Shown: positions 1 to 64,000 of the stretch, piece after piece | Numbering within the stretch: the first letter of the stretch is position 1 | Layout of the letters: the number at the start of each line of letters is the position of its first letter | Assembly (NCBI RefSeq): GCF_021295335.1 | Contig: NZ_JAIWOT010000001.1 | Location: forward strand, 561,001-625,000 | DNA from: Komagataeibacter sp. FNDCF1 | GTDB taxonomy: Bacteria; Pseudomonadota; Alphaproteobacteria; Acetobacterales; Acetobacteraceae | Length of the DNA: 64,000 nucleotides | Direction of reading: 5' to 3' | The notes under the pieces: model-generated | Databases searched by the model: none | Seen by the model: only the letters and a program-made list of their open reading frames with translations | Told to the model about the DNA's origin: nothing | Translations under genes and position numbers: made by a program

Positions 1-105
1 GTCACCTGCCGTGACCCGGCCATCAACCCATTGCGAGCGTTCCAGCACCGCGCGGCAATGGGTGACTTCCTGTGCGCTCAGTATGGCGGGGATATGGATC
101 AGCAT
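1..105 (-). CDS. piuC: PKHD-type Fe(II)/2-oxoglutarate hydroxylase PiuC/YbiX, N-terminal part only
   Basis: Only the first 35 codons lie in the window; the gene runs off the left edge. The reverse-strand translation begins MLIHIPAILSAQEVTHCR and continues through a WVDGRVTAGD stretch, the characteristic start of the PiuC/YbiX family (usually about 225 residues). These proteins are Fe(II)- and 2-oxoglutarate-dependent dioxygenases found beside catecholate siderophore receptors; their substrate is not settled. The ATG is 4 bases after the stop of the DUF4405 gene, so it is the fourth gene of an iron-uptake operon headed by the receptor at 1373-3682. The catalytic HxD...H residues lie outside the window. 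Confidence 0.85.
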   Translation of the reverse strand, partial: MLIHIPAILSAQEVTHCRAVLERSQWVDGRVTAGD

Positions 106-109
106 CGGT

Positions 110-616
110 TCAGTGCCTGTGGCCTGCGTGCTGTGGCAGGAGTTTGATCAGCACGTCATTGGGGCGCTGGCCCGCATCTGTCGCCAGTTCTTCTAGCGTC
201 TCGTCGGTGGAGCGCACGCTGTATCCCGCATGGGCCAGGCGCGCGGCCAGTTCATCGGGGGTGGCGTGGAACAGCGGGGCCAGGGTGGTGATTGGTGCGT
301 GGGTCAGCAGCGGGAAGACGCGCTGGGCCGGGTTGCCGCCCGCATGTCCCGTCACGACCATGAAGCCTGCCGCCGCCGCAAGTGATGCCATGCACGCCAC
401 CAGCATGGACGGATTGCGGAAATACAACACGAACTGCGCCCAGTTGCGCCACACATGCAGCACGAAGGGCAGCAGCAGCACCATGCTCAGCCACGTGTGC
501 ATGGAATGGAACATGCCGGGCATCCAGTGGAAGAACAGCGCCGTGCCCGATATGGCCGAAACCACGAAAAGCCCCGTGATGAACGGGGTGGAATATTTTT
601 TTATGAAGACATTCAT
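110..616 (-). CDS. DUF4405-type integral membrane protein (cytochrome b561-like)
   Basis: A 168-residue protein with hydrophobic helices around residues 11-30, 40-60 and 72-90, and histidines at helix edges (FHWMPGMFHSMHTW), as in DUF4405/cytochrome-b561-like membrane proteins that may bind haem. The C-terminal third is soluble. It lies between the Sel1-repeat gene and piuC in one direction with short gaps, so it is probably co-transcribed with the siderophore receptor; a role in reducing iron at the membrane is only an inference. An in-frame TTG at 637 would add seven residues, but neither start has a clear Shine-Dalgarno sequence, so the first ATG is used. Confidence 0.75.
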   Translation of the reverse strand: MNVFIKKYSTPFITGLFVVSAISGTALFFHWMPGMFHSMHTWLSMVLLLPFVLHVWRNWAQFVLYFRNPSMLVACMASLAAAAGFMVVTGHAGGNPAQRVFPLLTHAPITTLAPLFHATPDELAARLAHAGYSVRSTDETLEELATDAGQRPNDVLIKLLPQHAGHRH

Positions 617-645
617 CTGCAATATGATCTTTATCAAGGTGTGGT

Positions 646-1386
646 TCAGGCCTGTGACGGGACCTGCAGCCTGGCCATGGCCAGTCGCGCCAGATGGCGC
701 AGACGCGGGTCTGCCTGCCCTGTCACAAGGTGCGCAAGTGCGCGGAATACATCGTCAAAACCATGCTCAAGCGCCATGGCCAGCCATGGCAGGGCAGCAG
801 CAACATTGCCGCGGGCCAGATGCACACGGCCAAGGTTGAGGCCGCCCCAGCAGTCACCCCCCATGGCGGCGGCATGGAAGAACGTGGCGGCGATGTCGGG
901 TTCGGAAGTACTGATCACGCCGTCTTCCGCCAGCAGCCCCAGCATGGTCAGCGCCTTGGCCACACCACCGCGTGCCGCGCGCGCGTAAAGTTCGCACGCC
1001 CTGGCCCGGTCCGCCCGTACGCCACGGCCGGCCATGTACAGATCGGCCAGGTTGAAGGCGGCCCAGCCATAGCCACGGCTTGCGGCCCCTGCAAAATACT
1101 GCGCCGCCAGTGCCGGATTGCGGGCGGTGCCCCAGCCACGTTCGTACACGCGGCCAAGCATGTTGAGTGCACGCGGGTCATGGCTGCGGGCGGCGGCTTC
1201 GAACATGATGAAGGCTTCATCCATGCGGGCGTGATCCAGGTGGATCTGTCCCAGCATGAGCTGTGTCTCCACCATGGAGATGGCGGCGGCACCCGGACCA
1301 TGGGGCCGGGTGCACGCATCGCCACGGGGCGGGCAGGCATCCGCTGCATTGCCCCGTGCGTTCGGGGCGCGCTCAGAACGTGACAC
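646..1386 (-). CDS. Sel1-repeat (TPR-like) protein of the iron-uptake operon
   Basis: A 246-residue protein with successive Sel1-type helical repeats, for example ALNMLGRVYERGWG and AAFNLADLYMAGRGV, each about 36 residues with the AxxxLGxxYxxGxGV pattern. Such repeats serve protein-protein contact. A Sel1 protein next to a catecholate receptor and PiuC is a recurring arrangement in other proteobacteria, for example around piuA/piuC in Pseudomonas. The GTG at 1386 overlaps the receptor stop codon by 14 bases, suggesting translational coupling. An ATG at 1275 would remove 37 Pro/Gly/Arg-rich residues that are not repeat-like and could equally be the true start. No signal peptide is evident from either start. 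Confidence 0.8.
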   Translation of the reverse strand: MSRSERAPNARGNAADACPPRGDACTRPHGPGAAAISMVETQLMLGQIHLDHARMDEAFIMFEAAARSHDPRALNMLGRVYERGWGTARNPALAAQYFAGAASRGYGWAAFNLADLYMAGRGVRADRARACELYARAARGGVAKALTMLGLLAEDGVISTSEPDIAATFFHAAAMGGDCWGGLNLGRVHLARGNVAAALPWLAMALEHGFDDVFRALAHLVTGQADPRLRHLARLAMARLQVPSQA

Positions 1387-3682
1387 CGATATTGCCCATG
1401 AAGTACCGCCCCGGCGAGGGCACGGCGCGCGAACCGGAGAAGGAGGACGCGTAGTTCAGCCGGTTGGTGATGTTGTTGGCGTTGAACGACACCCGGTAGT
1501 GCCTGTAATCCCACGACACCATGCCGTTGAGGTTGAAGGTGTAGGGCATGCGCGCGGTGTTGGTCGTATCCGGCCCGGCCCAGTAACCCGAGGAGTACTG
1601 GGCGCCGCCACCGACCTTCAGGCTGCCCCAGTCGGGTCGCAGCAGCAGGTGCGACAGGTCATACGAACTCCAGACCGACATGTTGTTGTGCGGGACCTGT
1701 GGCGCCACCTTTCCATCGTCACCGGTGTTGCTGTGGGTGACGCGCCCATCCATGTAGGAATAGGAGGCAAAGACCTGCCAGTCACGTGTGATCCTGCCAT
1801 TGGCACTCAGTTCCACGCCACGGATGCGCCGCCCGCTGCCTGAATCGGCAAAGCCGGTTTCCATGTCGCCATTGACGTCATAATAGCGCGAATTGTTCTC
1901 GCTGATCTGGAAGAAGGCCACTGTGGTGCCCAGGCGTTTGTGGAAGAAGTCGGACTTGTTGCCGACTTCAAACAGGTCGCTGCGCTGGGGGGCAAGGTTG
2001 ACGCCCTTCTGCGCCACGTCACCCGCCTGCGGCTTGACGGTGACCAGCGACGACACATCGGTGCCCACTGGCTTGTACGACCGTGCGAAAGTGAAGTAGA
2101 AGGATGTATTCTTCAGCGGGGAATACATGATGCTGCCCGACGGGCTCCAGCGGTCGGACTTCTGTTCCGCCCGGCCATCGCTGGCGGTGGAGCGTTTGTA
2201 ATACGTACTGCTGAATGAATCCCACCGTGCGGTACCGAACAGGGAAAGCTGCCTGGTCAGCTGGATGCGGTCGGCCAGGAACAGCCCCAGGTCACGCGCA
2301 TTGGCGTTGCCATACCCACTGTCGGGGAAGGTGAGGGACGTGCCCGGATAGGCATATTGCGGGTTGCGGATGGTCTGGTTGTTGGTGCGGTTGGCAAAGC
2401 TGCCCGGCCAGCGGGAATCACTGGCATAATTGATATCCACCCCGGCCTTGAGGTCATGGTGCACGAAACCGGTATTGAAGCGCGCGCGCCCCATGATCAC
2501 GTTCTGCACGCCCCAGCCTTCCTGCCGGTAGGCCGCGCCCCCGCCCGCGCCATAAGGCAGGGCATAATTCCCGCCACCTAGGATGGCGGCCGCGCACGCG
2601 CCCGAGCACGCGGCGGGCGTGGTGGCGGTATAGTCACGCTGGTACAGGCTCAGCCGCGTGTCGTTGGTCAGGGTAAACCATCGCGTGATGTCGGATTTCA
2701 GCGCGGATGTAAGCGTGTGGATATTGGAGCGATCAAAGTCGAAATTACGCGTATAGCTGGTATTGCGCGCAACACCGTATTCGGTAATGGGGCGATAGAT
2801 GCCACCCACCTGAATCATGCTGACACCGTAATCAGGCTTGCTGTCGCTGTTCAGCCATTGCCACGTCAGGTGCCATGAGGTCCTGCTGCGCAGCCCCACG
2901 CCAAAATCCACCGCCGCGCCATAGCGGTTCGATGATACATTGTTGCGGTCAACCACATCCTGTTTGTTGTACATACCATTGATGCGGATGGCCATGTCAT
3001 CATTGATCTGGTAGTTGATGTCACCCGCCCCGCGGTAGAGCGGGCCGCTGCCAAAGGTCTGGTCGTAGCTGTAGCTGGTGCCGGCATGGGCGTGCTTCTG
3101 GCTCTGGTTGATCACGCCGCCCACGTTGCCCGCGCCGAAATATTCGCCCGATGGCCCCTTTATTACCTCCACGCTCTCGGTATTGAACGTATCACGCGTA
3201 TAGGTCCCGAAATCCCGTAAGCCATCAGTATAGATGTCCTGCCGCGCCTGCAGTCCGCGGATGCGGAACTGGTCACCGTTCAGGCCGCCCGCCCCTTCAC
3301 CGGTGGAAAGGGTGATGCCCGGCACGTTGGCCAGTGCCTGGTCCAGCGTAAAGGCGCGCTGCTGCCTGATCAGTTCCTGCGGGACGACGGTAATGGTCTG
3401 CGGTGTGTCGCGCACGGTGGCGGGCATGCGCGAGATGTGCAGGGTCTCGCTGTTGGTGTTGCCTGCCGCGTAACCGGCATCGTCCGTATCGACATGGCCG
3501 CCAACACGCACGGCGGAAAGCCGGATGGCACCGTCCGTGGCCTCGGGCTGGGGGGGCGGGGTTACATCCTCCGCACTGGCCTTGCCTGCATTGGCGCCAA
3601 AACCGACCGACATGCCCATGGCAACAGCCAAGCGTAATCCGCGCCCCTGCGGCCCGGTGGGGGATAATTCTGCCTTGCTCAA
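1373..3682 (-). CDS. fiu: TonB-dependent catecholate siderophore receptor, Fiu type
   Basis: A 769-residue outer-membrane receptor. An N-terminal signal region is followed by a plug domain (about residues 75-200; RDTPQTITVVPQELI, then IRGLQARQDIYTDGLRD and VEVIKGPSGEYFGAGN) and a long beta-barrel ending in the typical aromatic terminus GNIGVTF. Plug and barrel wording match the Fiu subgroup, which takes up ferric catecholate compounds using TonB energy. The start is TTG, supported by an AGGAG seven bases upstream; no better in-frame ATG exists. It is the first gene of the receptor-Sel1-DUF4405-piuC operon, under a sigma70-like promoter whose -35 element lies inside a Fur box, so iron repression is expected. 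Confidence 0.92.
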   Translation of the reverse strand: MSKAELSPTGPQGRGLRLAVAMGMSVGFGANAGKASAEDVTPPPQPEATDGAIRLSAVRVGGHVDTDDAGYAAGNTNSETLHISRMPATVRDTPQTITVVPQELIRQQRAFTLDQALANVPGITLSTGEGAGGLNGDQFRIRGLQARQDIYTDGLRDFGTYTRDTFNTESVEVIKGPSGEYFGAGNVGGVINQSQKHAHAGTSYSYDQTFGSGPLYRGAGDINYQINDDMAIRINGMYNKQDVVDRNNVSSNRYGAAVDFGVGLRSRTSWHLTWQWLNSDSKPDYGVSMIQVGGIYRPITEYGVARNTSYTRNFDFDRSNIHTLTSALKSDITRWFTLTNDTRLSLYQRDYTATTPAACSGACAAAILGGGNYALPYGAGGGAAYRQEGWGVQNVIMGRARFNTGFVHHDLKAGVDINYASDSRWPGSFANRTNNQTIRNPQYAYPGTSLTFPDSGYGNANARDLGLFLADRIQLTRQLSLFGTARWDSFSSTYYKRSTASDGRAEQKSDRWSPSGSIMYSPLKNTSFYFTFARSYKPVGTDVSSLVTVKPQAGDVAQKGVNLAPQRSDLFEVGNKSDFFHKRLGTTVAFFQISENNSRYYDVNGDMETGFADSGSGRRIRGVELSANGRITRDWQVFASYSYMDGRVTHSNTGDDGKVAPQVPHNNMSVWSSYDLSHLLLRPDWGSLKVGGGAQYSSGYWAGPDTTNTARMPYTFNLNGMVSWDYRHYRVSFNANNITNRLNYASSFSGSRAVPSPGRYFMGNIGVTF

Positions 3683-3744
3683 TTCACCACTCCTGGCGGG
3701 TCGTTCAACCGCGCGCCGTCTAACGATATGAAGGAAACGGAGTG

Positions 3745-3773
3745 TTAATAATCGTTCTTAATTACAAATGCAA
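3745..3773 (-). promoter_or_regulatory. Candidate sigma70 promoter of the fiu operon
   Basis: On the minus strand a TTGCAT (-35, 3768-3773) and a TATTAA (-10, 3745-3750) are separated by exactly 17 bases. This places the transcription start about 55 bases before the TTG start codon. The -35 element falls within the Fur-box palindrome. Confidence 0.55.
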
Positions 3774-3785
3774 ATGACTCGCATT
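3767..3785. promoter_or_regulatory. Fur box (alphaproteobacterial type)
   Basis: AATGCAAATGACTCGCATT is an imperfect 19-base palindrome (14 of 19 positions symmetric) with the TGCnAATnAnTnGCA core typical of alphaproteobacterial Fur sites. It overlaps the -35 element of the fiu promoter, the expected position for iron-dependent repression. A near-identical core lies at 61867-61881. Confidence 0.7.
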
Positions 3786-3789
3786 ATAT

Positions 3790-4248
3790 TAATCAAACAA
3801 ACTGGAAAGTGTTGCATTGCGGACACACGTCTCATGCAAGCATAAATATGTAAAAAACGCGAAACATTATGTAATTATTGGTAGGATGAATAGGTATTCA
3901 ATTTATAAAACCGTTATATATGAACGGCAGAGGTGCGGGCAGACCTACCGGATGCGATGGCTGTGACGGGCTGGATAATCCGGTTTTTGATTTCTGTTCG
4001 CATCTAAGGCCGGAACTGATATCCGGCTACCGGCCAGCCATGCCGGTACCGGTTGGCGCCCGGCGTCGATGCGGACCGGTTCATCCGGGTCTGCCGTTCG
4101 TCCGGTCCTGTCTCTTTTTTTTAGCGGGACGCACAGGCAGGCTGTGCTGCATCAGGTGGCCTGCGCCCGGCCGCCCTGCGGACTGGCCGCACAGGCCGTT
4201 ACTGCCCGGAGGGTACGGTTACGTTCCATGCGTTATGGCCGGGGGAAG
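3790..4248. other. Intergenic stretch without a recognised gene
   Basis: The first ~130 bases are strikingly A+T rich compared with the rest of the window and lie upstream of the fiu promoter. A small hairpin (CCGTT, 7-base loop, AACGG) sits near 3912-3928. Open frames further right have no Shine-Dalgarno sequence or recognisable protein character, so I call no gene. Confidence 0.6.
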
Positions 4249-4278
4249 CGGGGACGGATGAAAATATGCCCGTCCCCG
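4249..4278. terminator. Hairpin, possible original terminator of the phosphomannomutase gene
   Basis: A perfect 9-base stem (CGGGGACGG / CCGTCCCCG) with a 12-base loop. With the IS630 element removed, it would lie about 30-60 bases past the stop codon of the minus-strand gene ending at 5473. No clear T-tract follows on either strand, so a terminator role is tentative. Confidence 0.4.
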
Positions 4279-4322
4279 TAATGGCTGTTTGTTGCTGGGG
4301 CGGCCACTCATACCAAGGGCTA

Positions 4323-4898
4323 TCACCTTTGACCTATATGAGCCCAGTTTCTGAGACCGATGGATCGGATGGTCTGTGGCAGGGCGGTGAGGTTGTTCCA
4401 TGCGGTGCATGCGGCTTCGATGATGTGTTCGATGCCACTGAACACGGTGTTGGACAGCCAGTTGGCGCGGAGGAACTGCCAGATATTCTCGACCGGGTTC
4501 AGTTCGGGCGCGCGGGACGGCAGGAAGACCAGGCTGACGTTGCGCGGCAGTCTGAGTTTGGGTGTCGTATGCCAGCCGGCACGATCGAGCAGGACGACGG
4601 CATGGGCGCCGCGTGCGACGCAGCGTGAGATTTCCTCGATATGCAGTTGCATGCTGGCCGTGCCGGTAAACGGCAGCACCAGGCCTGCCGCCTTGCCAAG
4701 TGCCGGGCAGATCGCCCCGAACAGCCAGGCATTCTCGTAGCGCTGGTCGGCCGGCTGGCGTGGTCGGGTGCCACGCCGCGCCCATTGTCGGACAAGGCCG
4801 TTCTTCTGCCCGATGCGGGCCTCGTCCTGAAACCAGAGTTCAATCCGCCTGCCCTTGGGCAGATGTCCGGTGTGGGCGCTCAGGATCGTGGGGAAGTT
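4323..4898 (-). CDS. IS630 transposase, orfB (DDE catalytic half, by -1 frameshift)
   Basis: Reading in the -1 frame from the A7 run gives 191 codons beginning NFPTILSAH. The IS630 DDE triad is visible: D in ELWFQDEARIG, D in VVLLDRAGWH and E in ELNPVENIWQ. There is no independent start with a ribosome-binding site near the junction, which favours programmed frameshifting on TTTAAAAAAAC over separate initiation. The alternative, a chance frameshift mutation inactivating the element, cannot be ruled out from one copy. Confidence 0.85.
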   Translation of the reverse strand, partial: NFPTILSAHTGHLPKGRRIELWFQDEARIGQKNGLVRQWARRGTRPRQPADQRYENAWLFGAICPALGKAAGLVLPFTGTASMQLHIEEISRCVARGAHAVVLLDRAGWHTTPKLRLPRNVSLVFLPSRAPELNPVENIWQFLRANWLSNTVFSGIEHIIEAACTAWNNLTALPQTIRSIGLRNWAHIGQR

Positions 4899-5389
4899 TT
4901 TTTAAACGCGTCCATGACGGATGGATCCTGTCCGGGGTGACGCGGACGCGCGCTGACGTGGCTGAACCCAAGCCGCTTCAGCAGGGTGGAGACATGGCGT
5001 TCGTGATAGGAGACGCCAAAACGCTCTTCGATGACCCGCTGAAGATCGACCCGACGCCAGCGCACCACACCGTCCCGGGCACGGTCAGGCCCTGTCGTGA
5101 CCAGCGCCGATAATTCTGCCAGTTGGTCCGCTGTCAGGCGGCAGACCGACCCGTTGCGCCATTGGTCCCGCAAACCATCCGGCCCCGTAGCATTGAACCG
5201 GTGCACCCAGTCCCGCAGGGTTTGCCGGTCCATGCCGCCGATCCGCGCCGCTTCGCCACGGCTGGCACCATCGCGCACCGCAGCCAGAGACAAAAGGCGC
5301 CGTGCAACATTCGCATCCCGCGTACGAGAAGCCAGACGTCGTAACGCAGAAGCCGTATAATCCGTCCGTAAAGCAATCGCACCAGCCAT
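4880..5389 (-). CDS. IS630 transposase, orfA (DNA-binding half)
   Basis: A 169-residue frame with two helix-turn-helix-like regions: one near residues 40-65 (SRGEAARIGGMDRQTLRDWV) and a winged-helix part near 115-145 (YHERHVSTLLKRLGFSH). This is the N-terminal half of IS630 transposases. The frame ends shortly after FKK. At the slippery run A AAA AAA (minus strand, 4903-4897) a -1 shift continues into orfB, giving a 355-residue product, the normal length for the family. Translated alone it could act as a repressor, as in other frameshift-controlled insertion sequences (inference). Confidence 0.88.
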   Translation of the reverse strand: MAGAIALRTDYTASALRRLASRTRDANVARRLLSLAAVRDGASRGEAARIGGMDRQTLRDWVHRFNATGPDGLRDQWRNGSVCRLTADQLAELSALVTTGPDRARDGVVRWRRVDLQRVIEERFGVSYHERHVSTLLKRLGFSHVSARPRHPGQDPSVMDAFKKTSPRS

Positions 5390-5472
5390 TCCCGATCCTC
5401 CCTCTCACAACAGAATCAGAACAGGCCCTTCGCGTCACTTCACAGATGAGTCAGAGACAATAGCCCTTGGTA

Positions 5473-6948
5473 TCAGGCCTGTTCGCGCCACGGGCTGACC
5501 GCACGGATCCCGGTTGCGAGCAGGGTCTGCGCCCGTTCAGGTGTACTGGCCTCTACATACACACGCAGTTCCGGCGCGTTGCCGGACGGGCGCAGGTGAA
5601 CGACGTCGCCGTCCTCGAACGTCATGCGCAGGCCATCGGTTTCATCCACGGCGGCCAGCGGGCCGCAGGCCTGAGTCAGGCCAAGTGCCGCCGCGCCCTG
5701 TATGGGATTTTCCGCCAGGCGGGCGATCTGGGCCCTGCTTTGTTCGGTTGGCATTTCAACTAGCCGGTCACTGAGTGTAAAGCGCGGGGGCAGGGTGCGT
5801 ACCAGGTCAGCCAGATCCATGCCTTCGCTGCGTGCGGCCACCAGCGCGCAGATCATGGGCAGTACGGAATCCCGGGTGGGAAGTGCGGCCAGGGTGCGGC
5901 CTGCCCGTTTAACGTCACTGGCCAGCAGGAAGCCGCCATTCGCCTCATACCCGACCGAGGGTACGTTTCCCGCCTGTGCCGCCTCTGTCATGGCGGCCAC
6001 GACAAAGGGGGAGCCGATGCGGGTGCGCCGCACGTCTTTTGCAAAGCCCGAAAGCTCCAGCGCCGTGTTGCTGCTGACCGGTGTGGTTACGGCCGCCGCG
6101 CCCAGAAAGCGGGCGGCCAGAATGCCCAGTACATCGCCACGCAGCCAGTCACCCGCGCGGTCAGCCAGCAGCGGACGGTCTGAATCGCCATCGGTCGTCA
6201 GGATGGCGTCAAGCCCGCCATCCGCCGCCCATTCCCGCGCCAGGGCGGCATCTTCGGGGCGCACGGCTTCGGTATCGACGGGAATGAAATCCTCCATCCG
6301 GCCAAGCGGCACGGCATGCCCCCCCAGGGCTTCGACAATCCGCACCAGTACATCACGCCCGACGGCGGAATGCTGGTAGATGCCCAGATTCAGGCCAGAC
6401 AGGGCATCGGGGCCGAAAAAATCGCGGTAGCGTGCCACGAATCCGGGTATGACATCCGTCACGGGGGGCAGGACGGGGGGTGTGACGATCATGCCACCCC
6501 CATCAAACCACCCATCGGGCAGGGTAACTTCTTCCTCCCGCATGGCGGCTTCATCGGATTTCAGGAACTCGCCATGCGCACGGTTGAACTTGATGCCATT
6601 GCGGTCCGCCGGAATATGGCTGCCCGTGACCATGAGCGAGGGAATGCCATGCCCGAAAGCATACAGGCACAGTGCCGGTGTCGGCACGAAACCGCAGAAG
6701 ACCGGACGCCCGCCCATATGGGTAATGGCCGCGATACAGGCACGAAGGATGCGCGGCGTGCTGGGCCGCAGGTCCCCCGCCACGGCAACGGAAATGCCGG
6801 GCGCGAACTCACCAAGACGGGAAAGGTGTTTCAGGTACCCGACCGTATAGGCAAAGCAGACGGCATCCGTCATGGCGGTGACAAGGCCGCGCGCGCCGCT
6901 GGTTCCGAACGCGACGCCTGACTGCTTCATCCACTGGGCTATTTTCAT
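5473..6948 (-). CDS. Phosphomannomutase / phosphoglucomutase-type enzyme
   Basis: A 491-residue alpha-D-phosphohexomutase. Family motifs are in order: FGTSGARGL near residue 14; the phosphoserine loop MVTGSHIPADRNG with S110 as the likely phosphorylated residue; the metal loop TTDGDSDRP near 255; and the sugar-binding loop GYEANGGF near 335. It would interconvert hexose-6-phosphate and hexose-1-phosphate for nucleotide-sugar and polysaccharide synthesis; mannose versus glucose preference cannot be read from the sequence. It stands alone on the minus strand. An IS630 element begins directly after the TGA, leaving the protein whole but removing its native 3' flank. Its leader contains a long inverted repeat (6990-7040). 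Confidence 0.88.
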   Translation of the reverse strand: MKIAQWMKQSGVAFGTSGARGLVTAMTDAVCFAYTVGYLKHLSRLGEFAPGISVAVAGDLRPSTPRILRACIAAITHMGGRPVFCGFVPTPALCLYAFGHGIPSLMVTGSHIPADRNGIKFNRAHGEFLKSDEAAMREEEVTLPDGWFDGGGMIVTPPVLPPVTDVIPGFVARYRDFFGPDALSGLNLGIYQHSAVGRDVLVRIVEALGGHAVPLGRMEDFIPVDTEAVRPEDAALAREWAADGGLDAILTTDGDSDRPLLADRAGDWLRGDVLGILAARFLGAAAVTTPVSSNTALELSGFAKDVRRTRIGSPFVVAAMTEAAQAGNVPSVGYEANGGFLLASDVKRAGRTLAALPTRDSVLPMICALVAARSEGMDLADLVRTLPPRFTLSDRLVEMPTEQSRAQIARLAENPIQGAAALGLTQACGPLAAVDETDGLRMTFEDGDVVHLRPSGNAPELRVYVEASTPERAQTLLATGIRAVSPWREQA

Positions 6949-6989
6949 AAGGTCTTTCTCACAAATATCATCATATTCAGTACTGGACC

Positions 6990-7040
6990 CGGCATGTTTC
7001 CCGTATCATCACTGCTGGCAAGCCTACAGGAAACATGCCG
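6990..7040. promoter_or_regulatory. Perfect 12-base inverted repeat in the phosphomannomutase leader
   Basis: CGGCATGTTTCC (6990-7001) and GGAAACATGCCG (7029-7040) are exact reverse complements separated by 27 bases, about 42-92 bases upstream of the minus-strand start at 6948. It could be two operator half-sites or a stem in the 5' untranslated RNA. No known regulator can be named. Confidence 0.5.
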
Positions 7041-7274
7041 TATCCGCACGCCTGAAATGGTCATGCAACCGGGTGCGGCATGCCGGGGTAATGTGCACAT
7101 GCGCCATCATGGCCTGCCTTTCCCTATCCTTCATGCGGCGTACACACAGGAAGTGAAGCAGGGAAATAAGGCATCACGAAGTCCATGCCACATGCAGGCG
7201 TCATAATGATATGGGGCAATATTGATTCAGATCATGCAATACACGATACAGTCATCATGAATGGAATATGAAAC
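7041..7274. other. Intergenic, no gene recognised
   Basis: Between the inverted repeat and the promoter of the small ORF at 7336 I see only short frames without ribosome-binding sites. The right part is A+T richer and probably carries promoter DNA. Confidence 0.5.
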
Positions 7275-7303
7275 TTGTCCATTTCCGTCCCGTTTGTTAT
7301 TCT
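7275..7303 (+). promoter_or_regulatory. Candidate sigma70 promoter before a small ORF
   Basis: TTGTCC (7275-7280) and TATTCT (7298-7303) are spaced by exactly 17 bases, and a strong Shine-Dalgarno sequence follows about 20 bases later at 7323-7332. Confidence 0.45.
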
Positions 7304-7335
7304 GTAGGCAATCCAGCAATTACAAGGAGGGGCAG

Positions 7336-7524
7336 ATGGCAAACCTGGTTCATTTCCTGCAATACGTTGCGCTGAAGCAGTATTTTGACATGCAGGACCA
7401 GAAAATGCTCCGGACAGCCCGTGCAGCAGTCCGGACGCCCCCGGTCCTTGCCGCATCTACGCGTCCGGTGCTTCGGGGGGCTGGCACAGGCCGGCGTCGT
7501 GGCGGACACGTTCAAGCAGAATGA
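7336..7524 (+). CDS. Small hypothetical protein (62 residues) with strong ribosome-binding site
   Basis: The ATG is preceded by AAGGAGGGG at the right distance and by a plausible sigma70 promoter, better initiation signals than most genes here. The first ~30 residues (MANLVHFLQYVALKQYFDMQ) could form an amphipathic helix. The rest is Arg/Ala/Pro-rich and its last 68 bases run antisense to the 3' end of the dehydrogenase gene at 7457. I recognise no family. The C-terminal part may be a chance frame, and the true product could be shorter or a regulatory RNA. Confidence 0.4.
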   Translation: MANLVHFLQYVALKQYFDMQDQKMLRTARAAVRTPPVLAASTRPVLRGAGTGRRRGGHVQAE

Positions 7525-8362
7525 CAAAATCACGCCCCCCATCCCCCATTGCCATGGCTGACAGGAAGCGGTCACGCGCAATGGAGGCATAGGGCAGGGG
7601 CACATGGTAATCATGTCCCGCCGCAAGGAACATCTCGGTATCCTTCAGCCCCAGCGTCACGGGGGCGCCGGGCGGGTCATAGGCGCCCTCGACCATCAGT
7701 TTCCCGTAATTACGGTGTACGGGTGCGTCAAAAAAGCTGCCGGTCATGATGTCAAACACGGTATGGGGGTCGATCCCCGCCTTTTCATTAAGGGTAAAGA
7801 CCTCGGCCATCTGTTCGATGGTGGACATGATCATGAAGTTGAGCGACAGCTTGACCAGATTGGCCTGCACCGGGTCATGTCCCGCCGTGAACAGCCGGGA
7901 ACCAAATGCCCTGACTACCGGTTCAAGCCGGGCCAGAATTCCTGCTTCCCCACCCAGAATGACGCAGAGTGTGCCGCTGGCCGCCGCAGGTGGCCGGCCC
8001 AGTACATTGGCGCTGGCGTAGGATTGTCCAAGCCTGCCATGGCCATCGCGCAGCGCGCGTGCCTGTTCAAGCGACAGCGTGCCGCAGCAGGCATGGATGG
8101 CGTCGGGGGAAAGTGCGGTGGCAATGCCATCGGGCCCAAAGGTCAGGGCCTGTGTCGCTGCGTCATCAAACAGCATGGAAAAAACGATTTCCGCCCCCCG
8201 CGCCGCTTCTGCCGGGGTGGGGGCCAGCGTAGCGCCCATGGCCAGCAGGTCATCCGCCCTGCTGGTGGTCCGGTTGTATACGCACAGCGTATGTCCCGCC
8301 ACCAGCAGGCGTCGCGCCATGGGGTGGCCCATGGCCCCCAGCCCTACAAACCCTATCTTCAT
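7457..8362 (-). CDS. NAD(P)-dependent beta-hydroxyacid dehydrogenase (3-hydroxyisobutyrate dehydrogenase family)
   Basis: A 301-residue protein starting MKIGFVGLGAMGHPMARRLL, the dinucleotide-binding motif GxGxMGxxMA of the 6-phosphogluconate/3-hydroxyisobutyrate dehydrogenase superfamily. The substrate-binding stretch reads SASGT-like (AAASGTLCVILGG) near residue 120, and the catalytic lysine region is VKLSLNFMI near 170. Enzymes of this group oxidise small beta-hydroxyacids or reduce tartronate/succinate semialdehydes; the substrate is unassigned. The start at 8362 has a GGGGGCAGCGGA upstream; frames starting further out only add a non-conserved extension. Its 3' end faces the small ORF at 7336-7524. 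Confidence 0.85.
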   Translation of the reverse strand: MKIGFVGLGAMGHPMARRLLVAGHTLCVYNRTTSRADDLLAMGATLAPTPAEAARGAEIVFSMLFDDAATQALTFGPDGIATALSPDAIHACCGTLSLEQARALRDGHGRLGQSYASANVLGRPPAAASGTLCVILGGEAGILARLEPVVRAFGSRLFTAGHDPVQANLVKLSLNFMIMSTIEQMAEVFTLNEKAGIDPHTVFDIMTGSFFDAPVHRNYGKLMVEGAYDPPGAPVTLGLKDTEMFLAAGHDYHVPLPYASIARDRFLSAMAMGDGGRDFVILLERVRHDAGLCQPPEAPDA

Positions 8363-8463
8363 TCCGCTGCCCCCGTTATCCGGTCCTGTCATCCATGCTT
8401 GCATGAACGTACGGAACAGGGCGTGGTAACAGGGGCAGGAAGACTTTTTTCAGGCCGGCCGGA

Positions 8464-9519
8464 TCACGCGGCCTGCGGCATGGTCGCCATGTCGATCACG
8501 AAGCGGTACTTCACATCCGAACGCAGCATGCGTTCGTAGGCGGTCTCGATCTCATCCATGCGGATCATCTCGATATCCGCAGTGATGTTGTGAAGGCCAC
8601 AGAAATCCAGCATTTCCTGGGTTTCAGGCAGGCCACCAATCAGGGACCCGGCAAAGCTGCGGCGCTTCATGAGCAGGCTGAACACGGATACCGGCAGCGG
8701 CTTTTCCGGTGCGCCAACCTGCACCATCGTCCCGTCGCGCCTGAGCAGCTCCAGATAGGCATTGATATCGTGGTCCGCCGCCACGGCATCGAGAATGAAA
8801 TCGAACCGTCCGCGCTCCTTGGCCATTGCATCCGCATCTTTTGACAGTACGACTTCATGTGCGCCCAGTCGCAGGCCATCAGCAACCTTGCCCGGTGATG
8901 TGGTGAACAGCACCACGTCCGCCCCCAGCGCACGGGCGAACTTGACCCCCATATGGCCCAGCCCGCCCAGACCCACGATCCCGACCCGCTGTCCCGGCCC
9001 CACCTTCCAGTGGCGCAGCGGCGACCATGTGGTAATGCCCGCGCACAGCAGGGGGCTGGCCGCAGCCGGGTCCAGCGTGTCGGGCACACGCAGCACGAAG
9101 GACTGGTCAACCACCACCGCACGGGAATAGCCGCCAAAGGTGATGCCGCGACCATGTCGGTCCTCGCCATTATACGTGCCGACAAAACCGGTCTCGCAAT
9201 ACTGCTCCAGCCCGTCGCGGCAGCTGGCGCATTCGCGGCACGAATCAACCAGACAGCCTACGCCCACCATGTCACCGACCTTGAACCGGGTGACAGACGC
9301 CCCCGTTTCCGCCACCCGGCCCACGATTTCATGGCCTGGCACACAGGGGTAGATCGTATTGTGCCATTCATTGCGCGCCTGGTGCAGGTCGGAATGGCAC
9401 ACGCCACAGTACAAAATGTCGATGCGCACGTCATCGGGGCCGGTGTCGCGCCGGTCAAAGGCAAAGGGCTTGAGCGGTGTATCGGCCGCGGTTGCGGCGT
9501 AACCAACGCATGAAAACAT
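8464..9519 (-). CDS. yahK: Zinc-dependent NADP alcohol dehydrogenase / aldehyde reductase, YahK type
   Basis: A 351-residue medium-chain dehydrogenase. Catalytic zinc ligands are in YCGVCHSDLH near residue 38 and GHEIVG near 63; the structural zinc site is the four-cysteine cluster CRECASCRDGLEQYC near 95-109. The cofactor fold has GLGGLGHMGVKFA near 180. YahK/Ahr relatives reduce a broad range of aldehydes with NADPH, which would suit an acetic acid bacterium exposed to aldehydes (inference). An AGGA sits upstream of the ATG at 9519. It stands alone on the minus strand, about 100 bases before the dehydrogenase gene, and may be transcribed with it. Confidence 0.9.
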   Translation of the reverse strand: MFSCVGYAATAADTPLKPFAFDRRDTGPDDVRIDILYCGVCHSDLHQARNEWHNTIYPCVPGHEIVGRVAETGASVTRFKVGDMVGVGCLVDSCRECASCRDGLEQYCETGFVGTYNGEDRHGRGITFGGYSRAVVVDQSFVLRVPDTLDPAAASPLLCAGITTWSPLRHWKVGPGQRVGIVGLGGLGHMGVKFARALGADVVLFTTSPGKVADGLRLGAHEVVLSKDADAMAKERGRFDFILDAVAADHDINAYLELLRRDGTMVQVGAPEKPLPVSVFSLLMKRRSFAGSLIGGLPETQEMLDFCGLHNITADIEMIRMDEIETAYERMLRSDVKYRFVIDMATMPQAA

Positions 9520-10312
9520 ATTCCAATCCTTGTTCGCTGCCGTTCAGGCGGGTTCGGGTGCCGCGCGCCCGGGTATCGTGCTGCAGGTATCCTGGCGTCC
9601 GGTCATCCATTACGGGTATTCGGGGGGCAGGGTGTGGACCCGGTCAAGGGTGACAGGCCGTTCTGGCAACAATGTGATCATCATCGCGGCAAGGTTATCG
9701 ACCAGTTGCGCGGGGTGGTACGTCCCCGCAGTCATGTGTATTGCCACGTCCACCGCAGGAGCCATCCCTGCGCGACCCGGGCCACGTCACGCGTCCTGTA
9801 TCCATGCCACGAGTCATATGGCGTCGATCACGCCACACGTCCCTTATCCGTCATCTGAACGGATATGCCATCACGGTCATGCGCGCCTGACAGAAGCCCG
9901 TCTGTCGGTTTCGTGGCACATGCTGCGGTTTTTTCTGGATTTCCAGCATGTTCGGCAGGCATTCCGGAGCAGGGCGTGGCAAGGGCACCGGCAGGCTGAT
10001 CCGGTTCAATAAAATGTCACGGCAACTCCCGCATTCCGTATGCGTCCTGCCTGCGGGCAGACAGGACAGGGTTGCGGAGATCCTGCCGTGCGTGGACGGT
10101 CATGTAGTCTGATGCCTGAAACGGGAACAGGAGCTGTGCCCCAAGTCCCCACAGATATGTGTCAAATGGAATACATGAAAAGAGATATGCAGTACAGACA
10201 CGAATGCAACATTGATATTTATGCATGGCTGGATTTAATCATGCGCAGGGCATTGTGCATATTTTTAATATTGCCTGTGCGCGATATTGTTTCTTTTCGT
10301 AACGTATTCTAG
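9520..10312. other. Long intergenic stretch, no gene recognised
   Basis: Nearly 800 bases with only weak frames on either strand, none with both a ribosome-binding site and recognisable protein character. The right third (10190-10310) is A+T rich and probably holds promoter DNA for the hydroxylase gene at 10340. It could also contain an unrecognised small RNA or decayed gene. Confidence 0.55.
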
Positions 10313-10328
10313 TGATATCGCGATATCA
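10313..10328. promoter_or_regulatory. Perfect 16-base palindrome just upstream of the hydroxylase gene
   Basis: TGATATCGCGATATCA is identical to its reverse complement and ends 11 bases before the ATG at 10340. It would lie in or next to the ribosome-binding region, a position suited to a repressor operator. A related fragment (GCGATATTG) occurs about 30 bases upstream. Confidence 0.5.
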
Positions 10329-10339
10329 GGGAATATGAG

Positions 10340-11053
10340 ATGGCGAAACAGAAGACCATTTATCACTTTACCAAAGGGCTGCGTGACAGGGTTGATGCCT
10401 TCATCATGCGCTATTCGCTTCTGCCCGATCAGGCTGTCTTTGATCCTCACATCATGCCATGGGTCAGGATGCTGGAGCAGAACTGGGAGAGGATCCGTGA
10501 TGAAGCCCTGACGCTGCGCGCGGACACCATTCCCTCCCTTGGTGACATATCCCCCGACCATGGGCGGATCGCGGCGGACCGGCGCTGGCGTTCCTTCTTT
10601 ATGGAAGGGTACGGCTACAAACGGCAGGAAAACCGTGCCCGCGTTCCGGTTACCGCCGCACTGATCGACCGTATTCCCGCGTTATGCACCGCCAGCTTCT
10701 CCGTGCTGGAAGCCGGGTGCCATATCCCGCGCCATCGCGGCATGACCAAGGGGATGCTGACCTATCATCTTGCGTTGCGTGTTCCTGCCGAGCGGGAAAA
10801 CTGCTGGATCCAGATTGAGGAAGGCACGCACCTGCATGTCCGCCCATGGACGGATGGTCAATCCCTCCTGTTTGACGATACGTATAACCATGAAGTGTGG
10901 AACAATACGGATCAGGACCGGTACGTCCTGCTTCTGCAGGTCAGGCGGCCGTGCCAGTGGCCTGCACGGCTGCTTATGAACATCTTTTTCCTGGGTGTGC
11001 GGTACTCGCGTTTCGTGCAGGATATTCGCAGGAATCTTGACCGGGGAAAATAG
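10340..11053 (+). CDS. Aspartyl/asparaginyl beta-hydroxylase-fold dioxygenase (LpxO-like)
   Basis: A 237-residue Fe(II)/2-oxoglutarate dioxygenase. The family core is visible: SVLEAGCHIPRHRGMTKGML (about residues 121-140) with the first iron histidine, TYHLALRVP, then WTDGQSLLFDDTYNHEVWN near 170-190 with the second iron histidine, and a hydrophobic segment near 205-220. LpxO proteins, which hydroxylate the lipid A secondary acyl chain, share this layout including a membrane-associated end; other members hydroxylate peptides or small molecules. A GGGAATATGAG precedes the ATG. A perfect palindrome lies directly upstream, so expression is probably controlled. Confidence 0.8.
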   Translation: MAKQKTIYHFTKGLRDRVDAFIMRYSLLPDQAVFDPHIMPWVRMLEQNWERIRDEALTLRADTIPSLGDISPDHGRIAADRRWRSFFMEGYGYKRQENRARVPVTAALIDRIPALCTASFSVLEAGCHIPRHRGMTKGMLTYHLALRVPAERENCWIQIEEGTHLHVRPWTDGQSLLFDDTYNHEVWNNTDQDRYVLLLQVRRPCQWPARLLMNIFFLGVRYSRFVQDIRRNLDRGK

Positions 11054-11340
11054 ACGCCCGATCCGACCACCATCTGTAATTTACGTCACGCCCCAATACC
11101 ACGGTATCAGGTTGCCGCGGTGGTCCTGTCCAGGCAGATCAGATGGAGAATGGTTTCTATATTGAAATCCGGTCGCTCCCGCAGGGCTTTGGCAGAACAG
11201 AAATTCCGGCTGAACATGACCAAGCCCGCATGGCGGTTGGTAAAGTAATAATGGCAGATGGACGCGATGGTTATATCAACCTGCACCGCGTCCAGTCCGG
11301 GGCGCGGGCTGCATTTTTCAGGCCATGGGGCAGACCGGAT
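11054..11340. other. Intergenic, no gene recognised
   Basis: Short plus-strand frames here lack ribosome-binding sites and protein-like composition; nothing is called. Confidence 0.5.
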
Positions 11341-11535
11341 TCACCTGCTGCCGCCCGCATCCAGGTTTTCCCTGGCCCGCTGGCGGTAGCTTTCCTTCTC
11401 GGCTTCCGTGGCGGCGGGCAGGGGGGAAGCGGATGAAGGGCCACGGGGGCCGCAGGCAACCTCCCATGGGCGACCGGCTTCTTCTTCAAACAGTTGCCGG
11501 GCGGTCTTTTCCACATCCGTGTCGGTAGGAGACAT
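11341..11535 (-). CDS. Small acidic hypothetical protein (64 residues)
   Basis: Starts MSPTDTDVEKTARQLFEEEA and ends EKESYRQRARENLDAGGSR: two charged helical segments around a short Pro/Ser/Gly linker. The composition is protein-like. An AAGGA lies eight bases before the ATG at 11535, which selects this start over one twelve codons upstream. Similar short proteins with an xxAxxLFEEExG helix occur in other alphaproteobacteria, but I know of no function. It is divergent from the DUF2252 gene. Confidence 0.6.
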   Translation of the reverse strand: MSPTDTDVEKTARQLFEEEAGRPWEVACGPRGPSSASPLPAATEAEKESYRQRARENLDAGGSR

Positions 11536-11641
11536 GCTGGCGGTCCTTGGCATGGGGAGATGTCTTGCCATAGCGCGACGGGTGGGTCGTGCGTTGCCTC
11601 ACAATGTGTCCAGTCATGCCGGCGAAGGGTGATGCGGGCGT

Positions 11642-13102
11642 ATGAACCGGGCGACACGCCGGGATGACATGTTATGTCAAGAAAGTTATTCTTGCCTGAT
11701 GGAACCGGAACATACCGCCCCGCCGTCCATGTTGCCGGATGGCCTGAGCCGCAGGGCACGCTACGCGCGTGGCGTTGCCCTGCGCGGGAATACGCCGCGC
11801 GCCCGTCATGCCGACTGGCATGCTCCTCCGGCACGTCCCGACCCGGTTGAGGTACTCATCGGGTAGGGCAGGGAGCGGATACAGGATCTGCTCCCGGTCC
11901 GTTATGCGCGCATGATCGCCTCCCCCTTTGCATTCCTCCGTGGGGCAGCGGCGATCATGGCCGGGGACCTGGCCCATACCGCTGCCGCCGGCCCCCGGGT
12001 GCAGAGCTGCGGTGACTGCCACCTGGCCAATTTTGGCAGCTATGCTTCGCCTGAGGGCACCCCGGTCTTCGATATCAATGATTTTGACGAGACGCTGCCC
12101 GCGCCCTTTGAATGGGACATCAAACGTCTTGGCACGTCACTGGTCCTGTCCGGGCGGGAAAACGGATTGTCCGACAGCAGGGCACGAAGTCTCGCCGTTT
12201 CGATGGTCCAGACTTATGTTACGGAAATAAAAAGACTTGCAAGGTTGTCGCCGCTGGAAGTCTGGTCAAATCCCATAGACCTTTCCAGCGCCATTGCCGG
12301 ATTTTCGGACAGGCACGCACGCAGGCAGGCCCGGCTCCTGCTGGCGGAACGGATGGAGAGCGCCAGTCGCCATTATGGTCTTGTCGCCAATGGCGCGGGC
12401 ATGCCCGCGTTGCGTGAACATCCGCCACTGGTCATGCGCCTGCCCGCGCATGAGGAGACGATCAGGAAGGCATTTGCCCGCTATGTCGCCACACAGCCTG
12501 CGGAACTTGCCGTGCTGCTGGACCGTTACGTGCTGCGCGACGTCATATTCAAGGTGGTGGGTATCGGCAGCGTCGGGACATTCTGCGCCATCGGGCTGTT
12601 TGCCACGACGGATGGCGAAATGCTGCTTCTGCAGATCAAGGAAGCAGGGCAGTCGGTGCTCGCACCTTCTGCCGGTCCATCGCTTTCCCATAACCAAGGC
12701 AGGCGCGTGGTGACGGGGCAGCGGATCATGCAGGCACAGAGCGACATATTCCTTGGCTGGACGCATAGCGCGGACCGCAATGGTCCGGCATGCGACATGT
12801 CCGACTTTTCCGGGGTGGGGCGGCAGTTCTACGTGCGCCGCCTGAAAGATGCGCGTCTGGCCGCCATCGGGTCGGATGTCACGCCCGGGGGGCTGCCCGA
12901 CCATGCGCGCCTGTATGGCCGGGTGCTGGCACGCGCCCATGCGCGTTCGGGCGACTGCGCGCTGATCAGCGGCTACGTGGGCAAGGGGCATCGTTTTTCG
13001 GATGCCATAGGCAGCTTTTCCGTCCATTACGCCGATCAGACAAAGGCGGACTGGAGTGCTTTCTGCCAGGCGGTGAAAACGGGCAGGATTGCCGTCAGGT
13101 AA
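11642..13102 (+). pseudogene. DUF2252 protein gene interrupted by an in-frame amber codon
   Basis: From 11642 the frame reads through GVALRGNTPRARHADWHAPP and RPDPVEVLIG, the usual DUF2252 N-terminus, then meets TAG at 11864-11866. The same frame continues without a gap: GRERIQDLLPVRYARM, then IASPFAFLRGAAAIMAGDLA, which in intact relatives directly follows. The remaining 396 residues (from ATG 11912) carry the conserved VQSCGDCHLANFG, FDINDFDET and ALISGYVGKG-type segments to a normal end. One nonsense change therefore splits an otherwise intact gene of normal length (about 440-480 residues). DUF2252 has no established function; it is kinase-like and often stress-associated. Re-initiation at 11912, suppression or a sequence error are alternatives. 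Confidence 0.8.
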
Positions 13103-13285
13103 GGGGGATGCGGAAGGAGCCATGACATGCCGCCCGCCATCACGGATGGTCTTTCATGACAGGGCAATTCGTGAATGGCCGGTTACATCCGCCGGGCCTT
13201 ACGTTTTGCAGGCCGAGCGCAGCAGGACCGGCGCGGCAGGGCACCAGCGCCATGAACATGTCCGCAAACAGTGGGAGCAGACAGA

Positions 13286-13981
13286 ATGAAGATCGGAATC
13301 ATCGGTGCAGGCCAGATTGGTGGCACGCTGGCGCGCAGGCTTGTCACGCTGGGTCATGCGGTCAGGATCGCCAATTCACGCGGTCCGCAGACACTGGCCG
13401 AACTGGCGAAGGAAAGCGGCGCCACGGCCAGCACGGTGGCGGACGCGGTAAAGGATGCAGACCTGATCATTGTCACGATTCCTGAAAAGAACATTCCTGC
13501 GCTGGGCCCGAAGCCATTCGTGCATGTTCCGGCGGATGTAGTGATCGTGGATACAGGCAACTATTACCCGCGTGAGCGCGACGGCCGTATTGCCGCCATA
13601 GAAAATGGCATGCCGGAGAGCGTATGGATGTCGGGGCAGATCGGCCGCCCGGTCATCAAGGCCTTCAACAACATCTATGCCCGGCATCTGCTGGAAAAGG
13701 GCATGCCGGCGGGAACACCCGGCCGGATTGCACTGCCCGTGGCAGGTGACGACGTGGCAGCCAGGAAAACTGTCATGAAGCTGGTCGATGAACTTGGCTT
13801 CGACCCGGTGGATACGGGTACGCTGGCGGAATCATGGCGCCAGCAGCCGGGCACGCCGGTTTACTGTGCGGACAGGGATGCGGCGGCCACGCGGCAGCTG
13901 CTGGCGCAGGCCAGCCCGAAACGCACGGCACAATGGACGGCGAGTGACCGGAGCCCCGGCAGCTTTGAAGCCCCGGCCTGA
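13286..13981 (+). CDS. NADPH-dependent F420-type oxidoreductase (NADP-binding)
   Basis: A 231-residue protein starting MKIGIIGAGQIGGTLARRL, a GxGxIGxxLA dinucleotide-binding motif, followed by IANSRGPQTL, which marks NADP preference, and DLIIVTIPEKNIPAL. This matches the 'NADP oxidoreductase, coenzyme F420-dependent' family; in bacteria lacking F420 these act as NADPH reductases of unknown partner. The start at 13286 has GGGAGCAGACAGA upstream; a GTG five codons earlier would merge into that site. It follows the DUF2252 gene by about 180 bases and converges with the DUF1810 gene. Confidence 0.82.
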   Translation: MKIGIIGAGQIGGTLARRLVTLGHAVRIANSRGPQTLAELAKESGATASTVADAVKDADLIIVTIPEKNIPALGPKPFVHVPADVVIVDTGNYYPRERDGRIAAIENGMPESVWMSGQIGRPVIKAFNNIYARHLLEKGMPAGTPGRIALPVAGDDVAARKTVMKLVDELGFDPVDTGTLAESWRQQPGTPVYCADRDAAATRQLLAQASPKRTAQWTASDRSPGSFEAPA

Positions 13982-14009
13982 ATCCATTCCGGGGAGGAAT
14001 CCATTCAGG
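13977..14009. terminator. Hairpin spanning two convergent stop codons
   Basis: CCTGAAT...ATTCAGG (7 pairs), a symmetric CC/CC internal loop, then ATTCC...GGAAT (5 pairs) with a 5-base loop. It includes the stop codons of both the gene ending at 13981 and the one ending at 14005. No T-tract follows, so termination is plausible but unproven. Confidence 0.4.
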
Positions 14010-14436
14010 AGGAAAGCCCCAGCAGCCTGAGTGTCGCCATATCTTCCCCACCCCTGAAATAGCGTTCGAGCGCGAGGCTGAACGCGCGTTCATGCGGTCC
14101 GGCCCGGTGGAACAGGGTCATGGAAGAATGGAATTTCAGGTCATCAGGCGTGCCGAAAATCTGATGAACGGTGCGCCCGCTGACCGCGTTGACCAGGGCG
14201 GTGCATTCAAGCAGCCGTGGACCAAGCACGCGATGGCGGAGAAATGTCTCTGCTTCCTCAAGGGAGCGTAGCGCGTAGCGTCGTGCCACGGGACTGTGGC
14301 CCAGCCCGACTACCTGCGGGAACACGAACCACATCCAGTGTGTCTGCTTGTCACCCGCCGCCAGTTCCCGGCGCACGGCATCCATGACCGGCTGCTGGGC
14401 GGTAACAAAGCGTTGCAGGTCCAGGGGATCGGGCAT
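14005..14436 (-). CDS. DUF1810 family protein
   Basis: A 143-residue protein with the DUF1810 signature: DLQRFVTAQ at the start, HWMWFVFPQVVGLGHSPVA near residues 33-51, RSLEEAETFLRHRVLGPRL, and IFGTPDDLKFHSSMTLF near 110-126. This corresponds to nearly the full family length (about 140). The fold is known from structures but no reaction is established. It is followed downstream by the convergent oxidoreductase gene and preceded by a small acidic ORF in the same direction, possibly the same transcript. Confidence 0.85.
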   Translation of the reverse strand: MPDPLDLQRFVTAQQPVMDAVRRELAAGDKQTHWMWFVFPQVVGLGHSPVARRYALRSLEEAETFLRHRVLGPRLLECTALVNAVSGRTVHQIFGTPDDLKFHSSMTLFHRAGPHERAFSLALERYFRGGEDMATLRLLGLSS

Positions 14437-14451
14437 CAGGGCTACCGCCGT

Positions 14452-14697
14452 TCAGTCGGCCACCGGGCCTTCATCTTCCTCATCAGGTTCCAGCGGTTCG
14501 AGCAGCCCGTCCTTGTCGGGGTCGATGGGGGCGTCCTCGTCATAGCCGGGGGTCGGGCGTGGCGGGAAGTCCAGCGGGTCGTCGTCCGTCGGGTCATTTT
14601 CATCCGGGTCATAGGCCGGGTCCCGCATGGGGACGGGTGGGACAGGCGCTGGCGGATCGGGCATGCCGGGCCTGCCTGCTGCGTATATCCTGAGCAT
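14452..14697 (-). CDS. Small Pro/Asp/Glu-rich hypothetical protein (81 residues)
   Basis: After a short N-terminus the sequence is dominated by proline and acidic residues (for example DPAYDPDENDPTDDDPLDF), with no hydrophobic core, so it is probably disordered. The ATG at 14697 has GGAGAAG upstream, which supports translation. It ends 15 bases before the DUF1810 gene in the same direction. I recognise no family. Low-complexity frames can be artefacts in GC-rich DNA, but the acidic bias and the ribosome-binding site argue for a real gene. Confidence 0.55.
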   Translation of the reverse strand: MLRIYAAGRPGMPDPPAPVPPVPMRDPAYDPDENDPTDDDPLDFPPRPTPGYDEDAPIDPDKDGLLEPLEPDEEDEGPVAD

Positions 14698-14890
14698 GAT
14701 ACTTCTCCGCTACCGGGTGTGGCTGCAACGGCCCTGCGCGGTGCGGGTTGCATGGCACGCCACCCGCAACATGCCAGCGCCCCGCCCTGTCCTGTCATGG
14801 CGTGGGCCGCATGACCAAACCGTTCACCCCCGCCAGCGTTGCACAAGGGAATGCCGCCCCACAGACAGGGAACATGATGCCTTGGCCCGT

Positions 14891-17029
14891 ATGCTCAAAG
14901 ATCGCCTTCGTGAAGGACATCCCTATCCACGTGGAGCAACATGGGATGGGGAAGGGGTCAATTTCTCCCTTTTTTCAGCACATGCGCACAAGGTGGAAGT
15001 CTGCCTGTTCGACCGTGACGGCATGACCGAAATCGAGCGGATCACCCTGCCGGAATATACCGACCAGATCTTTCATGGCTGGGTGCCCGACATCGGTCCC
15101 GGCCAGTTTTACGGCTACCGGGTGCACGGTCCGTACGAACCCGATGCGGGCCACCGCTTCAACCCCAACAAGCTGCTGCTTGATCCCTATGCCCGGGCCC
15201 ATATGGGGGACCTGCAATGGGACCCGGCCCTGTTTGGCTACACGATCGGCCATGCGGATGCGGATCTAAGCTTCGATACCCGCGACAGCGCGCGTTTCAT
15301 GCCCAAATGCGTGGTGATCGACCCCGGTTTCGACTGGCATGGCCAGTCCGGGCGCAACCCGCTGCCATGGGACCAGACCGTGCTGTACGAAGCCCATGTC
15401 AAGGGACTGACCCGGCTGCACCCGCATGTGCCCGAAGCACTGCGCGGCACCTATGCGGGACTGGCGACGCGCGATGTGCTGGACTACATCCGCAAGCTGG
15501 GCGCCACATCGCTTGAACTGCTGCCCGTGCACAGCTTTGTCAATGACCAGCACCTGCTGGAAAAGGGCCTGAGCAATTACTGGGGCTACAACACGATCGG
15601 GTTCTTCGCCCCCGATCCACGCTATGCCGCCGACCGCGCGGAATCCCTGCGGGAGTTCAAGGAAATGGTCTCCGCCATCCATGCGGCCGGGCTGGAGGTC
15701 ATTCTGGATGTTGTCTACAACCATACGGCGGAAGGCAACGAGTGCGGACCCACGCTTTCGTTCCGCGGCATCGACAATGTTTCCTATTACCGTCTGCTCA
15801 GGGACCAGCCGCGCTACTACGTCAATGACACGGGCACGGGCAATACGGTCAACCTGTCGCACCGCCGTGTGATCCAGATGGTGACCGACAGCCTGCGCTA
15901 CTGGGCGGAGGAGATGCACGTGGACGGCTTCCGCTTCGACCTGGGCACCATTCTGGCGCGCGAGCCCAACGGGTTCGATAACCAGTCCGGCTTCCTGAAA
16001 GCCTGCTCGCAGGACCCGACGCTGGAGACCGTCAAGCTGATTGCCGAACCATGGGACTGCGGCCCCGGTGGCTACCAGGTCGGCGGCTTCCCGCCCGGCT
16101 GGGCGGAATGGAATGACCGCTTCCGTGATGTGGTGCGAAATTACTGGCGGGGAAAGGAAGGGGCCGGTGGTCTTGCCCCGCGCCTTCTGGCCAGCCCCGA
16201 CCAGTTTGATCACCAGGGGCGCAAGCCATGGGCCTGCGTCAACTTCCTGACCGCGCATGACGGTTTTACGCTTGAAGACTGCGTGACCTATGATGAAAAG
16301 CATAACGAAGCGAACGGGGAGGACGGGCGGGACGGGGCGGAACAGAATGCCTCATGCAATTACGGGGTGGAGGGGCCGAGCGGGGATCCCGCAGTCGTGA
16401 AGCTGCGCGGGCGGCAGGTCCGCAACATGCTGGCGACGCTGCTCATGTCACAGGGCACGCCCATGCTGCTGGCGGGTGATGAATTTGGCCGCACGCAGGG
16501 CGGCAACAACAACGCCTATTGCCAGGATAATGAAATTTCATGGATCAACTGGGATTTCGGGGCGCGCGGGCAGGCCCTTGTCAACTTCGTGACACGGCTG
16601 AACGCGCTGCGCAGGCGTCTGCCGATATTGCGCCGCGGGCGTTTCCTGACCGCAGCCTATAACGAGGAACTGGATATAAAGGAACTGACATGGATCCAGC
16701 CTGACGGGATGGAAATGACCCCGCAGGACTGGGACGGCGCGCAGTGCTTCGGCCTGGTGCTGGACGGTCGTGCCCAGCCCAGCGGCATCCGCCGCCGGGG
16801 CGCCGATGCCACGCTGCTCATGGTCTTCAATGCACGGAGCGATGGGGTCGATTTCACGCTGCCATCCGTATCCGACCAGCATTGGGCGCTTCTGGTCGAT
16901 ACCGGCGTGGAAGACGGCGGGAGTGCGGATGATGTCCGCCACTTCCGGCCCAATGCAGTCTATCCCATGGCCGACCGTTCCTTCCTGCTGTTCGAACTTC
17001 TGCCCGACAGCGTGCCTGCCGTGTCATGA
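14891..17029 (+). CDS. glgX: Glycogen debranching enzyme GlgX (isoamylase type)
   Basis: A 712-residue GH13 enzyme that hydrolyses alpha-1,6 branches in glycogen-like glucan. An N-terminal CBM48-like domain (EGHPYPRGATWDGEGVNFSL) is followed by the catalytic barrel: DVVYNHTAEG, the nucleophile D350 in VDGFRFDLG, acid/base E386 in LIAEPWD, and D457 in LTAHDGFT. The length is typical. The ATG at 14891 is the only sensible methionine before the conserved start and has no strong ribosome-binding site. It converges with the treS-glgE operon, with two hairpins in the 109-base gap. All three enzymes act on alpha-glucan and maltose pools. Confidence 0.93.
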   Translation: MLKDRLREGHPYPRGATWDGEGVNFSLFSAHAHKVEVCLFDRDGMTEIERITLPEYTDQIFHGWVPDIGPGQFYGYRVHGPYEPDAGHRFNPNKLLLDPYARAHMGDLQWDPALFGYTIGHADADLSFDTRDSARFMPKCVVIDPGFDWHGQSGRNPLPWDQTVLYEAHVKGLTRLHPHVPEALRGTYAGLATRDVLDYIRKLGATSLELLPVHSFVNDQHLLEKGLSNYWGYNTIGFFAPDPRYAADRAESLREFKEMVSAIHAAGLEVILDVVYNHTAEGNECGPTLSFRGIDNVSYYRLLRDQPRYYVNDTGTGNTVNLSHRRVIQMVTDSLRYWAEEMHVDGFRFDLGTILAREPNGFDNQSGFLKACSQDPTLETVKLIAEPWDCGPGGYQVGGFPPGWAEWNDRFRDVVRNYWRGKEGAGGLAPRLLASPDQFDHQGRKPWACVNFLTAHDGFTLEDCVTYDEKHNEANGEDGRDGAEQNASCNYGVEGPSGDPAVVKLRGRQVRNMLATLLMSQGTPMLLAGDEFGRTQGGNNNAYCQDNEISWINWDFGARGQALVNFVTRLNALRRRLPILRRGRFLTAAYNEELDIKELTWIQPDGMEMTPQDWDGAQCFGLVLDGRAQPSGIRRRGADATLLMVFNARSDGVDFTLPSVSDQHWALLVDTGVEDGGSADDVRHFRPNAVYPMADRSFLLFELLPDSVPAVS

Positions 17030-17042
17030 CCCGCACGGTGTG

Positions 17043-17065
17043 GGGCACGCGGTCGCGTGCCCTTT
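17043..17065 (+). terminator. Terminator of glgX
   Basis: GGGCACGC / GCGTGCCC with a GGTC loop (8-base stem, 17043-17062) followed by TTT, 14 bases after the glgX stop. Confidence 0.6.
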
Positions 17066-17082
17066 GCCTGAAGGCTGGCGGA

Positions 17083-17128
17083 AAAAATCCCGGCCCGCAT
17101 GCCTGTGCCGTGATGGCAGGCGGCCCGG
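17083..17128 (-). terminator. Rho-independent terminator of treS
   Basis: On the minus strand a 14-base imperfect stem (12 of 14 paired; arms 17115-17128 and 17090-17103, 11-base loop) is followed immediately by G-A and then six T. It lies just past the treS stop at 17139. Confidence 0.72.
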
Positions 17129-17138
17129 ACGGGGATGG

Positions 17139-20100
17139 TTACGGCTGCCCGCCCGGATCAGGCCCGGTTTTCATATCCGCAAGGGCCGCAAGCCCGGCCA
17201 TGGGGGTTACGATCCATGCCGGGCGGTTTGCCGCTTCGTAACGGATTTCATAGGCGGCCTTTTCCATAAGGAAAAGCTGGAGAAGTGCCGCCCGTGCATC
17301 CGCCGTGCCAATCGCGGTGATGGCATCGCCCATGCCCTCGGCCCATCCTGCAAGGAAGGTGCTGCCCGCTTCGTGTTCAAACGCGGCAAGGTACGCGCTG
17401 GCACGCGCGGCGGACTGCCCGGCGCCGGGATGGCTGCCGGTCTCGCCCCCGCCCAGGCGCGCGGTATCGACCGCATAGGCAATCGAGCGCAGCAGTCCCG
17501 CCACATCGCGCAGCGGGCTGTGGCGGTGGCGGCGTTCCGCCAGCGGGACCATGGGCTGTCCCTCGAAATCTATGATGACCACGTCATTTTCCACGACCAG
17601 CACCTGCCCCAGATGGAAATCACCATGGATACGGGTCATGAGCGTGCCCCGTGCGTGCTGCGCCAGTGTCTCGACCTGGCGGAGCAGCAGGTCACGCTGG
17701 CCGCACAGCCGCGCCGCCAGCGCCTGTGTTTCAGGTTGGGGGGACTGCGCGTGGCCGTGCTCCACCATATCCAGCGCCGCCGTGATTTCGGCCTGGATAT
17801 GCCCGGTCCATGCCTGCACTACCGCCGGGCCGGCGGTTTCAGGGGTGAAGGCCTCGTCCGGCCCCGGCTTTGCCAGGATCGCGTGCATGGCACCCAGCCG
17901 CAGGCCCAGCCGGTGGAAAAAGGCGATATGGTCGGCACGGCCATCTACCGGTTCATCGCTGCTCAGTGTCAGGTCGGTGGCGGTGGCGCGCAGGTCGTTC
18001 ACGGTCCAGTTCCATGCATCACCCTGGTTGGGGATGAACCCTTCCGCAATGGCCAGGACATGCGGCACGCCCGCGGCATCGACATGCGTGACATCCCCCA
18101 GATAGGGCGCGATGCCCGTCGCACCATGGCGGGTCAGGAAGGCGGTCATCTCGGCCTCGGGGTGGATGCCGGGATGCAGATGGCGCAGCAGCTTGATGAC
18201 GATCATGTCGGCCATGACCAGTGAACTGTTGCTCTGCTCGGCGGACAGCCAGTGGATCGCGGCATCGGCCGGAATGGACAGGGCGTGAAAGGCAGGTGAC
18301 GCGGTAAAGACGATCTCCCCATCATCGGTTGCAAGCCGGGTCGCGCTGGCCAGTCCCGTGATGAACTCACGCGCCAGTTCGGGCAGGGCGAAGCCATCGG
18401 TCAGGTAGCCCATCCTGCGCCCGTGCCGCACGTGGGAGAGCGCAAGCTGCTGCGGCAGGGCGGGCAGTGTTCCATTTTCCCACATTATGCCAAGCGGCAG
18501 GAAGTAACAGGCGGGCTGGTCCCCCACCATCGCACTGATTTCCGTCAGCAGCAGCTGCGTGCCCAGTGGCGCGACCAGGGTGACGCGCACCGCACTGACG
18601 GCCTGCTCCCGCGCGGCGGCCCAGCGGCGCACGGGCAGGTAGGCTGGCAGGATTTCCTTTTCCATCACCACGCGCGCGGCCGGCGTGAAGATATCCCTGA
18701 TCCCCTGACGCAGTACGAGCGTGCGCAGTTCGGGCAACGGCTCGGGCGCGGGGATATGCCATGTGGGGCTCTCGGTCAGGGTGCACAGGCGGAACCATAT
18801 GAAGCCATAGGGCTGGAGCGTGAGCAGATAGGGCAGTTGACCGATGGGGGGAAAGGCGCTCTGGGCAATCATCTCGACCGGTACCCGCCCCGCAAAGACA
18901 GACAGGTCCAGCTCCACCGCCTGTGCCGAGCGTGCAAGGTTTGCGACACACAGAATGGTCTCGTCCCCATGCTGTCGCAGATAGGCCAGCACCCTGCGGT
19001 TGCCGGGGGTCAGGAAGGTCAGCGTGCCGCGCCCGAAAGCATGCGATCGCGCCCGTACCGCCAGCATGCGCCGCATCCAGTTCAGCAGCGAATAGGGGTC
19101 ACGGCGCTGGGTTTCAGCATTGACGGCCTCATACCCGTATAGCGGGTCCATGATGACCGGTAGGACGAGGCGTTCGGGGTCGGCGCGCGAAAAACCGCCA
19201 TTGCGGTCGGGGGACCACTGCATGGGGGTGCGCACGCCATCGCGGTCACCCAGCTGGATGTTGTCCCCCATACCGATCTCGTCACCATAGTACAGCACCG
19301 GGGTACCGGGCATGGACAGAAGCAGGCTGTCCAGCAGTTCGATACGCCTGCGGTCACGTTCCAGCAGGGGAGACAGCCTGCGCCTTATCCCCAGGTTGAG
19401 CCGCGCGCGCCGGTCGGTGGCATAGGTGTTCCACATGTCGTCGCGCTCGGCGTCGGTCACCATTTCCAGTGTCAGTTCATCATGATTGCGCAGGAAGATG
19501 GCCCACTGGCAGGCTGGTGGTATGTCCGGCGTCTGGCGCATGATGTCGGTAATGGGGAAGCGGTCCTCACGCGCCATGGCCAGGTACATGCGCGGCATGA
19601 GCGGGAAGTGGAAGGCCATGTGGCATTCGTCGCCATTGCCGAAATACTCGCTGGTATCTTCCGGCCACTGGTTGGCTTCGGCCAGCAGCATGCGGTTGGG
19701 AAAGCGCGCATCCAGCGCCGCGCGCAGGCGGCGCAGTATGGCATGGGTTTCGGGCAGGTTCTCGTTGGACGTGCCCTCGCGTTCCACCAGATAGGGAATG
19801 GCGTCAAGCCGCAGCCCGTCAATGCCCAGTTCCAGCCAGAAGGACATCACCCCCAGTATGGCGGCAAGCACATGCGGGTTGTCAAAGTTCAGGTCCGGCT
19901 GGTGGGCATAGAACCTGTGCCAGTAAAATGCGCCCGCCACGGGGTCGTAGGTCCAGTTCGAAGTTTCGGCATCACAGAAGATGACACGCGTATGCGCATA
20001 TTCGGTGGCAGTATCCGACCAGACATAGAAATTGCGCGCGACCGATCCTGCCTTCGCCCGCCTTGCACGCTGGAACCACGGATGCTGGTCCGATGTATGG

Positions 20101-20435
20101 TTGATCACCAGTTCGGTAATGACGCGGATGTTGCGCGCATGCGCTGCCTGCACGAAATGGCGGACATCGGCCAGTGTTCCGTAGTCGGGGTGTACTTCCC
20201 GGTAGGCTGATATGTCATAGCCGTCATCGCGCCGGGGCGATGGGTAGAATGGCAGCAGCCAGACCGTATTGACCCCCAGGTCGGCAATATAGTCCAGCCT
20301 GGCGGTCAGGCCGCGGAAGTCACCGATGCCATCATTGTTGGAATCAAAAAAGGACTTGATATGGATCTGGTAGATGACAGCATCCTTGTACCATAGCGGG
20401 TCGCTGGACAGCTGGCTGGCAGCACGTTTCATCAT
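17139..20435 (-). CDS. treS: Trehalose synthase fused to maltokinase (TreS-Mak)
   Basis: A 1098-residue two-domain protein. Residues ~12-560 are a GH13 trehalose synthase (maltose to trehalose isomerisation): YQIHIKSFFDSNNDGIGDF, nucleophile D211 in GLRLDAIPYL, acid/base E253 in LLAEANQW, and D319 in FLRNHDE. Residues ~640-1098 are a maltokinase making maltose-1-phosphate with ATP, with the kinase-like loop TRIHGDFHLGQVLV and the metal motif IIDFEGQP. The fusion is known in many proteobacteria and feeds GlgE directly. The start codon overlaps the glgE stop (ATGA), so the two are coupled. A good terminator follows. Confidence 0.93.
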   Translation of the reverse strand: MMKRAASQLSSDPLWYKDAVIYQIHIKSFFDSNNDGIGDFRGLTARLDYIADLGVNTVWLLPFYPSPRRDDGYDISAYREVHPDYGTLADVRHFVQAAHARNIRVITELVINHTSDQHPWFQRARRAKAGSVARNFYVWSDTATEYAHTRVIFCDAETSNWTYDPVAGAFYWHRFYAHQPDLNFDNPHVLAAILGVMSFWLELGIDGLRLDAIPYLVEREGTSNENLPETHAILRRLRAALDARFPNRMLLAEANQWPEDTSEYFGNGDECHMAFHFPLMPRMYLAMAREDRFPITDIMRQTPDIPPACQWAIFLRNHDELTLEMVTDAERDDMWNTYATDRRARLNLGIRRRLSPLLERDRRRIELLDSLLLSMPGTPVLYYGDEIGMGDNIQLGDRDGVRTPMQWSPDRNGGFSRADPERLVLPVIMDPLYGYEAVNAETQRRDPYSLLNWMRRMLAVRARSHAFGRGTLTFLTPGNRRVLAYLRQHGDETILCVANLARSAQAVELDLSVFAGRVPVEMIAQSAFPPIGQLPYLLTLQPYGFIWFRLCTLTESPTWHIPAPEPLPELRTLVLRQGIRDIFTPAARVVMEKEILPAYLPVRRWAAAREQAVSAVRVTLVAPLGTQLLLTEISAMVGDQPACYFLPLGIMWENGTLPALPQQLALSHVRHGRRMGYLTDGFALPELAREFITGLASATRLATDDGEIVFTASPAFHALSIPADAAIHWLSAEQSNSSLVMADMIVIKLLRHLHPGIHPEAEMTAFLTRHGATGIAPYLGDVTHVDAAGVPHVLAIAEGFIPNQGDAWNWTVNDLRATATDLTLSSDEPVDGRADHIAFFHRLGLRLGAMHAILAKPGPDEAFTPETAGPAVVQAWTGHIQAEITAALDMVEHGHAQSPQPETQALAARLCGQRDLLLRQVETLAQHARGTLMTRIHGDFHLGQVLVVENDVVIIDFEGQPMVPLAERRHRHSPLRDVAGLLRSIAYAVDTARLGGGETGSHPGAGQSAARASAYLAAFEHEAGSTFLAGWAEGMGDAITAIGTADARAALLQLFLMEKAAYEIRYEAANRPAWIVTPMAGLAALADMKTGPDPGGQP

Positions 20436-23400
20436 GTTGTCTTTCCTGCCGGGCTGACCTGCCAGATCGTGAACGGCATCTCGCCCGGATCAAGGCGCAT
20501 GTGCTGTATCTTGCCGGTCCAGGTTTCGTGCCGGTCGCGCAGCAGGTCATGGGACACAAGGGAGGCATTGTCCGAAAGTTTCCATTCCCACAGGGGAATT
20601 TCAAAATCCGCCTCCTGCGCGTTCATCGGGTCCAGGCTGACCGCGACAAGGATGACATCGGTCATGCCGTCGGTCATCCTGCCGAAATACAGGATCTGGT
20701 CATTGAAGGCGCGGAAGAACCGCAGGCCCATATGGCTTTGCAGGGCCGGGTGGCGCTGGCGCAGTGCGTTCAGGGCCGTGATCTCGGCAATGATGTTGCC
20801 CGGACGGGCCCAGTCCCATTGCCGGATCTGGTATTTTTCCGAATCCTGGTATTCTTCCCGCCCCGGCAGGGCGCGTGCCTCGCACAGTTCGAAGCCTGAA
20901 TACATGCCCCACAGGCCCGACAGCGTGCAGGCCAGCGCCGCGCGGATCAGGTGCCCCGCCCGTCCGGATGTCTGGAGAAAGAAGGGATTGATATCGGGTG
21001 TGTTGACAAAGAAATGGGGCCGGAAGAAATCGCTGACCGGCGGCGTGGTCAGTTCAGTCATGTATTCGGTCAGTTCCGCCTTTGTCGTACGCCATGTAAA
21101 ATAGGTATAGGACTGGGAAAAACCGGCCATTGCCAGCCGGTACATCATTCCGGGCGTGGTAAAGGCTTCTGCCAGGAACAGGACATCGGGATGGCGGGCC
21201 CGTACCTGGTCCATCATCCATTCCCAGAAGGGCAGGGGTTTGGTGTGCGGGTTGTCCACGCGGAAAATCCTTACCCCGTGGCCAACCCATGCCAGCACGA
21301 TATCGCGCAGCGCTTCCCATAATCCCGGTATGGCGCCGGGGGCGTAAAAATCCAGATTGACGATATCTTCATATTTCTTTGGCGGGTTTTCCGCATGCCG
21401 GATCGACCCGTCCGCCCGGTGGGCAAACCATTCAGGGTGGGTGCGCACCCATGGGTGGTCCGGCGCGCACTGGATGGCAAGGTCCAGCGCCAGTTCCATG
21501 CCCTGTGCCTGCGCTGTTTCAACCAGGGCATGGAAATCCGCGATCGTGCCCAGTTCGGGGTGAATGGTGTCATGGCCCCCCGCCGCACTTCCGATCGCAT
21601 AGGGGCTGCCGGGATCATCCGCGCCGGCATGCAGGGCGTTGTTCGGCCCCTTGCGGTTGACATGGCCGATGGGGTGGATGGGCGGCAGGTAAAGGACACT
21701 GAAGCCCATGGCCCGGATGGCGGGCAGGCGGTCGATCACATCACGCAGCGTGCCATGCCGCCCCGCGCCATCCAGAGAGCGGGGAAAAAGTTCGTACCAG
21801 CTGCCAAAGCGCCCGGCCTCGCGGTCCACCATGATGGACAGCGGTGCCGGCAGGCCCGTCTGGCCGGCGCGCGGGTCCGCGCGCGCCATGATGTCCGCCG
21901 CATGGGGGGAAAGCAGGAGATCGGCCGCGTGATCCGCTGTCGTGGCGCTGATGCGTTCCAGCAGGCTGGACAGGGGGCGGCCTGCATCGGTGGTCATGGT
22001 GGTGCAGGCCTGTGCCAGCAGCAGGCACCCGTCGGCAATGTCGGCCTGTTCCATCGTGCCTGCGTCCCGCCTGCGCCGCAGGTCACGGATGTAGGTGCCG
22101 AAATGGTCCTCCCATGCCTCGATCGTGAACTCCCACATTCCCATCCGGTCCAGCGGCATGTAGCTGCGCCAGCGGCTGTTCCCGATGGGGGCCATGGGGG
22201 CGCTGCGCCATGCCGTATCCCCTGCGGGGCGCCAGAGCAGACGCGCTTGCAGCAGGTCGTGGCCATCCATGAAAATATCCGCTTCCACCCCGACGCTGTC
22301 CCCCACAATGGCCCTGGCGGGAAAACGGCCGGATTCAACGCACGGTGTCACGGATTCAATCACGATACGCGGCAGCAAACGCAGCGCCTGCGTGGCGGGG
22401 GGCGCATTGCGGTATATGGGCGTGCCTGGACCGGTCTGCAGTACGCGGACCTCATCGGGGGCAAGCGTGATTTCGCCCGTGGGAGAGGACACGTAATCCG
22501 GCGCGCCATCCACGGCATGAAAACAGGCAAAGGATGTTCCCGACCCGGCCAGCATGCCCGACAGCCGGACCTGCGTGGCCTCCCGCACCGACGGGTTTGC
22601 AAGGATCAGGCGCAGGGGCATACGGCGCGGCCTGCTGGCACGCCGCCTGCCGGCCTGTCCCTCACGGATTATGACGGTAGCCGCCCCGTCTGTCCCGAGC
22701 AGCCTGTCCCGTGCCGAACGCGCAAAAGGCGTGCCTGACGTGATGAGACGACGCGCCTGCCTGAGTGCCGTCTGCATCCGGGGTGTGGGTGGGTAAAACC
22801 GCGGATCATCCGGCCCGCTACCGGATGGAACGGGAGTACCGGACGCGCATTCAAATCCTGCCGGTATGAGCACGCCATCCCCCATGGCCGCAGCCAGGCG
22901 CAGGGCCATGACGGCACGGGCCTCATTCATGCCCGCCGGGCCGGGAAGGGGAACAGGGCAGGCCAGAAGCCCGGTACCGGCGGGCAGGTCCTGCCGTTCC
23001 GCCAGCAGCCAGTCCGAATGGCGGTCCCACCACGCGATGGATGAGGTAACCATGTCCACGCCGGTGGCGGCAACGGCCAGCATGCCGGCATGGTCCAGCC
23101 CGGCGGTCCATCCGATCCACCTGCAATCGGGGCGGATCAGCCGGGTGTCATGGATGATGCCCTGCAGGCAGGCGGGGGGCAGGCGCTGGGGTGCATCACA
23201 ACGCAGGCCCGCTATGCCGGCATCCAGCAGCATGGCGGTGACATCCCTCCAGTAAGCAAGGATTTCCGCGCCATGGTCGTGATAGTTCAGTCTTGCGGCC
23301 AGTCTTTCGCCCCCATCGGGCAGGCACCAGTGCGGTTTGCGGGCCGCAAGCACGCCATCGCGCGCAATGCGGTCCAGCGGCAGGTCGAGCATGATGCCCA

Positions 23401-23698
23401 GACCGTGGCGGCACGCCGCGTCCACCAGCCTGCGCAGGCTGTCAGGCAGGAGTGACGCCCATGCCAGCGTGGCGCTGGCATGATGATGGGACGAGACAAG
23501 AAACGTGTCCTCCCCGCTGGAAAAGACCCCGCTGAGCAGGATGGTGCTGAAGCCAAGGTCATGACACAGGCCGAACAGGCGTTCGGGATCCCCGCGCCGG
23601 GCAATGGACGCTGCATGAATGGCATAGATGAAGGGGCGCCACGCCGGTACGGCATGCGCTGCCGCAGGCGGGGGCGTGCTGTCGGTTTTTTCCTCCAT
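20432..23698 (-). CDS. glgE: Alpha-1,4-glucan:maltose-1-phosphate maltosyltransferase GlgE, long form
   Basis: A 1088-residue protein. The C-terminal ~650 residues are a standard GlgE: the N-domain IVGDSVGVEADIFMDGHDLL near 470, FGSWYELFPRSLDG, catalytic nucleophile in RIFRVDNPHTKP, and acid/base in VLFLAEAFTTP. It transfers maltosyl units from maltose-1-phosphate onto alpha-glucan. The first ~430 residues form a second amylase-like barrel (YAIHAASIARRGDPERLFGL, GIAGLRCDAPQRLPP) that looks partly degenerate. Such long GlgE forms occur in other proteobacteria. It is the first gene of the glgE-treS operon. No glgB is in the window. Confidence 0.92.
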   Translation of the reverse strand: MEEKTDSTPPPAAAHAVPAWRPFIYAIHAASIARRGDPERLFGLCHDLGFSTILLSGVFSSGEDTFLVSSHHHASATLAWASLLPDSLRRLVDAACRHGLGIMLDLPLDRIARDGVLAARKPHWCLPDGGERLAARLNYHDHGAEILAYWRDVTAMLLDAGIAGLRCDAPQRLPPACLQGIIHDTRLIRPDCRWIGWTAGLDHAGMLAVAATGVDMVTSSIAWWDRHSDWLLAERQDLPAGTGLLACPVPLPGPAGMNEARAVMALRLAAAMGDGVLIPAGFECASGTPVPSGSGPDDPRFYPPTPRMQTALRQARRLITSGTPFARSARDRLLGTDGAATVIIREGQAGRRRASRPRRMPLRLILANPSVREATQVRLSGMLAGSGTSFACFHAVDGAPDYVSSPTGEITLAPDEVRVLQTGPGTPIYRNAPPATQALRLLPRIVIESVTPCVESGRFPARAIVGDSVGVEADIFMDGHDLLQARLLWRPAGDTAWRSAPMAPIGNSRWRSYMPLDRMGMWEFTIEAWEDHFGTYIRDLRRRRDAGTMEQADIADGCLLLAQACTTMTTDAGRPLSSLLERISATTADHAADLLLSPHAADIMARADPRAGQTGLPAPLSIMVDREAGRFGSWYELFPRSLDGAGRHGTLRDVIDRLPAIRAMGFSVLYLPPIHPIGHVNRKGPNNALHAGADDPGSPYAIGSAAGGHDTIHPELGTIADFHALVETAQAQGMELALDLAIQCAPDHPWVRTHPEWFAHRADGSIRHAENPPKKYEDIVNLDFYAPGAIPGLWEALRDIVLAWVGHGVRIFRVDNPHTKPLPFWEWMMDQVRARHPDVLFLAEAFTTPGMMYRLAMAGFSQSYTYFTWRTTKAELTEYMTELTTPPVSDFFRPHFFVNTPDINPFFLQTSGRAGHLIRAALACTLSGLWGMYSGFELCEARALPGREEYQDSEKYQIRQWDWARPGNIIAEITALNALRQRHPALQSHMGLRFFRAFNDQILYFGRMTDGMTDVILVAVSLDPMNAQEADFEIPLWEWKLSDNASLVSHDLLRDRHETWTGKIQHMRLDPGEMPFTIWQVSPAGKTT

Positions 23699-23920
23699 AC
23701 CCGGTTTCTCCCGCGCTTTGTGTTGTGCTGGTGGCTGGTGGTTGCCGGGCTGTCCTCCGGGGTGGATGCGCGCGGTGTCCGGCGCGTGAACGTACGCCCG
23801 GTCCGTCAGGTTGCCTGGGCCGGGATATAATCGTGCAGCACGTCCCGTTTGCGGTCATGGCAACTCGTGATGATGGTTCACGTTCATCATGGCATCCCTG
23901 CACCTGTCCGGAAGTGCGCG

Positions 23921-25042
23921 ATGATCCAGACGATCGACACCCCGAAAATCCGTTATGCCGTTGTGGGCGTTGGCCAGATCTCACAGCAGGCCTTCATGCC
24001 CGGGATGGCGCGGGCAACGAATTCGGTCCTGTCCGCGCTGGTAACGGGTGATCCGCAAAAAGCGCGGAAGCTGGCTGCGCGATACGGTATTCCGGCCTAT
24101 CATTATGATGACCTGCCGGAACTGCTCCGTTCAGGCGATATCGATGCGGTCTATCTTGCCACCCCCAACGCGCTGCACCGGCGCTACGGGGTGCCGGTAC
24201 TGGAGGCGGGGCTGCACCTGCTGCTGGAAAAACCCATGGCGACCAGTGTGGCGGACTGCGAGGCCCTGATCGAGGCGCAGCGACGCGGCGGCGGCAGGCT
24301 CATGGTCGCCTACCGCCTGCATTGCGAACCGGGTACGGTGGAACTGATCTCACGCTGCCGCAATGGTGATTTCGGTCATCTCATGGCGTTCAGTTCCACG
24401 TTCGGGCAGAACATTGCCGAGGCCAACCACCGGGGCCATGGCGGTTACTGGTCCGGTCCGGTGCCGGACATGGGAACCTATCCCCTGAATGCGGTGCGTA
24501 ATCTCTTTGCGCGGGAACCGGTTGAAGTCCATGCAACCGGCAGCCGCACGCCGGGAAGACATTTCGATTTTGACGATACGGTTTCCGTCATACTCCGCTT
24601 TGCCGAGGGCAGGCTGGCACATTTCCTGGTCAGCTATGCCTGCGCCCCGGTCGAGAACCTTACCCTTGTGGGCGACAGGGGCAGCGTCATGGCAACGCCG
24701 TGCTATACGTTTGGCCCGACCATTGGCATCACCTACACCACGACCATTGATGGCCGGCAGGAAACACGCCGCCATGACCCTGTCGAGCAGTTTGGTGGCG
24801 AGATCTTCTATTTTTCCGACTGTATCCTCCATGGTCACGATCCGGAACCCGATGGGGATGAGGGCCTGCGTGACGTGCGCGTCCTTGCCGCGATCGAGCG
24901 CGCGCTCCAGACCGGTCAGCCGCAGAAGCTCGATCCCATACCGCCCGCACGTGTGGCGCTGCCCGACCAGATCATGACATTTGCACCCGTCAGGGAACCG
25001 GAAGTGAATGAGATGATCGGCATCGTGCCCCAGTCCGCCTGA
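23921..25042 (+). CDS. Gfo/Idh/MocA family sugar oxidoreductase
   Basis: A 373-residue NAD(P)-dependent oxidoreductase. The Rossmann motif IRYAVVGVGQISQQAFMPGM is near residue 12, and the family signature EKPMATSVADCEALI near 101-115 contains the catalytic-site lysine. The C-terminal domain has the typical beta-sheet, including GPVPDMGTYPLNAVRNLF near 180. The closest feel is glucose-fructose oxidoreductase/glucose-6-phosphate dehydrogenase-like members; there is no signal peptide. The ATG at 23921 has GGAAG upstream, which rejects a longer frame. It is first in an apparent operon with the acyl-CoA-dehydrogenase-like gene 34 bases downstream and is divergent from glgE. Confidence 0.85.
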   Translation: MIQTIDTPKIRYAVVGVGQISQQAFMPGMARATNSVLSALVTGDPQKARKLAARYGIPAYHYDDLPELLRSGDIDAVYLATPNALHRRYGVPVLEAGLHLLLEKPMATSVADCEALIEAQRRGGGRLMVAYRLHCEPGTVELISRCRNGDFGHLMAFSSTFGQNIAEANHRGHGGYWSGPVPDMGTYPLNAVRNLFAREPVEVHATGSRTPGRHFDFDDTVSVILRFAEGRLAHFLVSYACAPVENLTLVGDRGSVMATPCYTFGPTIGITYTTTIDGRQETRRHDPVEQFGGEIFYFSDCILHGHDPEPDGDEGLRDVRVLAAIERALQTGQPQKLDPIPPARVALPDQIMTFAPVREPEVNEMIGIVPQSA

Positions 25043-25075
25043 TCTCCACGCCTGCCGACACGGATGGCCTGATCC

Positions 25076-26185
25076 ATGACCTTTCCTTTCGACGCCCTGG
25101 CAGCCTGTCGTGCGGAGCTGGAGGAAGAAGCCTCGGCCAATGATGCGCCCGCCGCCTTTCCCGCATACGGGCTTGAGCGCCTGCGCCAGCTTGGCGCGCT
25201 GTCGGCCGCGTTGCCCTGCGCGCTGGGTGGCCACGGGTTCGGCACCGAGCCGGATGGCGCGCAGGGGCTGCTGCATCTCCTGCGGCTTGTGGGGCAGGGC
25301 AGCCTTGCCCTCGGGCGCATTGTGGAAGGGCACGTCAATGCCATCCGGCTGATCGCGTGTTATGGCACGGTGGGCCAGCTTGTTCACGTCGCCACCGCCA
25401 TCCAGGATGGCGCGCTGCTGGGCGTGTGGGTGACGGACGGCGCGCCTGCGCTGCGCATGTCCCCCGCGGGGGACGGCATCGTGCTGCAGGGTGAAAAGGC
25501 ATTTGCATCCGGCGTGGGTCACGTCACACATGCCCTGGTCACGGCCGCCACGCCGGAGGGCATGACACGCATGCTGCTGGTGGCACTGGATGGAGCCCAT
25601 GTCGTCCATGCCTCCATCGGTGGGCTGGCGGGCATGCGGGGGGCGGTTACGGGGCGGTGTGATTTCAGCGGCACGACGCTGCCTGCCGGCTGCCTGATCG
25701 GCCAGGCGGGGGATTACGTGCGCCAGCCCGAATTTTCAGCCGGGGCATGGCGCGGCATGGCCGTGGCGCTGGGCGGGATCGAACGGCTGGGCACCCTTTT
25801 GCGCGACCAGCTGGCCGGGCGGGGGCGCACGGACAGTCCGGCCCAGCAGGCCCGCATGGGCATGGCGCTGATCGCGGCCGAAACCGCGCTGTTATGGACC
25901 CGCAAGGCCGCCATGGTCGCGTGCCTGCATGAGCGCTACGGGGCGCAGGATATTGCCGCCACGGTCAATCTGGCCCGGATGGCGGTGGAGCGGGCGGGGC
26001 TGGATGTCATCGAACTGGTCCAGCGCGGACTGGGGCTGGCCGCTTTTGTCAGGAGCAACGTGGTCGAACGTGTGATCCGGGATCTTGCCACCTATCTGCG
26101 CCAGCCCGCCCCGGACGAGACATTGTGCGAGGCCGCCTGCTGGTTCATCCAGCGCAACCTGCCCCAGCCGGAGGACACCCCATGA
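25076..26185 (+). CDS. Acyl-CoA dehydrogenase-like flavoprotein
   Basis: A 369-residue protein with the acyl-CoA dehydrogenase fold order: N-terminal helices (LERLRQLGALSAALPCALGG near 35-55), a middle beta domain (VWVTDGAPALRMSP, LQGEKAFASGVGHVTHALV near 140-160) and C-terminal helices (RMGMALIAAETALLWTRKAA near 260-280). Several positions of the usual signature are altered, so it may be a divergent oxidase or dehydrogenase with a non-CoA substrate. It overlaps the PIG-L gene by 4 bases (ATGA) and is clearly co-translated with the deacetylase and methyltransferase that follow. Confidence 0.8.
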   Translation: MTFPFDALAACRAELEEEASANDAPAAFPAYGLERLRQLGALSAALPCALGGHGFGTEPDGAQGLLHLLRLVGQGSLALGRIVEGHVNAIRLIACYGTVGQLVHVATAIQDGALLGVWVTDGAPALRMSPAGDGIVLQGEKAFASGVGHVTHALVTAATPEGMTRMLLVALDGAHVVHASIGGLAGMRGAVTGRCDFSGTTLPAGCLIGQAGDYVRQPEFSAGAWRGMAVALGGIERLGTLLRDQLAGRGRTDSPAQQARMGMALIAAETALLWTRKAAMVACLHERYGAQDIAATVNLARMAVERAGLDVIELVQRGLGLAAFVRSNVVERVIRDLATYLRQPAPDETLCEAACWFIQRNLPQPEDTP

Positions 26186-26910
26186 AGGCCGCCTGCCTGC
26201 ACGATGCCCTGCGCGCCCTGCCTGTTGCCCCGCTATCTGCTGTTGCGGGCGGGACGGTCATGGTGCTTGCCCCGCACCCGGATGATGAAAGCCTGGGTTG
26301 CGGCGGCCTTGTGGCCGCCTGCTGTGCTGCTGGAAATCCGCCACTGGTCGTGATCGTGACCGATGGTACGGCCTCCCACCCCAATTCACGTGCCTGGCCG
26401 GCCGCGCGATTACGCATGCAGCGGCAGAGGGAAGCGCTGGATGCCACGGGCAGTCTCGGCCTGCCCGCCGGGCGCGTGGTCTTTCTTGACCTACCCGATG
26501 CGGCAGCCCCGCATCACGGTCCGGACTTTGACCATGCCGTGGCGCGACTGGCGGCGCTGGCCACAGATTATGGTTGCACCGCGGTTTTTGCCCCATGGCG
26601 GCTGGACCCGCATTGCGACCACGAAGCGACATGGAAGATGGGTATGGCCCTGCGCCAGCGTTGCGGGCTTGTGCTGTGGGCCTATCCGGTATGGGGCTGG
26701 CTGATCCCTGCTGACAGGGAACTTGACCACGGCCCCCCCGTTGGGCTGCGGCTCGACATCTCGCGCTATCGCGCGGCAAAGGCACGGGCGGTGGGGCTGC
26801 ATGCCAGCCAGTATGGTGGCCTGATTACCGATGCTCCGGATGGTTTCAGCCTGCCTGCGGAGCTGCTGGCGGTCATCATCACCGATTTTGAGGTCTTTAT
26901 CCGGTCATGA
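26182..26910 (+). CDS. PIG-L family deacetylase (LmbE-like)
   Basis: A 242-residue zinc N-deacetylase. The metal motif LAPHPDDESLGCGG (the HPDD box) is near residue 28 and a second histidine lies in RLDPHCDHEAT near 150, the two sites that hold zinc and catalysis. Family members remove acetyl from GlcNAc in small glycoconjugates (GlcNAc-phosphatidylinositol, mycothiol and bacillithiol precursors). GGAGGA precedes the ATG, which overlaps the stop of the dehydrogenase gene; its own stop overlaps the methyltransferase start. The context suggests an N-acetyl amino sugar is deacetylated and then methylated. Confidence 0.88.
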   Translation: MKAACLHDALRALPVAPLSAVAGGTVMVLAPHPDDESLGCGGLVAACCAAGNPPLVVIVTDGTASHPNSRAWPAARLRMQRQREALDATGSLGLPAGRVVFLDLPDAAAPHHGPDFDHAVARLAALATDYGCTAVFAPWRLDPHCDHEATWKMGMALRQRCGLVLWAYPVWGWLIPADRELDHGPPVGLRLDISRYRAAKARAVGLHASQYGGLITDAPDGFSLPAELLAVIITDFEVFIRS

Positions 26911-27506
26911 GCGGCGCAACCTGGCCCCGTGCCGTGTTCGAACGCCTGCACATGCAGCGTGCCGACCCCTGGGGCGTGGGCACGCGGGCATATGAGCGCG
27001 ACAAATACAACCAGACGATGGCGGTGCTGGCGGGGCGTCACTTCCGCTTTGTGCTGGAGCTGGGATGTTCAATCGGGGTCATGACCGCCCGGCTTGCGCG
27101 GCAGGCCGACCATGTTCTGGCGGTGGACGTGGCGCAGGCTGCCCTGCTGCGTGCGCGGCATCGCTGCGCGGGCCTGCCGGGGGTTTCGTTTCACCGGGGG
27201 CAACTGCCCGGTGGGTTTCCCGCCCTGCTACCCGAAACCTGTGACCTGATCGTGATTTCGGAACTGCTGTATTTTCTCTCGCCGGTGGATATTGGCCGTC
27301 TTGCCCGCCACTGCCTGCGGGTACGGCAGCCCGGTGGCCTGATCGTGCTGGTCAACTGGACCGGCCCGACCGACACGCCCAGCACCGGCAACACGGCGGC
27401 CCGCCATTTCATGACCCGGTGTATCGCCGCCGGATTACGCGTGACCCAGACCTGCCGGCATTTGCGCTACCGTGTGGATGTGCTTACGGATGCCGCAGCC
27501 CCGTAG
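26907..27506 (+). CDS. SAM-dependent methyltransferase, NodS-like
   Basis: A 199-residue class I methyltransferase. The SAM-binding motif VLELGCSIGVMTARLA is near residue 49, with VLAVDVAQAALLRARHR following and the post-motif CDLIVISELLYFLSPVDIG near 112. The opening residues, including DPWGVGTRAYERDKYNQTM, resemble the NodS group, whose founder N-methylates the deacetylated end of chito-oligosaccharides. Position directly after a PIG-L deacetylase fits the same chemistry. It overlaps the preceding gene by 4 bases, and its last 23 bases overlap the end of the convergent glycosyltransferase gene. Confidence 0.84.
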   Translation: MSGATWPRAVFERLHMQRADPWGVGTRAYERDKYNQTMAVLAGRHFRFVLELGCSIGVMTARLARQADHVLAVDVAQAALLRARHRCAGLPGVSFHRGQLPGGFPALLPETCDLIVISELLYFLSPVDIGRLARHCLRVRQPGGLIVLVNWTGPTDTPSTGNTAARHFMTRCIAAGLRVTQTCRHLRYRVDVLTDAAAP

Positions 27507-28638
27507 CGGATGACAGTGCCGCATGCGCGGGTGCCATGCGCGCGCCGGAACGCCTTGCCAGCAGCTGGCGTACCACCCGTCTGGCGCGCCGGTGGTGGAA
27601 AGACAGGTCTGCGCGCCGGATTGGTATGCGCCCGAGTTCCGGGCTGCAGGTTTCCAGATGGCTCCATGCCATGCCAAAAAACGGCATCTGCGCCAGCAGG
27701 TCGACACGGCTGGCGGGGATGTTCAGCTGATGGGCCAGGCTTTCCACATCCTGCCGCCATGTCAGGCCCGTGGGTGGCAGGGCGCGCAGCCTGCGCAATG
27801 CCGCGCGGGCCTGCGCGCGGAGCAGGCAGATCATGGGTGGTTCAAGGTTTTCATCCAGCATCTCGTCCTGCCGGACAAGACGGCGTGCCATTGTGTCGGC
27901 CATGCCGCCACGCGCACGACCATCAATGCGCCCCGATACGCTTACCGTCACATCGGGCGCATGGCGGATGGCGGCATCCACCTGGCGCAGGGCCTGCAGG
28001 AATCCCCGGTCCTCACCCAGGGGCAGGGCGGGCATGCCGCCCGCGCGTTCCCATGCCGGGACCCTTACGGCAATGCTTGCGCCCGAATGTTCCGTATGGC
28101 GTGGCCATGGATCGTGCGGGTCCGGGTCCACCAGGTCATGAATACGGTCCAGCAGCATGGCATATCCGATTTCCGCCCGGTCATCTTCATGCAGGTGGTG
28201 CGGGATCAGCCGGGCCTCGACCGGGTCGATCACGGCGCGGCCACACACGGCGTCGGCCCCTTCCTCAAAAGCGGCAAGGGTATTGGCCAGCCAGTCGGGG
28301 GCAACGACGCCATCGGCATCGGTCGTGATTACGATGCCTTCGGGTCCTGCAATCTCGGCCGCGATTTCCATGGCTTCACGTCGCGCCGTACCCGCATGGG
28401 CCGTGGCGGGGGGATAGGCGCGCTGGATCAGCGACAGGCCAAAGGGCAGCCGCCCCGCCAGCGTCCGGACCACTTCGCCCGTCGTATCGGTGCAGTTGTT
28501 CAGCAGCAGCACGACATGGCCAACGCGGGCATCGTGCTGGGCGGCAAGGCCATGAAGGCAGGCGGCAATACGCTGCGCCTCATTGCGCACGGGAATGGCG
28601 ACGACGGCGAGGGGGACAGGAAGCCTGAGGGGAAGCAT
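27484..28638 (-). CDS. Family 2 glycosyltransferase
   Basis: A 384-residue GT-A enzyme. The N-terminal nucleotide-sugar fold reads VAIPVRNEAQRIAACLHGL (residues ~12-30), then VVLLLNNCTDTTGEV, and the metal-binding acidic motif ITTDADGVVAPDWL near 100. No transmembrane helices are obvious, so it is probably cytosolic or peripheral. It converges on the acyl-CoA-dehydrogenase/PIG-L/methyltransferase operon with overlapping 3' ends, so it is separately transcribed but likely part of the same pathway. Donor and acceptor are unknown. Confidence 0.83.
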   Translation of the reverse strand: MLPLRLPVPLAVVAIPVRNEAQRIAACLHGLAAQHDARVGHVVLLLNNCTDTTGEVVRTLAGRLPFGLSLIQRAYPPATAHAGTARREAMEIAAEIAGPEGIVITTDADGVVAPDWLANTLAAFEEGADAVCGRAVIDPVEARLIPHHLHEDDRAEIGYAMLLDRIHDLVDPDPHDPWPRHTEHSGASIAVRVPAWERAGGMPALPLGEDRGFLQALRQVDAAIRHAPDVTVSVSGRIDGRARGGMADTMARRLVRQDEMLDENLEPPMICLLRAQARAALRRLRALPPTGLTWRQDVESLAHQLNIPASRVDLLAQMPFFGMAWSHLETCSPELGRIPIRRADLSFHHRRARRVVRQLLARRSGARMAPAHAALSSATGLRHP

Positions 28639-28943
28639 GCATCACCTGTTCAACAGGAGAGCGTTAAACGTCCGGCCCCGTACCGGGTTGCACGGGCATG
28701 CGGGCACATGAACGCGGGCGGGACGGTCATCCCCGGTTGTCTGGCGTGGTCAGGTAACCGAATGCGGCGCGGAAGTACTTCGGGCGATCGAGCACGAACC
28801 GGAACCTGGCTGACACTGGCCACAGGGTTCATGTCGCGGCCGGCCCCCTGTGTGCTTTCGAATTTTCCATCGTACCCGGCGTCATGGACCGCTGCACGGC
28901 CCGTGGAACGGGATGGTGCGGCATCATGGCATGCAGTGCGGGA
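28639..28943. other. Intergenic, no gene recognised
   Basis: About 300 bases between the end of the phosphoesterase gene and the start of the glycosyltransferase gene, both on the minus strand. No terminator with a T-tract and no credible ORF were seen. Confidence 0.5.
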
Positions 28944-30539
28944 TTATTTTCCGCCCGAAGACAGGTCCAGCGCGCCTGTCAGGTCACCGAGCGGTCTGCC
29001 GGTGGTCACCTTTATGGCGTGGTCACGTACCTTCAGCCCGGCAAGTGGACGCAGATGGAAACGTTCTGTCAGGAATTTCAGGATCGAGGTCGTATCCTGC
29101 ACCGCATGATCCACGTAACCGCGCCGGGCATAGGGGGAGATGATAATGGCGGGAATGCGTGAACCCGGCCCCCATCTGTCCCCCGCGGGCGGGGCGACGT
29201 GGTCCCACAGGCCACCATTTTCATCGTATGTCACGACCACGAGCATGTGTGGCCACTGGGGGCTTTTCTCCAGATGGCTGACCAGGTCGGCTATGTGCCG
29301 GTCGCCCGACTGGATATCGGCATAACCCGAATGTTCATTCAGGTTGCCCTGGGGCTTGTAAAACGAGACCTGTGGCAGCCTGCCCTGGTCAATCGCCTCG
29401 ATGAACCGTGCGCCGGCCAGGCCACCGTCAAGCAGATGCGCCTGCCGTGCCGGCGTGCCCGGCGCAAAGTTGAGGTAATAGTTGTAGGGCTGGTGATGAT
29501 ACTGGAAGTCCGGCGCGGGATAATGATTGCCGTGGTCCAGCACATCCTGCCATGCACCCGAATACCATGCCCATGTCACGTGACGCTCCCCCAACCGGTC
29601 ACCAATGGTGGGTTCGGTCTGTGGCGGCAGGGTGGTGGGAATGGCGGGGTCGGCCAGACGCGGGTCCTGGCCCGCGGCGGGTGGATTCTGGCTGGGCTGG
29701 TAGGGGGGCTGCATCGTATTGACGGCGTGAAAGTCCGGCGCAAGGTTGCCATCGCGCACGAATTTCGGAACGCCGTCCAGCGCTGAACGTGGCGAGTTGG
29801 GGGCAACAAGCAGGGCCTTCCCCGAAGCATCCACCGCGGCGATGACCGGATGCGCGGGGCTGGTATCGGCATGCGGATAATAGGGCGCGCAGGCGCAGGC
29901 CAGCCACTGGTGATTGAGGAACGACCCGCCAAAAGCCCCCATGAAGAAATGGTCCGCAAGCGTGTACCTGCGTGCGATATCCCACATGCGCATGCCTGAA
30001 CCGTTCCAGTAGCTCATGGGCATGGCGCCGGAATCCGCCCAGGCCACGAACATGTCGTTCCGGCCACCATCAATCTGCATCTGGTTTTCATAGAAGAGGT
30101 GCCACAGGTCACGGGTCAGCGTGGTGGATGGCACATTGAACCCCTGCGGGTCATCCACGCGGAAAGGCTGGTTGGGCAGGTGCGCACTCATGGCCTGCGT
30201 GACCGCATGCGGCACGCCCCGGCCGGTCAGCCCGCCCCATACCGGTGGCAGTTCACGCAGGATGGAGCCATCCCGGTCACGCTGGGCGGCAAGGGCGTCC
30301 GGTTTGCCAGCAAACGTGTCAGCACCCGGAAAACCGTTATACAGGTTATCGAAGGAGCGGTTTTCGGCAAAGATGACCACCACGGTCTCGATCCTGTCCA
30401 TGCCCTTCGGGGCGGCGGCACGCGGGGCATGCACCGGCATGCCGGTCAGGAGCGTGCCGGCCAGCGCACCCAGGGCAAACAGCCGCCTTCCGCTGCGGTG
30501 CACTGGGCGCGGGCGGCCTGTCATGGTGCATTCTGGCAT
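28944..30539 (-). CDS. Secreted phosphoesterase, AcpA acid phosphatase / phospholipase C family
   Basis: A 531-residue alkaline-phosphatase-superfamily enzyme. An N-terminal export signal (GRRLFALGALAGTLLTG with preceding arginines) is followed by the metal/nucleophile region VVIFAENRSFDNLYNGFPG near residue 53. Metal-binding stretches MLVVVTYDENGGLWDHVAPP near 430 and IPAIIISPYARRGYVDH complete the site, ending in the family's LKFLTERFHL. It would release phosphate from organic phosphates or phospholipids in the periplasm; phosphatase versus phospholipase cannot be decided. It stands alone on the minus strand. I could not see a convincing Pho box upstream. Confidence 0.85.
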   Translation of the reverse strand: MPECTMTGRPRPVHRSGRRLFALGALAGTLLTGMPVHAPRAAAPKGMDRIETVVVIFAENRSFDNLYNGFPGADTFAGKPDALAAQRDRDGSILRELPPVWGGLTGRGVPHAVTQAMSAHLPNQPFRVDDPQGFNVPSTTLTRDLWHLFYENQMQIDGGRNDMFVAWADSGAMPMSYWNGSGMRMWDIARRYTLADHFFMGAFGGSFLNHQWLACACAPYYPHADTSPAHPVIAAVDASGKALLVAPNSPRSALDGVPKFVRDGNLAPDFHAVNTMQPPYQPSQNPPAAGQDPRLADPAIPTTLPPQTEPTIGDRLGERHVTWAWYSGAWQDVLDHGNHYPAPDFQYHHQPYNYYLNFAPGTPARQAHLLDGGLAGARFIEAIDQGRLPQVSFYKPQGNLNEHSGYADIQSGDRHIADLVSHLEKSPQWPHMLVVVTYDENGGLWDHVAPPAGDRWGPGSRIPAIIISPYARRGYVDHAVQDTTSILKFLTERFHLRPLAGLKVRDHAIKVTTGRPLGDLTGALDLSSGGK

Positions 30540-30945
30540 GGATACTCCGCAAACTGCATGGGTCAGGTCATCATTCCTTTAGCTTAACGGCAAGACAGGA
30601 CATGGTGCAATCAGGTGATTGGTTCCATTTGGGGCATGCAGGTCCATGCGCGCGTCACGGCCAGTCCTGCCGCGTTATCCGGGCAGGCGCCGGTGCAGAT
30701 GGCCTTCATGGCCCGAACCGTTCCCCGGCATCGGGGCGGAAGACCGTATCCCCGGCAAGGCAGACACGTGCCGCGCGCGTGGTCAGGGGCGGGATATTCA
30801 TGCTGGTTCCGGTCTTGTCGTGCCTGAAGGCAAGGGTGGTCGGTTCCCGTCCGGCTGTATCGCCTTTTTCCCGTACGGATGGTCTAATCGGGTGTGATAC
30901 GTGGCGGCCGCAAGGGTGGCCGGCCATTTTTTCCATGGAGCATGC
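30540..30945. other. Intergenic between divergent genes
   Basis: About 400 bases between the phosphoesterase (minus) and nucleoside hydrolase (plus) genes, presumably holding both promoters. No clear operator, repeat or small gene was recognised. Confidence 0.5.
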
Positions 30946-31875
30946 ATGAAGATCATTATCGATACGGATCCGGGGCAGGATGATGCGCTGACCATTCTGC
31001 TGGCCCTTGCCAGCCCCGAGATCGAACTGCTGGGCGTGACCACGGTCGCGGGCAATGTATCGGTGGCGCAGACGACCGCGAACGCGCTCAGGACCCTTGA
31101 TCTGGTCGGCCGGACGAACATACCCGTCCATGCCGGTGCCGACCGCCCCCTGCTTCGCCCCGCCATTAACGCAACCCACGTGCATGGCCGCACGGGCCTT
31201 GAAGGGGTGGACCTGCCGCCTCCCAGCCGGGCCGCCACGCCGGGGCACGCGGTTGATTTCATCATTCGTAGCGTCATGGATAACGCGCCCGGTTCGGTCA
31301 CGCTGTGCACCATCGGGCCACTGACCAATATTGCCCTGGCACTGGCGCGTGAACCGGCCCTGCGCACGCGGATCGGCCAGATCGTGATGATGGGCTGCGC
31401 GTTTTCCGAAGTGGGCAACATCACGCCCGCCGGTGAGTTCAATATTCATGTCGACCCCCATGCTGCAGCGATGGTGTTCGGATCCGGCGTGAAACTGGTC
31501 GTATTTCCGCTGGATGTAACCCATCAGCTTCATACCAGTGCCGCACGCCTGGCGCGGATCGAGCGTATTCCGAACCGTGTCGGCCCCGTGGTGGCATCAT
31601 GGCTGCGGTTTGAAAAACGCTTCGAGGCCACGAAATACGGCACCGATGGTGGCCCCCTGCATGACCCCAACACGGTGATATGGCTGCTGAAGCCAGACCT
31701 GTACCGTGGGCGGCAGGTCAATGTGGAAATTGAAACCGGCAGCCCGCTTACGATGGGCATGAGCGTGGTTGACTGGTGGGGCGTCAGTGAGCGGAAAAAG
31801 AATGCCCTGTTCATGCGTGAGGTGGATGCTGAAGGGGTATATGACCTGATTGTCGAGCGCCTGTCGCGGCTGTAA
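30946..31875 (+). CDS. Inosine-uridine preferring nucleoside hydrolase
   Basis: A 309-residue protein starting MKIIIDTDPGQDDALTILLA, the DTDxGxDDA calcium-binding motif of nucleoside N-ribohydrolases. The second half holds VMMGCAFSEVGNITPAGEFNIHVDP near residue 145-170, whose N and E residues bind ribose, and a histidine in LDVTHQLHTS near 195. It cleaves nucleosides to ribose and free base in the cytosol. GGAG precedes the ATG at 30946. It starts a run of nucleobase/nucleoside genes and is followed by an NCS1 permease in the same direction. Confidence 0.92.
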   Translation: MKIIIDTDPGQDDALTILLALASPEIELLGVTTVAGNVSVAQTTANALRTLDLVGRTNIPVHAGADRPLLRPAINATHVHGRTGLEGVDLPPPSRAATPGHAVDFIIRSVMDNAPGSVTLCTIGPLTNIALALAREPALRTRIGQIVMMGCAFSEVGNITPAGEFNIHVDPHAAAMVFGSGVKLVVFPLDVTHQLHTSAARLARIERIPNRVGPVVASWLRFEKRFEATKYGTDGGPLHDPNTVIWLLKPDLYRGRQVNVEIETGSPLTMGMSVVDWWGVSERKKNALFMREVDAEGVYDLIVERLSRL

Positions 31876-32061
31876 CGCCCGGATCGGGCGTGGGGGGATT
31901 GCTGGCGTGCCGCCTTCTGCATGGAGCATGACCGGCTTTACCTGCTGCCGGGGCACGCACCTGAAACGGTCTTGCCATTCCATATCGGAATCGTATTGTC
32001 ATCCTGACTTTACGCTCAGGATCATGTCCTGACCGGAATGGTCTCGACAAAGGGAATAGCC

Positions 32062-33522
32062 ATGCCGGACACGGCGCATCACATGGACGGCCATCTGGTA
32101 AACGCGGACCTGGCGCCGGTGCGCGCGCGAAGCTGGAGGTGGTTCGACTACGTCTCGTTATGGATGTCCAACGTACACAGCATAGGGGGCTACATCACCG
32201 CAGGCACCCTGTTCACGCTGGGCCTGCCGGCGGGTGACATATTCATTGCCCTGGTGGCAGGTATCGTGATCATACAGGCCATATGCAATCTGGTGGCCCG
32301 GCCCAGCTTTGAATCCGGCGCGCCCTATCCCGTCATGGCGCGCATGGCCTTCGGGGTGCGGGGCGCGATCATTCCCGCACTGGTGCGCGGCATCATCGCG
32401 CTGGGCTGGTACGGGATCCAGACATGGCTTGCCTCCAACGCGGTCGTGATCCTGCTGTTGCGGCAGTGGCCGGGGCTTGCACCGTGGGCGGATGTGCGGC
32501 TGCACGGCCTGCTGGGACTGTCCATGCTGGGATGGGGGTGCTTCGTGTTGCTGTGGGCGGTGCAGGGCGCGGTATTCTGGCGCGGAATGGAAACGATCCG
32601 GCGCTTTGTCGACTGGGCCGGTCCCGTGATCTATGTGGCCATGATCGCGCTGGACGGGTGGCTGCTGTGGCGGGGAGACGGGCATATCCCGCTGGACGTG
32701 CTTGCCCCTGCTGCCCGGGGCATGGGGTGGCGCATACTGGGCATCATCAACGCCACTGCGCTGATCGTGGCCTATTTTTCCCCCATTGCCCTGAATTTCG
32801 GGGATTTTTCGCGTTACGGTGTCAGCATGCGGGATATCCGGCGCGGCAACTTCTGGGGGCTGCCGGTCAACTTCATGGGGTTTTCGGTGCTGACGCTTGT
32901 CACCATCGTGCTGACGCGGCCCGTGTTCGGCCGGCTGATGGTGGACCCTGTGGAAGTGGTGGCCCAGATCGACAGTCCGACGGCGGTAGCCCTGGGGGTG
33001 CTGACCTTTGTCACCGCCACGGCGGGGATCAATATCGCGGCGAACTTCGTCTCGGCGGCGTTTGATTTTTCCAACATCGCGCCGCATGTCATCAACTGGC
33101 GCAGGGGGGGACTGATCGCGGCGGCGGGCGCGATCGTGGTCATGCCATGGAACCTGTATGCCCGGCCGGACGTGATCCATCTGACGCTGGACATGCTGGG
33201 CACGTTCATCGGGCCGCTGACGGGTGTGCTGCTGGCGGATTACTATATCGTGCGCAGGGGGCGCATGGATATGGCGGCCCTGTATACGGCGGACCCGCGG
33301 GCAGCCTACTGGTACAGCGGCGGGATCAATGTCATTGCCATGGTGGCGCTGCTGCTGTCCGTGCTGTGCGGGCTGGTGCTGGTTTTCGGCCCCGTATTCG
33401 CACCGGTGCGCAATCTTTCATGGTTTGTCGGTTTTGCCTGCGCGGTGGGCGGCCATGTCGTGCTGTCACGGCTCATGGCGGATGGAAACGGGCTGGACAA
33501 GGTGGTCAGGCCACGTTCCTGA
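32062..33522 (+). CDS. NCS1-family nucleobase:cation symporter
   Basis: A 486-residue membrane protein with about 12 helices. NCS1 landmarks are the early SLWMSNVHSIGGYITAGTLF segment (residues ~31-50), ALGWYGIQTWLASNAV near 112, and SPIALNFGDFSRYG near 240. Family members import uracil, cytosine, allantoin or hydantoins with H+ or Na+. The ATG at 32062 has AAAGGGAAT upstream, which favours it over an ATG eight codons earlier. Together with the hydrolase and the carbamoylase-type gene it suggests pyrimidine or hydantoin uptake and breakdown. Confidence 0.88.
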   Translation: MPDTAHHMDGHLVNADLAPVRARSWRWFDYVSLWMSNVHSIGGYITAGTLFTLGLPAGDIFIALVAGIVIIQAICNLVARPSFESGAPYPVMARMAFGVRGAIIPALVRGIIALGWYGIQTWLASNAVVILLLRQWPGLAPWADVRLHGLLGLSMLGWGCFVLLWAVQGAVFWRGMETIRRFVDWAGPVIYVAMIALDGWLLWRGDGHIPLDVLAPAARGMGWRILGIINATALIVAYFSPIALNFGDFSRYGVSMRDIRRGNFWGLPVNFMGFSVLTLVTIVLTRPVFGRLMVDPVEVVAQIDSPTAVALGVLTFVTATAGINIAANFVSAAFDFSNIAPHVINWRRGGLIAAAGAIVVMPWNLYARPDVIHLTLDMLGTFIGPLTGVLLADYYIVRRGRMDMAALYTADPRAAYWYSGGINVIAMVALLLSVLCGLVLVFGPVFAPVRNLSWFVGFACAVGGHVVLSRLMADGNGLDKVVRPRS

Positions 33523-34037
33523 AATTCTTCTTTCGCGCCAGTGGCGCGCCGTTCCGGTCCGGTCACGCTGCCGGTGGTGGTGGGAATCACCCGCGCATAT
33601 CCCACGCCCGGCGTTGCGCGGGCAGGTCCGCATTCCGTGTGCCCATCCGGCCGGGGGGAGACATGCCAGGGAGGGATGGGGCCAGTTGCATGACCGTATC
33701 GCTCCCGCCCGCGTGGCAAAGACCGGATGGCCGCCTTCTACCGGATACTGGCCGGGACGGCTGCGGGCCCGCGTCGGGCTCGTGCTGTCCGGCCCCTTAT
33801 GGTGTCCGGAGTGGAAAATGGTGATGCACATCGGAGTTTCGGCAATGGCCGTGCCCTGTTTCTGACAGGCAAGCGGGATGCAAAGGCCTGAACGCTCCGC
33901 TGTGCGGGGTTCGTGCCATCAGGGGAGGGAACCGGCATGGACCTGCAAGACAAGCCTGACCAGACAGCCAGAAAAAACATTGCGACCGGTTGTCGGGTTC
34001 CCATATGCTGGCAGCCGCACGAAGGGCTGGAGCCGTC
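33523..34037. other. Non-coding stretch, probably decayed sequence
   Basis: About 500 bases after the permease stop with only interrupted or uncharacteristic frames. Because a truncated preT-like start follows at once, this may be debris of a former gene cluster, but I cannot identify any fragment in it. Confidence 0.4.
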
Positions 34038-34160
34038 ATGCCGCGTGGTCCTGATATGGTGCCCGGTCGCCTTGCCAATAGCGAAATCGCCCGTAATCTT
34101 ACCGATGCCTGTCCACCGTTCACGCATGCCCGTGCGGTTCATGCGCCCGTGTCCGCCTGA
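34038..34160 (+). pseudogene. preT: Truncated 5' remnant resembling dihydropyrimidine dehydrogenase subunit PreT
   Basis: A 40-codon frame with a GGAG before its ATG reads through PGRLANSEIARNLTDACPPF and THARAVHA, then runs into an unrelated tail and a stop. From memory this resembles the first ~35 residues of PreT (an 'xGRLxxxxIARNFxDxHPPLxxxxAL' opening), which in intact proteins is followed at once by the first iron-sulfur cysteines. None of the rest of preT, nor preA, is present. The setting, between an NCS1 permease and a carbamoylase-type hydrolase, is where preT-preA-hydA usually stand, so a deletion scar is likely. Confidence 0.5.
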
Positions 34161-34290
34161 CCTAAATCCCGTATGGACATAAATGCGTGCATGATGGCGG
34201 GAGGAAGGTCAACTCATCCGCATCGACATGCTGCCACGCAACCGGCTGGCGGATGGCGCATGGATGCCGGTCCGGCATGGAAGGAAGCCC

Positions 34291-35565
34291 ATGACACAGC
34301 AAGATCCCGCCCCGCATGGCAGCAACATGGGCATTGATGGACAGGCCCTGTGGTCGGACCTGATGGAAACCGCCCGGTATGGCGGAACCCCGAAGGGGGG
34401 CGTGCGCCGCCTGACCCTGACGGCGGAAGACAGGCAGGTGCGCGACTGGTTTGCACGTACCTGCAGGGCCCTTGGCTGCACGGTTACGCATGATTCCATG
34501 GGCAACCAGTTCGCCCGCCGTCCGGGGCAGGATGACAGTCTGCCACCCATCACCATTGGCAGCCATCTCGATACACAGCCGACGGGTGGCAGATATGATG
34601 GCATTCTTGGGGTTATGGCCGGCCTGTCCGTGCTGCGCGCGCTGAACCGCGCGGGTTACGTGACCCGCCACCCGATCGAGGTGATCAACTGGACGAACGA
34701 GGAAGGTGCCCGCTTCACACCCCCCATGATGTGCTCCGGCGTGTTTGCCGGTGTGTTTGCCGAGCAGGCGGTACTGGACAAGCGTGACCGCGCGGGCATC
34801 CGCTTTGGTGATGAACTGGAGGCCATTGGCTACCGGGGCGACGAGCCGTGTGGCCAGCACCCGGTCACGGCCTATTTCGAACTGCATATCGAGCAGGGAC
34901 CGATCCTTGAGGCCGAGAGCAGGACCATCGGCATCGTAACCGGCGTGCAGGGCGCACGGTGGTACGAGGTTACGGTAAGGGGCAGGGACGCCCATGCCGG
35001 TTCCACCCCCATGCCCCTGCGCCATGATGCGCTGCTTGGAGCCGCACGGATGATCGAGGCCGTAAGCCAGGTCGCGTGCAGGCACGCGCCGACCGCCGTT
35101 GGCACAGTGGGGCTGATTGAAAGCCACCCCAACAGCAGCAACGTGGTACCGGGCGAGGTGTTTTTCACCATCGATATCCGTGATCCCGACGATGCGGTGG
35201 TGGAACGGATGGAAGCGGAACTGTACGGCCAGCTACCCGAAATCGCCCGGCGCAGTAACGTGGAATTTGAAATCGTTAAGGTATGGGATGCGCCCGCCGT
35301 GCATTTCGACCCCGACTGCATCCGCATGGTGGAGGTGGCCGCGGCGGAAAGCGGCCATGACGCCCGGCGCATCGTATCCGGGCCGGGGCATGACGCCGCC
35401 TACATGGCGCGTGTCGCGCCTACGGCCATGATTTTCGTGCCATGCAGGGATGGCCTGAGCCATAACGAGGCCGAAAGCATTACCGAACACGATGCGACCG
35501 CTGGCGCGGACGTGCTGCTCCGGGCTGTAATCAGGGCCGATGCCACTTTCAGCGCGGGTGCATGA
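34291..35565 (+). CDS. M20-family amidohydrolase: N-carbamoyl-amino-acid hydrolase / beta-ureidopropionase / allantoate amidohydrolase type
   Basis: A 424-residue zinc hydrolase. Di-metal ligands appear in order: H and D in TIGSHLDTQPTGGRYDG (near residue 88-104), E in INWTNEEGARF near 135, H in ELHIEQGPILEAE near 195, and the C-terminal H in GLSHNEAE near 393. GGAAGGAAG before the ATG at 34291 sets the start. This family hydrolyses N-carbamoyl-beta-alanine, N-carbamoyl amino acids or allantoate. The neighbours favour beta-ureidopropionase, the last step of reductive pyrimidine breakdown, but the preceding enzymes are missing here. Confidence 0.87.
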   Translation: MTQQDPAPHGSNMGIDGQALWSDLMETARYGGTPKGGVRRLTLTAEDRQVRDWFARTCRALGCTVTHDSMGNQFARRPGQDDSLPPITIGSHLDTQPTGGRYDGILGVMAGLSVLRALNRAGYVTRHPIEVINWTNEEGARFTPPMMCSGVFAGVFAEQAVLDKRDRAGIRFGDELEAIGYRGDEPCGQHPVTAYFELHIEQGPILEAESRTIGIVTGVQGARWYEVTVRGRDAHAGSTPMPLRHDALLGAARMIEAVSQVACRHAPTAVGTVGLIESHPNSSNVVPGEVFFTIDIRDPDDAVVERMEAELYGQLPEIARRSNVEFEIVKVWDAPAVHFDPDCIRMVEVAAAESGHDARRIVSGPGHDAAYMARVAPTAMIFVPCRDGLSHNEAESITEHDATAGADVLLRAVIRADATFSAGA

Positions 35566-35681
35566 AACGGCACGCCAGCCCTGACGGATCGGAGCATGAC
35601 CGGCGTGTACTGTTCCCGAAAACCGTCGCCATGCCACCGCGCGGCAAACCGGCGGGCCGGCATGGGGGCCGCCAGCTTTGC

Positions 35682-36917
35682 CTATGGAATGATGATGCCC
35701 GCAATGGCGGCGCTCATCAGGTTGGACAGCATGCCCGCCAGCACGGCGCGCGCGCTTTTGCGGGCGACTTCTTCCCGCCGGTCGGGGCACTGGCTGCCAA
35801 AGGCCGCAACAAGCAGCCCCAGCGAACTGAGGTTGGCGAACCCGCACAGGGCAAAGGACGCGATTGCCGCCGCCCGCTGCGACAGCCGCCCCGCCTGTAT
35901 GTCCGGCCCGAGGCGCATGTAGGCTACGAATTCGTTCAGCACCACCTTCAGCCCCAGTACCGACCCGACCATGCCACATTCCGGCCCGGGCACGCCCAGC
36001 AGCCAGGCGAGGGGAGCGAACATAAATCCCATCAGGTATTCCAGTGACAGCGCAGGCAGGCCGACATGGCTCCCCGCCGCCTGCAGTCCCCCGTTGACCA
36101 GCGCAATCAACCCGATACAGGCGACAAGCATGGCCGCCACCGCCACGGCGGTATGCGTCCCCTTCAGTGCGCCTTCCATCAGGGCTTCGAAAAAGGCGCG
36201 ATGACGGGCGCGGCCTGCCGCATTGACCGGGCTGACCGGGCCATCCGGCAGGCGGGGCTCCAGCAGCTTGCCAAACAGCAACCCGCCCGGAATGGCCATG
36301 AAGGAAGCGGCAACAAGATATTCCGCCGGGATGCCAAGCCCGAAATAGCCGATAAGGGTCGCGCCGGAGATGGAGGCCGTGCCGCTGCACATGGCGCTGA
36401 ACAGTTCCGTCCCGCTCATGGTGGCCAGATAGGGGCCGAGCGCTACCGGCAGTTCGCTCTGCCCCACGAAGATGGTGATGATCGCGCCAAAGGACTCAAC
36501 GGGTGACGTGCCGAGCAGCCCCTGCACCCCACGCCCCAGCACCCGTGCGAAGGCCTGCATGATCCCGAAATGGTACAGAACGGCAATCAGCGCACTGACA
36601 TAGACAAGCGAAGGCAGGACCTGAAAGGCAAAGACATAGGGCGCGTCGGGAAAGACCGCCGCCATGCGGGGGCCGGCAAGCGCGCCGAACAGGAAACGTG
36701 ATCCTGCGCTGCCATAGGACAGGATGCCGGTCACCATGTCCGCCACTGCCCGCAACGCGGCCTGCCCCGCAGGTACACGCAGCACGAGAACCCCGATGCC
36801 CGCCTGAAGCAGCAGGCACGGAACGATGACGCGCGCGCTGATGTGCCTGCGCTCCGTGGAGAAGACGATGCCGATGCATATCAATGACACGACGCCGAAA
36901 AAACCACGGACATGCAT
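35682..36917 (-). CDS. nupC: Concentrative nucleoside transporter (NupC/CNT family)
   Basis: A 411-residue inner-membrane protein with the CNT order: three N-terminal helices, FQVLPSLVYVSALIAVLYHFG near 98-118, FVGQSELPVALGPYL near 152, SGTASISGATLIGYFGLGIP near 180, and the C-terminal SFALCGFANLSSLGLLVAAF near 355. These transporters bring nucleosides in with H+ or Na+. It is divergent from the TetR gene, with a palindromic operator in the shared 176-base gap, and feeds the nucleoside hydrolase of the same region. Confidence 0.92.
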   Translation of the reverse strand: MHVRGFFGVVSLICIGIVFSTERRHISARVIVPCLLLQAGIGVLVLRVPAGQAALRAVADMVTGILSYGSAGSRFLFGALAGPRMAAVFPDAPYVFAFQVLPSLVYVSALIAVLYHFGIMQAFARVLGRGVQGLLGTSPVESFGAIITIFVGQSELPVALGPYLATMSGTELFSAMCSGTASISGATLIGYFGLGIPAEYLVAASFMAIPGGLLFGKLLEPRLPDGPVSPVNAAGRARHRAFFEALMEGALKGTHTAVAVAAMLVACIGLIALVNGGLQAAGSHVGLPALSLEYLMGFMFAPLAWLLGVPGPECGMVGSVLGLKVVLNEFVAYMRLGPDIQAGRLSQRAAAIASFALCGFANLSSLGLLVAAFGSQCPDRREEVARKSARAVLAGMLSNLMSAAIAGIIIP

Positions 36918-37056
36918 GAAGCAACCCTTCGGGCAGAAGCGGGGGAATGATGTCTTCCGACCCTATGGTTGACATAGCGTAACAGTATCGCCCGCGCCGT
37001 CAAGCAGCGCCCGGGGCATGCCCGTGGGGTTGCACGATCCGCCCGCAGGTGGTTTA

Positions 37057-37074
37057 ATTCCATCCAGATGGAAT
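37057..37074. promoter_or_regulatory. Palindromic operator between nupC and tetR-type gene
   Basis: ATTCCATC-CA-GATGGAAT is a perfect 8-base inverted repeat with a 2-base centre, the usual size for a TetR-family site. It ends 19 bases before the regulator's ATG at 37094 and lies in the divergent gap, so it probably serves autoregulation and possibly nupC control. Confidence 0.6.
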
Positions 37075-37093
37075 GAAACTGCCGAGGTACCGC

Positions 37094-37630
37094 ATGGCGC
37101 GCCCCAGGACCATAGACCGCGACAATGTGCTGGACTGTGCCGAACAGCTTGTCCAGCGCAGGGGCGCCGCCGCTCTGACGCTGGACGCCGTGGCAAAGGA
37201 AGCCGGCATTACCAAGGGTGGCCTGCAGTACTGCTTTGGCAGCAAGGATGACCTGGTTACCGCCCTGATTGACCGCTGGATCGCGGGATTCGATGCGCAG
37301 GTGGCCCGCAACGCCGGTGCTAGCCCGACGATTGCCGGGCGTGTGGCGGCCTATGTCGCGGCCTGTGGCCAGTATGACGCGGCCGGGCATGCGCGGATGG
37401 TCGGCATGCTTGTCACCCTGCTTCAGTCACCCCGCTACCTGCAGCGCATGCGGGCGTGGTATGCGGGCTGGTTCCATGACTGCACGCCTGATTCGGATGC
37501 GGGGCGCCGGGCCCGTACCGCGATTTTTGCGGCGGAAGGGGCGTTTTTCCTGCGGAGCCTGGGCTTTATTGAAATGGATGAAGCGGAATGGCAAAACGTC
37601 TTCGCCGATTTCCAGAAGCTGGCTTCATAG
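37094..37630 (+). CDS. TetR-family transcriptional regulator
   Basis: A 178-residue regulator. The helix-turn-helix spans residues ~25-46 (ALTLDAVAKEAGITKGGLQY, then CFGSKDDL), the classic TetR pattern; the C-terminal ligand domain is short and ends FADFQKLAS. GAGG precedes the ATG at 37094; an ATG at 37073 would fall inside the operator and is less likely. Given its neighbours, a nucleoside, base or breakdown product is the probable ligand. It is followed after 47 bases by the squalene-hopene cyclase gene. Confidence 0.86.
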   Translation: MARPRTIDRDNVLDCAEQLVQRRGAAALTLDAVAKEAGITKGGLQYCFGSKDDLVTALIDRWIAGFDAQVARNAGASPTIAGRVAAYVAACGQYDAAGHARMVGMLVTLLQSPRYLQRMRAWYAGWFHDCTPDSDAGRRARTAIFAAEGAFFLRSLGFIEMDEAEWQNVFADFQKLAS

Positions 37631-37677
37631 GCAGCCGGTCACCCTGATCACAGCAACCGATATTCTTCAGACCCTCC

Positions 37678-39834
37678 ATGACATTTCGCACAGGTATGGA
37701 AAAAATGAACAAGGAAAGCCGCCCTTTCCCCCCGAAGGCTTCAGGTTCTGACACCGCATCCTCCGCCCCCGGTCACGCGCCCGCGAATGGCGCCGTGCCC
37801 GATCAGGCTACGGCCGGGCTTTTCCGCTCGCTCGACAACAGCCTGGCCCATACGATTTCCGCCGCCAGCGAATGGATGATCGGCCAGCAGAAACCCGATG
37901 GCCACTGGGTGGGGCCGGTGGCGTCCAATGCCTCCATGGAGGCGGAATGGTGTCTGGCGCTGTGGTTCCTTGGCCTCGAGGATCATCCGCTGCGCCCCCG
38001 CCTGGGCCGCGCCCTGCTGGAAATGCAGCGTGAGGACGGGTCCTGGGGCATCTATTACGGTTCGGGCAACGGGGACATCAACGCCACGGTCGAATCCTAC
38101 GCCGCCCTGCGCTCACTGGGTTATGCGGCGGATCAACCCGAACTGAGCAGGGCCGCCGCATGGATTGCCAGCAAGGGCGGGCTGAAGAACATCCGTGTGT
38201 TCACGCGCTACTGGCTTGCCCTGATCGGGGAATGGCCGTGGGAAAAGACACCCAACCTGCCGCCGGAAGTCATCTGGTTTCCCAACAGTTTCGTTTTTTC
38301 CATCTACAATTTCGCGCAGTGGGCGCGTGCGACACTGGTGCCGCTGGCCATCCTCTCCGCCCGCCGCCCCGCACGCCCCCTGCGCCCGCAGGACCGGCTG
38401 GATGCGCTCTTCCCCGGTGGGCGTGAACGCTTTGACTACGAACTGCCCCGGCGTGGGGGGCGGGACCTGTGGGCCAGTTTCTTCCGCACGACGGATCGTG
38501 GCCTGCACTGGCTCCAGTCCCGCTTTCTCAAGCGCAACACCATGCGTGAAGCCGCGATCCGGCACATGCTGGAATGGATCATCCGCCATCAGGACGCTGA
38601 TGGTGGCTGGGGTGGCATCCAGCCACCATGGGTTTACGGCCTGATGGCGCTGCATGGGGAGGACTACCAGTTCCACCATCCCGTCATGGCCAAGGCCCTG
38701 TCGGCGCTGGATGATCCCGGCTGGCGCCATGACAGGGGCGATGCAAGCTGGATCCAGGCGACGAACAGCCCGGTATGGGACACCATGCTTGCGCTGATGG
38801 CACTGCATGATGCACGGGCGGAGGACCGCTTCACCCCCGAGATGGACAAGGCGCTGGGCTGGCTGCTCGACCATCAGGTCCGGGTAAAGGGCGACTGGTC
38901 GATCAAGCTGCCGGATGTGGAACCGGGCGGCTGGGCGTTCGAATACGCGAATGACCGCTATCCTGACACGGATGACACGGCGGTGGCGCTGATCGCGCTC
39001 TCATCGTGCCGCCACCGTCCGGAATGGCAGGCGCGTGGTGTCGGGGAAGCCATTACCCGCGGGGTGAACTGGCTTGTCGCCATGCAGAGCACAAGCGGTG
39101 GCTGGGGCGCGTTCGACAAGGACAACAACCGGGCGCTGCTGGCAAAAATTCCGTTCTGTGATTTTGGTGAGGCCCTCGACCCGCCATCCGTTGACGTGAC
39201 GGCCCATGTGCTGGAAGCCTTCGGCCTGCTTGGCCTGCCGCGCGACATGCCGGCAATCCGGCGCGGGCTGGCCTATATCCGTGCGGAGCAGGCGGCGGAC
39301 GGCGCATGGTTCGGCCGCTGGGGGGTCAATTACCTGTATGGCACGGGCGCCGTGCTGCCTGCCCTTGCCGCGATAGGCGAGGACATGACCCAGCCCTACA
39401 TCGCCCGGGCCTGTGACTGGCTGCGCAGCCGCCAGCAGGACAATGGCGGATGGGGTGAAAGCTGTGCATCCTACATGGACATCGCGTCCATAGGGCATGG
39501 TCAGGCCACCCCGTCACAGACCGCATGGGCGCTGATGGGGCTGATCGCCGCCAATCGCACGCAGGACCATGAAGCGATTGCACGCGGGTGCCGCTTCCTG
39601 ATCGACCTGCAGCGGCCCGATGGCAGCTGGGATGAGAAGGAGTTCACCGGCACCGGCTTCCCCGGCTACGGGGTTGGCCAGAACATCCGGCTTGATGACC
39701 CGGCCCTGTCAAAGCGGCTGCAGCAGGGGGCGGAACTCTCGCGTGCATTCATGCTGCGTTATGATCTGTACCGGCAGTTCTTCCCCGTCATGGCGCTCAG
39801 CCGGGCATCGCGCCTGCTCAAGGCGGCAGGCTGA
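37678..39834 (+). CDS. shc: Squalene-hopene cyclase
   Basis: A 718-residue terpene cyclase that folds squalene into hopene/hopanol, the core of hopanoid membrane lipids. The catalytic DTDDTA motif is at D430-D433 (acid D432 region), and repeated QW motifs are present (for example QREDGSWGIYYG, QDADGGWGGIQPPW, QSTSGGWGAFD, QQDNGGWGESCASY). It is monotopic on the inner membrane. The start is uncertain: ATGs at 37678, 37696 and 37705 all precede a variable N-terminus and none has a clear Shine-Dalgarno sequence. Hopanoids are abundant in acetic acid bacteria. An efflux operon follows downstream. Confidence 0.95.
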   Translation: MTFRTGMEKMNKESRPFPPKASGSDTASSAPGHAPANGAVPDQATAGLFRSLDNSLAHTISAASEWMIGQQKPDGHWVGPVASNASMEAEWCLALWFLGLEDHPLRPRLGRALLEMQREDGSWGIYYGSGNGDINATVESYAALRSLGYAADQPELSRAAAWIASKGGLKNIRVFTRYWLALIGEWPWEKTPNLPPEVIWFPNSFVFSIYNFAQWARATLVPLAILSARRPARPLRPQDRLDALFPGGRERFDYELPRRGGRDLWASFFRTTDRGLHWLQSRFLKRNTMREAAIRHMLEWIIRHQDADGGWGGIQPPWVYGLMALHGEDYQFHHPVMAKALSALDDPGWRHDRGDASWIQATNSPVWDTMLALMALHDARAEDRFTPEMDKALGWLLDHQVRVKGDWSIKLPDVEPGGWAFEYANDRYPDTDDTAVALIALSSCRHRPEWQARGVGEAITRGVNWLVAMQSTSGGWGAFDKDNNRALLAKIPFCDFGEALDPPSVDVTAHVLEAFGLLGLPRDMPAIRRGLAYIRAEQAADGAWFGRWGVNYLYGTGAVLPALAAIGEDMTQPYIARACDWLRSRQQDNGGWGESCASYMDIASIGHGQATPSQTAWALMGLIAANRTQDHEAIARGCRFLIDLQRPDGSWDEKEFTGTGFPGYGVGQNIRLDDPALSKRLQQGAELSRAFMLRYDLYRQFFPVMALSRASRLLKAAG

Positions 39835-39839
39835 CGGCC

Positions 39840-39872
39840 CATCCCGTCATGATGGTACCGGATGGCGGGATG
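39840..39872 (+). terminator. Hairpin after shc, candidate terminator
   Basis: CATCCCGTCAT / ATGGCGGGATG forms an 11-base stem with one G-T pair and an 11-base loop, starting 6 bases after the shc stop. No T-tract follows. Confidence 0.45.
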
Positions 39873-39992
39873 CACGGACCGGCTGACCGGTACCTGCCGT
39901 CCCGCCACGATCCCGCCCTTCCGAAAATCGAAATCGTCGCCTGACATAAATGGGGGTTGTCGGCGGCTGCGGGGTCGGGATCAAGTGCGGGC

Positions 39993-41630
39993 ATGAACAA
40001 CGTCGCTTCCGCATCCGCGGCTGATGGGCCAGTCATCCATGCCGCACCGCCAAGGCCGTCCTATATCCCGCCTTTTGGCGTGCGGACGGTCATCGGCTGC
40101 CTTGGCATGCTGCTGGCGGTCCATGTGGCGGGCTTCAACGAGCACGTGACCGAGATCGGCCTGTCCGATATCCGTGGCGCGATGCACATCGGCCACGATG
40201 AAGGCACGTGGGTCATCGCGATATACGAGGCGTTCAACATTGCCGCCATGGCGTTCACGCCGTGGTTCTACATGACGTTCTCGATCTACCGTTTCTCGAT
40301 TTTCATGACGGCGATGCTGGCGCTGCTGTCCATCCCGGCACCCTTCATGCCCGATGTGGCATCATTGTGCATCCTGCGTGCCTTCCAGGGGCTGGCCGGG
40401 GGGTGCCTGCCGCCGGTGCTCATGACCGTCATGCTCAAATACCTGCCACCGCAGATCCGCGTGTTCGGCATTGGCGGCTATGCCATGAGTGCCACCTTCG
40501 GCCCCAATCTGGGCCTGCCGCTGGAAGCCTTCTGGTTCGAGCACGCAGGCTGGCACTGGCTGTACTGGGAGATCATTCCGACAGCCGCCCTTGCCATCGC
40601 CATGATGGCCTACGGCCTGCCGCGTGACCCGATGCATTTCGAACGCTTCGAGAAGTTCAACTGGCTGGGCATCCTTGTGGGGCTGCCCGCGATCTGTTCG
40701 CTGGTCATCGTGCTGTACCAGGGTGACCGGCTGGACTGGTTCCGCTCCCCGGTCATTACCGACCTTGCCTTCTGGGGTGGGGCGGCTTTCATCGTGTTCG
40801 TCATCAACGAGGCGTATCATCCCAGCCCGTATTTCCGTATCCAGTACTGGCGTTCACGCAATATCCAGGCATCGCTGCTCTCGCTGGTGGGCATTCTGGC
40901 CATCTGCGCGATGATGGGGGACATCCCGGCCGTGTATCTGGAGGGCGTGCGCGGCTACCGCCCCATACAGGCGGCCCCGGTGTCACTGGTGGTGGCGCTG
41001 CCGCAGCTGGTCATGCTGCCGCTCATTGCCGCCATATGCAACAGCCGCCGGGTGGACTGCCGCTTCGTGCTGGCGGGGGGCATGCTGTGCCTTGCGGCAT
41101 CAGCGTGGCTGGGTACGTGGCTGACGGTGGACTGGGTGCGCGACAATTTCTACCTTCTGCAGGTGCTGCAGGTCTTTGGTCAGCCCATGACCGTCATCCC
41201 CACGCTCATGCTGGCCACCATGGCCATGGGTCCGGCCGACGGGCCGTTCATCTCCGGCATGGTGAACATGCTCAAGGGGCTGGCCAATGCGGTGGCATTT
41301 GCCATATTCGGCGCGCTGACCCGGCGGCGCGAGCAGTACCACTCCACCATGCTGCTTGACCACCACGGCACCCACCAGCTTGCCCTGCAGGGCATGGGCA
41401 ACCCGATCAGCCAGCAGCTTGCCCCCACATCGCCCGACAGTGCGCATGTGGCGCGCAACGCGCTGCAGGTATTCCACACCTACGTGCATGAGCAGGCGCT
41501 CGTGCTGGCGCTGAACGATATCTACTACATCCTGATCTGGGTCTGTCTTTTCTATGCCGTCATGAATCTTGTCCTGCCGCGCCGTGTCTATCCACCGCAG
41601 GCGCCTTCACCCGCTGCTCCAGCCCGCTAA
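39993..41630 (+). CDS. MFS multidrug efflux pump, EmrB/DHA2 type
   Basis: A 545-residue transporter with about 14 helices, the DHA2 topology. Early motif residues include DIRGAMHIGHDEGTWVIAIY (near 50-69), the counterpart of the usual LPxIxxxLxxSxxxxxWVxTxY opening, and LRAFQGLAGGCLPPVLMT near 126. EmrB-type pumps export hydrophobic drugs, fatty acids or aromatic compounds through a periplasmic adaptor and outer-membrane channel, both encoded just downstream. The ATG at 39993 gives the shorter N-terminus; upstream starts are not ATG. Confidence 0.87.
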   Translation: MNNVASASAADGPVIHAAPPRPSYIPPFGVRTVIGCLGMLLAVHVAGFNEHVTEIGLSDIRGAMHIGHDEGTWVIAIYEAFNIAAMAFTPWFYMTFSIYRFSIFMTAMLALLSIPAPFMPDVASLCILRAFQGLAGGCLPPVLMTVMLKYLPPQIRVFGIGGYAMSATFGPNLGLPLEAFWFEHAGWHWLYWEIIPTAALAIAMMAYGLPRDPMHFERFEKFNWLGILVGLPAICSLVIVLYQGDRLDWFRSPVITDLAFWGGAAFIVFVINEAYHPSPYFRIQYWRSRNIQASLLSLVGILAICAMMGDIPAVYLEGVRGYRPIQAAPVSLVVALPQLVMLPLIAAICNSRRVDCRFVLAGGMLCLAASAWLGTWLTVDWVRDNFYLLQVLQVFGQPMTVIPTLMLATMAMGPADGPFISGMVNMLKGLANAVAFAIFGALTRRREQYHSTMLLDHHGTHQLALQGMGNPISQQLAPTSPDSAHVARNALQVFHTYVHEQALVLALNDIYYILIWVCLFYAVMNLVLPRRVYPPQAPSPAAPAR

Positions 41631-41646
41631 CCCGGAATTACCGATC

Positions 41647-42723
41647 ATGATCTACAGGAAACCGCTGCTTTACGCAGGCTGCACCGCCGTCGTGCTGGCC
41701 CTTGTCGCCTGGGGGGGCGCGCGTCTGGTCAATGGCGATGGCATCAGCCAGTACACCAATGATGCCTATGTTATCGCCGACTTCCCCACCGTCGCCCCAA
41801 AGGTATCGGGCCGCATAGACCGCGTGATCGCGCAGGATAACGAGCAGGTCCATGCGGGTGAGGAACTGGCCCATATCGAGGATGACGACTACCGCGCCGC
41901 TCTGGACGTGGCGCGCGGCAACCGGCAGGCGGCGCAGGGTGACGTGAGCAACCTCGAGGCCGAACTGGCCCGGCAGGATGCGGTCATCGCGGGCGCGCGC
42001 GCCGCCGTGCAGTCCGATGAGGCGGACCTGGCGTTCGCGCATCTTAACGCTGCGCGGTACCGCAACCTGTCATCGGGCGGGGCAGGCACGATCGAGCAGA
42101 AGCAGCATTCCGAGGCACAGGAAAAAGAAGCGCAGGCCGCAATTGCGCGCGAGAGCGCTGGCGTGGATGCCGCCACAAGGCAGGTGGATGTGCTCAGGGG
42201 CCAGCTTGAGCGCGCCCGTGGCATGCTGCTGCGCGCGCAGGGGGATGAGAAGCAGGCCGAACTGAACCTGTCCTACTGCACCATTCCCGCCCCCATGGAT
42301 GGCGTGGTGGGCGAGCGTGGCGTGCGCGTGGGTAACTACGTGCATGCGGGCACCGGCATCCTGGCGGTGGTACCAACGCATGAAGCCTACGTGCTGGCCA
42401 ATTTTCAGGAAACGCAGCTGACAAAGGTGCAGACCGGGCAGGCCGCGACCATATGGGTCGATACCTTCCCCGGCCACCCGCTGAAAGCGCATGTGGATTC
42501 GCTGGCCCCCGCTACGGGCGTTGCCTTCGCCCCCATCCAGCCCGATAACGCCACCGGCAACTTTACCAAGGTGGTGCAGCGCATTCCGGTCAAGCTGACA
42601 TTCGACCCCGGCCAGCCGCTTGCGGACCGTGTGCGCGTCGGCATGTCGGTGGAAGTGAATATCGATACGTCCTCCAGACCCGAAGGCCCGCATGCCGGTG
42701 ATGCCCGCTATGTCTGGCAGTAA
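41647..42723 (+). CDS. HlyD/EmrA-family periplasmic adaptor
   Basis: A 358-residue membrane-fusion protein: one N-terminal transmembrane helix (LLYAGCTAVVLALVAWGGA), a lipoyl half-motif in PTVAPKVSGRIDRVIAQDNEQV near 40-60, a long coiled-coil hairpin (~75-205), the second lipoyl half with SYCTIPAPMDGVVGERGVRVG near 210-230, and a beta-barrel. It bridges the MFS pump 16 bases upstream and the outer-membrane factor 4 bases downstream, so the three are one operon. Confidence 0.9.
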   Translation: MIYRKPLLYAGCTAVVLALVAWGGARLVNGDGISQYTNDAYVIADFPTVAPKVSGRIDRVIAQDNEQVHAGEELAHIEDDDYRAALDVARGNRQAAQGDVSNLEAELARQDAVIAGARAAVQSDEADLAFAHLNAARYRNLSSGGAGTIEQKQHSEAQEKEAQAAIARESAGVDAATRQVDVLRGQLERARGMLLRAQGDEKQAELNLSYCTIPAPMDGVVGERGVRVGNYVHAGTGILAVVPTHEAYVLANFQETQLTKVQTGQAATIWVDTFPGHPLKAHVDSLAPATGVAFAPIQPDNATGNFTKVVQRIPVKLTFDPGQPLADRVRVGMSVEVNIDTSSRPEGPHAGDARYVWQ

Positions 42724-42727
42724 GGCC

Positions 42728-44251
42728 ATGAAGCGTTTCCTCCTTGTCGGGCTGTCGGCGCTGGCGGGCTGCACGGTCGGTCCGACCTACCACAAGCCCC
42801 AGGTCAAGGCGCCCGCCACATGGCGTGATACCCAGCCGCCCGCCGAAAGCACGGTCAGCACCGCATCGACCGACCCGCAGTGGTGGAAGCTGTTCAACGA
42901 CCCGCTGCTGACCCGGCTGGAAAACGAAGTGGCGGCCAGCAACCTTGATCTGAAAGCCGCCAGCCTGCGGCTTATGCAGAGCCAGGCGGAAAGGCGGATC
43001 GCCAGCGCCGCACAGTTCCCGCATGCCGAGGCCAATGCGTCCTACGCGCGTGAACGGGCCAGCACCAATGGCATACTGGGGCTGCTGGGCACGATGGAAC
43101 GTGAAGGCGCGGGCTCCGTCGCATCGGGCACGCAGGGCTTTGGCCCCACCGCGCTGCCGGGCAGCGTGGGCAATCCGTCGTTCAACCTGCCGCAATACGG
43201 CATGAATGCATCATGGGAAGTGGACCTGTGGGGCCATGTGCGCCGGCAGGTGGAAGCGGCAACGGCGGCCATGCACGCCACCGAGGAAATGCGGCGCGAC
43301 ATCCTGGTCTCGCTCATGGCGGAAACCGCGCAGGACTATATCGACCTGCGTGCGACCCAGACCCAGATCGGCATTCTTGAACATAACATCGACATCGCCA
43401 CCAACAGCGTCCGCCTGACCACGATGCGCCTGCAGCAGGGGGCCGCCACAAGGCTGGATGTGGCGGAGGCGACGGGGCAGCTGCACACCTTCACCTCCCG
43501 CCTTGCACCGCTGAAGGCACAGGCCACGCACCTGCTCAATGCACTGAGCTTCCTTGTAGCGCGTGAGCCCGGCGCACTGGATGCCGAACTTGGTCCATCG
43601 GCCCCCATTCCGGTGGTGCCTCCCACCATTCCGGTCGGCCTGCCATCCGAACTGGCCGAACGCCGCCCCGATATCCGCATGGCGGCGGACCGGCTGCATG
43701 CGGCAACAGCCAGCATTGGTGTTGCCATTGCCGATTTCTTTCCGCGCATCACGCTTTCGGGTAGTCTGGACGTGCAGGCCCTGCAGTTCAGCGGGCTGGG
43801 GTCATGGGCATCGCGCCAGTACGGTTTTGGTCCCACGGCGACACTGCCCATATTCGAAGGCGGCCGCCTGACCGGGCAGTTGCACCTGCGCCGCGCCCAG
43901 CAGAAGGAGGCGGCGACGATGTTCCAGCGCACCGTACTCAAGGCATGGCAGGAAATCGATGACGCCATGGCCGACTTTACGGCAGCGCAGAAGCGGCGCG
44001 ACGAACTGGCCGAAGCCGTGCACGAGAACGGGATCGCGGTGGAGACGGCCAAGGCGCAGTATGTTCAGGGTTCATCCGATTTCCTGAATGTGCTGACCCT
44101 GCAGAACGCGCTGCTGTCATCCCAGGCGGCACTGGCGGATGCCACGGCGCATGTCGCGGATTCCGTGACCCGTCTCTACCGTGCGGTGGGCGGTGGATGG
44201 CAGGATCTTTACCCGGAACAGAAGAAAAGGAAGGCAGGAAAGCATGGCTGA
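42728..44251 (+). CDS. Outer-membrane efflux lipoprotein, NodT/OprM type
   Basis: A 507-residue TolC-like factor. The start MKRFLLVGLSALAGCTVGPTY contains a lipobox (LAGC) so the mature protein is probably acylated, and the following VGPTYHKPQV is typical of NodT-family proteins. Two OEP repeats of helices and strands follow (SWEVDLWGHVRRQVEAA near 172; VGPTATLPIFEGGRL near 372). AAGG lies just before the ATG at 42728. It completes the tripartite pump with the two preceding genes. Confidence 0.9.
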   Translation: MKRFLLVGLSALAGCTVGPTYHKPQVKAPATWRDTQPPAESTVSTASTDPQWWKLFNDPLLTRLENEVAASNLDLKAASLRLMQSQAERRIASAAQFPHAEANASYARERASTNGILGLLGTMEREGAGSVASGTQGFGPTALPGSVGNPSFNLPQYGMNASWEVDLWGHVRRQVEAATAAMHATEEMRRDILVSLMAETAQDYIDLRATQTQIGILEHNIDIATNSVRLTTMRLQQGAATRLDVAEATGQLHTFTSRLAPLKAQATHLLNALSFLVAREPGALDAELGPSAPIPVVPPTIPVGLPSELAERRPDIRMAADRLHAATASIGVAIADFFPRITLSGSLDVQALQFSGLGSWASRQYGFGPTATLPIFEGGRLTGQLHLRRAQQKEAATMFQRTVLKAWQEIDDAMADFTAAQKRRDELAEAVHENGIAVETAKAQYVQGSSDFLNVLTLQNALLSSQAALADATAHVADSVTRLYRAVGGGWQDLYPEQKKRKAGKHG

Positions 44252-44260
44252 GATGGCAAA

Positions 44261-44992
44261 ATGATGGACATAAGACGGGCGGATACGCTTGGTACCGCGC
44301 ATTCGGGCGGCCTGGTGCTGCGATGCCACTTCGCATTTGCCGATTACACCGACCCCGCGCATGCGCATGAGGGCCGCCTACGTGCCCTCAACCTTGGCAC
44401 GATGGGACCGGCGGAGACGTATCACCTGGGGCCGGAAGCCAGCGTCGATATCGTGACATGGCTGCATGCGGGCAGCCTGTGCGCGCATATGGACGGGTTT
44501 GCGCCAGCGCGGCTTGGCGCGGGTGACGTGCATCTGGCCAGCACGGGCAGCGGATGCGCGACCCTGCAATGGGCAGCGGGGCCGCAAGGCGCCACGTTCG
44601 TGCAGTTCTGGCTGCTGGCCGATATCGAAGGAACCACCCCCGCGCAGGAAATGCGCGCGGTATCCACGCTGGAAGGGGATGGCGGTTTTCATATACTCGC
44701 CTCCGGCTTTCCGGAGGATGACCCCAAGGAAAGCGGAAACGTGAGCGACGGCGCGCCCGTGGCGCTCAGCGCGCGGGCGCGACTGGCCCATGCCACAATC
44801 CCGGCGGGGGAGGGCGCGGCCTATGGTACCACCAGCGGGCGGGATCTCTGTCTTGTCGTGGTTTCAGGCTCCGTCAGCATTGCGGGAAGTGTCCTGAACG
44901 GAGGCGATGCGGCGGACCTGGCTGATACCACGGACCTGACCGTCATGGCGCGGGAAAACGCGGTCGTGCTGCTGGTGGATGTGGCTGCGTAA
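44261..44992 (+). CDS. Pirin-like bicupin protein
   Basis: A 243-residue protein with a pirin/YhaK-type N-terminal cupin (FADYTDPAHAHEGRLRALNL, then VDIVTWLHAGSLCAHMDGF near 62-80) and a second, weaker cupin. Some metal-binding histidines of standard pirins appear replaced, so quercetinase-type activity cannot be assumed. It starts 9 bases after the outer-membrane factor stop and is probably the last gene of the efflux operon; pirin-like genes beside efflux pumps often act in stress or signalling (inference). ATG at 44264 is an equal choice. Confidence 0.7.
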   Translation: MMDIRRADTLGTAHSGGLVLRCHFAFADYTDPAHAHEGRLRALNLGTMGPAETYHLGPEASVDIVTWLHAGSLCAHMDGFAPARLGAGDVHLASTGSGCATLQWAAGPQGATFVQFWLLADIEGTTPAQEMRAVSTLEGDGGFHILASGFPEDDPKESGNVSDGAPVALSARARLAHATIPAGEGAAYGTTSGRDLCLVVVSGSVSIAGSVLNGGDAADLADTTDLTVMARENAVVLLVDVAA

Positions 44993-45266
44993 CGCATGCG
45001 TACGATATGGGGCCGAGCAGGGACGGCAGGGCTGCGCCGGGGCCGTTCATACAGGCCGGCAGGAAGCACATCCGGATATGTCCTGAATCAAGATGTATCG
45101 GGAATTATATCGATATTATGAAGCACAGGAAGAGACACGCAGACGGTCACGGCCACCGGACTTTTCCCTCCGAAGGCCATGTGGGGTTTCCAGGCACCCG
45201 ACAGCACTACGGCCCGCGCGGTCGGGCAGATACAGGCTGACACACCCGACGGCAGGGAATGCAGGC

Positions 45267-45887
45267 ATGGATGACAGGATTACGGCAGTTCCCGAACGCT
45301 ATCATGACCGCATGCATGCCGAGCGCAGCCAGCCACGCGTGGAGCCGCCGGGCGGCCGCGATGGCGGGCATGACCAGCGCATGCGTGCCATCGGGCCGGA
45401 AACCGGGCAGTTGCTCACTATTCTCGCCCGCAGCCTGAAGCGCCCGCGCATTCTCGAACCGGGCACATCATTTGGCTATTCCACCCTGTGGCTGGCCGAG
45501 GCCGCGCGCGCGACGGATGGCACGGTGGTCACCATGGAACTGCATGGGTGCAAATCCGACCATGCCCGGCAGATGGCCCGACAGGCCGGACTGGCCGACT
45601 GGATCGACTTCCGCGTGGGGGACGCCGTGCGAATGATCGGTGAACTGACGGACAGGGTTGATTTCGTATTCGTTGACCTGCGGAAAGATCTCTATGTGCC
45701 GTGTCTGGAAGCTTTCCATTCCCGTCTTGATCCCGGCGCCATTATTGTGGCGGACAACATGATCCGACCGGGGACGGAGGATGTGAAACGCTATGGTCGC
45801 GCCATCCGTGCGCTGCCGGGCATGTCCAGCGTAATACTGCCCGTGGGCACGGGTATCGAGGTCAGTCGCTTCGACCCCCCTGACTAG
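45267..45887 (+). CDS. SAM-dependent O-methyltransferase family 3
   Basis: A 206-residue enzyme similar to catechol-type O-methyltransferases of family 3: RILEPGTSFGYSTLWLAEAA (near residues 60-79) binds SAM, VTMELHGCKSDHARQMARQA follows, and VDFVFVDLRKDLYVPCLEAF near 133 with VADNMIRPG contains the metal-binding acidic residues. The ATG at 45267 is preceded by AGGGAATGCAGGC; the open frame extends upstream without conserved sequence. The acceptor could be an aromatic diol; a tannase-family esterase lies nearby on the other strand. Confidence 0.8.
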   Translation: MDDRITAVPERYHDRMHAERSQPRVEPPGGRDGGHDQRMRAIGPETGQLLTILARSLKRPRILEPGTSFGYSTLWLAEAARATDGTVVTMELHGCKSDHARQMARQAGLADWIDFRVGDAVRMIGELTDRVDFVFVDLRKDLYVPCLEAFHSRLDPGAIIVADNMIRPGTEDVKRYGRAIRALPGMSSVILPVGTGIEVSRFDPPD

Positions 45888-46213
45888 CCATCCCGGCACT
45901 GGCCCGGCATCTGTCTGCGTGGACTGTCAACTGACCGATATCAGAACCACGCCGGAACGCATTCTCCACCCGCTCAGGAAATGGGACGGTAGTCATGCCC
46001 GTTTCCTGCAAAAACGCGAAATTACTGGGGATCGGGCCAACCATATCAGGGAATGGATGGGCAACCCCCTGCCGGAACAGGGGCAGGGGCAGGCCAGAAT
46101 ATCATATGGCCATGCTGTTATCGCACATGAATGTAATGAAACCGCACCAGTTTCAGGACCAGACAACCCGTGACCCGGGCCGGTCCCGTCAGGGCCGGCC
46201 ATTTCATGCGTGA
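45888..46213. other. Convergent intergenic stretch, no gene recognised
   Basis: About 320 bases between two convergent genes. An 84-codon frame from a GTG at 45919 lacks a ribosome-binding site. A hairpin GGCCGG / CCGGCC with an 11-base loop (46178-46200) lies 14 bases past the esterase stop and may help termination, but has no T-tract. Confidence 0.5.
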
Positions 46214-47806
46214 TCAGCGGGGCGTGGGGTCAGCGCAGGCGAAGCTGCTGGCGTCCTCCATGTTTCCATGGCCATCGTACCGGGCCACCTTCGGCCATGC
46301 GCAGAGCGGCCGGGTCCGGACGACCCGCCCGTTATCCACGCGCGCTGCGATGATCTGCGCGGGTGCCTGTCCATGGCTGACCCAGTTATCGATCGCCCCC
46401 AGTTTGCTGAACGTATCGCAGCCCGCCCCCCCATAACAGTGGCCCATGCCGGGAATGGTGATGAGCCGCACGGCATCCGTACCAGCGCGGCCTGCATTGC
46501 GCCGGACCGACTGGTAGTATCCTGCCAGCTGTTCCGGATTATGGCCATCGTTCCAGCCGATATACATGAGCAGCCTGCCGCCATGGCGAAAGAAGGGGGT
46601 CAGGTTGTCATCCACATGCAGGAGCGGGCCAATCCTGCGGGTGGCTTCCTGCACGTCGGTGTCCCATTTCAGGGTTGTCCAGTCCCAGTCCGGGTTCTGG
46701 AAGGCCGCGTAACTGAACAGGTCAAGGGCCACTGGAAATGCCTTGCCATCGGCTGAAAAACCATCCTCGCTGCCTTTGGCCGGGCCGGGGAAGATGACCT
46801 GATGCGTCTGGGGGTCAAGCGGGCCCTGATAGATGTTCTGGGCCGCCTGCACCTCATCGGCGGTCAGGCATTTTGCGGTGTTCTTCCCGCTGCACCGGAT
46901 CTGCGCGGGCGTGAAGGTGCATGTATCCGGTTCGTCCAGAAAGCCCTGCTTTTTCCCGACGGGGGAGGCACAGGCATTCATGACCGCCATATTCAGCAGG
47001 TGGAATTTGTCGTGTGATACCCGCAACGCCGGATCATGATAGCTCATCCAGCCGGCCCATAGCTGTTCGGCGTTGAAATTCACGATCGGATTGGGGGGTG
47101 CCCCCGCCACGATCCCGTCATAATCCGTGGGGTAGCGCCTGGCTTCGATCAGTCCTTCCAGCCCGCCCAGCGAGCAGCCGATCCAGTAGGCATGTGTGGC
47201 CTTCCTGCCATAGAACGTCCTGACCAGCATCCTGGCCGCGACCGTCATCAGGTGATCGGCACGATAGGCGTAATCGATCATCTTTTCGGGGTGGCCAAGC
47301 GTAAACCGGCCCCCCTGGCCTTCGGGGGTGGAACTGTCATGCCCCGTATCGGTGCTGGCCACGGCGTAACCTTCGCCCACGCCGGTTGCCATTCCATCAT
47401 ACATGAGCGACCCGGCCCAGCCGAAATTGCCGACCCCCAGCAGCCTGCCGTTCCAGCCTGCAAGCGGCAGCCAGATTTCCGTGCGGATTTTTGAATCGGC
47501 GGACGGATGGAGCGTGATGGCCACACGACAGAAAGCAGGATTGGGAGCCTGCGCCGGATGTCCGGCCAGGTTCATGCCGGGAGCGGACATGATATGGCTC
47601 AGCTGGTCCTGCGGGGTGTGCCAGCTTCCCGCCGCCACGGTCTCGACCGTGGTAAAGGTCGCATCCGGCAGGGCATGGCGGGCCAGATCGGCACAGCTGG
47701 TGCCATGGGCCCTTGCCACGCCCGGCGTGGCAAGGGCAGTGCCCGCCACCAGCAGGGAGAAAAGCCATGGCAGGCCGGGTGTGGACGGACGCTCGGGCAG
47801 GGACAT
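46214..47806 (-). CDS. Tannase/feruloyl esterase family protein, secreted
   Basis: A 530-residue secreted esterase. An N-terminal signal peptide (LPWLFSLLVAGTALATPGVARA) is followed by the alpha/beta-hydrolase core: nucleophile serine in YWIGCSLGGLEGL near residue 205, and the catalytic histidine in IPGMGHCYGGAGCD near 470. The cysteines flanking nucleophile and histidine probably form the disulfide typical of tannase/feruloyl esterases. It would cleave ester-linked plant phenolics (gallate or ferulate) outside the inner membrane. CAGGAAATCATC before the ATG at 47806 sets the start. It converges with the O-methyltransferase gene. Confidence 0.88.
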   Translation of the reverse strand: MSLPERPSTPGLPWLFSLLVAGTALATPGVARAHGTSCADLARHALPDATFTTVETVAAGSWHTPQDQLSHIMSAPGMNLAGHPAQAPNPAFCRVAITLHPSADSKIRTEIWLPLAGWNGRLLGVGNFGWAGSLMYDGMATGVGEGYAVASTDTGHDSSTPEGQGGRFTLGHPEKMIDYAYRADHLMTVAARMLVRTFYGRKATHAYWIGCSLGGLEGLIEARRYPTDYDGIVAGAPPNPIVNFNAEQLWAGWMSYHDPALRVSHDKFHLLNMAVMNACASPVGKKQGFLDEPDTCTFTPAQIRCSGKNTAKCLTADEVQAAQNIYQGPLDPQTHQVIFPGPAKGSEDGFSADGKAFPVALDLFSYAAFQNPDWDWTTLKWDTDVQEATRRIGPLLHVDDNLTPFFRHGGRLLMYIGWNDGHNPEQLAGYYQSVRRNAGRAGTDAVRLITIPGMGHCYGGAGCDTFSKLGAIDNWVSHGQAPAQIIAARVDNGRVVRTRPLCAWPKVARYDGHGNMEDASSFACADPTPR

Positions 47807-48005
47807 GATGATTTCCTGACGGGTGGGTTGCACGGTGTGGGCTGTCATGCGGCGGGTTGTCAGTGCCGCGCCGCTGCATGATGGCAGGGCCTATTGTGGA
47901 CGCAAAAAGTGCGGGGGAGAAAGCCCTTGATCCCATGGTCGGACGCATGCACAGTCCGCACGGTAACAGGAACCACGTGCCGTCGTGGGGTGGGTCAGAG
48001 GACTG

Positions 48006-49202
48006 ATGCGAAAGATTTCTCTTGTAACGGGCGGGCTGTTTCTGGGCATTCTGCCGGGCATGATGATGACTGTTCCCACCCGTGCCGCGGCCCCGGTCGG
48101 TGCAGGAGAAGATATGCCCGCCAGCCGGACAGCGATGGTTGCAGGCGCCGCGCGGGATTTTGTGGCAACATTTGACGCGGCTGGTCGCGCCCGGGTGCAG
48201 TTTCCCTTTGTTACACAGAAATCAGGCACGCTGGCCCGCTTCCGCCGGAGCGCGCCGGACCAGCCCGTCCAGCCGGTAACGGATGCGCAGGCCACAGCGC
48301 CCGCCCCGCGCGGGCCGGGCATGGGGCCGCCAGGCGGTTTCATGGGCGAGCGCTACGGTACGGCGGTCTGGTCGAATTTTCCCGTAAGTGACGTGCCCCG
48401 GCCTGGCCTGCAGATGGGCCAGCTGAGCGCAGGCCAGCGCACCGCCGCGATGCATCTGCTCCAAACGGTGCTGAGCGCGCGGGGCTACCAGAAGGTGCTG
48501 GACATCATGGGGGCGGACCAGGCGCTGGCTGACAGTGGCACGCCATTTGCCTCCGGCCGGTCAGTCTATACCATCGCGATCCTTGGGGAACCGGGGGAGA
48601 CAAAACCCTGGATGATCCAGTTCGGCGGCCATCATCTTGGCCTCAATATCGTCATTGATGGCGTGCACGGTGTCATGACGCCAACGCTGACGGGGGCCCA
48701 GCCCGCGATCTACCGGTCGGGCGGAAAGACGGTGCGCGTGCTCGCGGATGAGAATGACCGCGCCTTCGCCCTGCTGGACGCACTGGATGCACGGCAGCGC
48801 AAGCAGGCCATCCTGCCCTACAGGGTGGAGGATCTGGTGCAGGGGCCGGGCCATGACGGTGAGACCCTTATACCCGAAGGGATAAAGGGGGCTGACCTGA
48901 CGGATGTCCAGAAGGACCTGCTGATGGGTGTGATCACGGAATGGGCCGGGATCATCAACGATGCGTATGCCATTCCGCGCCTGAAGGAAATCCGGGATGA
49001 TCTGGACCGGACATGGTTCGCATGGAGTGGCCCCGTCACCCATGTGCCGGGGCATAACGGGTCATCCTATTACCGTATTCAGGGGCCACGGCTGCTGATC
49101 GAATTCTCCCCGCAGGGGGTGGGTGATGATCCGACCATGCATGTGCATACGGTCTATCGTGACCCTACCGACAGCTATGGCAGCCGGTATACGATGCCAT
49201 GA
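48006..49202 (+). CDS. DUF3500 domain protein, exported
   Basis: A 398-residue protein with a signal peptide (RKISLVTGGLFLGILPGMMM) and the DUF3500 body: LQMGQLSAGQRTAAMHLLQTVLSARGYQK-type opening near 140, WMIQFGGHHLGLNIV near 205, and RIQGPRLLIEFSPQG plus HVHTVYRDPTDSYG near the C-terminus. The conserved histidines suggest metal binding, but no activity is established. AGAGGA precedes the ATG at 48006. Its stop codon overlaps the start of the EF-hand gene (ATGA), so the two are translated together. Confidence 0.85.
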   Translation: MRKISLVTGGLFLGILPGMMMTVPTRAAAPVGAGEDMPASRTAMVAGAARDFVATFDAAGRARVQFPFVTQKSGTLARFRRSAPDQPVQPVTDAQATAPAPRGPGMGPPGGFMGERYGTAVWSNFPVSDVPRPGLQMGQLSAGQRTAAMHLLQTVLSARGYQKVLDIMGADQALADSGTPFASGRSVYTIAILGEPGETKPWMIQFGGHHLGLNIVIDGVHGVMTPTLTGAQPAIYRSGGKTVRVLADENDRAFALLDALDARQRKQAILPYRVEDLVQGPGHDGETLIPEGIKGADLTDVQKDLLMGVITEWAGIINDAYAIPRLKEIRDDLDRTWFAWSGPVTHVPGHNGSSYYRIQGPRLLIEFSPQGVGDDPTMHVHTVYRDPTDSYGSRYTMP

Positions 49203-49771
49203 ACGGCGGGCGGGCCATGGCGCCGGTGCTGGCGGCCATCGGGCTGGTGGCGCTGGCCGCGCCCGCCCATGCGCACCGGCTGGATGAATACCTGCAGGCT
49301 ACGGTGATTGATGTTACCCGGCAGCATATCACCCTTGCCGTGCGCCTGACGCCCGGCATTGAGGTGGCGCCCAATGTGATCCACCAGATTGACACCAATG
49401 GCGATGGTGTCCTGTCCCCACGGGAGCAGCAGGATTACGCGGGGCAGGTTGCACGCGAACTGTCGTTTTCCCTCAATGGCCATCAGGTTGCGCTGAAGGT
49501 GGGGGAGGCAGCATTTCCCTCCGTCGCGGCCATGCGGGCGGGGGATGGCGTGATCACCCTCCGCTTCGATATCGGGGTTGCCTTGGGCCCGGGTCCATAC
49601 CGGCTGGCCTGCACCAGTCATGCCATGGGGCATGACAGGGTTTACCTGGTCAATACACTGCTCCCCCATGACCCGGACATTCATGCAGGGCGCCAGTGGC
49701 GGTCGGCCGACCAGTCATCCTACCGCCTTGATTTCACGGTGGATCGGCATGCATCCGGTCCCGTACCATAA
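49199..49771 (+). CDS. Periplasmic protein with one EF-hand loop
   Basis: A 190-residue exported protein with a signal peptide ending APAHA and the segment HRLDEYLQATVIDV. A single canonical 12-residue EF-hand loop, DTNGDGVLSPRE, lies near residues 64-75 and should bind calcium. Related proteins often carry a C-terminal HupE/UreJ-like membrane part after this domain; here the protein ends after the soluble domain. It overlaps the DUF3500 gene by 4 bases, a pairing seen elsewhere as far as I recall, so a joint role is likely. Function unknown. Confidence 0.78.
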   Translation: MNGGRAMAPVLAAIGLVALAAPAHAHRLDEYLQATVIDVTRQHITLAVRLTPGIEVAPNVIHQIDTNGDGVLSPREQQDYAGQVARELSFSLNGHQVALKVGEAAFPSVAAMRAGDGVITLRFDIGVALGPGPYRLACTSHAMGHDRVYLVNTLLPHDPDIHAGRQWRSADQSSYRLDFTVDRHASGPVP

Positions 49772-49846
49772 ATCCGGATATGCCCTTGCAGGACCGGGCA
49801 CGGACCACCCTGCGGACAGGGCAGCCTTTTGCCATGGATGCCAGAA

Positions 49847-50377
49847 CTAGCGGATCACCCCGCAGATCAGACGATCTCCCGCGCCGCCGATCGGCTGGGT
49901 TTTATAGTCATCCGGATTGGCATGGATGACCAGTGACGCGCCATCGGCGTCTAGCAGGGCGGGACGCCCGTCCTTTCCGTTGAGCGAGACCAGCGTGGAA
50001 TAGAATTCCGCCGTTCCGGTTCCGTCCTGACTGACGAAAAGATTTGGCAGGTCCCCCGCATCATTTGCATTCGGGTTCAGCAGGCCATGGACAACAGGGG
50101 TGGCCGCATGCACATGCGATCCGGCGCTGGTGAATTTCGGGGGCCCGCAATCGCCCTTTTCATGGAAATGAATGCCATGCCAGCCCGGTGTCAGCCCCTT
50201 GGCCTCAACACGTAAGATCACCCCCTTGGGTGCTTCCGTAATGCTGGCGGTGCCACGATCCGTTCCGTCCGTCCCGACCAGATGGGCCGATGCGGTATCG
50301 GCGGCATGAGCCATCACGGGCAGCGCGGCCAGTCCCGCAACAAGGGCGGCTGATACTCTGAAGGAGGAGACAGGCAT
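49847..50377 (-). CDS. sodC: Cu/Zn superoxide dismutase, periplasmic
   Basis: A 176-residue protein with a signal peptide ending VMAHA. Copper ligands are visible in WHGIHFHEKGDC and in LVIHANPDDY; a bridging histidine in SAGSHVHA and a zinc histidine in VVHG remain. The place where most relatives have a further zinc histidine (…HAGDLPNL) reads NDAGDLPNL here. The disulfide cysteines (GDC and LICGV) are present. It removes periplasmic superoxide. AAAGGAAA precedes the ATG at 50377, which rejects a longer frame. Confidence 0.9.
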   Translation of the reverse strand: MPVSSFRVSAALVAGLAALPVMAHAADTASAHLVGTDGTDRGTASITEAPKGVILRVEAKGLTPGWHGIHFHEKGDCGPPKFTSAGSHVHAATPVVHGLLNPNANDAGDLPNLFVSQDGTGTAEFYSTLVSLNGKDGRPALLDADGASLVIHANPDDYKTQPIGGAGDRLICGVIR

Positions 50378-50544
50378 GAGGCGTTTCCTTTTATGACGAC
50401 ACGGGAGACAGGGGCGCCATGCCTGCAGAAGCCATGAATGCCGGCACGATGCATCCCGAATTCCCGTTACCTTGCCGCAATTACGACTGGCTCGCAATTA
50501 CCGATAAAGTGAGCGGTACAGGACGCCGGGGGAAAGGGCCGCGT

Positions 50545-51675
50545 TCATGAAGATGTCCCGCCGGTTTTATGGATCCATGCCGGAACGGGCATGAGACCCG
50601 CACAGGTCAGGCGACCGCCGGACAGACCGCCCGGTGCCCCTGTAATCGTGGGTGCGGAGAGCGGTAGCCCACGGATGCTGCGCACGGCAAGGAAGCCGAA
50701 ACACTGCGCCTCCAGCGCATCACCATTCCAGCCAAGACCGTCCACCGGCGCGACCGGCACGCCCAGCGCTGCCTGCAACCCGTGCATCAGAACGGGATTA
50801 TGCCGCCCGCCACCACAGACATACCACCGCGCCGGGGTGGCGGGGAGCGGCGTGCGGCGGATGGCTTCGATGGTAAAGGCGGCAAGGGTCGCCGCACCAT
50901 CGGCGGGCGTGCAGGCGGACACACGCTCCAGGGCGGATGCGAATGTCTGCCGGTCCAGCGATTTCGGGGCGGGACGCGTAAAATAGGGGTCGGACAGCAG
51001 ATGTTCCAGGACTGTCCGGTTGACCGTGCCCCTGCTGGCCAGACGGCCATCAATGTCACAGGCCGTGCCGGTATGGCGAAAGGCCCAGTCATCCAGCAGG
51101 GCATTGCCCGGCCCGGTATCGCAGGCATGGATGGTCCTGTCCGCATCGATCAGCGTGACATTCGCCACCCCCCCGATATTCAGCACCGCAACCGGCAGCG
51201 GTGCATCGTGCAGCAGGGCGGCGTGGTACCATGGCACCAGCGGCGCGCCTTCACCGCCTGCCGCCACGTCGGCACTCCGGAAATCATGGACCACGGCAAG
51301 CCCGCTCTCGTGTGAGAGCAGTGCCGCATCGCCAATCTGCCATGTCCTGTGCCGGTCCGGGGCATGCAGGATGGTCTGGCCATGGAAGCCGATCAGGTCG
51401 ATATCCGGCACGCACGCCTGCAACTGGCGCACTGCCGCAACATGATGGCGGGTGATTTCATGCTCCACGGCCTTCAGTTCCGGATCATCGTGGGACAGTC
51501 CGGGTGCGCGATCGAGAATTTTCCGGGCGCGCTGGCGTAACATCGCGGGGTAGGGCAGGCTGATGTCAGGCCCGTACCCGGCAATCCGTTCCCCATCTGT
51601 CTGAATAACCGCGGCATCCACTCCGTCAAGCGACGTACCGCTCATGAGACCGATGACATTCATTACCCGGTCCAT
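50545..51675 (-). CDS. anmK: Anhydro-N-acetylmuramic acid kinase
   Basis: A 376-residue sugar kinase. The ATP/substrate motif IGLMSGTSLDGVDAAVI is near residue 6, IGFHGQTILHAPD near 93, LNIGGVANVTLI near 160 and CDTGPGNALLDDW near 180, all standard for AnmK. It converts 1,6-anhydro-MurNAc, released from peptidoglycan by lytic transglycosylases, into MurNAc-6-phosphate, the substrate of the MurQ etherase encoded just upstream on the same strand. The ATG at 51675 is chosen over a TTG eight codons earlier. Confidence 0.95.
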   Translation of the reverse strand: MDRVMNVIGLMSGTSLDGVDAAVIQTDGERIAGYGPDISLPYPAMLRQRARKILDRAPGLSHDDPELKAVEHEITRHHVAAVRQLQACVPDIDLIGFHGQTILHAPDRHRTWQIGDAALLSHESGLAVVHDFRSADVAAGGEGAPLVPWYHAALLHDAPLPVAVLNIGGVANVTLIDADRTIHACDTGPGNALLDDWAFRHTGTACDIDGRLASRGTVNRTVLEHLLSDPYFTRPAPKSLDRQTFASALERVSACTPADGAATLAAFTIEAIRRTPLPATPARWYVCGGGRHNPVLMHGLQAALGVPVAPVDGLGWNGDALEAQCFGFLAVRSIRGLPLSAPTITGAPGGLSGGRLTCAGLMPVPAWIHKTGGTSS

Positions 51676-51830
51676 GCCTGCGCCCCGTTCATTTCGCAAT
51701 CACGCAGGCTGGCACGCCGGGATGTGGACGTGGCTGCCCGCATTCCTCCATCATGCAACGGGCCGGGACTTTTGCCATCCCCTGTCATGCCATCCATCCT
51801 GTATCCGCTGATCATGGGGGGAGGGTCCGG

Positions 51831-52775
51831 TCATGGCGTGCCGGATGTGCGGGGCTGCGGCGTCTCCACACTGGCAAGGATCGTGCGCAGGTTGCCATGA
51901 TGGAGACGGAGCAGCGGCTCGACCTGCGCAGGGGGAATGCCCGAACGGATCATGACGGCGCGCTTGACATTGAACCGTGTCATCTCAAGCGCATCAAGCG
52001 CCTGCTGCTGCGTGCTACCGGTCAGGTTGCGGACCATGCGGCACGCACGCTGCTGCAGCTTGGCATTGACCACGCGCATGTCCACCATCTGCCCCCGGTA
52101 GGCATGGCCCATGCGGATCATGAGCGTGGTGGAGATCAGGTTCAGCGTCGCTTTCTGCGCCGTACCGGCCTTGAGCCGGGTGGAACCGGAAATGACTTCC
52201 GGCCCCGTCACGATGGCAATGCCCAGCTCTGCCACATCCAGAAGCCTGCCATCCGGATTGCAGGCGATGCCGATGGTCAGGCTGCCGGCCGCGCGCGCGG
52301 CCGTAATCGCGGCACAGGTATAGGGCGTGGAGCCGCTGGCGGCGATGCCCAGCACTACATCATCGGGGCCGGGGGCATGCGCCAGGATGTCCGCTCGTGC
52401 CGCATCCTCACGGTCCTCGGCGCCTTCCGCCGCCTGATGGATGGCGTCAGTCCCGCCTGCCAGCAGCAGTACCAGCCGTTCTGGCGACCAGCCGAAGGTG
52501 GGCAGGAGTTCCACCCCATCCTGCATGCCGATCCGGCCCGATGTGCCTGCGCCGACGTAGAACAGCCGCCCGCCTGCCAGCAGGCGTGGCAGGGCGGCAT
52601 CCACGGCGCGCTCCAGTTCTGCCGATGCGGCGCGAACGGCGGCGATGGCGCTCATCTGGGATTCCACCAGCGCGTCCAGCACGGAAGCAACGGGCCAGGT
52701 ATCCACATCCGCATAACGGGGGTCCTGTCCCTCCGTGGCAATGGGTGGGGGCGGGACGCTGCTGTTCAGGGCCAT
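51831..52775 (-). CDS. murQ: N-acetylmuramic acid 6-phosphate etherase
   Basis: A 314-residue SIS-domain lyase. The signature YVGAGTSGRIGMQDGVELLPTFG (written in parts: YVGAGTSGRIG, then DGVELLPTFG) and LAGGTDAIHQAAEGAEDR keep both catalytic glutamates of the family, and VLGIAASGSTPYT is the phosphosugar site. It removes D-lactate from MurNAc-6-P to give GlcNAc-6-P. GGAG lies before the ATG at 52775. It is 43 bases downstream of the beta-lactamase-fold gene and followed by anmK, forming a recycling operon. Confidence 0.95.
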   Translation of the reverse strand: MALNSSVPPPPIATEGQDPRYADVDTWPVASVLDALVESQMSAIAAVRAASAELERAVDAALPRLLAGGRLFYVGAGTSGRIGMQDGVELLPTFGWSPERLVLLLAGGTDAIHQAAEGAEDREDAARADILAHAPGPDDVVLGIAASGSTPYTCAAITAARAAGSLTIGIACNPDGRLLDVAELGIAIVTGPEVISGSTRLKAGTAQKATLNLISTTLMIRMGHAYRGQMVDMRVVNAKLQQRACRMVRNLTGSTQQQALDALEMTRFNVKRAVMIRSGIPPAQVEPLLRLHHGNLRTILASVETPQPRTSGTP

Positions 52776-52818
52776 GGGCCATATGCTCCGGGAGTGAGGG
52801 AAAAAACGTTCCGGCCCG

Positions 52819-53994
52819 TTACGGGACGAGGGCAAGGGCGGCAGCCGTCGCCACATCGTGGCGCAGGCGCACGACATTGCCATGCCCGTCAGGATGCAGG
52901 CGGCTGGTCAGGATCACGACATAGCTGTCACTGCCGGGATCAAGCCAGACCGACGTCCCGGTAAAGCCGGTATGCCCAAAGGAGCCGACCGGGAACCTGT
53001 CCCCCCGCACGGAGGAATAATGCGTGGAAATATCCCACCCCAGGCCCCGCAGGTCCGACATGCCCGGTGGCTGCTGCGGTGTGGTCATGAGCAGCACGGT
53101 CTGCTGCCGCAGGGGAAAGGTGGACTGCCTTCCCGCCCGGCGGTCAAGCAGGGCCTGCGCATAGAGGCACATATCGGCGGCATCGGAAAACAGGCCCGCA
53201 TGTCCCGCAACCCCGCCCATGCGGCGCGATGACGGGTCATGTACCTGCCCGCGCAGCATATGACCCTGTTCGTCCGGCTGGGTCGGGGCGATGCGGGGGC
53301 GCCATGTATCGGGCGGCAGGAAGCGGGACTGGCGCATGCCCAGCGGTGTCAGGACAAAGCGCGTGGCATACGCATCCAGCGTCATGCCGGACAGTTTCTC
53401 GATCAGGAAGCCCAGCGTGAGAAAATTGATGTCACTGTAGATGAACGCCGTGCCCGGCGGCCGGGATGGTGCACTCCCCATTGTGCGGCGGAAGGCTTCA
53501 TCGCGGCCCTGCCATGGCCGGGTCAGGTCCAGATCGGGCGGCAGGCCGGAATAATGGGTAAGCAGGTGCCGGATGGTAACGGGGGCTTTGCCGGCGGCGG
53601 CGAACTGCGGCAGATAATGGCACACGGGATCATCAAGCTGGAACAGGCCCTGTTCCCACAGCTGCATGACACAGGGGGCGGAGATGACCGGCTTGGTCAG
53701 TGATGCCATGTCGAACACCGTGTCCCATGTCATCGCCTCGGCCACGGGCGTTACGGCGCGCTGGCCGTATACGGCCCGATGCACGACCTGCTGGTCATGG
53801 CCGATGGCGCATACGACACCGGGCGCTTCATGCAGGGTTACCGCCTGCCGTAGCCTGCGGTCCACGGCGCGCATGCCGGAACCGCCGGACAGCGTGCCAT
53901 GCGCACGGGGCGCGCATGCCGCAATCGTGGTCGCGCCAGCCAGCATCAGGACATGGCGGCGCTTCAGCCAGGGCACGACCGGAAGAACATGCAT
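52819..53994 (-). CDS. Serine hydrolase of the beta-lactamase/AmiE family, lipoprotein
   Basis: A 391-residue class C beta-lactamase-fold protein. The N-terminus (RRHVLMLAGATTIAAC) is a lipoprotein signal, so it is probably membrane anchored outside the cytoplasm. The active site is SLTK with the nucleophile near residue 98, YSDIN near 190 in the YxN position, and HTGFTG near 345. In Bacillus the murQ operon encodes a beta-lactamase-fold MurNAc-L-alanine amidase (AmiE); the location directly upstream of murQ suggests the same job here, freeing MurNAc from peptide stems. A generic esterase is the alternative. Confidence 0.8.
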   Translation of the reverse strand: MHVLPVVPWLKRRHVLMLAGATTIAACAPRAHGTLSGGSGMRAVDRRLRQAVTLHEAPGVVCAIGHDQQVVHRAVYGQRAVTPVAEAMTWDTVFDMASLTKPVISAPCVMQLWEQGLFQLDDPVCHYLPQFAAAGKAPVTIRHLLTHYSGLPPDLDLTRPWQGRDEAFRRTMGSAPSRPPGTAFIYSDINFLTLGFLIEKLSGMTLDAYATRFVLTPLGMRQSRFLPPDTWRPRIAPTQPDEQGHMLRGQVHDPSSRRMGGVAGHAGLFSDAADMCLYAQALLDRRAGRQSTFPLRQQTVLLMTTPQQPPGMSDLRGLGWDISTHYSSVRGDRFPVGSFGHTGFTGTSVWLDPGSDSYVVILTSRLHPDGHGNVVRLRHDVATAAALALVP

Positions 53995-54277
53995 GGTGCA
54001 AACGATCCGTTACAAAGACGGCATGCCGGATGCCTGATCCCGCAGCCATACCGCCATCCGCATCCCATGACAACGCTCCGTTCCGGTGGCGGCGGGATGG
54101 CCGCGCCCTGCAGGCGATATTGGAACAGTTATCCGGGCGGGCCATGGCGGTTGTCCCGCCCGCATGTTCGTGACAGGAACAGAACGGATGCCTGTTGCGG
54201 CAGGAGACCGTTTTTCAGCTTTTATCGGGGGAATTATCTGGTCATATGGTTTCCCTCTGTGACGTGATGGAAGCGGT

Positions 54278-55741
54278 ATGTCCACACCCGATCTCTTGAT
54301 CATCTGCATCTGTTGTCTGGCCCTGCCATGTGTCGCGTCCGCCCTGTCGGGGCGACAGGATAGCGTTTCCACCTATGTCGGGGGGCGGCATGACCTGCCT
54401 TGGTGGGGGATCTGCCTCTCCCTTGTCGCGACGGAAACCTCGACCCTGACCATCATCAGCATACCCGGCATCGCCTATGGCAGCGGCATGGTGTTCGTGG
54501 GGCTTGCGGTCGGGTATGTCATTGGCCGCATGCTTGTCGCGTGGCTGTTCCTGCCGCGTTATTTTTCAGGGCAGGGGGGCAGCGTCTACCAGTATCTGGG
54601 CCGTCGTTTCGGGCGGGCGATGGAGCGTACCGTCTCCACCACCTTCCTGCTGACGCGCGTGCTGGCCGAAGGGATCAGGCTTTTCGCGGGGATGCTGCCG
54701 GTCGCGGCCATACTGGCTGCCCTGAATTTTCCGCTCCCCCAATGGGCGGCCATGCTGGTCGTGGTGGGACTGACGCTGCTGTACACGATGTATGGTGGCC
54801 TGCGTGCCGTAGTCTGGTCCGATGCGATGCAACTGGCCATCTATGTCACGGGTACCGCTGCGTGCGTGGCGCTTCTGTTCCATCATGCTACAGCCATGCA
54901 GATCCATATGCTGCGCCATTCCAACCGGTTCCACCTGTTCCATAAATCCACGCTGTATTTTCTTGATCCCTATACGCCCTGCGCCGCCATGATTGGCGGA
55001 GCCATCATGTCCATGGCCTCGCACGGGACCGACCAGCTTATGGTGCAGCGCGTACTGGCGGCCCGCACTCTGCGTGACGCCAGGGCGGCGCTGGTTGGCA
55101 GCGGTGTGCTGGTCGGCTGCCTGTTTGCCATGCTGTCGCTGGTGGGAATGCTGCTGTGGGCACGCAATGACGGGCGGCCGCTGGCCGCGATCGGGGTGCA
55201 GGCGTCGGATGCCCTGTTCCCCGGCTTTATTGTCCACGACCTGCCACCGGGGCTGGCGGGACTGCTGGTCGCCGGCCTGCTGAGCGCCACGATGGGCTCG
55301 CTGTCCGCCACGCTCAATGCCATGACCAGTGCGACCCTGCTGGATTTTGCCACCCCGTGCGGGGCAATGGCACGCAGGGCGGGGCTGTCCTCGCTGGCCT
55401 TCGCGCGGCTGGTCACTGTGCTGTGGGCCATTGTGCTGGTGCTTGCCGCGCTGGGGTTTGCGCATGGCCGTGGGCCTGCGGTCATATTCGGCCTGTCGGT
55501 GGCTTCATGCTCCTACGGTGCCATGCTGGGGGCTTTCGTCCTTGCCATGTTCAGCAGGCGTGCGCGCATGCGTGAGGTACTACCTGCCTTTCTCGCCACG
55601 CTCGTCATGGTATGCGGCATCATGGTGTTCTGGCGGCCTGATGGGCACATGGTCGCCTTTGCATGGCTGGTGCCGCTGGGCGTGATCCTGATGTCCACCT
55701 GCAGCCTGACTTTACGGACCGTTCTGAAAAAGCGGGAATGA
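54278..55741 (+). CDS. Sodium:solute symporter (SSS family)
   Basis: A 487-residue membrane protein with about 13 helices. SSS features are DSVSTYVGGRHDLPWWGICLS near residue 29, SLVATETSTLTIISIPG near 48, the YTMYGGLRAVVWSDAMQL signature near 170, and GLLSATMGSLSATLNAMTSA near 335, which carries the Na+-site serines. GGAAG precedes the ATG. It is divergent from the serine hydrolase/murQ/anmK operon and is likely to import a product of that pathway, such as MurNAc or anhydro-MurNAc (inference from position). Confidence 0.87.
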   Translation: MSTPDLLIICICCLALPCVASALSGRQDSVSTYVGGRHDLPWWGICLSLVATETSTLTIISIPGIAYGSGMVFVGLAVGYVIGRMLVAWLFLPRYFSGQGGSVYQYLGRRFGRAMERTVSTTFLLTRVLAEGIRLFAGMLPVAAILAALNFPLPQWAAMLVVVGLTLLYTMYGGLRAVVWSDAMQLAIYVTGTAACVALLFHHATAMQIHMLRHSNRFHLFHKSTLYFLDPYTPCAAMIGGAIMSMASHGTDQLMVQRVLAARTLRDARAALVGSGVLVGCLFAMLSLVGMLLWARNDGRPLAAIGVQASDALFPGFIVHDLPPGLAGLLVAGLLSATMGSLSATLNAMTSATLLDFATPCGAMARRAGLSSLAFARLVTVLWAIVLVLAALGFAHGRGPAVIFGLSVASCSYGAMLGAFVLAMFSRRARMREVLPAFLATLVMVCGIMVFWRPDGHMVAFAWLVPLGVILMSTCSLTLRTVLKKRE

Positions 55742-55872
55742 GCATTCCGGCCCGGCAGGGCGGCCCGATGGCCCTGTCATGCTGACGGTATACGGGCCGT
55801 TCTGTCCGGTCATGGCCTTCCGGATGGATCTGGTGGCGCATTCATGATCTGGAAATAAAAAAGGAGGGAGCA

Positions 55873-57180
55873 TTGCCCGGCTTATTCCCCCACTGCCCGG
55901 CGGGCCGGCATGGCTGGCGCCCTGTCATCCTGCTCGCCTGCCTGTTTTTTGTCATCGGGTTTGTCACGTGGCTGAATGGCCCGCTGATCACCTTTGTCCA
56001 GGTTGCGTTCAGCCTGAATACGGTCGACGCATTTCTCGTGCCGATGTGTTTCTATCTCTCCTATCTGTTCTTTCCCCTGCCCGCGACCCTGCTGATCCGC
56101 GTGACAGGGCTGAAAGGGGGGATTGTCGCGGCACTTGTCCTGCTATCTGCCGGGGTCGCCATTTTTGGTGAATGTGTCAGCCTGCGTATCTATTCCGGCG
56201 CCCTGGGCGGGCTGTTTACCATGGGGGCGGCCCTGTCGCTGCTGCAGGTTACGGTAAATCCCTATGTCACCCTGCTGGGACCACCGCAGGAAGCGGCCCG
56301 GCGCATTGCCATAATGGGCATTGCGAACAAGCTGGCAGGCATCATGGCGCCCATCATTCTCTCGCTGCTGGTCATGCGCCATCTGGATGATCTGGCCATG
56401 CGGGTCGGGGCCGCGCCTGACATGGCCACGCGGGAGCGTATCCTGAGCCAGTTCGCCCATGCGGTGCAGGCTCCCTATCTTGTCATGGCGGCCGGGTTGC
56501 TGGTGCTGGCAGTCGGGCTGGGGCGTTCCGCCCTTCCACAGATCGACATGTCCGGCATCGCCCCGGTTCCCGCACCCGAACGGACAGGTGCCCGTCCGCC
56601 CGGTCCATTCCACCTGTGGTTTGGCGTGCTGTGCATGTTTGCCTATGTCGGGACGGAAGTCATGGCGGGCGATGCCATTGGCGTCTATGGAAACAGCCTG
56701 GGTATTCCCCTTGATCAGGCAAAATTCCTGACATCGCTGACCCTGGCGGCCATGCTGGCGGGATATGTCGTGGGCATGCTGCTGGTGCCGCGCGTTTTCT
56801 CACAGGAACGCTATCTTGGTCTTTCGGCAGCCTGCGGGCTGATGCTGTGCGCGCTGGGGTGGCTTACGCAGGGCTATGTATCGGTGCTGTGCGTGGCATT
56901 GTGCGGCTTTGCAAATGCAATGATCATGCCTGCCCTGTTCCCCATCATCATTTCCGGTGTAAAGGAACGGCGCGCGCAGGCAACCGCCCTGCTAGTCATG
57001 GCCTTTTGCGGCGGTGCGGTCATACCGCGGGTGTTTATCCAGATCGCGCCCTTCACAGGGGTACAGGCTGCATTCGCGGGTCTGGCCATTCCGTCCTATT
57101 GCCTGATAATATTATATAATATTATTACCCGGCGACGTAACGGCTCACGCATTCCGCCCGTGATGACGGTCGAAACATGA
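55873..57180 (+). CDS. MFS sugar transporter, FucP/GluP (NagP-like) family
   Basis: A 435-residue transporter with 12 helices. FucP/GluP-type segments include ILLACLFFVIGFVTWLNGPLI near residue 19, LLQVTVNPYVTLLGPP near 120 and AYVGTEVMAGDAIGVYG near 255. Family members import fucose, glucose/galactose or GlcNAc with H+. The start is TTG, set by a strong AAGGAGGGAG six bases upstream; no suitable ATG is near. It follows the SSS gene by 130 bases in the same direction and is the second candidate importer for amino sugars in this block. Confidence 0.87.
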   Translation: MPGLFPHCPAGRHGWRPVILLACLFFVIGFVTWLNGPLITFVQVAFSLNTVDAFLVPMCFYLSYLFFPLPATLLIRVTGLKGGIVAALVLLSAGVAIFGECVSLRIYSGALGGLFTMGAALSLLQVTVNPYVTLLGPPQEAARRIAIMGIANKLAGIMAPIILSLLVMRHLDDLAMRVGAAPDMATRERILSQFAHAVQAPYLVMAAGLLVLAVGLGRSALPQIDMSGIAPVPAPERTGARPPGPFHLWFGVLCMFAYVGTEVMAGDAIGVYGNSLGIPLDQAKFLTSLTLAAMLAGYVVGMLLVPRVFSQERYLGLSAACGLMLCALGWLTQGYVSVLCVALCGFANAMIMPALFPIIISGVKERRAQATALLVMAFCGGAVIPRVFIQIAPFTGVQAAFAGLAIPSYCLIILYNIITRRRNGSRIPPVMTVET

Positions 57181-57292
57181 TTATGCGGCCTGGCTGCATG
57201 CCATGAACAGGGCAGGTCGCCCGCATGCCGGTCATGGGGAATGGACCGGCCCGGCAGTTCGGGCCAACCCCCAGGTACCGTAATTCCACGCC

Positions 57293-57328
57293 ACGGACCG
57301 GCTGCCGGGCAGGCTGCAGCCGGTCCGT
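57293..57328. terminator. Strong bidirectional hairpin between convergent genes
   Basis: ACGGACCGGCTGC / GCAGCCGGTCCGT is a perfect 13-base stem with a 10-base loop, followed by TTT on the plus strand. It lies between the MFS gene (+) and putA (-) and can serve both. Confidence 0.65.
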
Positions 57329-57347
57329 TTGCGGCACCCTGCCTGTT

Positions 57348-60300
57348 TTACTTCATTGTCATGAGTGCCGCGTTTCCGCCTGCTGCCGTCGTATTGATGC
57401 TGACCGAGACTTCATGCACCAGCCACTCCAGCGGGTACCGCCCATCGGGGCGCGGCGCATGCAATGTCACGATGGGACCGCCACGCGCGGCAAGGCGACC
57501 GGCCTGCTCAAGCCGCTGCTCCGCCGTGCCCGCGATCAGGGCAACGTCAACGCTGCTGCCGTCCTCAAAGGCCGAGACGAGCCCGGCCAGTTCCGCCGGA
57601 ACGGGGGGCAGGGTCCGCAGCAGCGCCTGTGGCGCCATGACACGGTTGCCGGTGGCAAGTGCCGCATCCATCTGCTCAAGCAGGGCATCGGTGCTGGGCC
57701 CCAGGCACAGGACCGTGCCACGCGGGTGCAGGCGGTAGATGTTATCTTCACCCACGGGGCCGGACAGATGCAGTTCCGTGCCCAGTGGCGTGGCGCTGAA
57801 CAGGGGGGCAAAACCGGGCCGCACCAGTTCAAGCCACGCGCGGTAGCTGCGTGCCGTATCGCTCAGCGCCCGGCTGAAAGGCTGCCCCACGGGCGGGACG
57901 GCGGCCAGCAGGCGGCGCAGGTAAAGCGGGCCACCTGCCTTGGGTCCCGTGCCGGACAGGCCATGACCACCAAAAGGTTGGACGCCCACGACCGCGCCCA
58001 CGATGTTGCGGTTGACATAGATATTGCCCGCATTGGCCCGTGCGGTGCAATGCGCCACAGTCTCGTCAATGCGGGTATGCAGCCCGAAGGTCAGGGCATA
58101 GCCGGTTGCGTTGATCGCATCCATGACCCTGTCCATGTCCCTGCGCCGGTAGCGCACGACATGCAGCACGGGGCCGAACACCTCGCGCTTCAGGTCACTT
58201 ATGTCATCAATCTCGATCAGCGTGGGCGGGACGAACGTGCCATGGGCGCAGGTATCGGGCAGGGGAACCTGATGGATGCGGTAGCCCTTTGCGCGCATGT
58301 CCTCGATATGGCGGTTGATGATGCCCTGTGCCTCGACGGAGATGACGGGGCCGATATCGGTCTCCAGCAGGGCCGGCAGGCCGGTGCGCAGTTCATCCAT
58401 GCCACCCTTGAGCATGGTCAGGGTATGCTCGGCGCATTCCTCCTGCAGGCAGAGCAGACGCAGCGCGCTGCAGCGCTGGCCCGCACTGTCGAAGGCGGAC
58501 GCCAGGACATCCCCCACGACCTGTTCCGCCAGGGCGGAACTGTCCACGACCAGTGCGTTCTGGCCCCCTGTTTCGGCAATCAGGGGAACGGGCTGGCCGT
58601 TTGCGTTCACGCGCTGTGAAAGCTGCCTGTTGATCAGGCCCGCCACCTCGGTCGAACCGGTAAACAGGACGCCACACACGCGGGCATCCCCCACCAGACG
58701 CGCACCGGTATCGCCCGCACCGACCACAAGACGCACCGCATCCGCCGGAACACCCGATTCATGGAGAATGCGTACCGCCTCACGCGCGATCAGCGGTGTT
58801 TCCTCAGCCGGCTTGGCCAGCACCGTATTACCGGCGGCCAGCGCCGCCGAAACCTGGCCCATGAAGATGGCCAGTGGGAAATTCCATGGGCTGATGCAGG
58901 TCACCGGACCCAGCGGCACGTAGCTGGCCGGATCGAATTCCTCCGTAATCCGGACTGCGTAATAACGCAGGAAGTCCACGGCTTCACGGATTTCGGCCAC
59001 AGCGTTGGAAAAGGTCTTGCCGGCCTCGCGTATGATCAGGCCAAGCAGGCGCGGGGTCTCTGCTTCCAGCCGGTCGGCCGCCGCCATCAGGCATTTGGCC
59101 CGCTGGGCCGGGGGCAGGCCGCTCCATGCAGGGAATGCCGCCTGGGTTGCGGCAACGGCCCCGTCAACTTCCTCCGCCGTTGCATATGCGACATGGCCGA
59201 CAACGTCACGCTGGTCGGCGGGATTGACCACGGCCTGTCCATCTTCGCCAAACAGCGGGGTTTCAGGCGCCAGGGACTGTGCCAGGCCGCGCAGTACGTC
59301 CTCATCCGTCAGGTTCATGCCGGCGGAATTGGCCCGTTCCGGGGCAAACAGCGCGCCGGGCAGGCGAATGCGGCTGGGGGCCGCAGGATTGAATTCGCTG
59401 ACCGGGTCCGCGATCAGTTCGTCAATGGTGACGCTTTCATCCTGGATGCGGTTGACGAAGGATGAATTCGCCCCGTTTTCCAGCAGGCGGCGGACCAGAT
59501 AGGCCAGCAGTGTCTCATGCGTGCCGACGGGCGCGTATACCCGTACCGGGCGGTTCAGCTTGTCCGGGCCGACCACTTCCTTGTACAGCGCTTCACCCAT
59601 GCCATGCAGGCACTGGAATTCGAACCGCTCGATCGTGAAGTCCGGGCCGGCCAGTGCGTAGATGCTGGCCAGTGTCTGGGCATTGTGGGTGGCGAACTGC
59701 GGGAAGATGCAGTCCGGCGCGCCCAGCAGTTTGCGCGCGCAGGCGATGTAGGCAATATCGGTATGCACCTTGTTGGTGAAAACCGGGAAGTCCTTGTATC
59801 CCTCCACCTGCGCGTGCTTGATCTCGCTATCCCAGTATGCACCCTTTACAAGGCGTACCATCACGCGGTGGTTCGTGCGCCGTGCAAGATCGATGATCCA
59901 GTCCAGGACGAACGGCGCCCGCTTCTGGTAGGCCTGCACCACGAAGCCGATGCCCTTCCACCCGGCAAGCGAGGGGTCCTGGCATAGCGCTTCGAGCAGG
60001 TCGAGCGAGATTTCAAGCCGGTCGGCTTCCTCGGCATCGATGTTGAAGCCGATGTCATAACGCGCGGCCAGACGGGCCAGCGTGGTCAGGCGCGGCAGGA
60101 GTTCCGTCATGACCCGCTCACGCTGCAGGCGTGAATAGCGGGGATGAAGGGCCGACAGTTTTACCGAAATGCCCGGTCCCGCATATACGCCCACCCCGGC
60201 CGAGGCCCGGCCGATGGCGTGGATTGCCGTCTCGTAATCACGGTAGTACCGATCAGCGTCGGCATCCGTCATCGCGGCTTCGCCAAGCATGTCGTACGAG

Positions 60301-60914
60301 TAGCGGAATCCTTTTTCGACCAGCGGCTGGCTGTTCTTCAGCGCTTCGTCAATGCTCTGTCCGGTAACGAACTGCTCGCCCATCAGCCGCATGGCCAGAT
60401 CCACGCCGCGGCGGATCACCGGTTCACCACACCGGGCGATCAGCGCGGTCAGGCTGCCTGCCAAAGTGGCTTTCTTTACCGGGGCAAGCAGGCCACCGGA
60501 CACCACCAGTCCCCACGTCGCGGCGTTGATGAACAGGGAGGATTCACCCCCCAGATGGCTGCGCCAGTTCCCCTGTCCGATCTTGTCACGGATCAGGGCA
60601 TCACGCGTGGCGGCATCGGGAATGCGCAGCAGCGCTTCGGCCAGGCACATCAGCGCCACACCCTCATGGGTGGACAGGTCGTATTCGCGCACCAGTCCCT
60701 GCACGATGCCCGTGGTGCCATTTTCCCGCAGCACTTCCACCAGGCGGCGGGCGGTCTGGCGTACCAGCGGGGTCAGATCTTCGGGAAGCGTGGCCTCACG
60801 TGCCAGCGCCTGGACACGTTCGATCTCGGGCGGACATGTCTGCGCCGTGATGGTGCGACGCAGCGGGGAACGGTCGGGAACGGCGGAAGAAAGAGACATG
60901 AAAGGGGCGGTCAT
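57348..60914 (-). CDS. putA: Bifunctional proline dehydrogenase / L-glutamate gamma-semialdehyde dehydrogenase
   Basis: About 1188 residues. The proline dehydrogenase barrel covers ~130-450, with GPGISVKLSALHPRY near 240, RLVKGAYWDSEIKHAQ near 340 and RVYAPVGTHETLLAYLVRRL near 465. The aldehyde dehydrogenase covers ~540-1010, with CISPWNFPLAIF, AETGGQNALVV and the catalytic cysteine in SAGQRCSALR. It oxidises proline to glutamate, with substrate channelling between domains. The N-terminus lacks the ribbon-helix-helix DNA-binding domain, so it is not an autoregulator; a divergent Lrp-type gene takes that role. ATGs at 60914 and 60899 and a GTG at 60923 are possible starts. Confidence 0.95.
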   Translation of the reverse strand: MTAPFMSLSSAVPDRSPLRRTITAQTCPPEIERVQALAREATLPEDLTPLVRQTARRLVEVLRENGTTGIVQGLVREYDLSTHEGVALMCLAEALLRIPDAATRDALIRDKIGQGNWRSHLGGESSLFINAATWGLVVSGGLLAPVKKATLAGSLTALIARCGEPVIRRGVDLAMRLMGEQFVTGQSIDEALKNSQPLVEKGFRYSYDMLGEAAMTDADADRYYRDYETAIHAIGRASAGVGVYAGPGISVKLSALHPRYSRLQRERVMTELLPRLTTLARLAARYDIGFNIDAEEADRLEISLDLLEALCQDPSLAGWKGIGFVVQAYQKRAPFVLDWIIDLARRTNHRVMVRLVKGAYWDSEIKHAQVEGYKDFPVFTNKVHTDIAYIACARKLLGAPDCIFPQFATHNAQTLASIYALAGPDFTIERFEFQCLHGMGEALYKEVVGPDKLNRPVRVYAPVGTHETLLAYLVRRLLENGANSSFVNRIQDESVTIDELIADPVSEFNPAAPSRIRLPGALFAPERANSAGMNLTDEDVLRGLAQSLAPETPLFGEDGQAVVNPADQRDVVGHVAYATAEEVDGAVAATQAAFPAWSGLPPAQRAKCLMAAADRLEAETPRLLGLIIREAGKTFSNAVAEIREAVDFLRYYAVRITEEFDPASYVPLGPVTCISPWNFPLAIFMGQVSAALAAGNTVLAKPAEETPLIAREAVRILHESGVPADAVRLVVGAGDTGARLVGDARVCGVLFTGSTEVAGLINRQLSQRVNANGQPVPLIAETGGQNALVVDSSALAEQVVGDVLASAFDSAGQRCSALRLLCLQEECAEHTLTMLKGGMDELRTGLPALLETDIGPVISVEAQGIINRHIEDMRAKGYRIHQVPLPDTCAHGTFVPPTLIEIDDISDLKREVFGPVLHVVRYRRRDMDRVMDAINATGYALTFGLHTRIDETVAHCTARANAGNIYVNRNIVGAVVGVQPFGGHGLSGTGPKAGGPLYLRRLLAAVPPVGQPFSRALSDTARSYRAWLELVRPGFAPLFSATPLGTELHLSGPVGEDNIYRLHPRGTVLCLGPSTDALLEQMDAALATGNRVMAPQALLRTLPPVPAELAGLVSAFEDGSSVDVALIAGTAEQRLEQAGRLAARGGPIVTLHAPRPDGRYPLEWLVHEVSVSINTTAAGGNAALMTMK

Positions 60915-60987
60915 GATGTCCACTATTCGTTATGACGTAGAATCATTCGTATGGGCTTACGGGCCGAATTTGGTATTGAAGTTACAG

Positions 60988-61007
60988 GAATATTAAATAT
61001 TATATTC
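60988..61007. promoter_or_regulatory. Candidate Lrp-type site between putA and its regulator
   Basis: GAATATTAAATATTATATTC is an A+T-rich imperfect palindrome (16 of 20 positions symmetric) in the divergent gap, of the kind bound by Lrp/AsnC proteins. Confidence 0.5.
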
Positions 61008-61053
61008 AGTCATACCGTCAAATGGAAAATATTATTCGGAGCGATTGGCTGCC

Positions 61054-61521
61054 ATGGATGATCTGGACCGCAGAATTCTCAGTCATCTGCAGCGTGACGG
61101 GCGCATGACGAATCTCGAACTGTCCCGTCTGGTCCATCTCAGCCCCGCCGCAACGCTTGAGCGCGTGCGCAAGCTGGAGCAGTCGAATGCCATCCTGGGC
61201 TACATGGCCCGCCTCAATCCTGAATCCCTTAATCTGGGGCTGCTGGTTTTCATTCAGGTGACACTGGACCGCAGCAGTCCCGACCTGTTCGAGATGTTTT
61301 CCCGCACCGTGCGCGACATACCGCAGGTCACCGAATGCCATATGGTTGCGGGCGGGTTTGATTATCTGCTCAAGGCTCGTGTGCGGGACATGAATGCCTA
61401 CCGTCTTTTCCTGGGTCGTACCCTGACACGCCTGCCCGGCGTGCGCCAGACCCATACCTATACCGTCATGGAGCAGGTCAAGGCGGAATCAGCCCTGCCG
61501 CTACCCGGGCTCAATACCTGA
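61054..61521 (+). CDS. putR: Lrp/AsnC-family regulator, probable proline activator
   Basis: A 155-residue Lrp-type protein. The N-terminal helix-turn-helix is DDLDRRILSHLQRDGRMTNLELSRLVHLSPAATLERVRKLE (here quoted only as family wording; key parts DLDRRILSHLQRDGRM and LSPAATLERVRKLE, residues 3-45), followed by the RAM ligand domain (VTECHMVAGGFDYLLKARVRD near 90). It stands divergent from putA with an A+T-rich palindrome between, the arrangement of alphaproteobacterial PutR, which activates putA when proline is present. The ATG at 61054 is preferred over TTG 61045. Confidence 0.88.
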   Translation: MDDLDRRILSHLQRDGRMTNLELSRLVHLSPAATLERVRKLEQSNAILGYMARLNPESLNLGLLVFIQVTLDRSSPDLFEMFSRTVRDIPQVTECHMVAGGFDYLLKARVRDMNAYRLFLGRTLTRLPGVRQTHTYTVMEQVKAESALPLPGLNT

Positions 61522-61860
61522 GGGGATTCCGTTTGCCTGCACGCAGGCCCTGCACGGGGCCGGGATACCCTGAGCCCGGGCCGAACGGATAACCATGGCG
61601 GGAGATGTTCGCACCCCGCCAGTACCGGGGGGCCGCCGCTTTGCCCCACCCGCAAATCCCGTAAATAAACCCACATCAGGCCCGCTATCGATCGCATGGC
61701 GTCCGCCAGTCCGCCAGTCCGCCAGTTTGGCATGATCGCATGGCGTGCCAGCATATCCGGGAACCTGTCGGGGTGAGATACCGACGCGACCCGCCATATC
61801 TGCACGCACCCGTTACATTCGATACGCAGGGTAACTTTACCGCGTTCCGGTTCCATCGTA
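61522..61860. other. Intergenic stretch with short repeats, no gene recognised
   Basis: About 340 bases between the Lrp-type gene and the Fur-boxed operon. It contains the short repeats listed at 61690-61746. No credible ORF on either strand. Confidence 0.5.
61690..61746. repeat. Tandem 8-base repeat inside a 13-base direct repeat
   Basis: GTCCGCCA occurs three times in tandem at 61701-61724. GATCGCATGGCGT occurs at 61690-61702 and again at 61734-61746. Together they look like a small expandable repeat unit of 44 bases in non-coding DNA. Confidence 0.75.
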
Positions 61861-61888
61861 TTAACATGCGAATGAATCGCAACATTAT
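61861..61888 (+). promoter_or_regulatory. Candidate promoter of the PepSY operon
   Basis: TTAACA (61861-61866) and CATTAT (61883-61888) are spaced by 16 bases, with a Fur box filling the spacer. Confidence 0.4.
61867..61881. promoter_or_regulatory. Fur box upstream of the PepSY operon
   Basis: TGCGAATGAATCGCA is a near-palindrome (12 of 15 positions symmetric) and matches the core of the fiu Fur box (TGCAAATGACTCGCA) at 13 of 15 bases. It lies in the spacer of a candidate promoter, so iron repression is expected. Confidence 0.65.
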
Positions 61889-62153
61889 GTCAGGGATCAG
61901 TTCTTCCCCGCCGGGTCGCACCATCCGCCTTGTCGTATGCATGGGGCTGGCATGGTGCTGTGGACGGGCCATCGTAAGCGCGGTTGCCGTCCATGTGCCC
62001 GAGGGGGGGGAGGGCGCCTATGTCATGGGCCAGATAGCGGCCTGCGCAGTGATTCCCATGCTGATCGTGGCCGGTTTCGGGTGGCGGCGCCATGGCCTGC
62101 TGTTCCTGGCCGGTCTTACCGTGCTGGCGGATCTGGCCGGCTGGGTGCGATGA
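61887..62153 (+). CDS. Small membrane protein, DUF3649-like
   Basis: About 88 residues with hydrophobic helices near residues 17-35, 47-62 and 68-85 of the reading from 61887. It overlaps the PepSY gene by 4 bases (ATGA). Short membrane proteins of the DUF3649 type commonly precede a PepSY protein and a DUF3325 protein in siderophore-uptake clusters, and size and position fit, although the sequence match is loose. The start is uncertain: ATGs at 61866 and 61872 fall in the Fur box; 61887 or 61941 are more likely. Confidence 0.65.
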   Translation: MSGISSSPPGRTIRLVVCMGLAWCCGRAIVSAVAVHVPEGGEGAYVMGQIAACAVIPMLIVAGFGWRRHGLLFLAGLTVLADLAGWVR

Positions 62154-63610
62154 TGCGGGACACGCTGCGCCTGCGGATGGGCTGGCTTCATGCCTGGGTC
62201 GGGTTCATGGCGGGAATACTCCTGCTGGTGGTCTTCGCGGGCGGGACGCTTGCGGTATTCGATACGGAAATAACCCGCTGGATGCAGCCGGAAAACCTGC
62301 GCCTGCCCGGCAATACGCAGCCCACGCCCACAGCGCTGGAAGCCGCGCGCCATGATCTGGAAGCCCTGCGCGCCGGGGGCGAGTTTCCTTTCCTGTCCCT
62401 GCCTTCCGCACGTGATCCGATGCTCCGGCTGCTGCATTACGATGGGCATGAATTCATCGGTCCGGCGCTTGACCCGCTGGACGGGCAGGCCGTGGCGGTA
62501 AGGCAGACGGTTGGCGGACAGCTGTTCTACAACCTTCATTTCACCTTATGGCTGGGTCACGACTGGGGGCGCCGGGTGGTTGACGGGCTTGGTCTGGCCA
62601 TGATCGTGGCCACGCTGTCCGGCGTGATCATCCATCTGCGCGCATTGCTGCCCGACCTTGTAGTGTTCCGGCCATTTGCGTCGCGCGCACGGGCGTGGCT
62701 GGACGTGCATGTCGTGATCGGTGTTTTCTTCCTGCCGTTCATCGTGGGCATGGCCTATACAGGGGTTGTCATCCATTCGGCGGCAATCCTGCCTGATGGC
62801 GCACCTGCCCATCGGCGCCCTCCCGCCGCGCGGGCCGATGTGAAGGCAGCGGTGGCCCTGCCGCCCCTGGCCCCCATCCTGAACCGTGCGGCGCAGGAAT
62901 TCGGAACCGGGCAGACAGGCTTTTTCCTGTTTAACCCCAATTATATCAGTGCTGCCCGTTCCGATGGCGCGGGTTTTCGCCTGACCCGGGACGAGGCGGA
63001 ATTCCGTTATGACGACGGGATGTTCCTGCGCACCCTCCGCCATGATCGCGCTATGGAAATCGTGGCCCAGGGGATCAGGGGATTTCATTATGCCCGATGG
63101 ACCCCGCCGGGATTGCGGTGGCTCTATTTCCTGTCGGGGCTTGGCGGAACTGTGCTCATTGCAAGCGGTCTCGTTCTTTTCCTGATGCGCCATCGCCGCC
63201 GGCATGGGGATACAATCGGCTTCCGCATGGCGGAAGCCGTGGCGACGGCGGTCATCGTCGGCTTTCCGGTTGCAACGCTCGGGCTGTTCTGGGCCAACAG
63301 GCTGCTGCCTGCAACGCTGCCCACCCGACTGGCGTGGGAGGGTGACATCTTCGTGGGCATCTGGCTGGCCTCCATGTTGCATGCCTGTGCCGAAGCCCTT
63401 GCCCGGCGGCCAGTGGGCGCGTGGCGGTGGCAGTTGCGGGGCGTCGTGCTCCTTGGCATGGCCCTGCCGGTCATGGACATCCTGACACGTCCCGGTTGGG
63501 CAGGCGTGTTGGGCAACAATGTTTTTTGCGCCGTGGATGGCTGTGCACTCGGGGTTGGTGCCGCTGCCATGATCATAAGCCGGCGTCTGGCCCCGCGTTG
63601 CCCCGCATGA
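62150..63610 (+). CDS. PepSY-associated transmembrane protein (PiuB-like)
   Basis: A 486-residue inner-membrane protein of the PepSY_TM family: helix 1 in LHAWVGFMAGILLLVVFAGG (near residues 13-32), the YNLHFTLWLGHDWGRRVVDGLG segment near 123-144 with histidines at the membrane face, DVHVVIGVFFLPFIVGMAYTG near 186, and four more helices in the C-terminal third. Such proteins are thought to reduce or release iron from siderophores. ATGA overlaps link it to the genes on both sides. The Fur box upstream supports iron control. Confidence 0.88.
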   Translation: MMRDTLRLRMGWLHAWVGFMAGILLLVVFAGGTLAVFDTEITRWMQPENLRLPGNTQPTPTALEAARHDLEALRAGGEFPFLSLPSARDPMLRLLHYDGHEFIGPALDPLDGQAVAVRQTVGGQLFYNLHFTLWLGHDWGRRVVDGLGLAMIVATLSGVIIHLRALLPDLVVFRPFASRARAWLDVHVVIGVFFLPFIVGMAYTGVVIHSAAILPDGAPAHRRPPAARADVKAAVALPPLAPILNRAAQEFGTGQTGFFLFNPNYISAARSDGAGFRLTRDEAEFRYDDGMFLRTLRHDRAMEIVAQGIRGFHYARWTPPGLRWLYFLSGLGGTVLIASGLVLFLMRHRRRHGDTIGFRMAEAVATAVIVGFPVATLGLFWANRLLPATLPTRLAWEGDIFVGIWLASMLHACAEALARRPVGAWRWQLRGVVLLGMALPVMDILTRPGWAGVLGNNVFCAVDGCALGVGAAAMIISRRLAPRCPA

Positions 63611-63912
63611 GAGGGGTCATGTCCGTCCTTTTCATGGATGCCGCACCATTCTGGGCCTTTGCCTCATGGGTCATGGCGCTGTGTGCTCATGCGCTGCGCC
63701 AGCCCAGGATCCGTCGACTGATCGGGCATGATGACGGGAGCGGTGGCGGGGCTGGCATGATCACGCTGCTCCTGCTGCCTGCACCGCTGGCGGGACTTGC
63801 GCTGTGTGTTGCGGCCGATGCGGCGATCGGTGTGCTGTACTGGTTTGGCACGCTTTCCCTTGCAGGGGTCGTGACGGCGCTGGGGCTGGCCTTCATCCAG
63901 GTACGGCGCTGA
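63607..63912 (+). CDS. DUF3325-type small membrane protein
   Basis: A 101-residue protein with three hydrophobic helices (near 10-28, 50-65 and 72-93). It overlaps the PepSY stop by 4 bases (ATGA) and completes the small-membrane-protein / PepSY / DUF3325 trio seen in iron-uptake clusters. The function is not established. A G+C-rich hairpin follows its stop. Confidence 0.72.
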   Translation: MRGVMSVLFMDAAPFWAFASWVMALCAHALRQPRIRRLIGHDDGSGGGAGMITLLLLPAPLAGLALCVAADAAIGVLYWFGTLSLAGVVTALGLAFIQVRR

Positions 63913-63918
63913 AGCCTG

Positions 63919-63943
63919 CCGGCATGCCCACGCGGCGTGCCGG
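63919..63943 (+). terminator. Hairpin after the PepSY operon
   Basis: CCGGCATGCC / GGCGTGCCGG forms a 10-base stem with one G-T pair and a 5-base loop, starting 6 bases after the stop at 63912. No T-tract follows. Confidence 0.45.
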
Positions 63944-64000
63944 TCACGAGCGCCCGGTGCATTGCATGCAAAGGAATCAGCATCATCCATGGCCTGCCGT

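Follow-up and report, generated by a model that had tools for sequence, protein, structure and literature searches.

A recurrent four-gene set of an acyl-CoA-dehydrogenase-fold flavoprotein, a PIG-L deacetylase, a NodS-like methyltransferase and a family 2 glycosyltransferase, and its possible role in making a modified amino sugar

Genes encoding an acyl-CoA-dehydrogenase (ACAD)-like flavoprotein, a PIG-L (LmbE-like) de-N-acetylase, a NodS-like SAM methyltransferase (MT) and a family 2 glycosyltransferase (GT2) form a real genomic unit, whose members are linked far above chance on chromosomes and plasmids of Alpha-, Beta- and Gammaproteobacteria, Deinococcus and Nostoc. We tentatively propose that these four genes constitute a conserved pathway making a modified amino sugar used under dryness or stationary-phase stress, a reading that we consider plausible without regarding it as probable. 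Among the titles and abstract openings listed by searches of the open literature, subscription papers lying mostly outside that scope, none describes the four-gene set or names its product, and term look-ups in individual papers yielded nothing on the set. Conserved as a unit in Proteobacteria, Deinococcus and one cyanobacterium, and adjoining trehalose or catalase genes in several genera, the pathway probably makes a useful, still nameless survival compound, and the scattered annotations 'acyl-CoA dehydrogenase', 'PIG-L' and 'NodS family' would become one testable pathway.

The stretch analysed, hereafter the window, comprises 64,000 nucleotides from Komagataeibacter sp. FNDCF1, in which a preliminary description had placed a five-gene set with an HPDDE box at 23921-28638. 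Open reading frames, Pfam matches and motif coordinates confirmed all five genes at that position. On the forward strand, a Gfo/Idh/MocA oxidoreductase (23921-25042; Pfam GFO_IDH_MocA, 9e-27) precedes the ACAD-like gene (25076-26185; Acyl-CoA_dh_M, 1.7e-4, under the cut-off), the PIG-L gene (26182-26910; PIG-L, 3e-22) and the MT gene (26907-27506; NodS, 4e-14), while the GT2 gene (27484-28638; Glycos_transf_2, 8e-14) lies on the reverse strand, converging on this operon with a 23-base overlap at the 3' end of the MT gene. The oxidoreductase start in the list of open reading frames is a TTG at 23849, as against 23921. The original picture of an overlapping operon holds for the ACAD/PIG-L and PIG-L/MT junctions, each a 4-base overlap (ATGA), but not for the oxidoreductase, which is separated from the ACAD-like gene by a 33-base gap. 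The oxidoreductase is a neighbour in this clade only and probably falls outside the conserved module, whereas the other four proposed members are indeed linked. The trehalose/alpha-glucan genes for a GlgE maltosyltransferase (20432-23698) and a TreS-maltokinase fusion (17139-20435) lie nearby on the reverse strand. A sigma-70 scan of 23600-28950 returned no promoter-like sites.

The preliminary description would have been refuted had these genes proved unlinked elsewhere, which is not the case. All four occur together within 5 kb of the ACAD-like gene in 45 of 80 genome loci, in 42 of the 44 genome loci outside Methylobacterium/Methylorubrum, and in 12 of 15 plasmid loci, the module often being plasmid-borne. 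Annotated plasmid loci mostly keep the order ACAD-PIGL-MT, with L006, L014 and L113 departing from it, whereas the other neighbours vary, and in Methylobacterium aquaticum (L003) GT2 and ACAD are fused in a single 803-aa open frame. Ten of the 80 loci, some of them from Methylobacterium, carry the ACAD-like gene with none of the other three within 5 kb; in Cupriavidus, the sole PIG-L in the segment examined is a 31-bit match that lies far off on the opposite strand.

Methylobacterium genomes that lack a neighbouring PIG-L carry one elsewhere: all 38 genomes examined have a PIG-L of this family (E at most 1e-30). Among seven such detached loci (L148-L154), three carry a module-type GT2 (L148, 427 bits; L152, 281 bits; L153, 425 bits), and the ACAD-MT locus of the same genomes shows no GT2; the set has therefore been split into two pairs. 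In the remaining four, PIG-L adjoins the same 323-aa protein (96-100% alike), which is HpcH/HpaI-like in the one scanned; this neighbour was dropped as a lead to the pathway, as it marks merely a conserved chromosomal place.

The motifs of the deacetylase are fully conserved. Beyond its HPDDE box (26275-26289) it has an HCDH motif (26611-26622), and H32, D34, D35, E36, H144, D146 and H147 are invariant in 15 of 15 PIG-L members. PIG-L is its sole Pfam match (80 bits against a cut-off of 28.2); the nearest curated families, BshB1 and BshB2, both score far under their cut-offs, the BshB1 equivalog giving 39 bits (7e-10) against 182.5. The MT matches Pfam NodS at 53.3 bits (cut-off 24) and the NodS equivalog model at 56.5 bits, below its 300-bit cut-off; NodS is also its best functionally named PDB match (7e-26, the next being 8e-14), and the two share an N-terminal DPW motif (26964-26972). 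The GT2 has a DAD motif at about 28312-28320 and only weak PDB matches by profile (best, 4.5e-6). Since inspection by eye found no QxxRW in the window protein, and its Pfam matches comprise Glycos_transf_2 and Glyco_tranf_2_3 only, with no chitin-synthase match, we regard it as not NodC-like.

These assignments bear out in part the Nod-factor-like logic first suggested for the locus. The proposed steps of the module follow the same order as NodC-NodB-NodS, namely glycosyl transfer, de-N-acetylation and N-methylation, and its MT is homologous to NodS, including the DPW motif; however, homology to NodB, NodC or NodA is not supported, as the deacetylase belongs to PIG-L, the glycosyltransferase is of another kind, and a scan of nine genes covering the set and its surroundings found no NodA-like acyltransferase, the set having an ACAD-fold flavoprotein instead. 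Mycothiol and bacillithiol assembly (MshA/MshB/MshC and BshA/BshB/BshC) likewise proceeds by transfer, de-N-acetylation and then modification of the amine. As in those pathways, the module pairs a glycosyltransferase with a PIG-L deacetylase that would act on a GlcNAc conjugate whose amine is modified later, but its glycosyltransferase is of family 2, and it has an MT and a flavoprotein with no cysteine ligase.

In the proposed pathway, GT2 would transfer GlcNAc, or another N-acetyl amino sugar, onto an acceptor, after which the PIG-L enzyme would take off the acetyl group and the NodS-like MT would methylate the freed amine, presumably at nitrogen rather than oxygen. The ACAD-fold flavoprotein may then oxidise the product at the nitrogen or a neighbouring carbon, using flavin without the dehydrogenase base. 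Both the substrate and this sequence of steps are predicted, and the product, presumably a small solute rather than the tip of a glycan, could act with trehalose, alpha-glucan and catalase in a dryness and stationary-phase stress programme.

A rather unlikely alternative has the module acting on the end of a glycan or glycolipid at the cell surface, in capsule, LPS or exopolysaccharide, whose terminal GlcNAc would be de-N-acetylated, methylated and oxidised with no free solute formed. The additional glycosyltransferases adjoining the module in Sphingobium, Novosphingobium and Jiella suit such a longer glycan, and a UDP-galactopyranose mutase lies near the module in Deinococcus gobiensis, with a match to it in Polymorphobacter; a GT61-type and a GT4-like gene lie near the split PIG-L/GT2 pair of Methylobacterium L148. 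However, the Novosphingobium GT4 and GT3 queries match just 6 and 7 of 115 sources, 13 loci of which cover only about 4 kb, and we noticed, though did not count, no recurring flippase, polymerase or exporter in the annotated plasmid loci.

The ACAD-like protein belongs to a separate ACAD subfamily. Two positions, YEGT and the residue before R in ME-R, carry the glutamates that we take to be the catalytic bases of acyl-CoA dehydrogenases, and neither is acidic in any of 70 members. The first slot, located via YdiO aligned to PDB dehydrogenases bearing YEGT, holds P or A in 53 of 53 members and S, C or T in 17 of 17; the alternative slot is acidic in 0 of 70. At the canonical site, all 70 members instead carry an invariant Arg-Gln within RQ[P/A/S/C/T], which in the window protein is R342-Q343-P344 (about 26099-26107). 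The HD of an HTLHDP-like C-terminal motif is present in 5 of 5 SfnB-like comparators and in none of the 70, and the family branches separately in a tree built on few comparators. The label 'acyl-CoA dehydrogenase' on family members is probably wrong.

With the canonical glutamate missing throughout the family, the acyl oxidation envisaged in the preliminary description is unlikely, and we consider it very improbable that the protein works as a genuine dehydrogenase on the acyl chain of a glycolipid, giving a product with an altered fatty acid. Its AlphaFold model does adopt the ACAD fold with high confidence (pLDDT 91.9), Pfam Acyl-CoA_dh_N, _M and _1 are matched within the family, and the window protein, queried by itself against the PDB, finds a short-chain acyl-CoA dehydrogenase first (2.4e-4, with KijD3 at only 0.04). 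Against this stand both non-acidic positions, together with the single PF00441 match in the host genome, whose gene is SfnB-like at its C-terminal end, and the lack of any recurring acyltransferase or acyl carrier noticed in an uncounted survey.

Profile comparisons lean towards the monooxygenases. The SfnB model matches 37 of 38 members and the DszC model 27 of 38. The Pfam counts point the other way, Acyl-CoA_dh_1 being matched by 23 of 38 and Acyl-CoA_dh_2 by just 18 of 38. Against the PDB, the family profile places DszC first, with nitrososynthases and ordinary dehydrogenases both in the list. The fold comparison also gives DszC (Z 39.0, rmsd 2.4, 357 aligned), a tie with true dehydrogenases at 38.9 that does not separate the two classes. 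The family shares its fold with group D flavin monooxygenases and nitrososynthases (DszC, SfnB, ORF36, KijD3, DnmZ), and DszC, SfnB and nitrososynthases are among its best profile matches, but it has the invariant RQ where SfnB-like comparators have HD, and no flavin reductase is encoded among the four module genes. In Deinococcus, an N-terminal extension of ~420 aa on the ACAD-like protein gave no further Pfam match (L016), and a PDB search at E 0.01 likewise yielded nothing (L006). Nitrososynthases oxidise amino-sugar nitrogen. A title in the reference list of PMC6165268 contains the term 'sugar N-oxygenase'. A bolder and improbable extension of the proposed pathway would make the ACAD-fold protein a new class of amino-sugar N-oxygenase and the product an N-methylated, N-oxidised glucosamine glycoside (hydroxylamine, nitrone or N-oxide), a novel protectant amassed with trehalose and catalase on drying in several phyla.

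That the four enzymes are separate co-travelling stress genes is barely credible: Ku/LigD, catalase and trehalose genes do lie close by in several loci and the ACAD-like gene sometimes stands alone, but the ACAD-PIGL-MT order stays mostly constant as neighbours change, GT2 and ACAD are fused in L003, and PIG-L is retained even where detached, beside GT2 at three of the seven such loci.

The adjacency to trehalose and glucan genes, earlier remarked on in the window, proves to be a real pattern in other classes of the phylum but not in Alphaproteobacteria. In those other classes, 9 of 22 genomes carry GH13 or OtsA no more than 12 kb from the module and 13 have neither there; counted by genus, 6 of 16 genera have a trehalose/alpha-glucan neighbour against 0.37 expected (P about 7e-7). 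In one genome (G310, genus g114), the genes run malQ-treY-87aa-glgX-ACAD-PIGL-MT-GT2-PIGL in line, so that a malQ-treY-glgX run resembling the Pseudomonas treZ-malQ-treY-glgX trehalose operon (PMC8982409, PMC8084333) directly precedes the module; the main texts of both papers contain no mention of 'deacetylase', 'methyltransferase' or 'acyl'. Among the alphaproteobacterial GH13 matches listed, a count made without OtsA and possibly missing weak GH13, only 2 of 38 genomes have one within 12 kb, both Komagataeibacter-type. GlgE occurs in 22 of these 38 genomes and is near the module in two, the window genome and a K. rhaeticus genome, with a third at about 39 kb; GlgE linkage as a general rule was accordingly rejected.

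The general-stress (EcfG) promoter pattern is GGAAC-N15-18-CGTT. It has three matches in the window against 1.24 expected, one inside the PIG-L gene and none upstream of the operon, a result that, like the sigma-70 scan, we regard as uninformative. Should the product prove to be a stress metabolite not yet described, it would have implications for the dryness tolerance of soil, plant-surface and other exposed bacteria. Linkage of the module to catalase is suggestive: 3 of 60 genomes have a long-catalase C-terminal domain no more than 12 kb away, and catalase is found near the module together with otsBA in Acinetobacter loci and with GlgE in Cupriavidus loci.

The preliminary description placed an overlapping four-gene operon and a convergent glycosyltransferase here, and all five genes were confirmed at their coordinates: a Gfo/Idh/MocA oxidoreductase (23921–25042, forward; GFO_IDH_MocA), an acyl-CoA dehydrogenase (ACAD)-like flavoprotein (25076–26185, forward; Acyl-CoA_dh_M, sub-threshold), a PIG-L deacetylase (26182–26910, forward; PIG-L), a methyltransferase (MT; 26907–27506, forward; NodS), and a family 2 glycosyltransferase (GT2; 27484–28638, reverse; Glycos_transf_2), all assigned with Pfam/NCBIfam models. 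The ACAD-like/PIG-L and PIG-L/MT pairs each overlap by 4 bases, the oxidoreductase lies 33 bases upstream of the ACAD-like gene, and the convergent GT2 shares 23 bases with the MT. Past the GT2 come an acid phosphatase and a nucleoside hydrolase, while GlgE and a TreS-maltokinase occupy the opposite flank. Together with a phosphoglucomutase (5473–6948) and a CBM48/GH13 gene (14627–17029) in this region, TreS and GlgE make up a trehalose/alpha-glucan neighborhood. A squalene-hopene cyclase (37678–39834; SQHop_cyclase_N and _C) lies about 9 kb from the module, and HpnB, a hopene-associated model, gives a weak match (1.5e-7) to the GT2. The host belongs to the acetic-acid bacteria, close to Komagataeibacter and Novacetimonas, with top ACAD relatives at 73% in the ACAD genome scan.

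Neighborhood comparison bore out the proposed linkage of these genes elsewhere. Among 15 plasmid loci that we picked (L002–L016), ACAD, PIG-L, MT, and GT2 all lay within 5 kb in 12; Roseomonas L004 and Deinococcus radiodurans L006 were without a GT2 match, and L014 carried ACAD alone. Conjugative typing was obtained for four of the plasmids examined. With the same 5-kb limit, the top 80 genome loci from the ACAD scan yielded 45 complete sets, alongside ACAD+MT+GT2 (9), ACAD+MT (16), and ACAD alone (10). Methylobacterium and Methylorubrum contributed 36 of the 80, with the complete set in three; outside these genera it was complete in 42/44, the two incomplete loci being one on a MAG contig from a bog (L038) and one on a contig of 3 kb (L096). 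PIG-L is retained even when not adjacent, as a family PIG-L was present in 38/38 genomes examined. Three of seven fetched detached PIG-L loci (L148, L152, and L153; Methylobacterium) carry a module-type GT2 within ~5 kb, and the ACAD-MT locus of these genomes shows no GT2; in these three genomes the set is thus divided into two pairs, ACAD-MT and PIG-L-GT2. In Methylobacterium aquaticum, GT2 and ACAD share one 803-aa open frame. The sugar oxidoreductase probably falls outside the set: its query matched only 5 of 115 sources (114 loci plus the window), namely the window, two loci of its own genome (L001 and L098), K. rhaeticus (L023), and L076, which makes it a neighbor in the window's clade. 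At four loci of genus g114 (L129, L130, L134, and L135), a second PIG-L just after the MT or GT2 gives the modules two deacetylases.

When a sample of 398 genomes from the phylum was searched, 13 matched the ACAD profile at E 1e-50, all of the window's class, and 43 matched the MT profile at 1e-25, comprising 21 of that class and 22 of other classes; several of the 21 same-class matches sit in frames of at least 750 aa, a different kind of protein. The MT search returned 20 other-class loci, of which 19 have a more distant ACAD adjoining the MT and 16 a PIG-L scoring 100 bits or more; because of these adjoining ACADs, we consider the other classes hidden by the E 1e-50 threshold rather than absent. 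A further other-class genome, G360 (L172), carries all four genes; the tally comprises the 20 loci plus G360, with G094 left out of the 22 genomes. Named carriers outside Alphaproteobacteria are plasmids of Pandoraea, Cupriavidus, and Acinetobacter, and beyond Proteobacteria the set occurs in Deinococcus, Nostoc, and one metagenome contig labeled Solirubrobacterales.

The reported adjacency to trehalose/glucan genes held in part. It recurred in other classes, where 9/22 genomes (6/16 genera) have the start of a GH13 or OtsA gene no more than 12 kb from the MT; the coverage of these genes predicts 0.37 (P ~3e-11 by genome, ~7e-7 by genus), with the 12-kb limit chosen after the loci had been viewed and GH13 being broader than trehalose genes. 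Among 38 alphaproteobacterial genomes it was rare: counting GH13 without OtsA, and among the matches listed, only the window genome and K. rhaeticus had one within 12 kb, and GlgE is missing from 16 of the 38. In G310 (genus g114), malQ, treY, an 87-aa gene, glgX, ACAD, PIG-L, MT, GT2, and a second PIG-L follow on one strand (malQ, treY, and glgX named by NCBIfam), and G237 of the same genus repeats this order with genes of matching lengths. A treZ-malQ-treY-glgX run is reportedly reduced in an rpoS mutant of a Pseudomonas fluorescens strain (PMC6372562). The module is flanked by catalase and otsBA on an Acinetobacter ursingii plasmid, and accompanied by GlgE, catalase, and a PA2169-family gene on a Cupriavidus basilensis plasmid, whose sole PIG-L is distant and on the opposite strand; these two plasmids suggest a stress setting. 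In 3/60 genomes, a long catalase is found no more than 12 kb from the module.

The AlphaFold model of the ACAD-like protein (pLDDT 91.9) has the ACAD fold, with DszC (Z 39.0) tied with true dehydrogenases (38.9 and below). Against the PDB, the family profile ranked DszC first and put MsuC and nitrososynthases near the top, ordinary dehydrogenases being mixed in; the window sequence alone best matched, weakly, a short-chain acyl-CoA dehydrogenase (2.4e-4), with KijD3 at 0.04. Of 38 members, 37 matched SfnB and 27 DszC models, and Pfam matches were to Acyl-CoA_dh_1 (23) and Acyl-CoA_dh_2 (18). The most clear-cut evidence came from individual residues. We located the catalytic Glu slot through E. 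coli YdiO aligned to PDB dehydrogenases carrying YEGT: it holds P or A in 53/53 first-group members and S, C, or T in 17/17 of a second group (14 loci of other-class genomes plus L110, L111, and L113). At the alternative slot (ME-R in YdiO), all 70 have W, L, I, A, G, or V. With both slots non-acidic throughout, the acyl oxidation originally proposed is disfavored, and the protein is probably not an acyl-CoA dehydrogenase. R342-Q343, standing where the canonical catalytic Glu lies, is invariant in all 70, as are E84, H86, W118, K141, and R301; SfnB-like comparators have HD at the R342-Q343 position. In a 77-row tree, with comparators few and on long branches, the 70 members fall on one side of a starred branch (100/98). 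These residue-level differences and the separate branch define a distinct subfamily, at most a candidate monooxygenase. The window genome has one PF00441 match, in a gene ending in an SfnB-like motif, and four ETF-alpha matches, so an ETF partner is possible. Deinococcus ACADs bear an N-terminal extension of ~420 aa (L006:4660–5900; L016:4564–5980); L016 gave no further Pfam match, and L006 none in the PDB. In four Methylobacterium loci (L053, L073, L088, and L094), the module ACAD is directly preceded on its strand, at ~0.3–0.65 kb, by a second flavoprotein, which is SfnB-like and has C-terminal WRNARTHTLHDPV.

Among the remaining enzymes, PIG-L residues H32, D34, D35, E36, H144, D146, and H147 are kept in 15/15, and its relatives of known structure include diacetylchitobiose deacetylase, BshB, and MshB. 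The suggested NodS resemblance of the MT is upheld by Pfam and by a search of the PDB with the MT profile, in which NodS ranks second (7e-26, DPW motif aligned) after 4isc, named just 'Methyltransferase' (4e-46), and before phosphoethanolamine methyltransferases (8e-14, DPW not covered). In the GT2, a DAD motif is present and QxxRW absent, and its PDB matches are all weak. The best-supported reading of these predicted activities is that an N-acetyl amino sugar is transferred, de-N-acetylated, N-methylated, and oxidized with flavin: GT2 would transfer the sugar and PIG-L would deacetylate it, as family knowledge and intact motifs suggest; the MT would N-methylate, given its NodS relationship; and the flavoprotein would oxidize, given its fold and lost dehydrogenase base. 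Nod-factor synthesis follows the same order, de-N-acetylation preceding N-methylation (PMC5080398). The product may be a small cytosolic glycoside; it may instead be a glycan tip, as extra glycosyltransferases beside the module in sphingomonads and Jiella would favor, but two queries with such glycosyltransferases matched just 6 and 7 of 115 sources.

The enzyme families of the module are all known already; as far as we have seen, the product, the flavoprotein subfamily, and the combination itself are undescribed. Searches of an open-access library listed no title or abstract opening that describes the four-gene set, although subscription papers could do so. Term look-ups likewise gave nothing on the set in papers about desiccation in A. 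baumannii (PMC13232832, PMC6181384), Acinetobacter Tol 5 (PMC13130816), trehalose in Pseudomonas (PMC8982409, PMC8084333), and the RpoS regulon of P. fluorescens (PMC6372562). We rate the module as belonging with amino-sugar pathways of the transfer, deacetylate, and modify type. Sinorhizobium (L112:7432–10434) and Sulfitobacter (L114:7366–10446) show another, separate way to this logic in ~1000-aa proteins that combine a NodS-like methyltransferase with a weak match to a family 2 glycosyltransferase; the Sulfitobacter protein is also annotated with a polysaccharide deacetylase.
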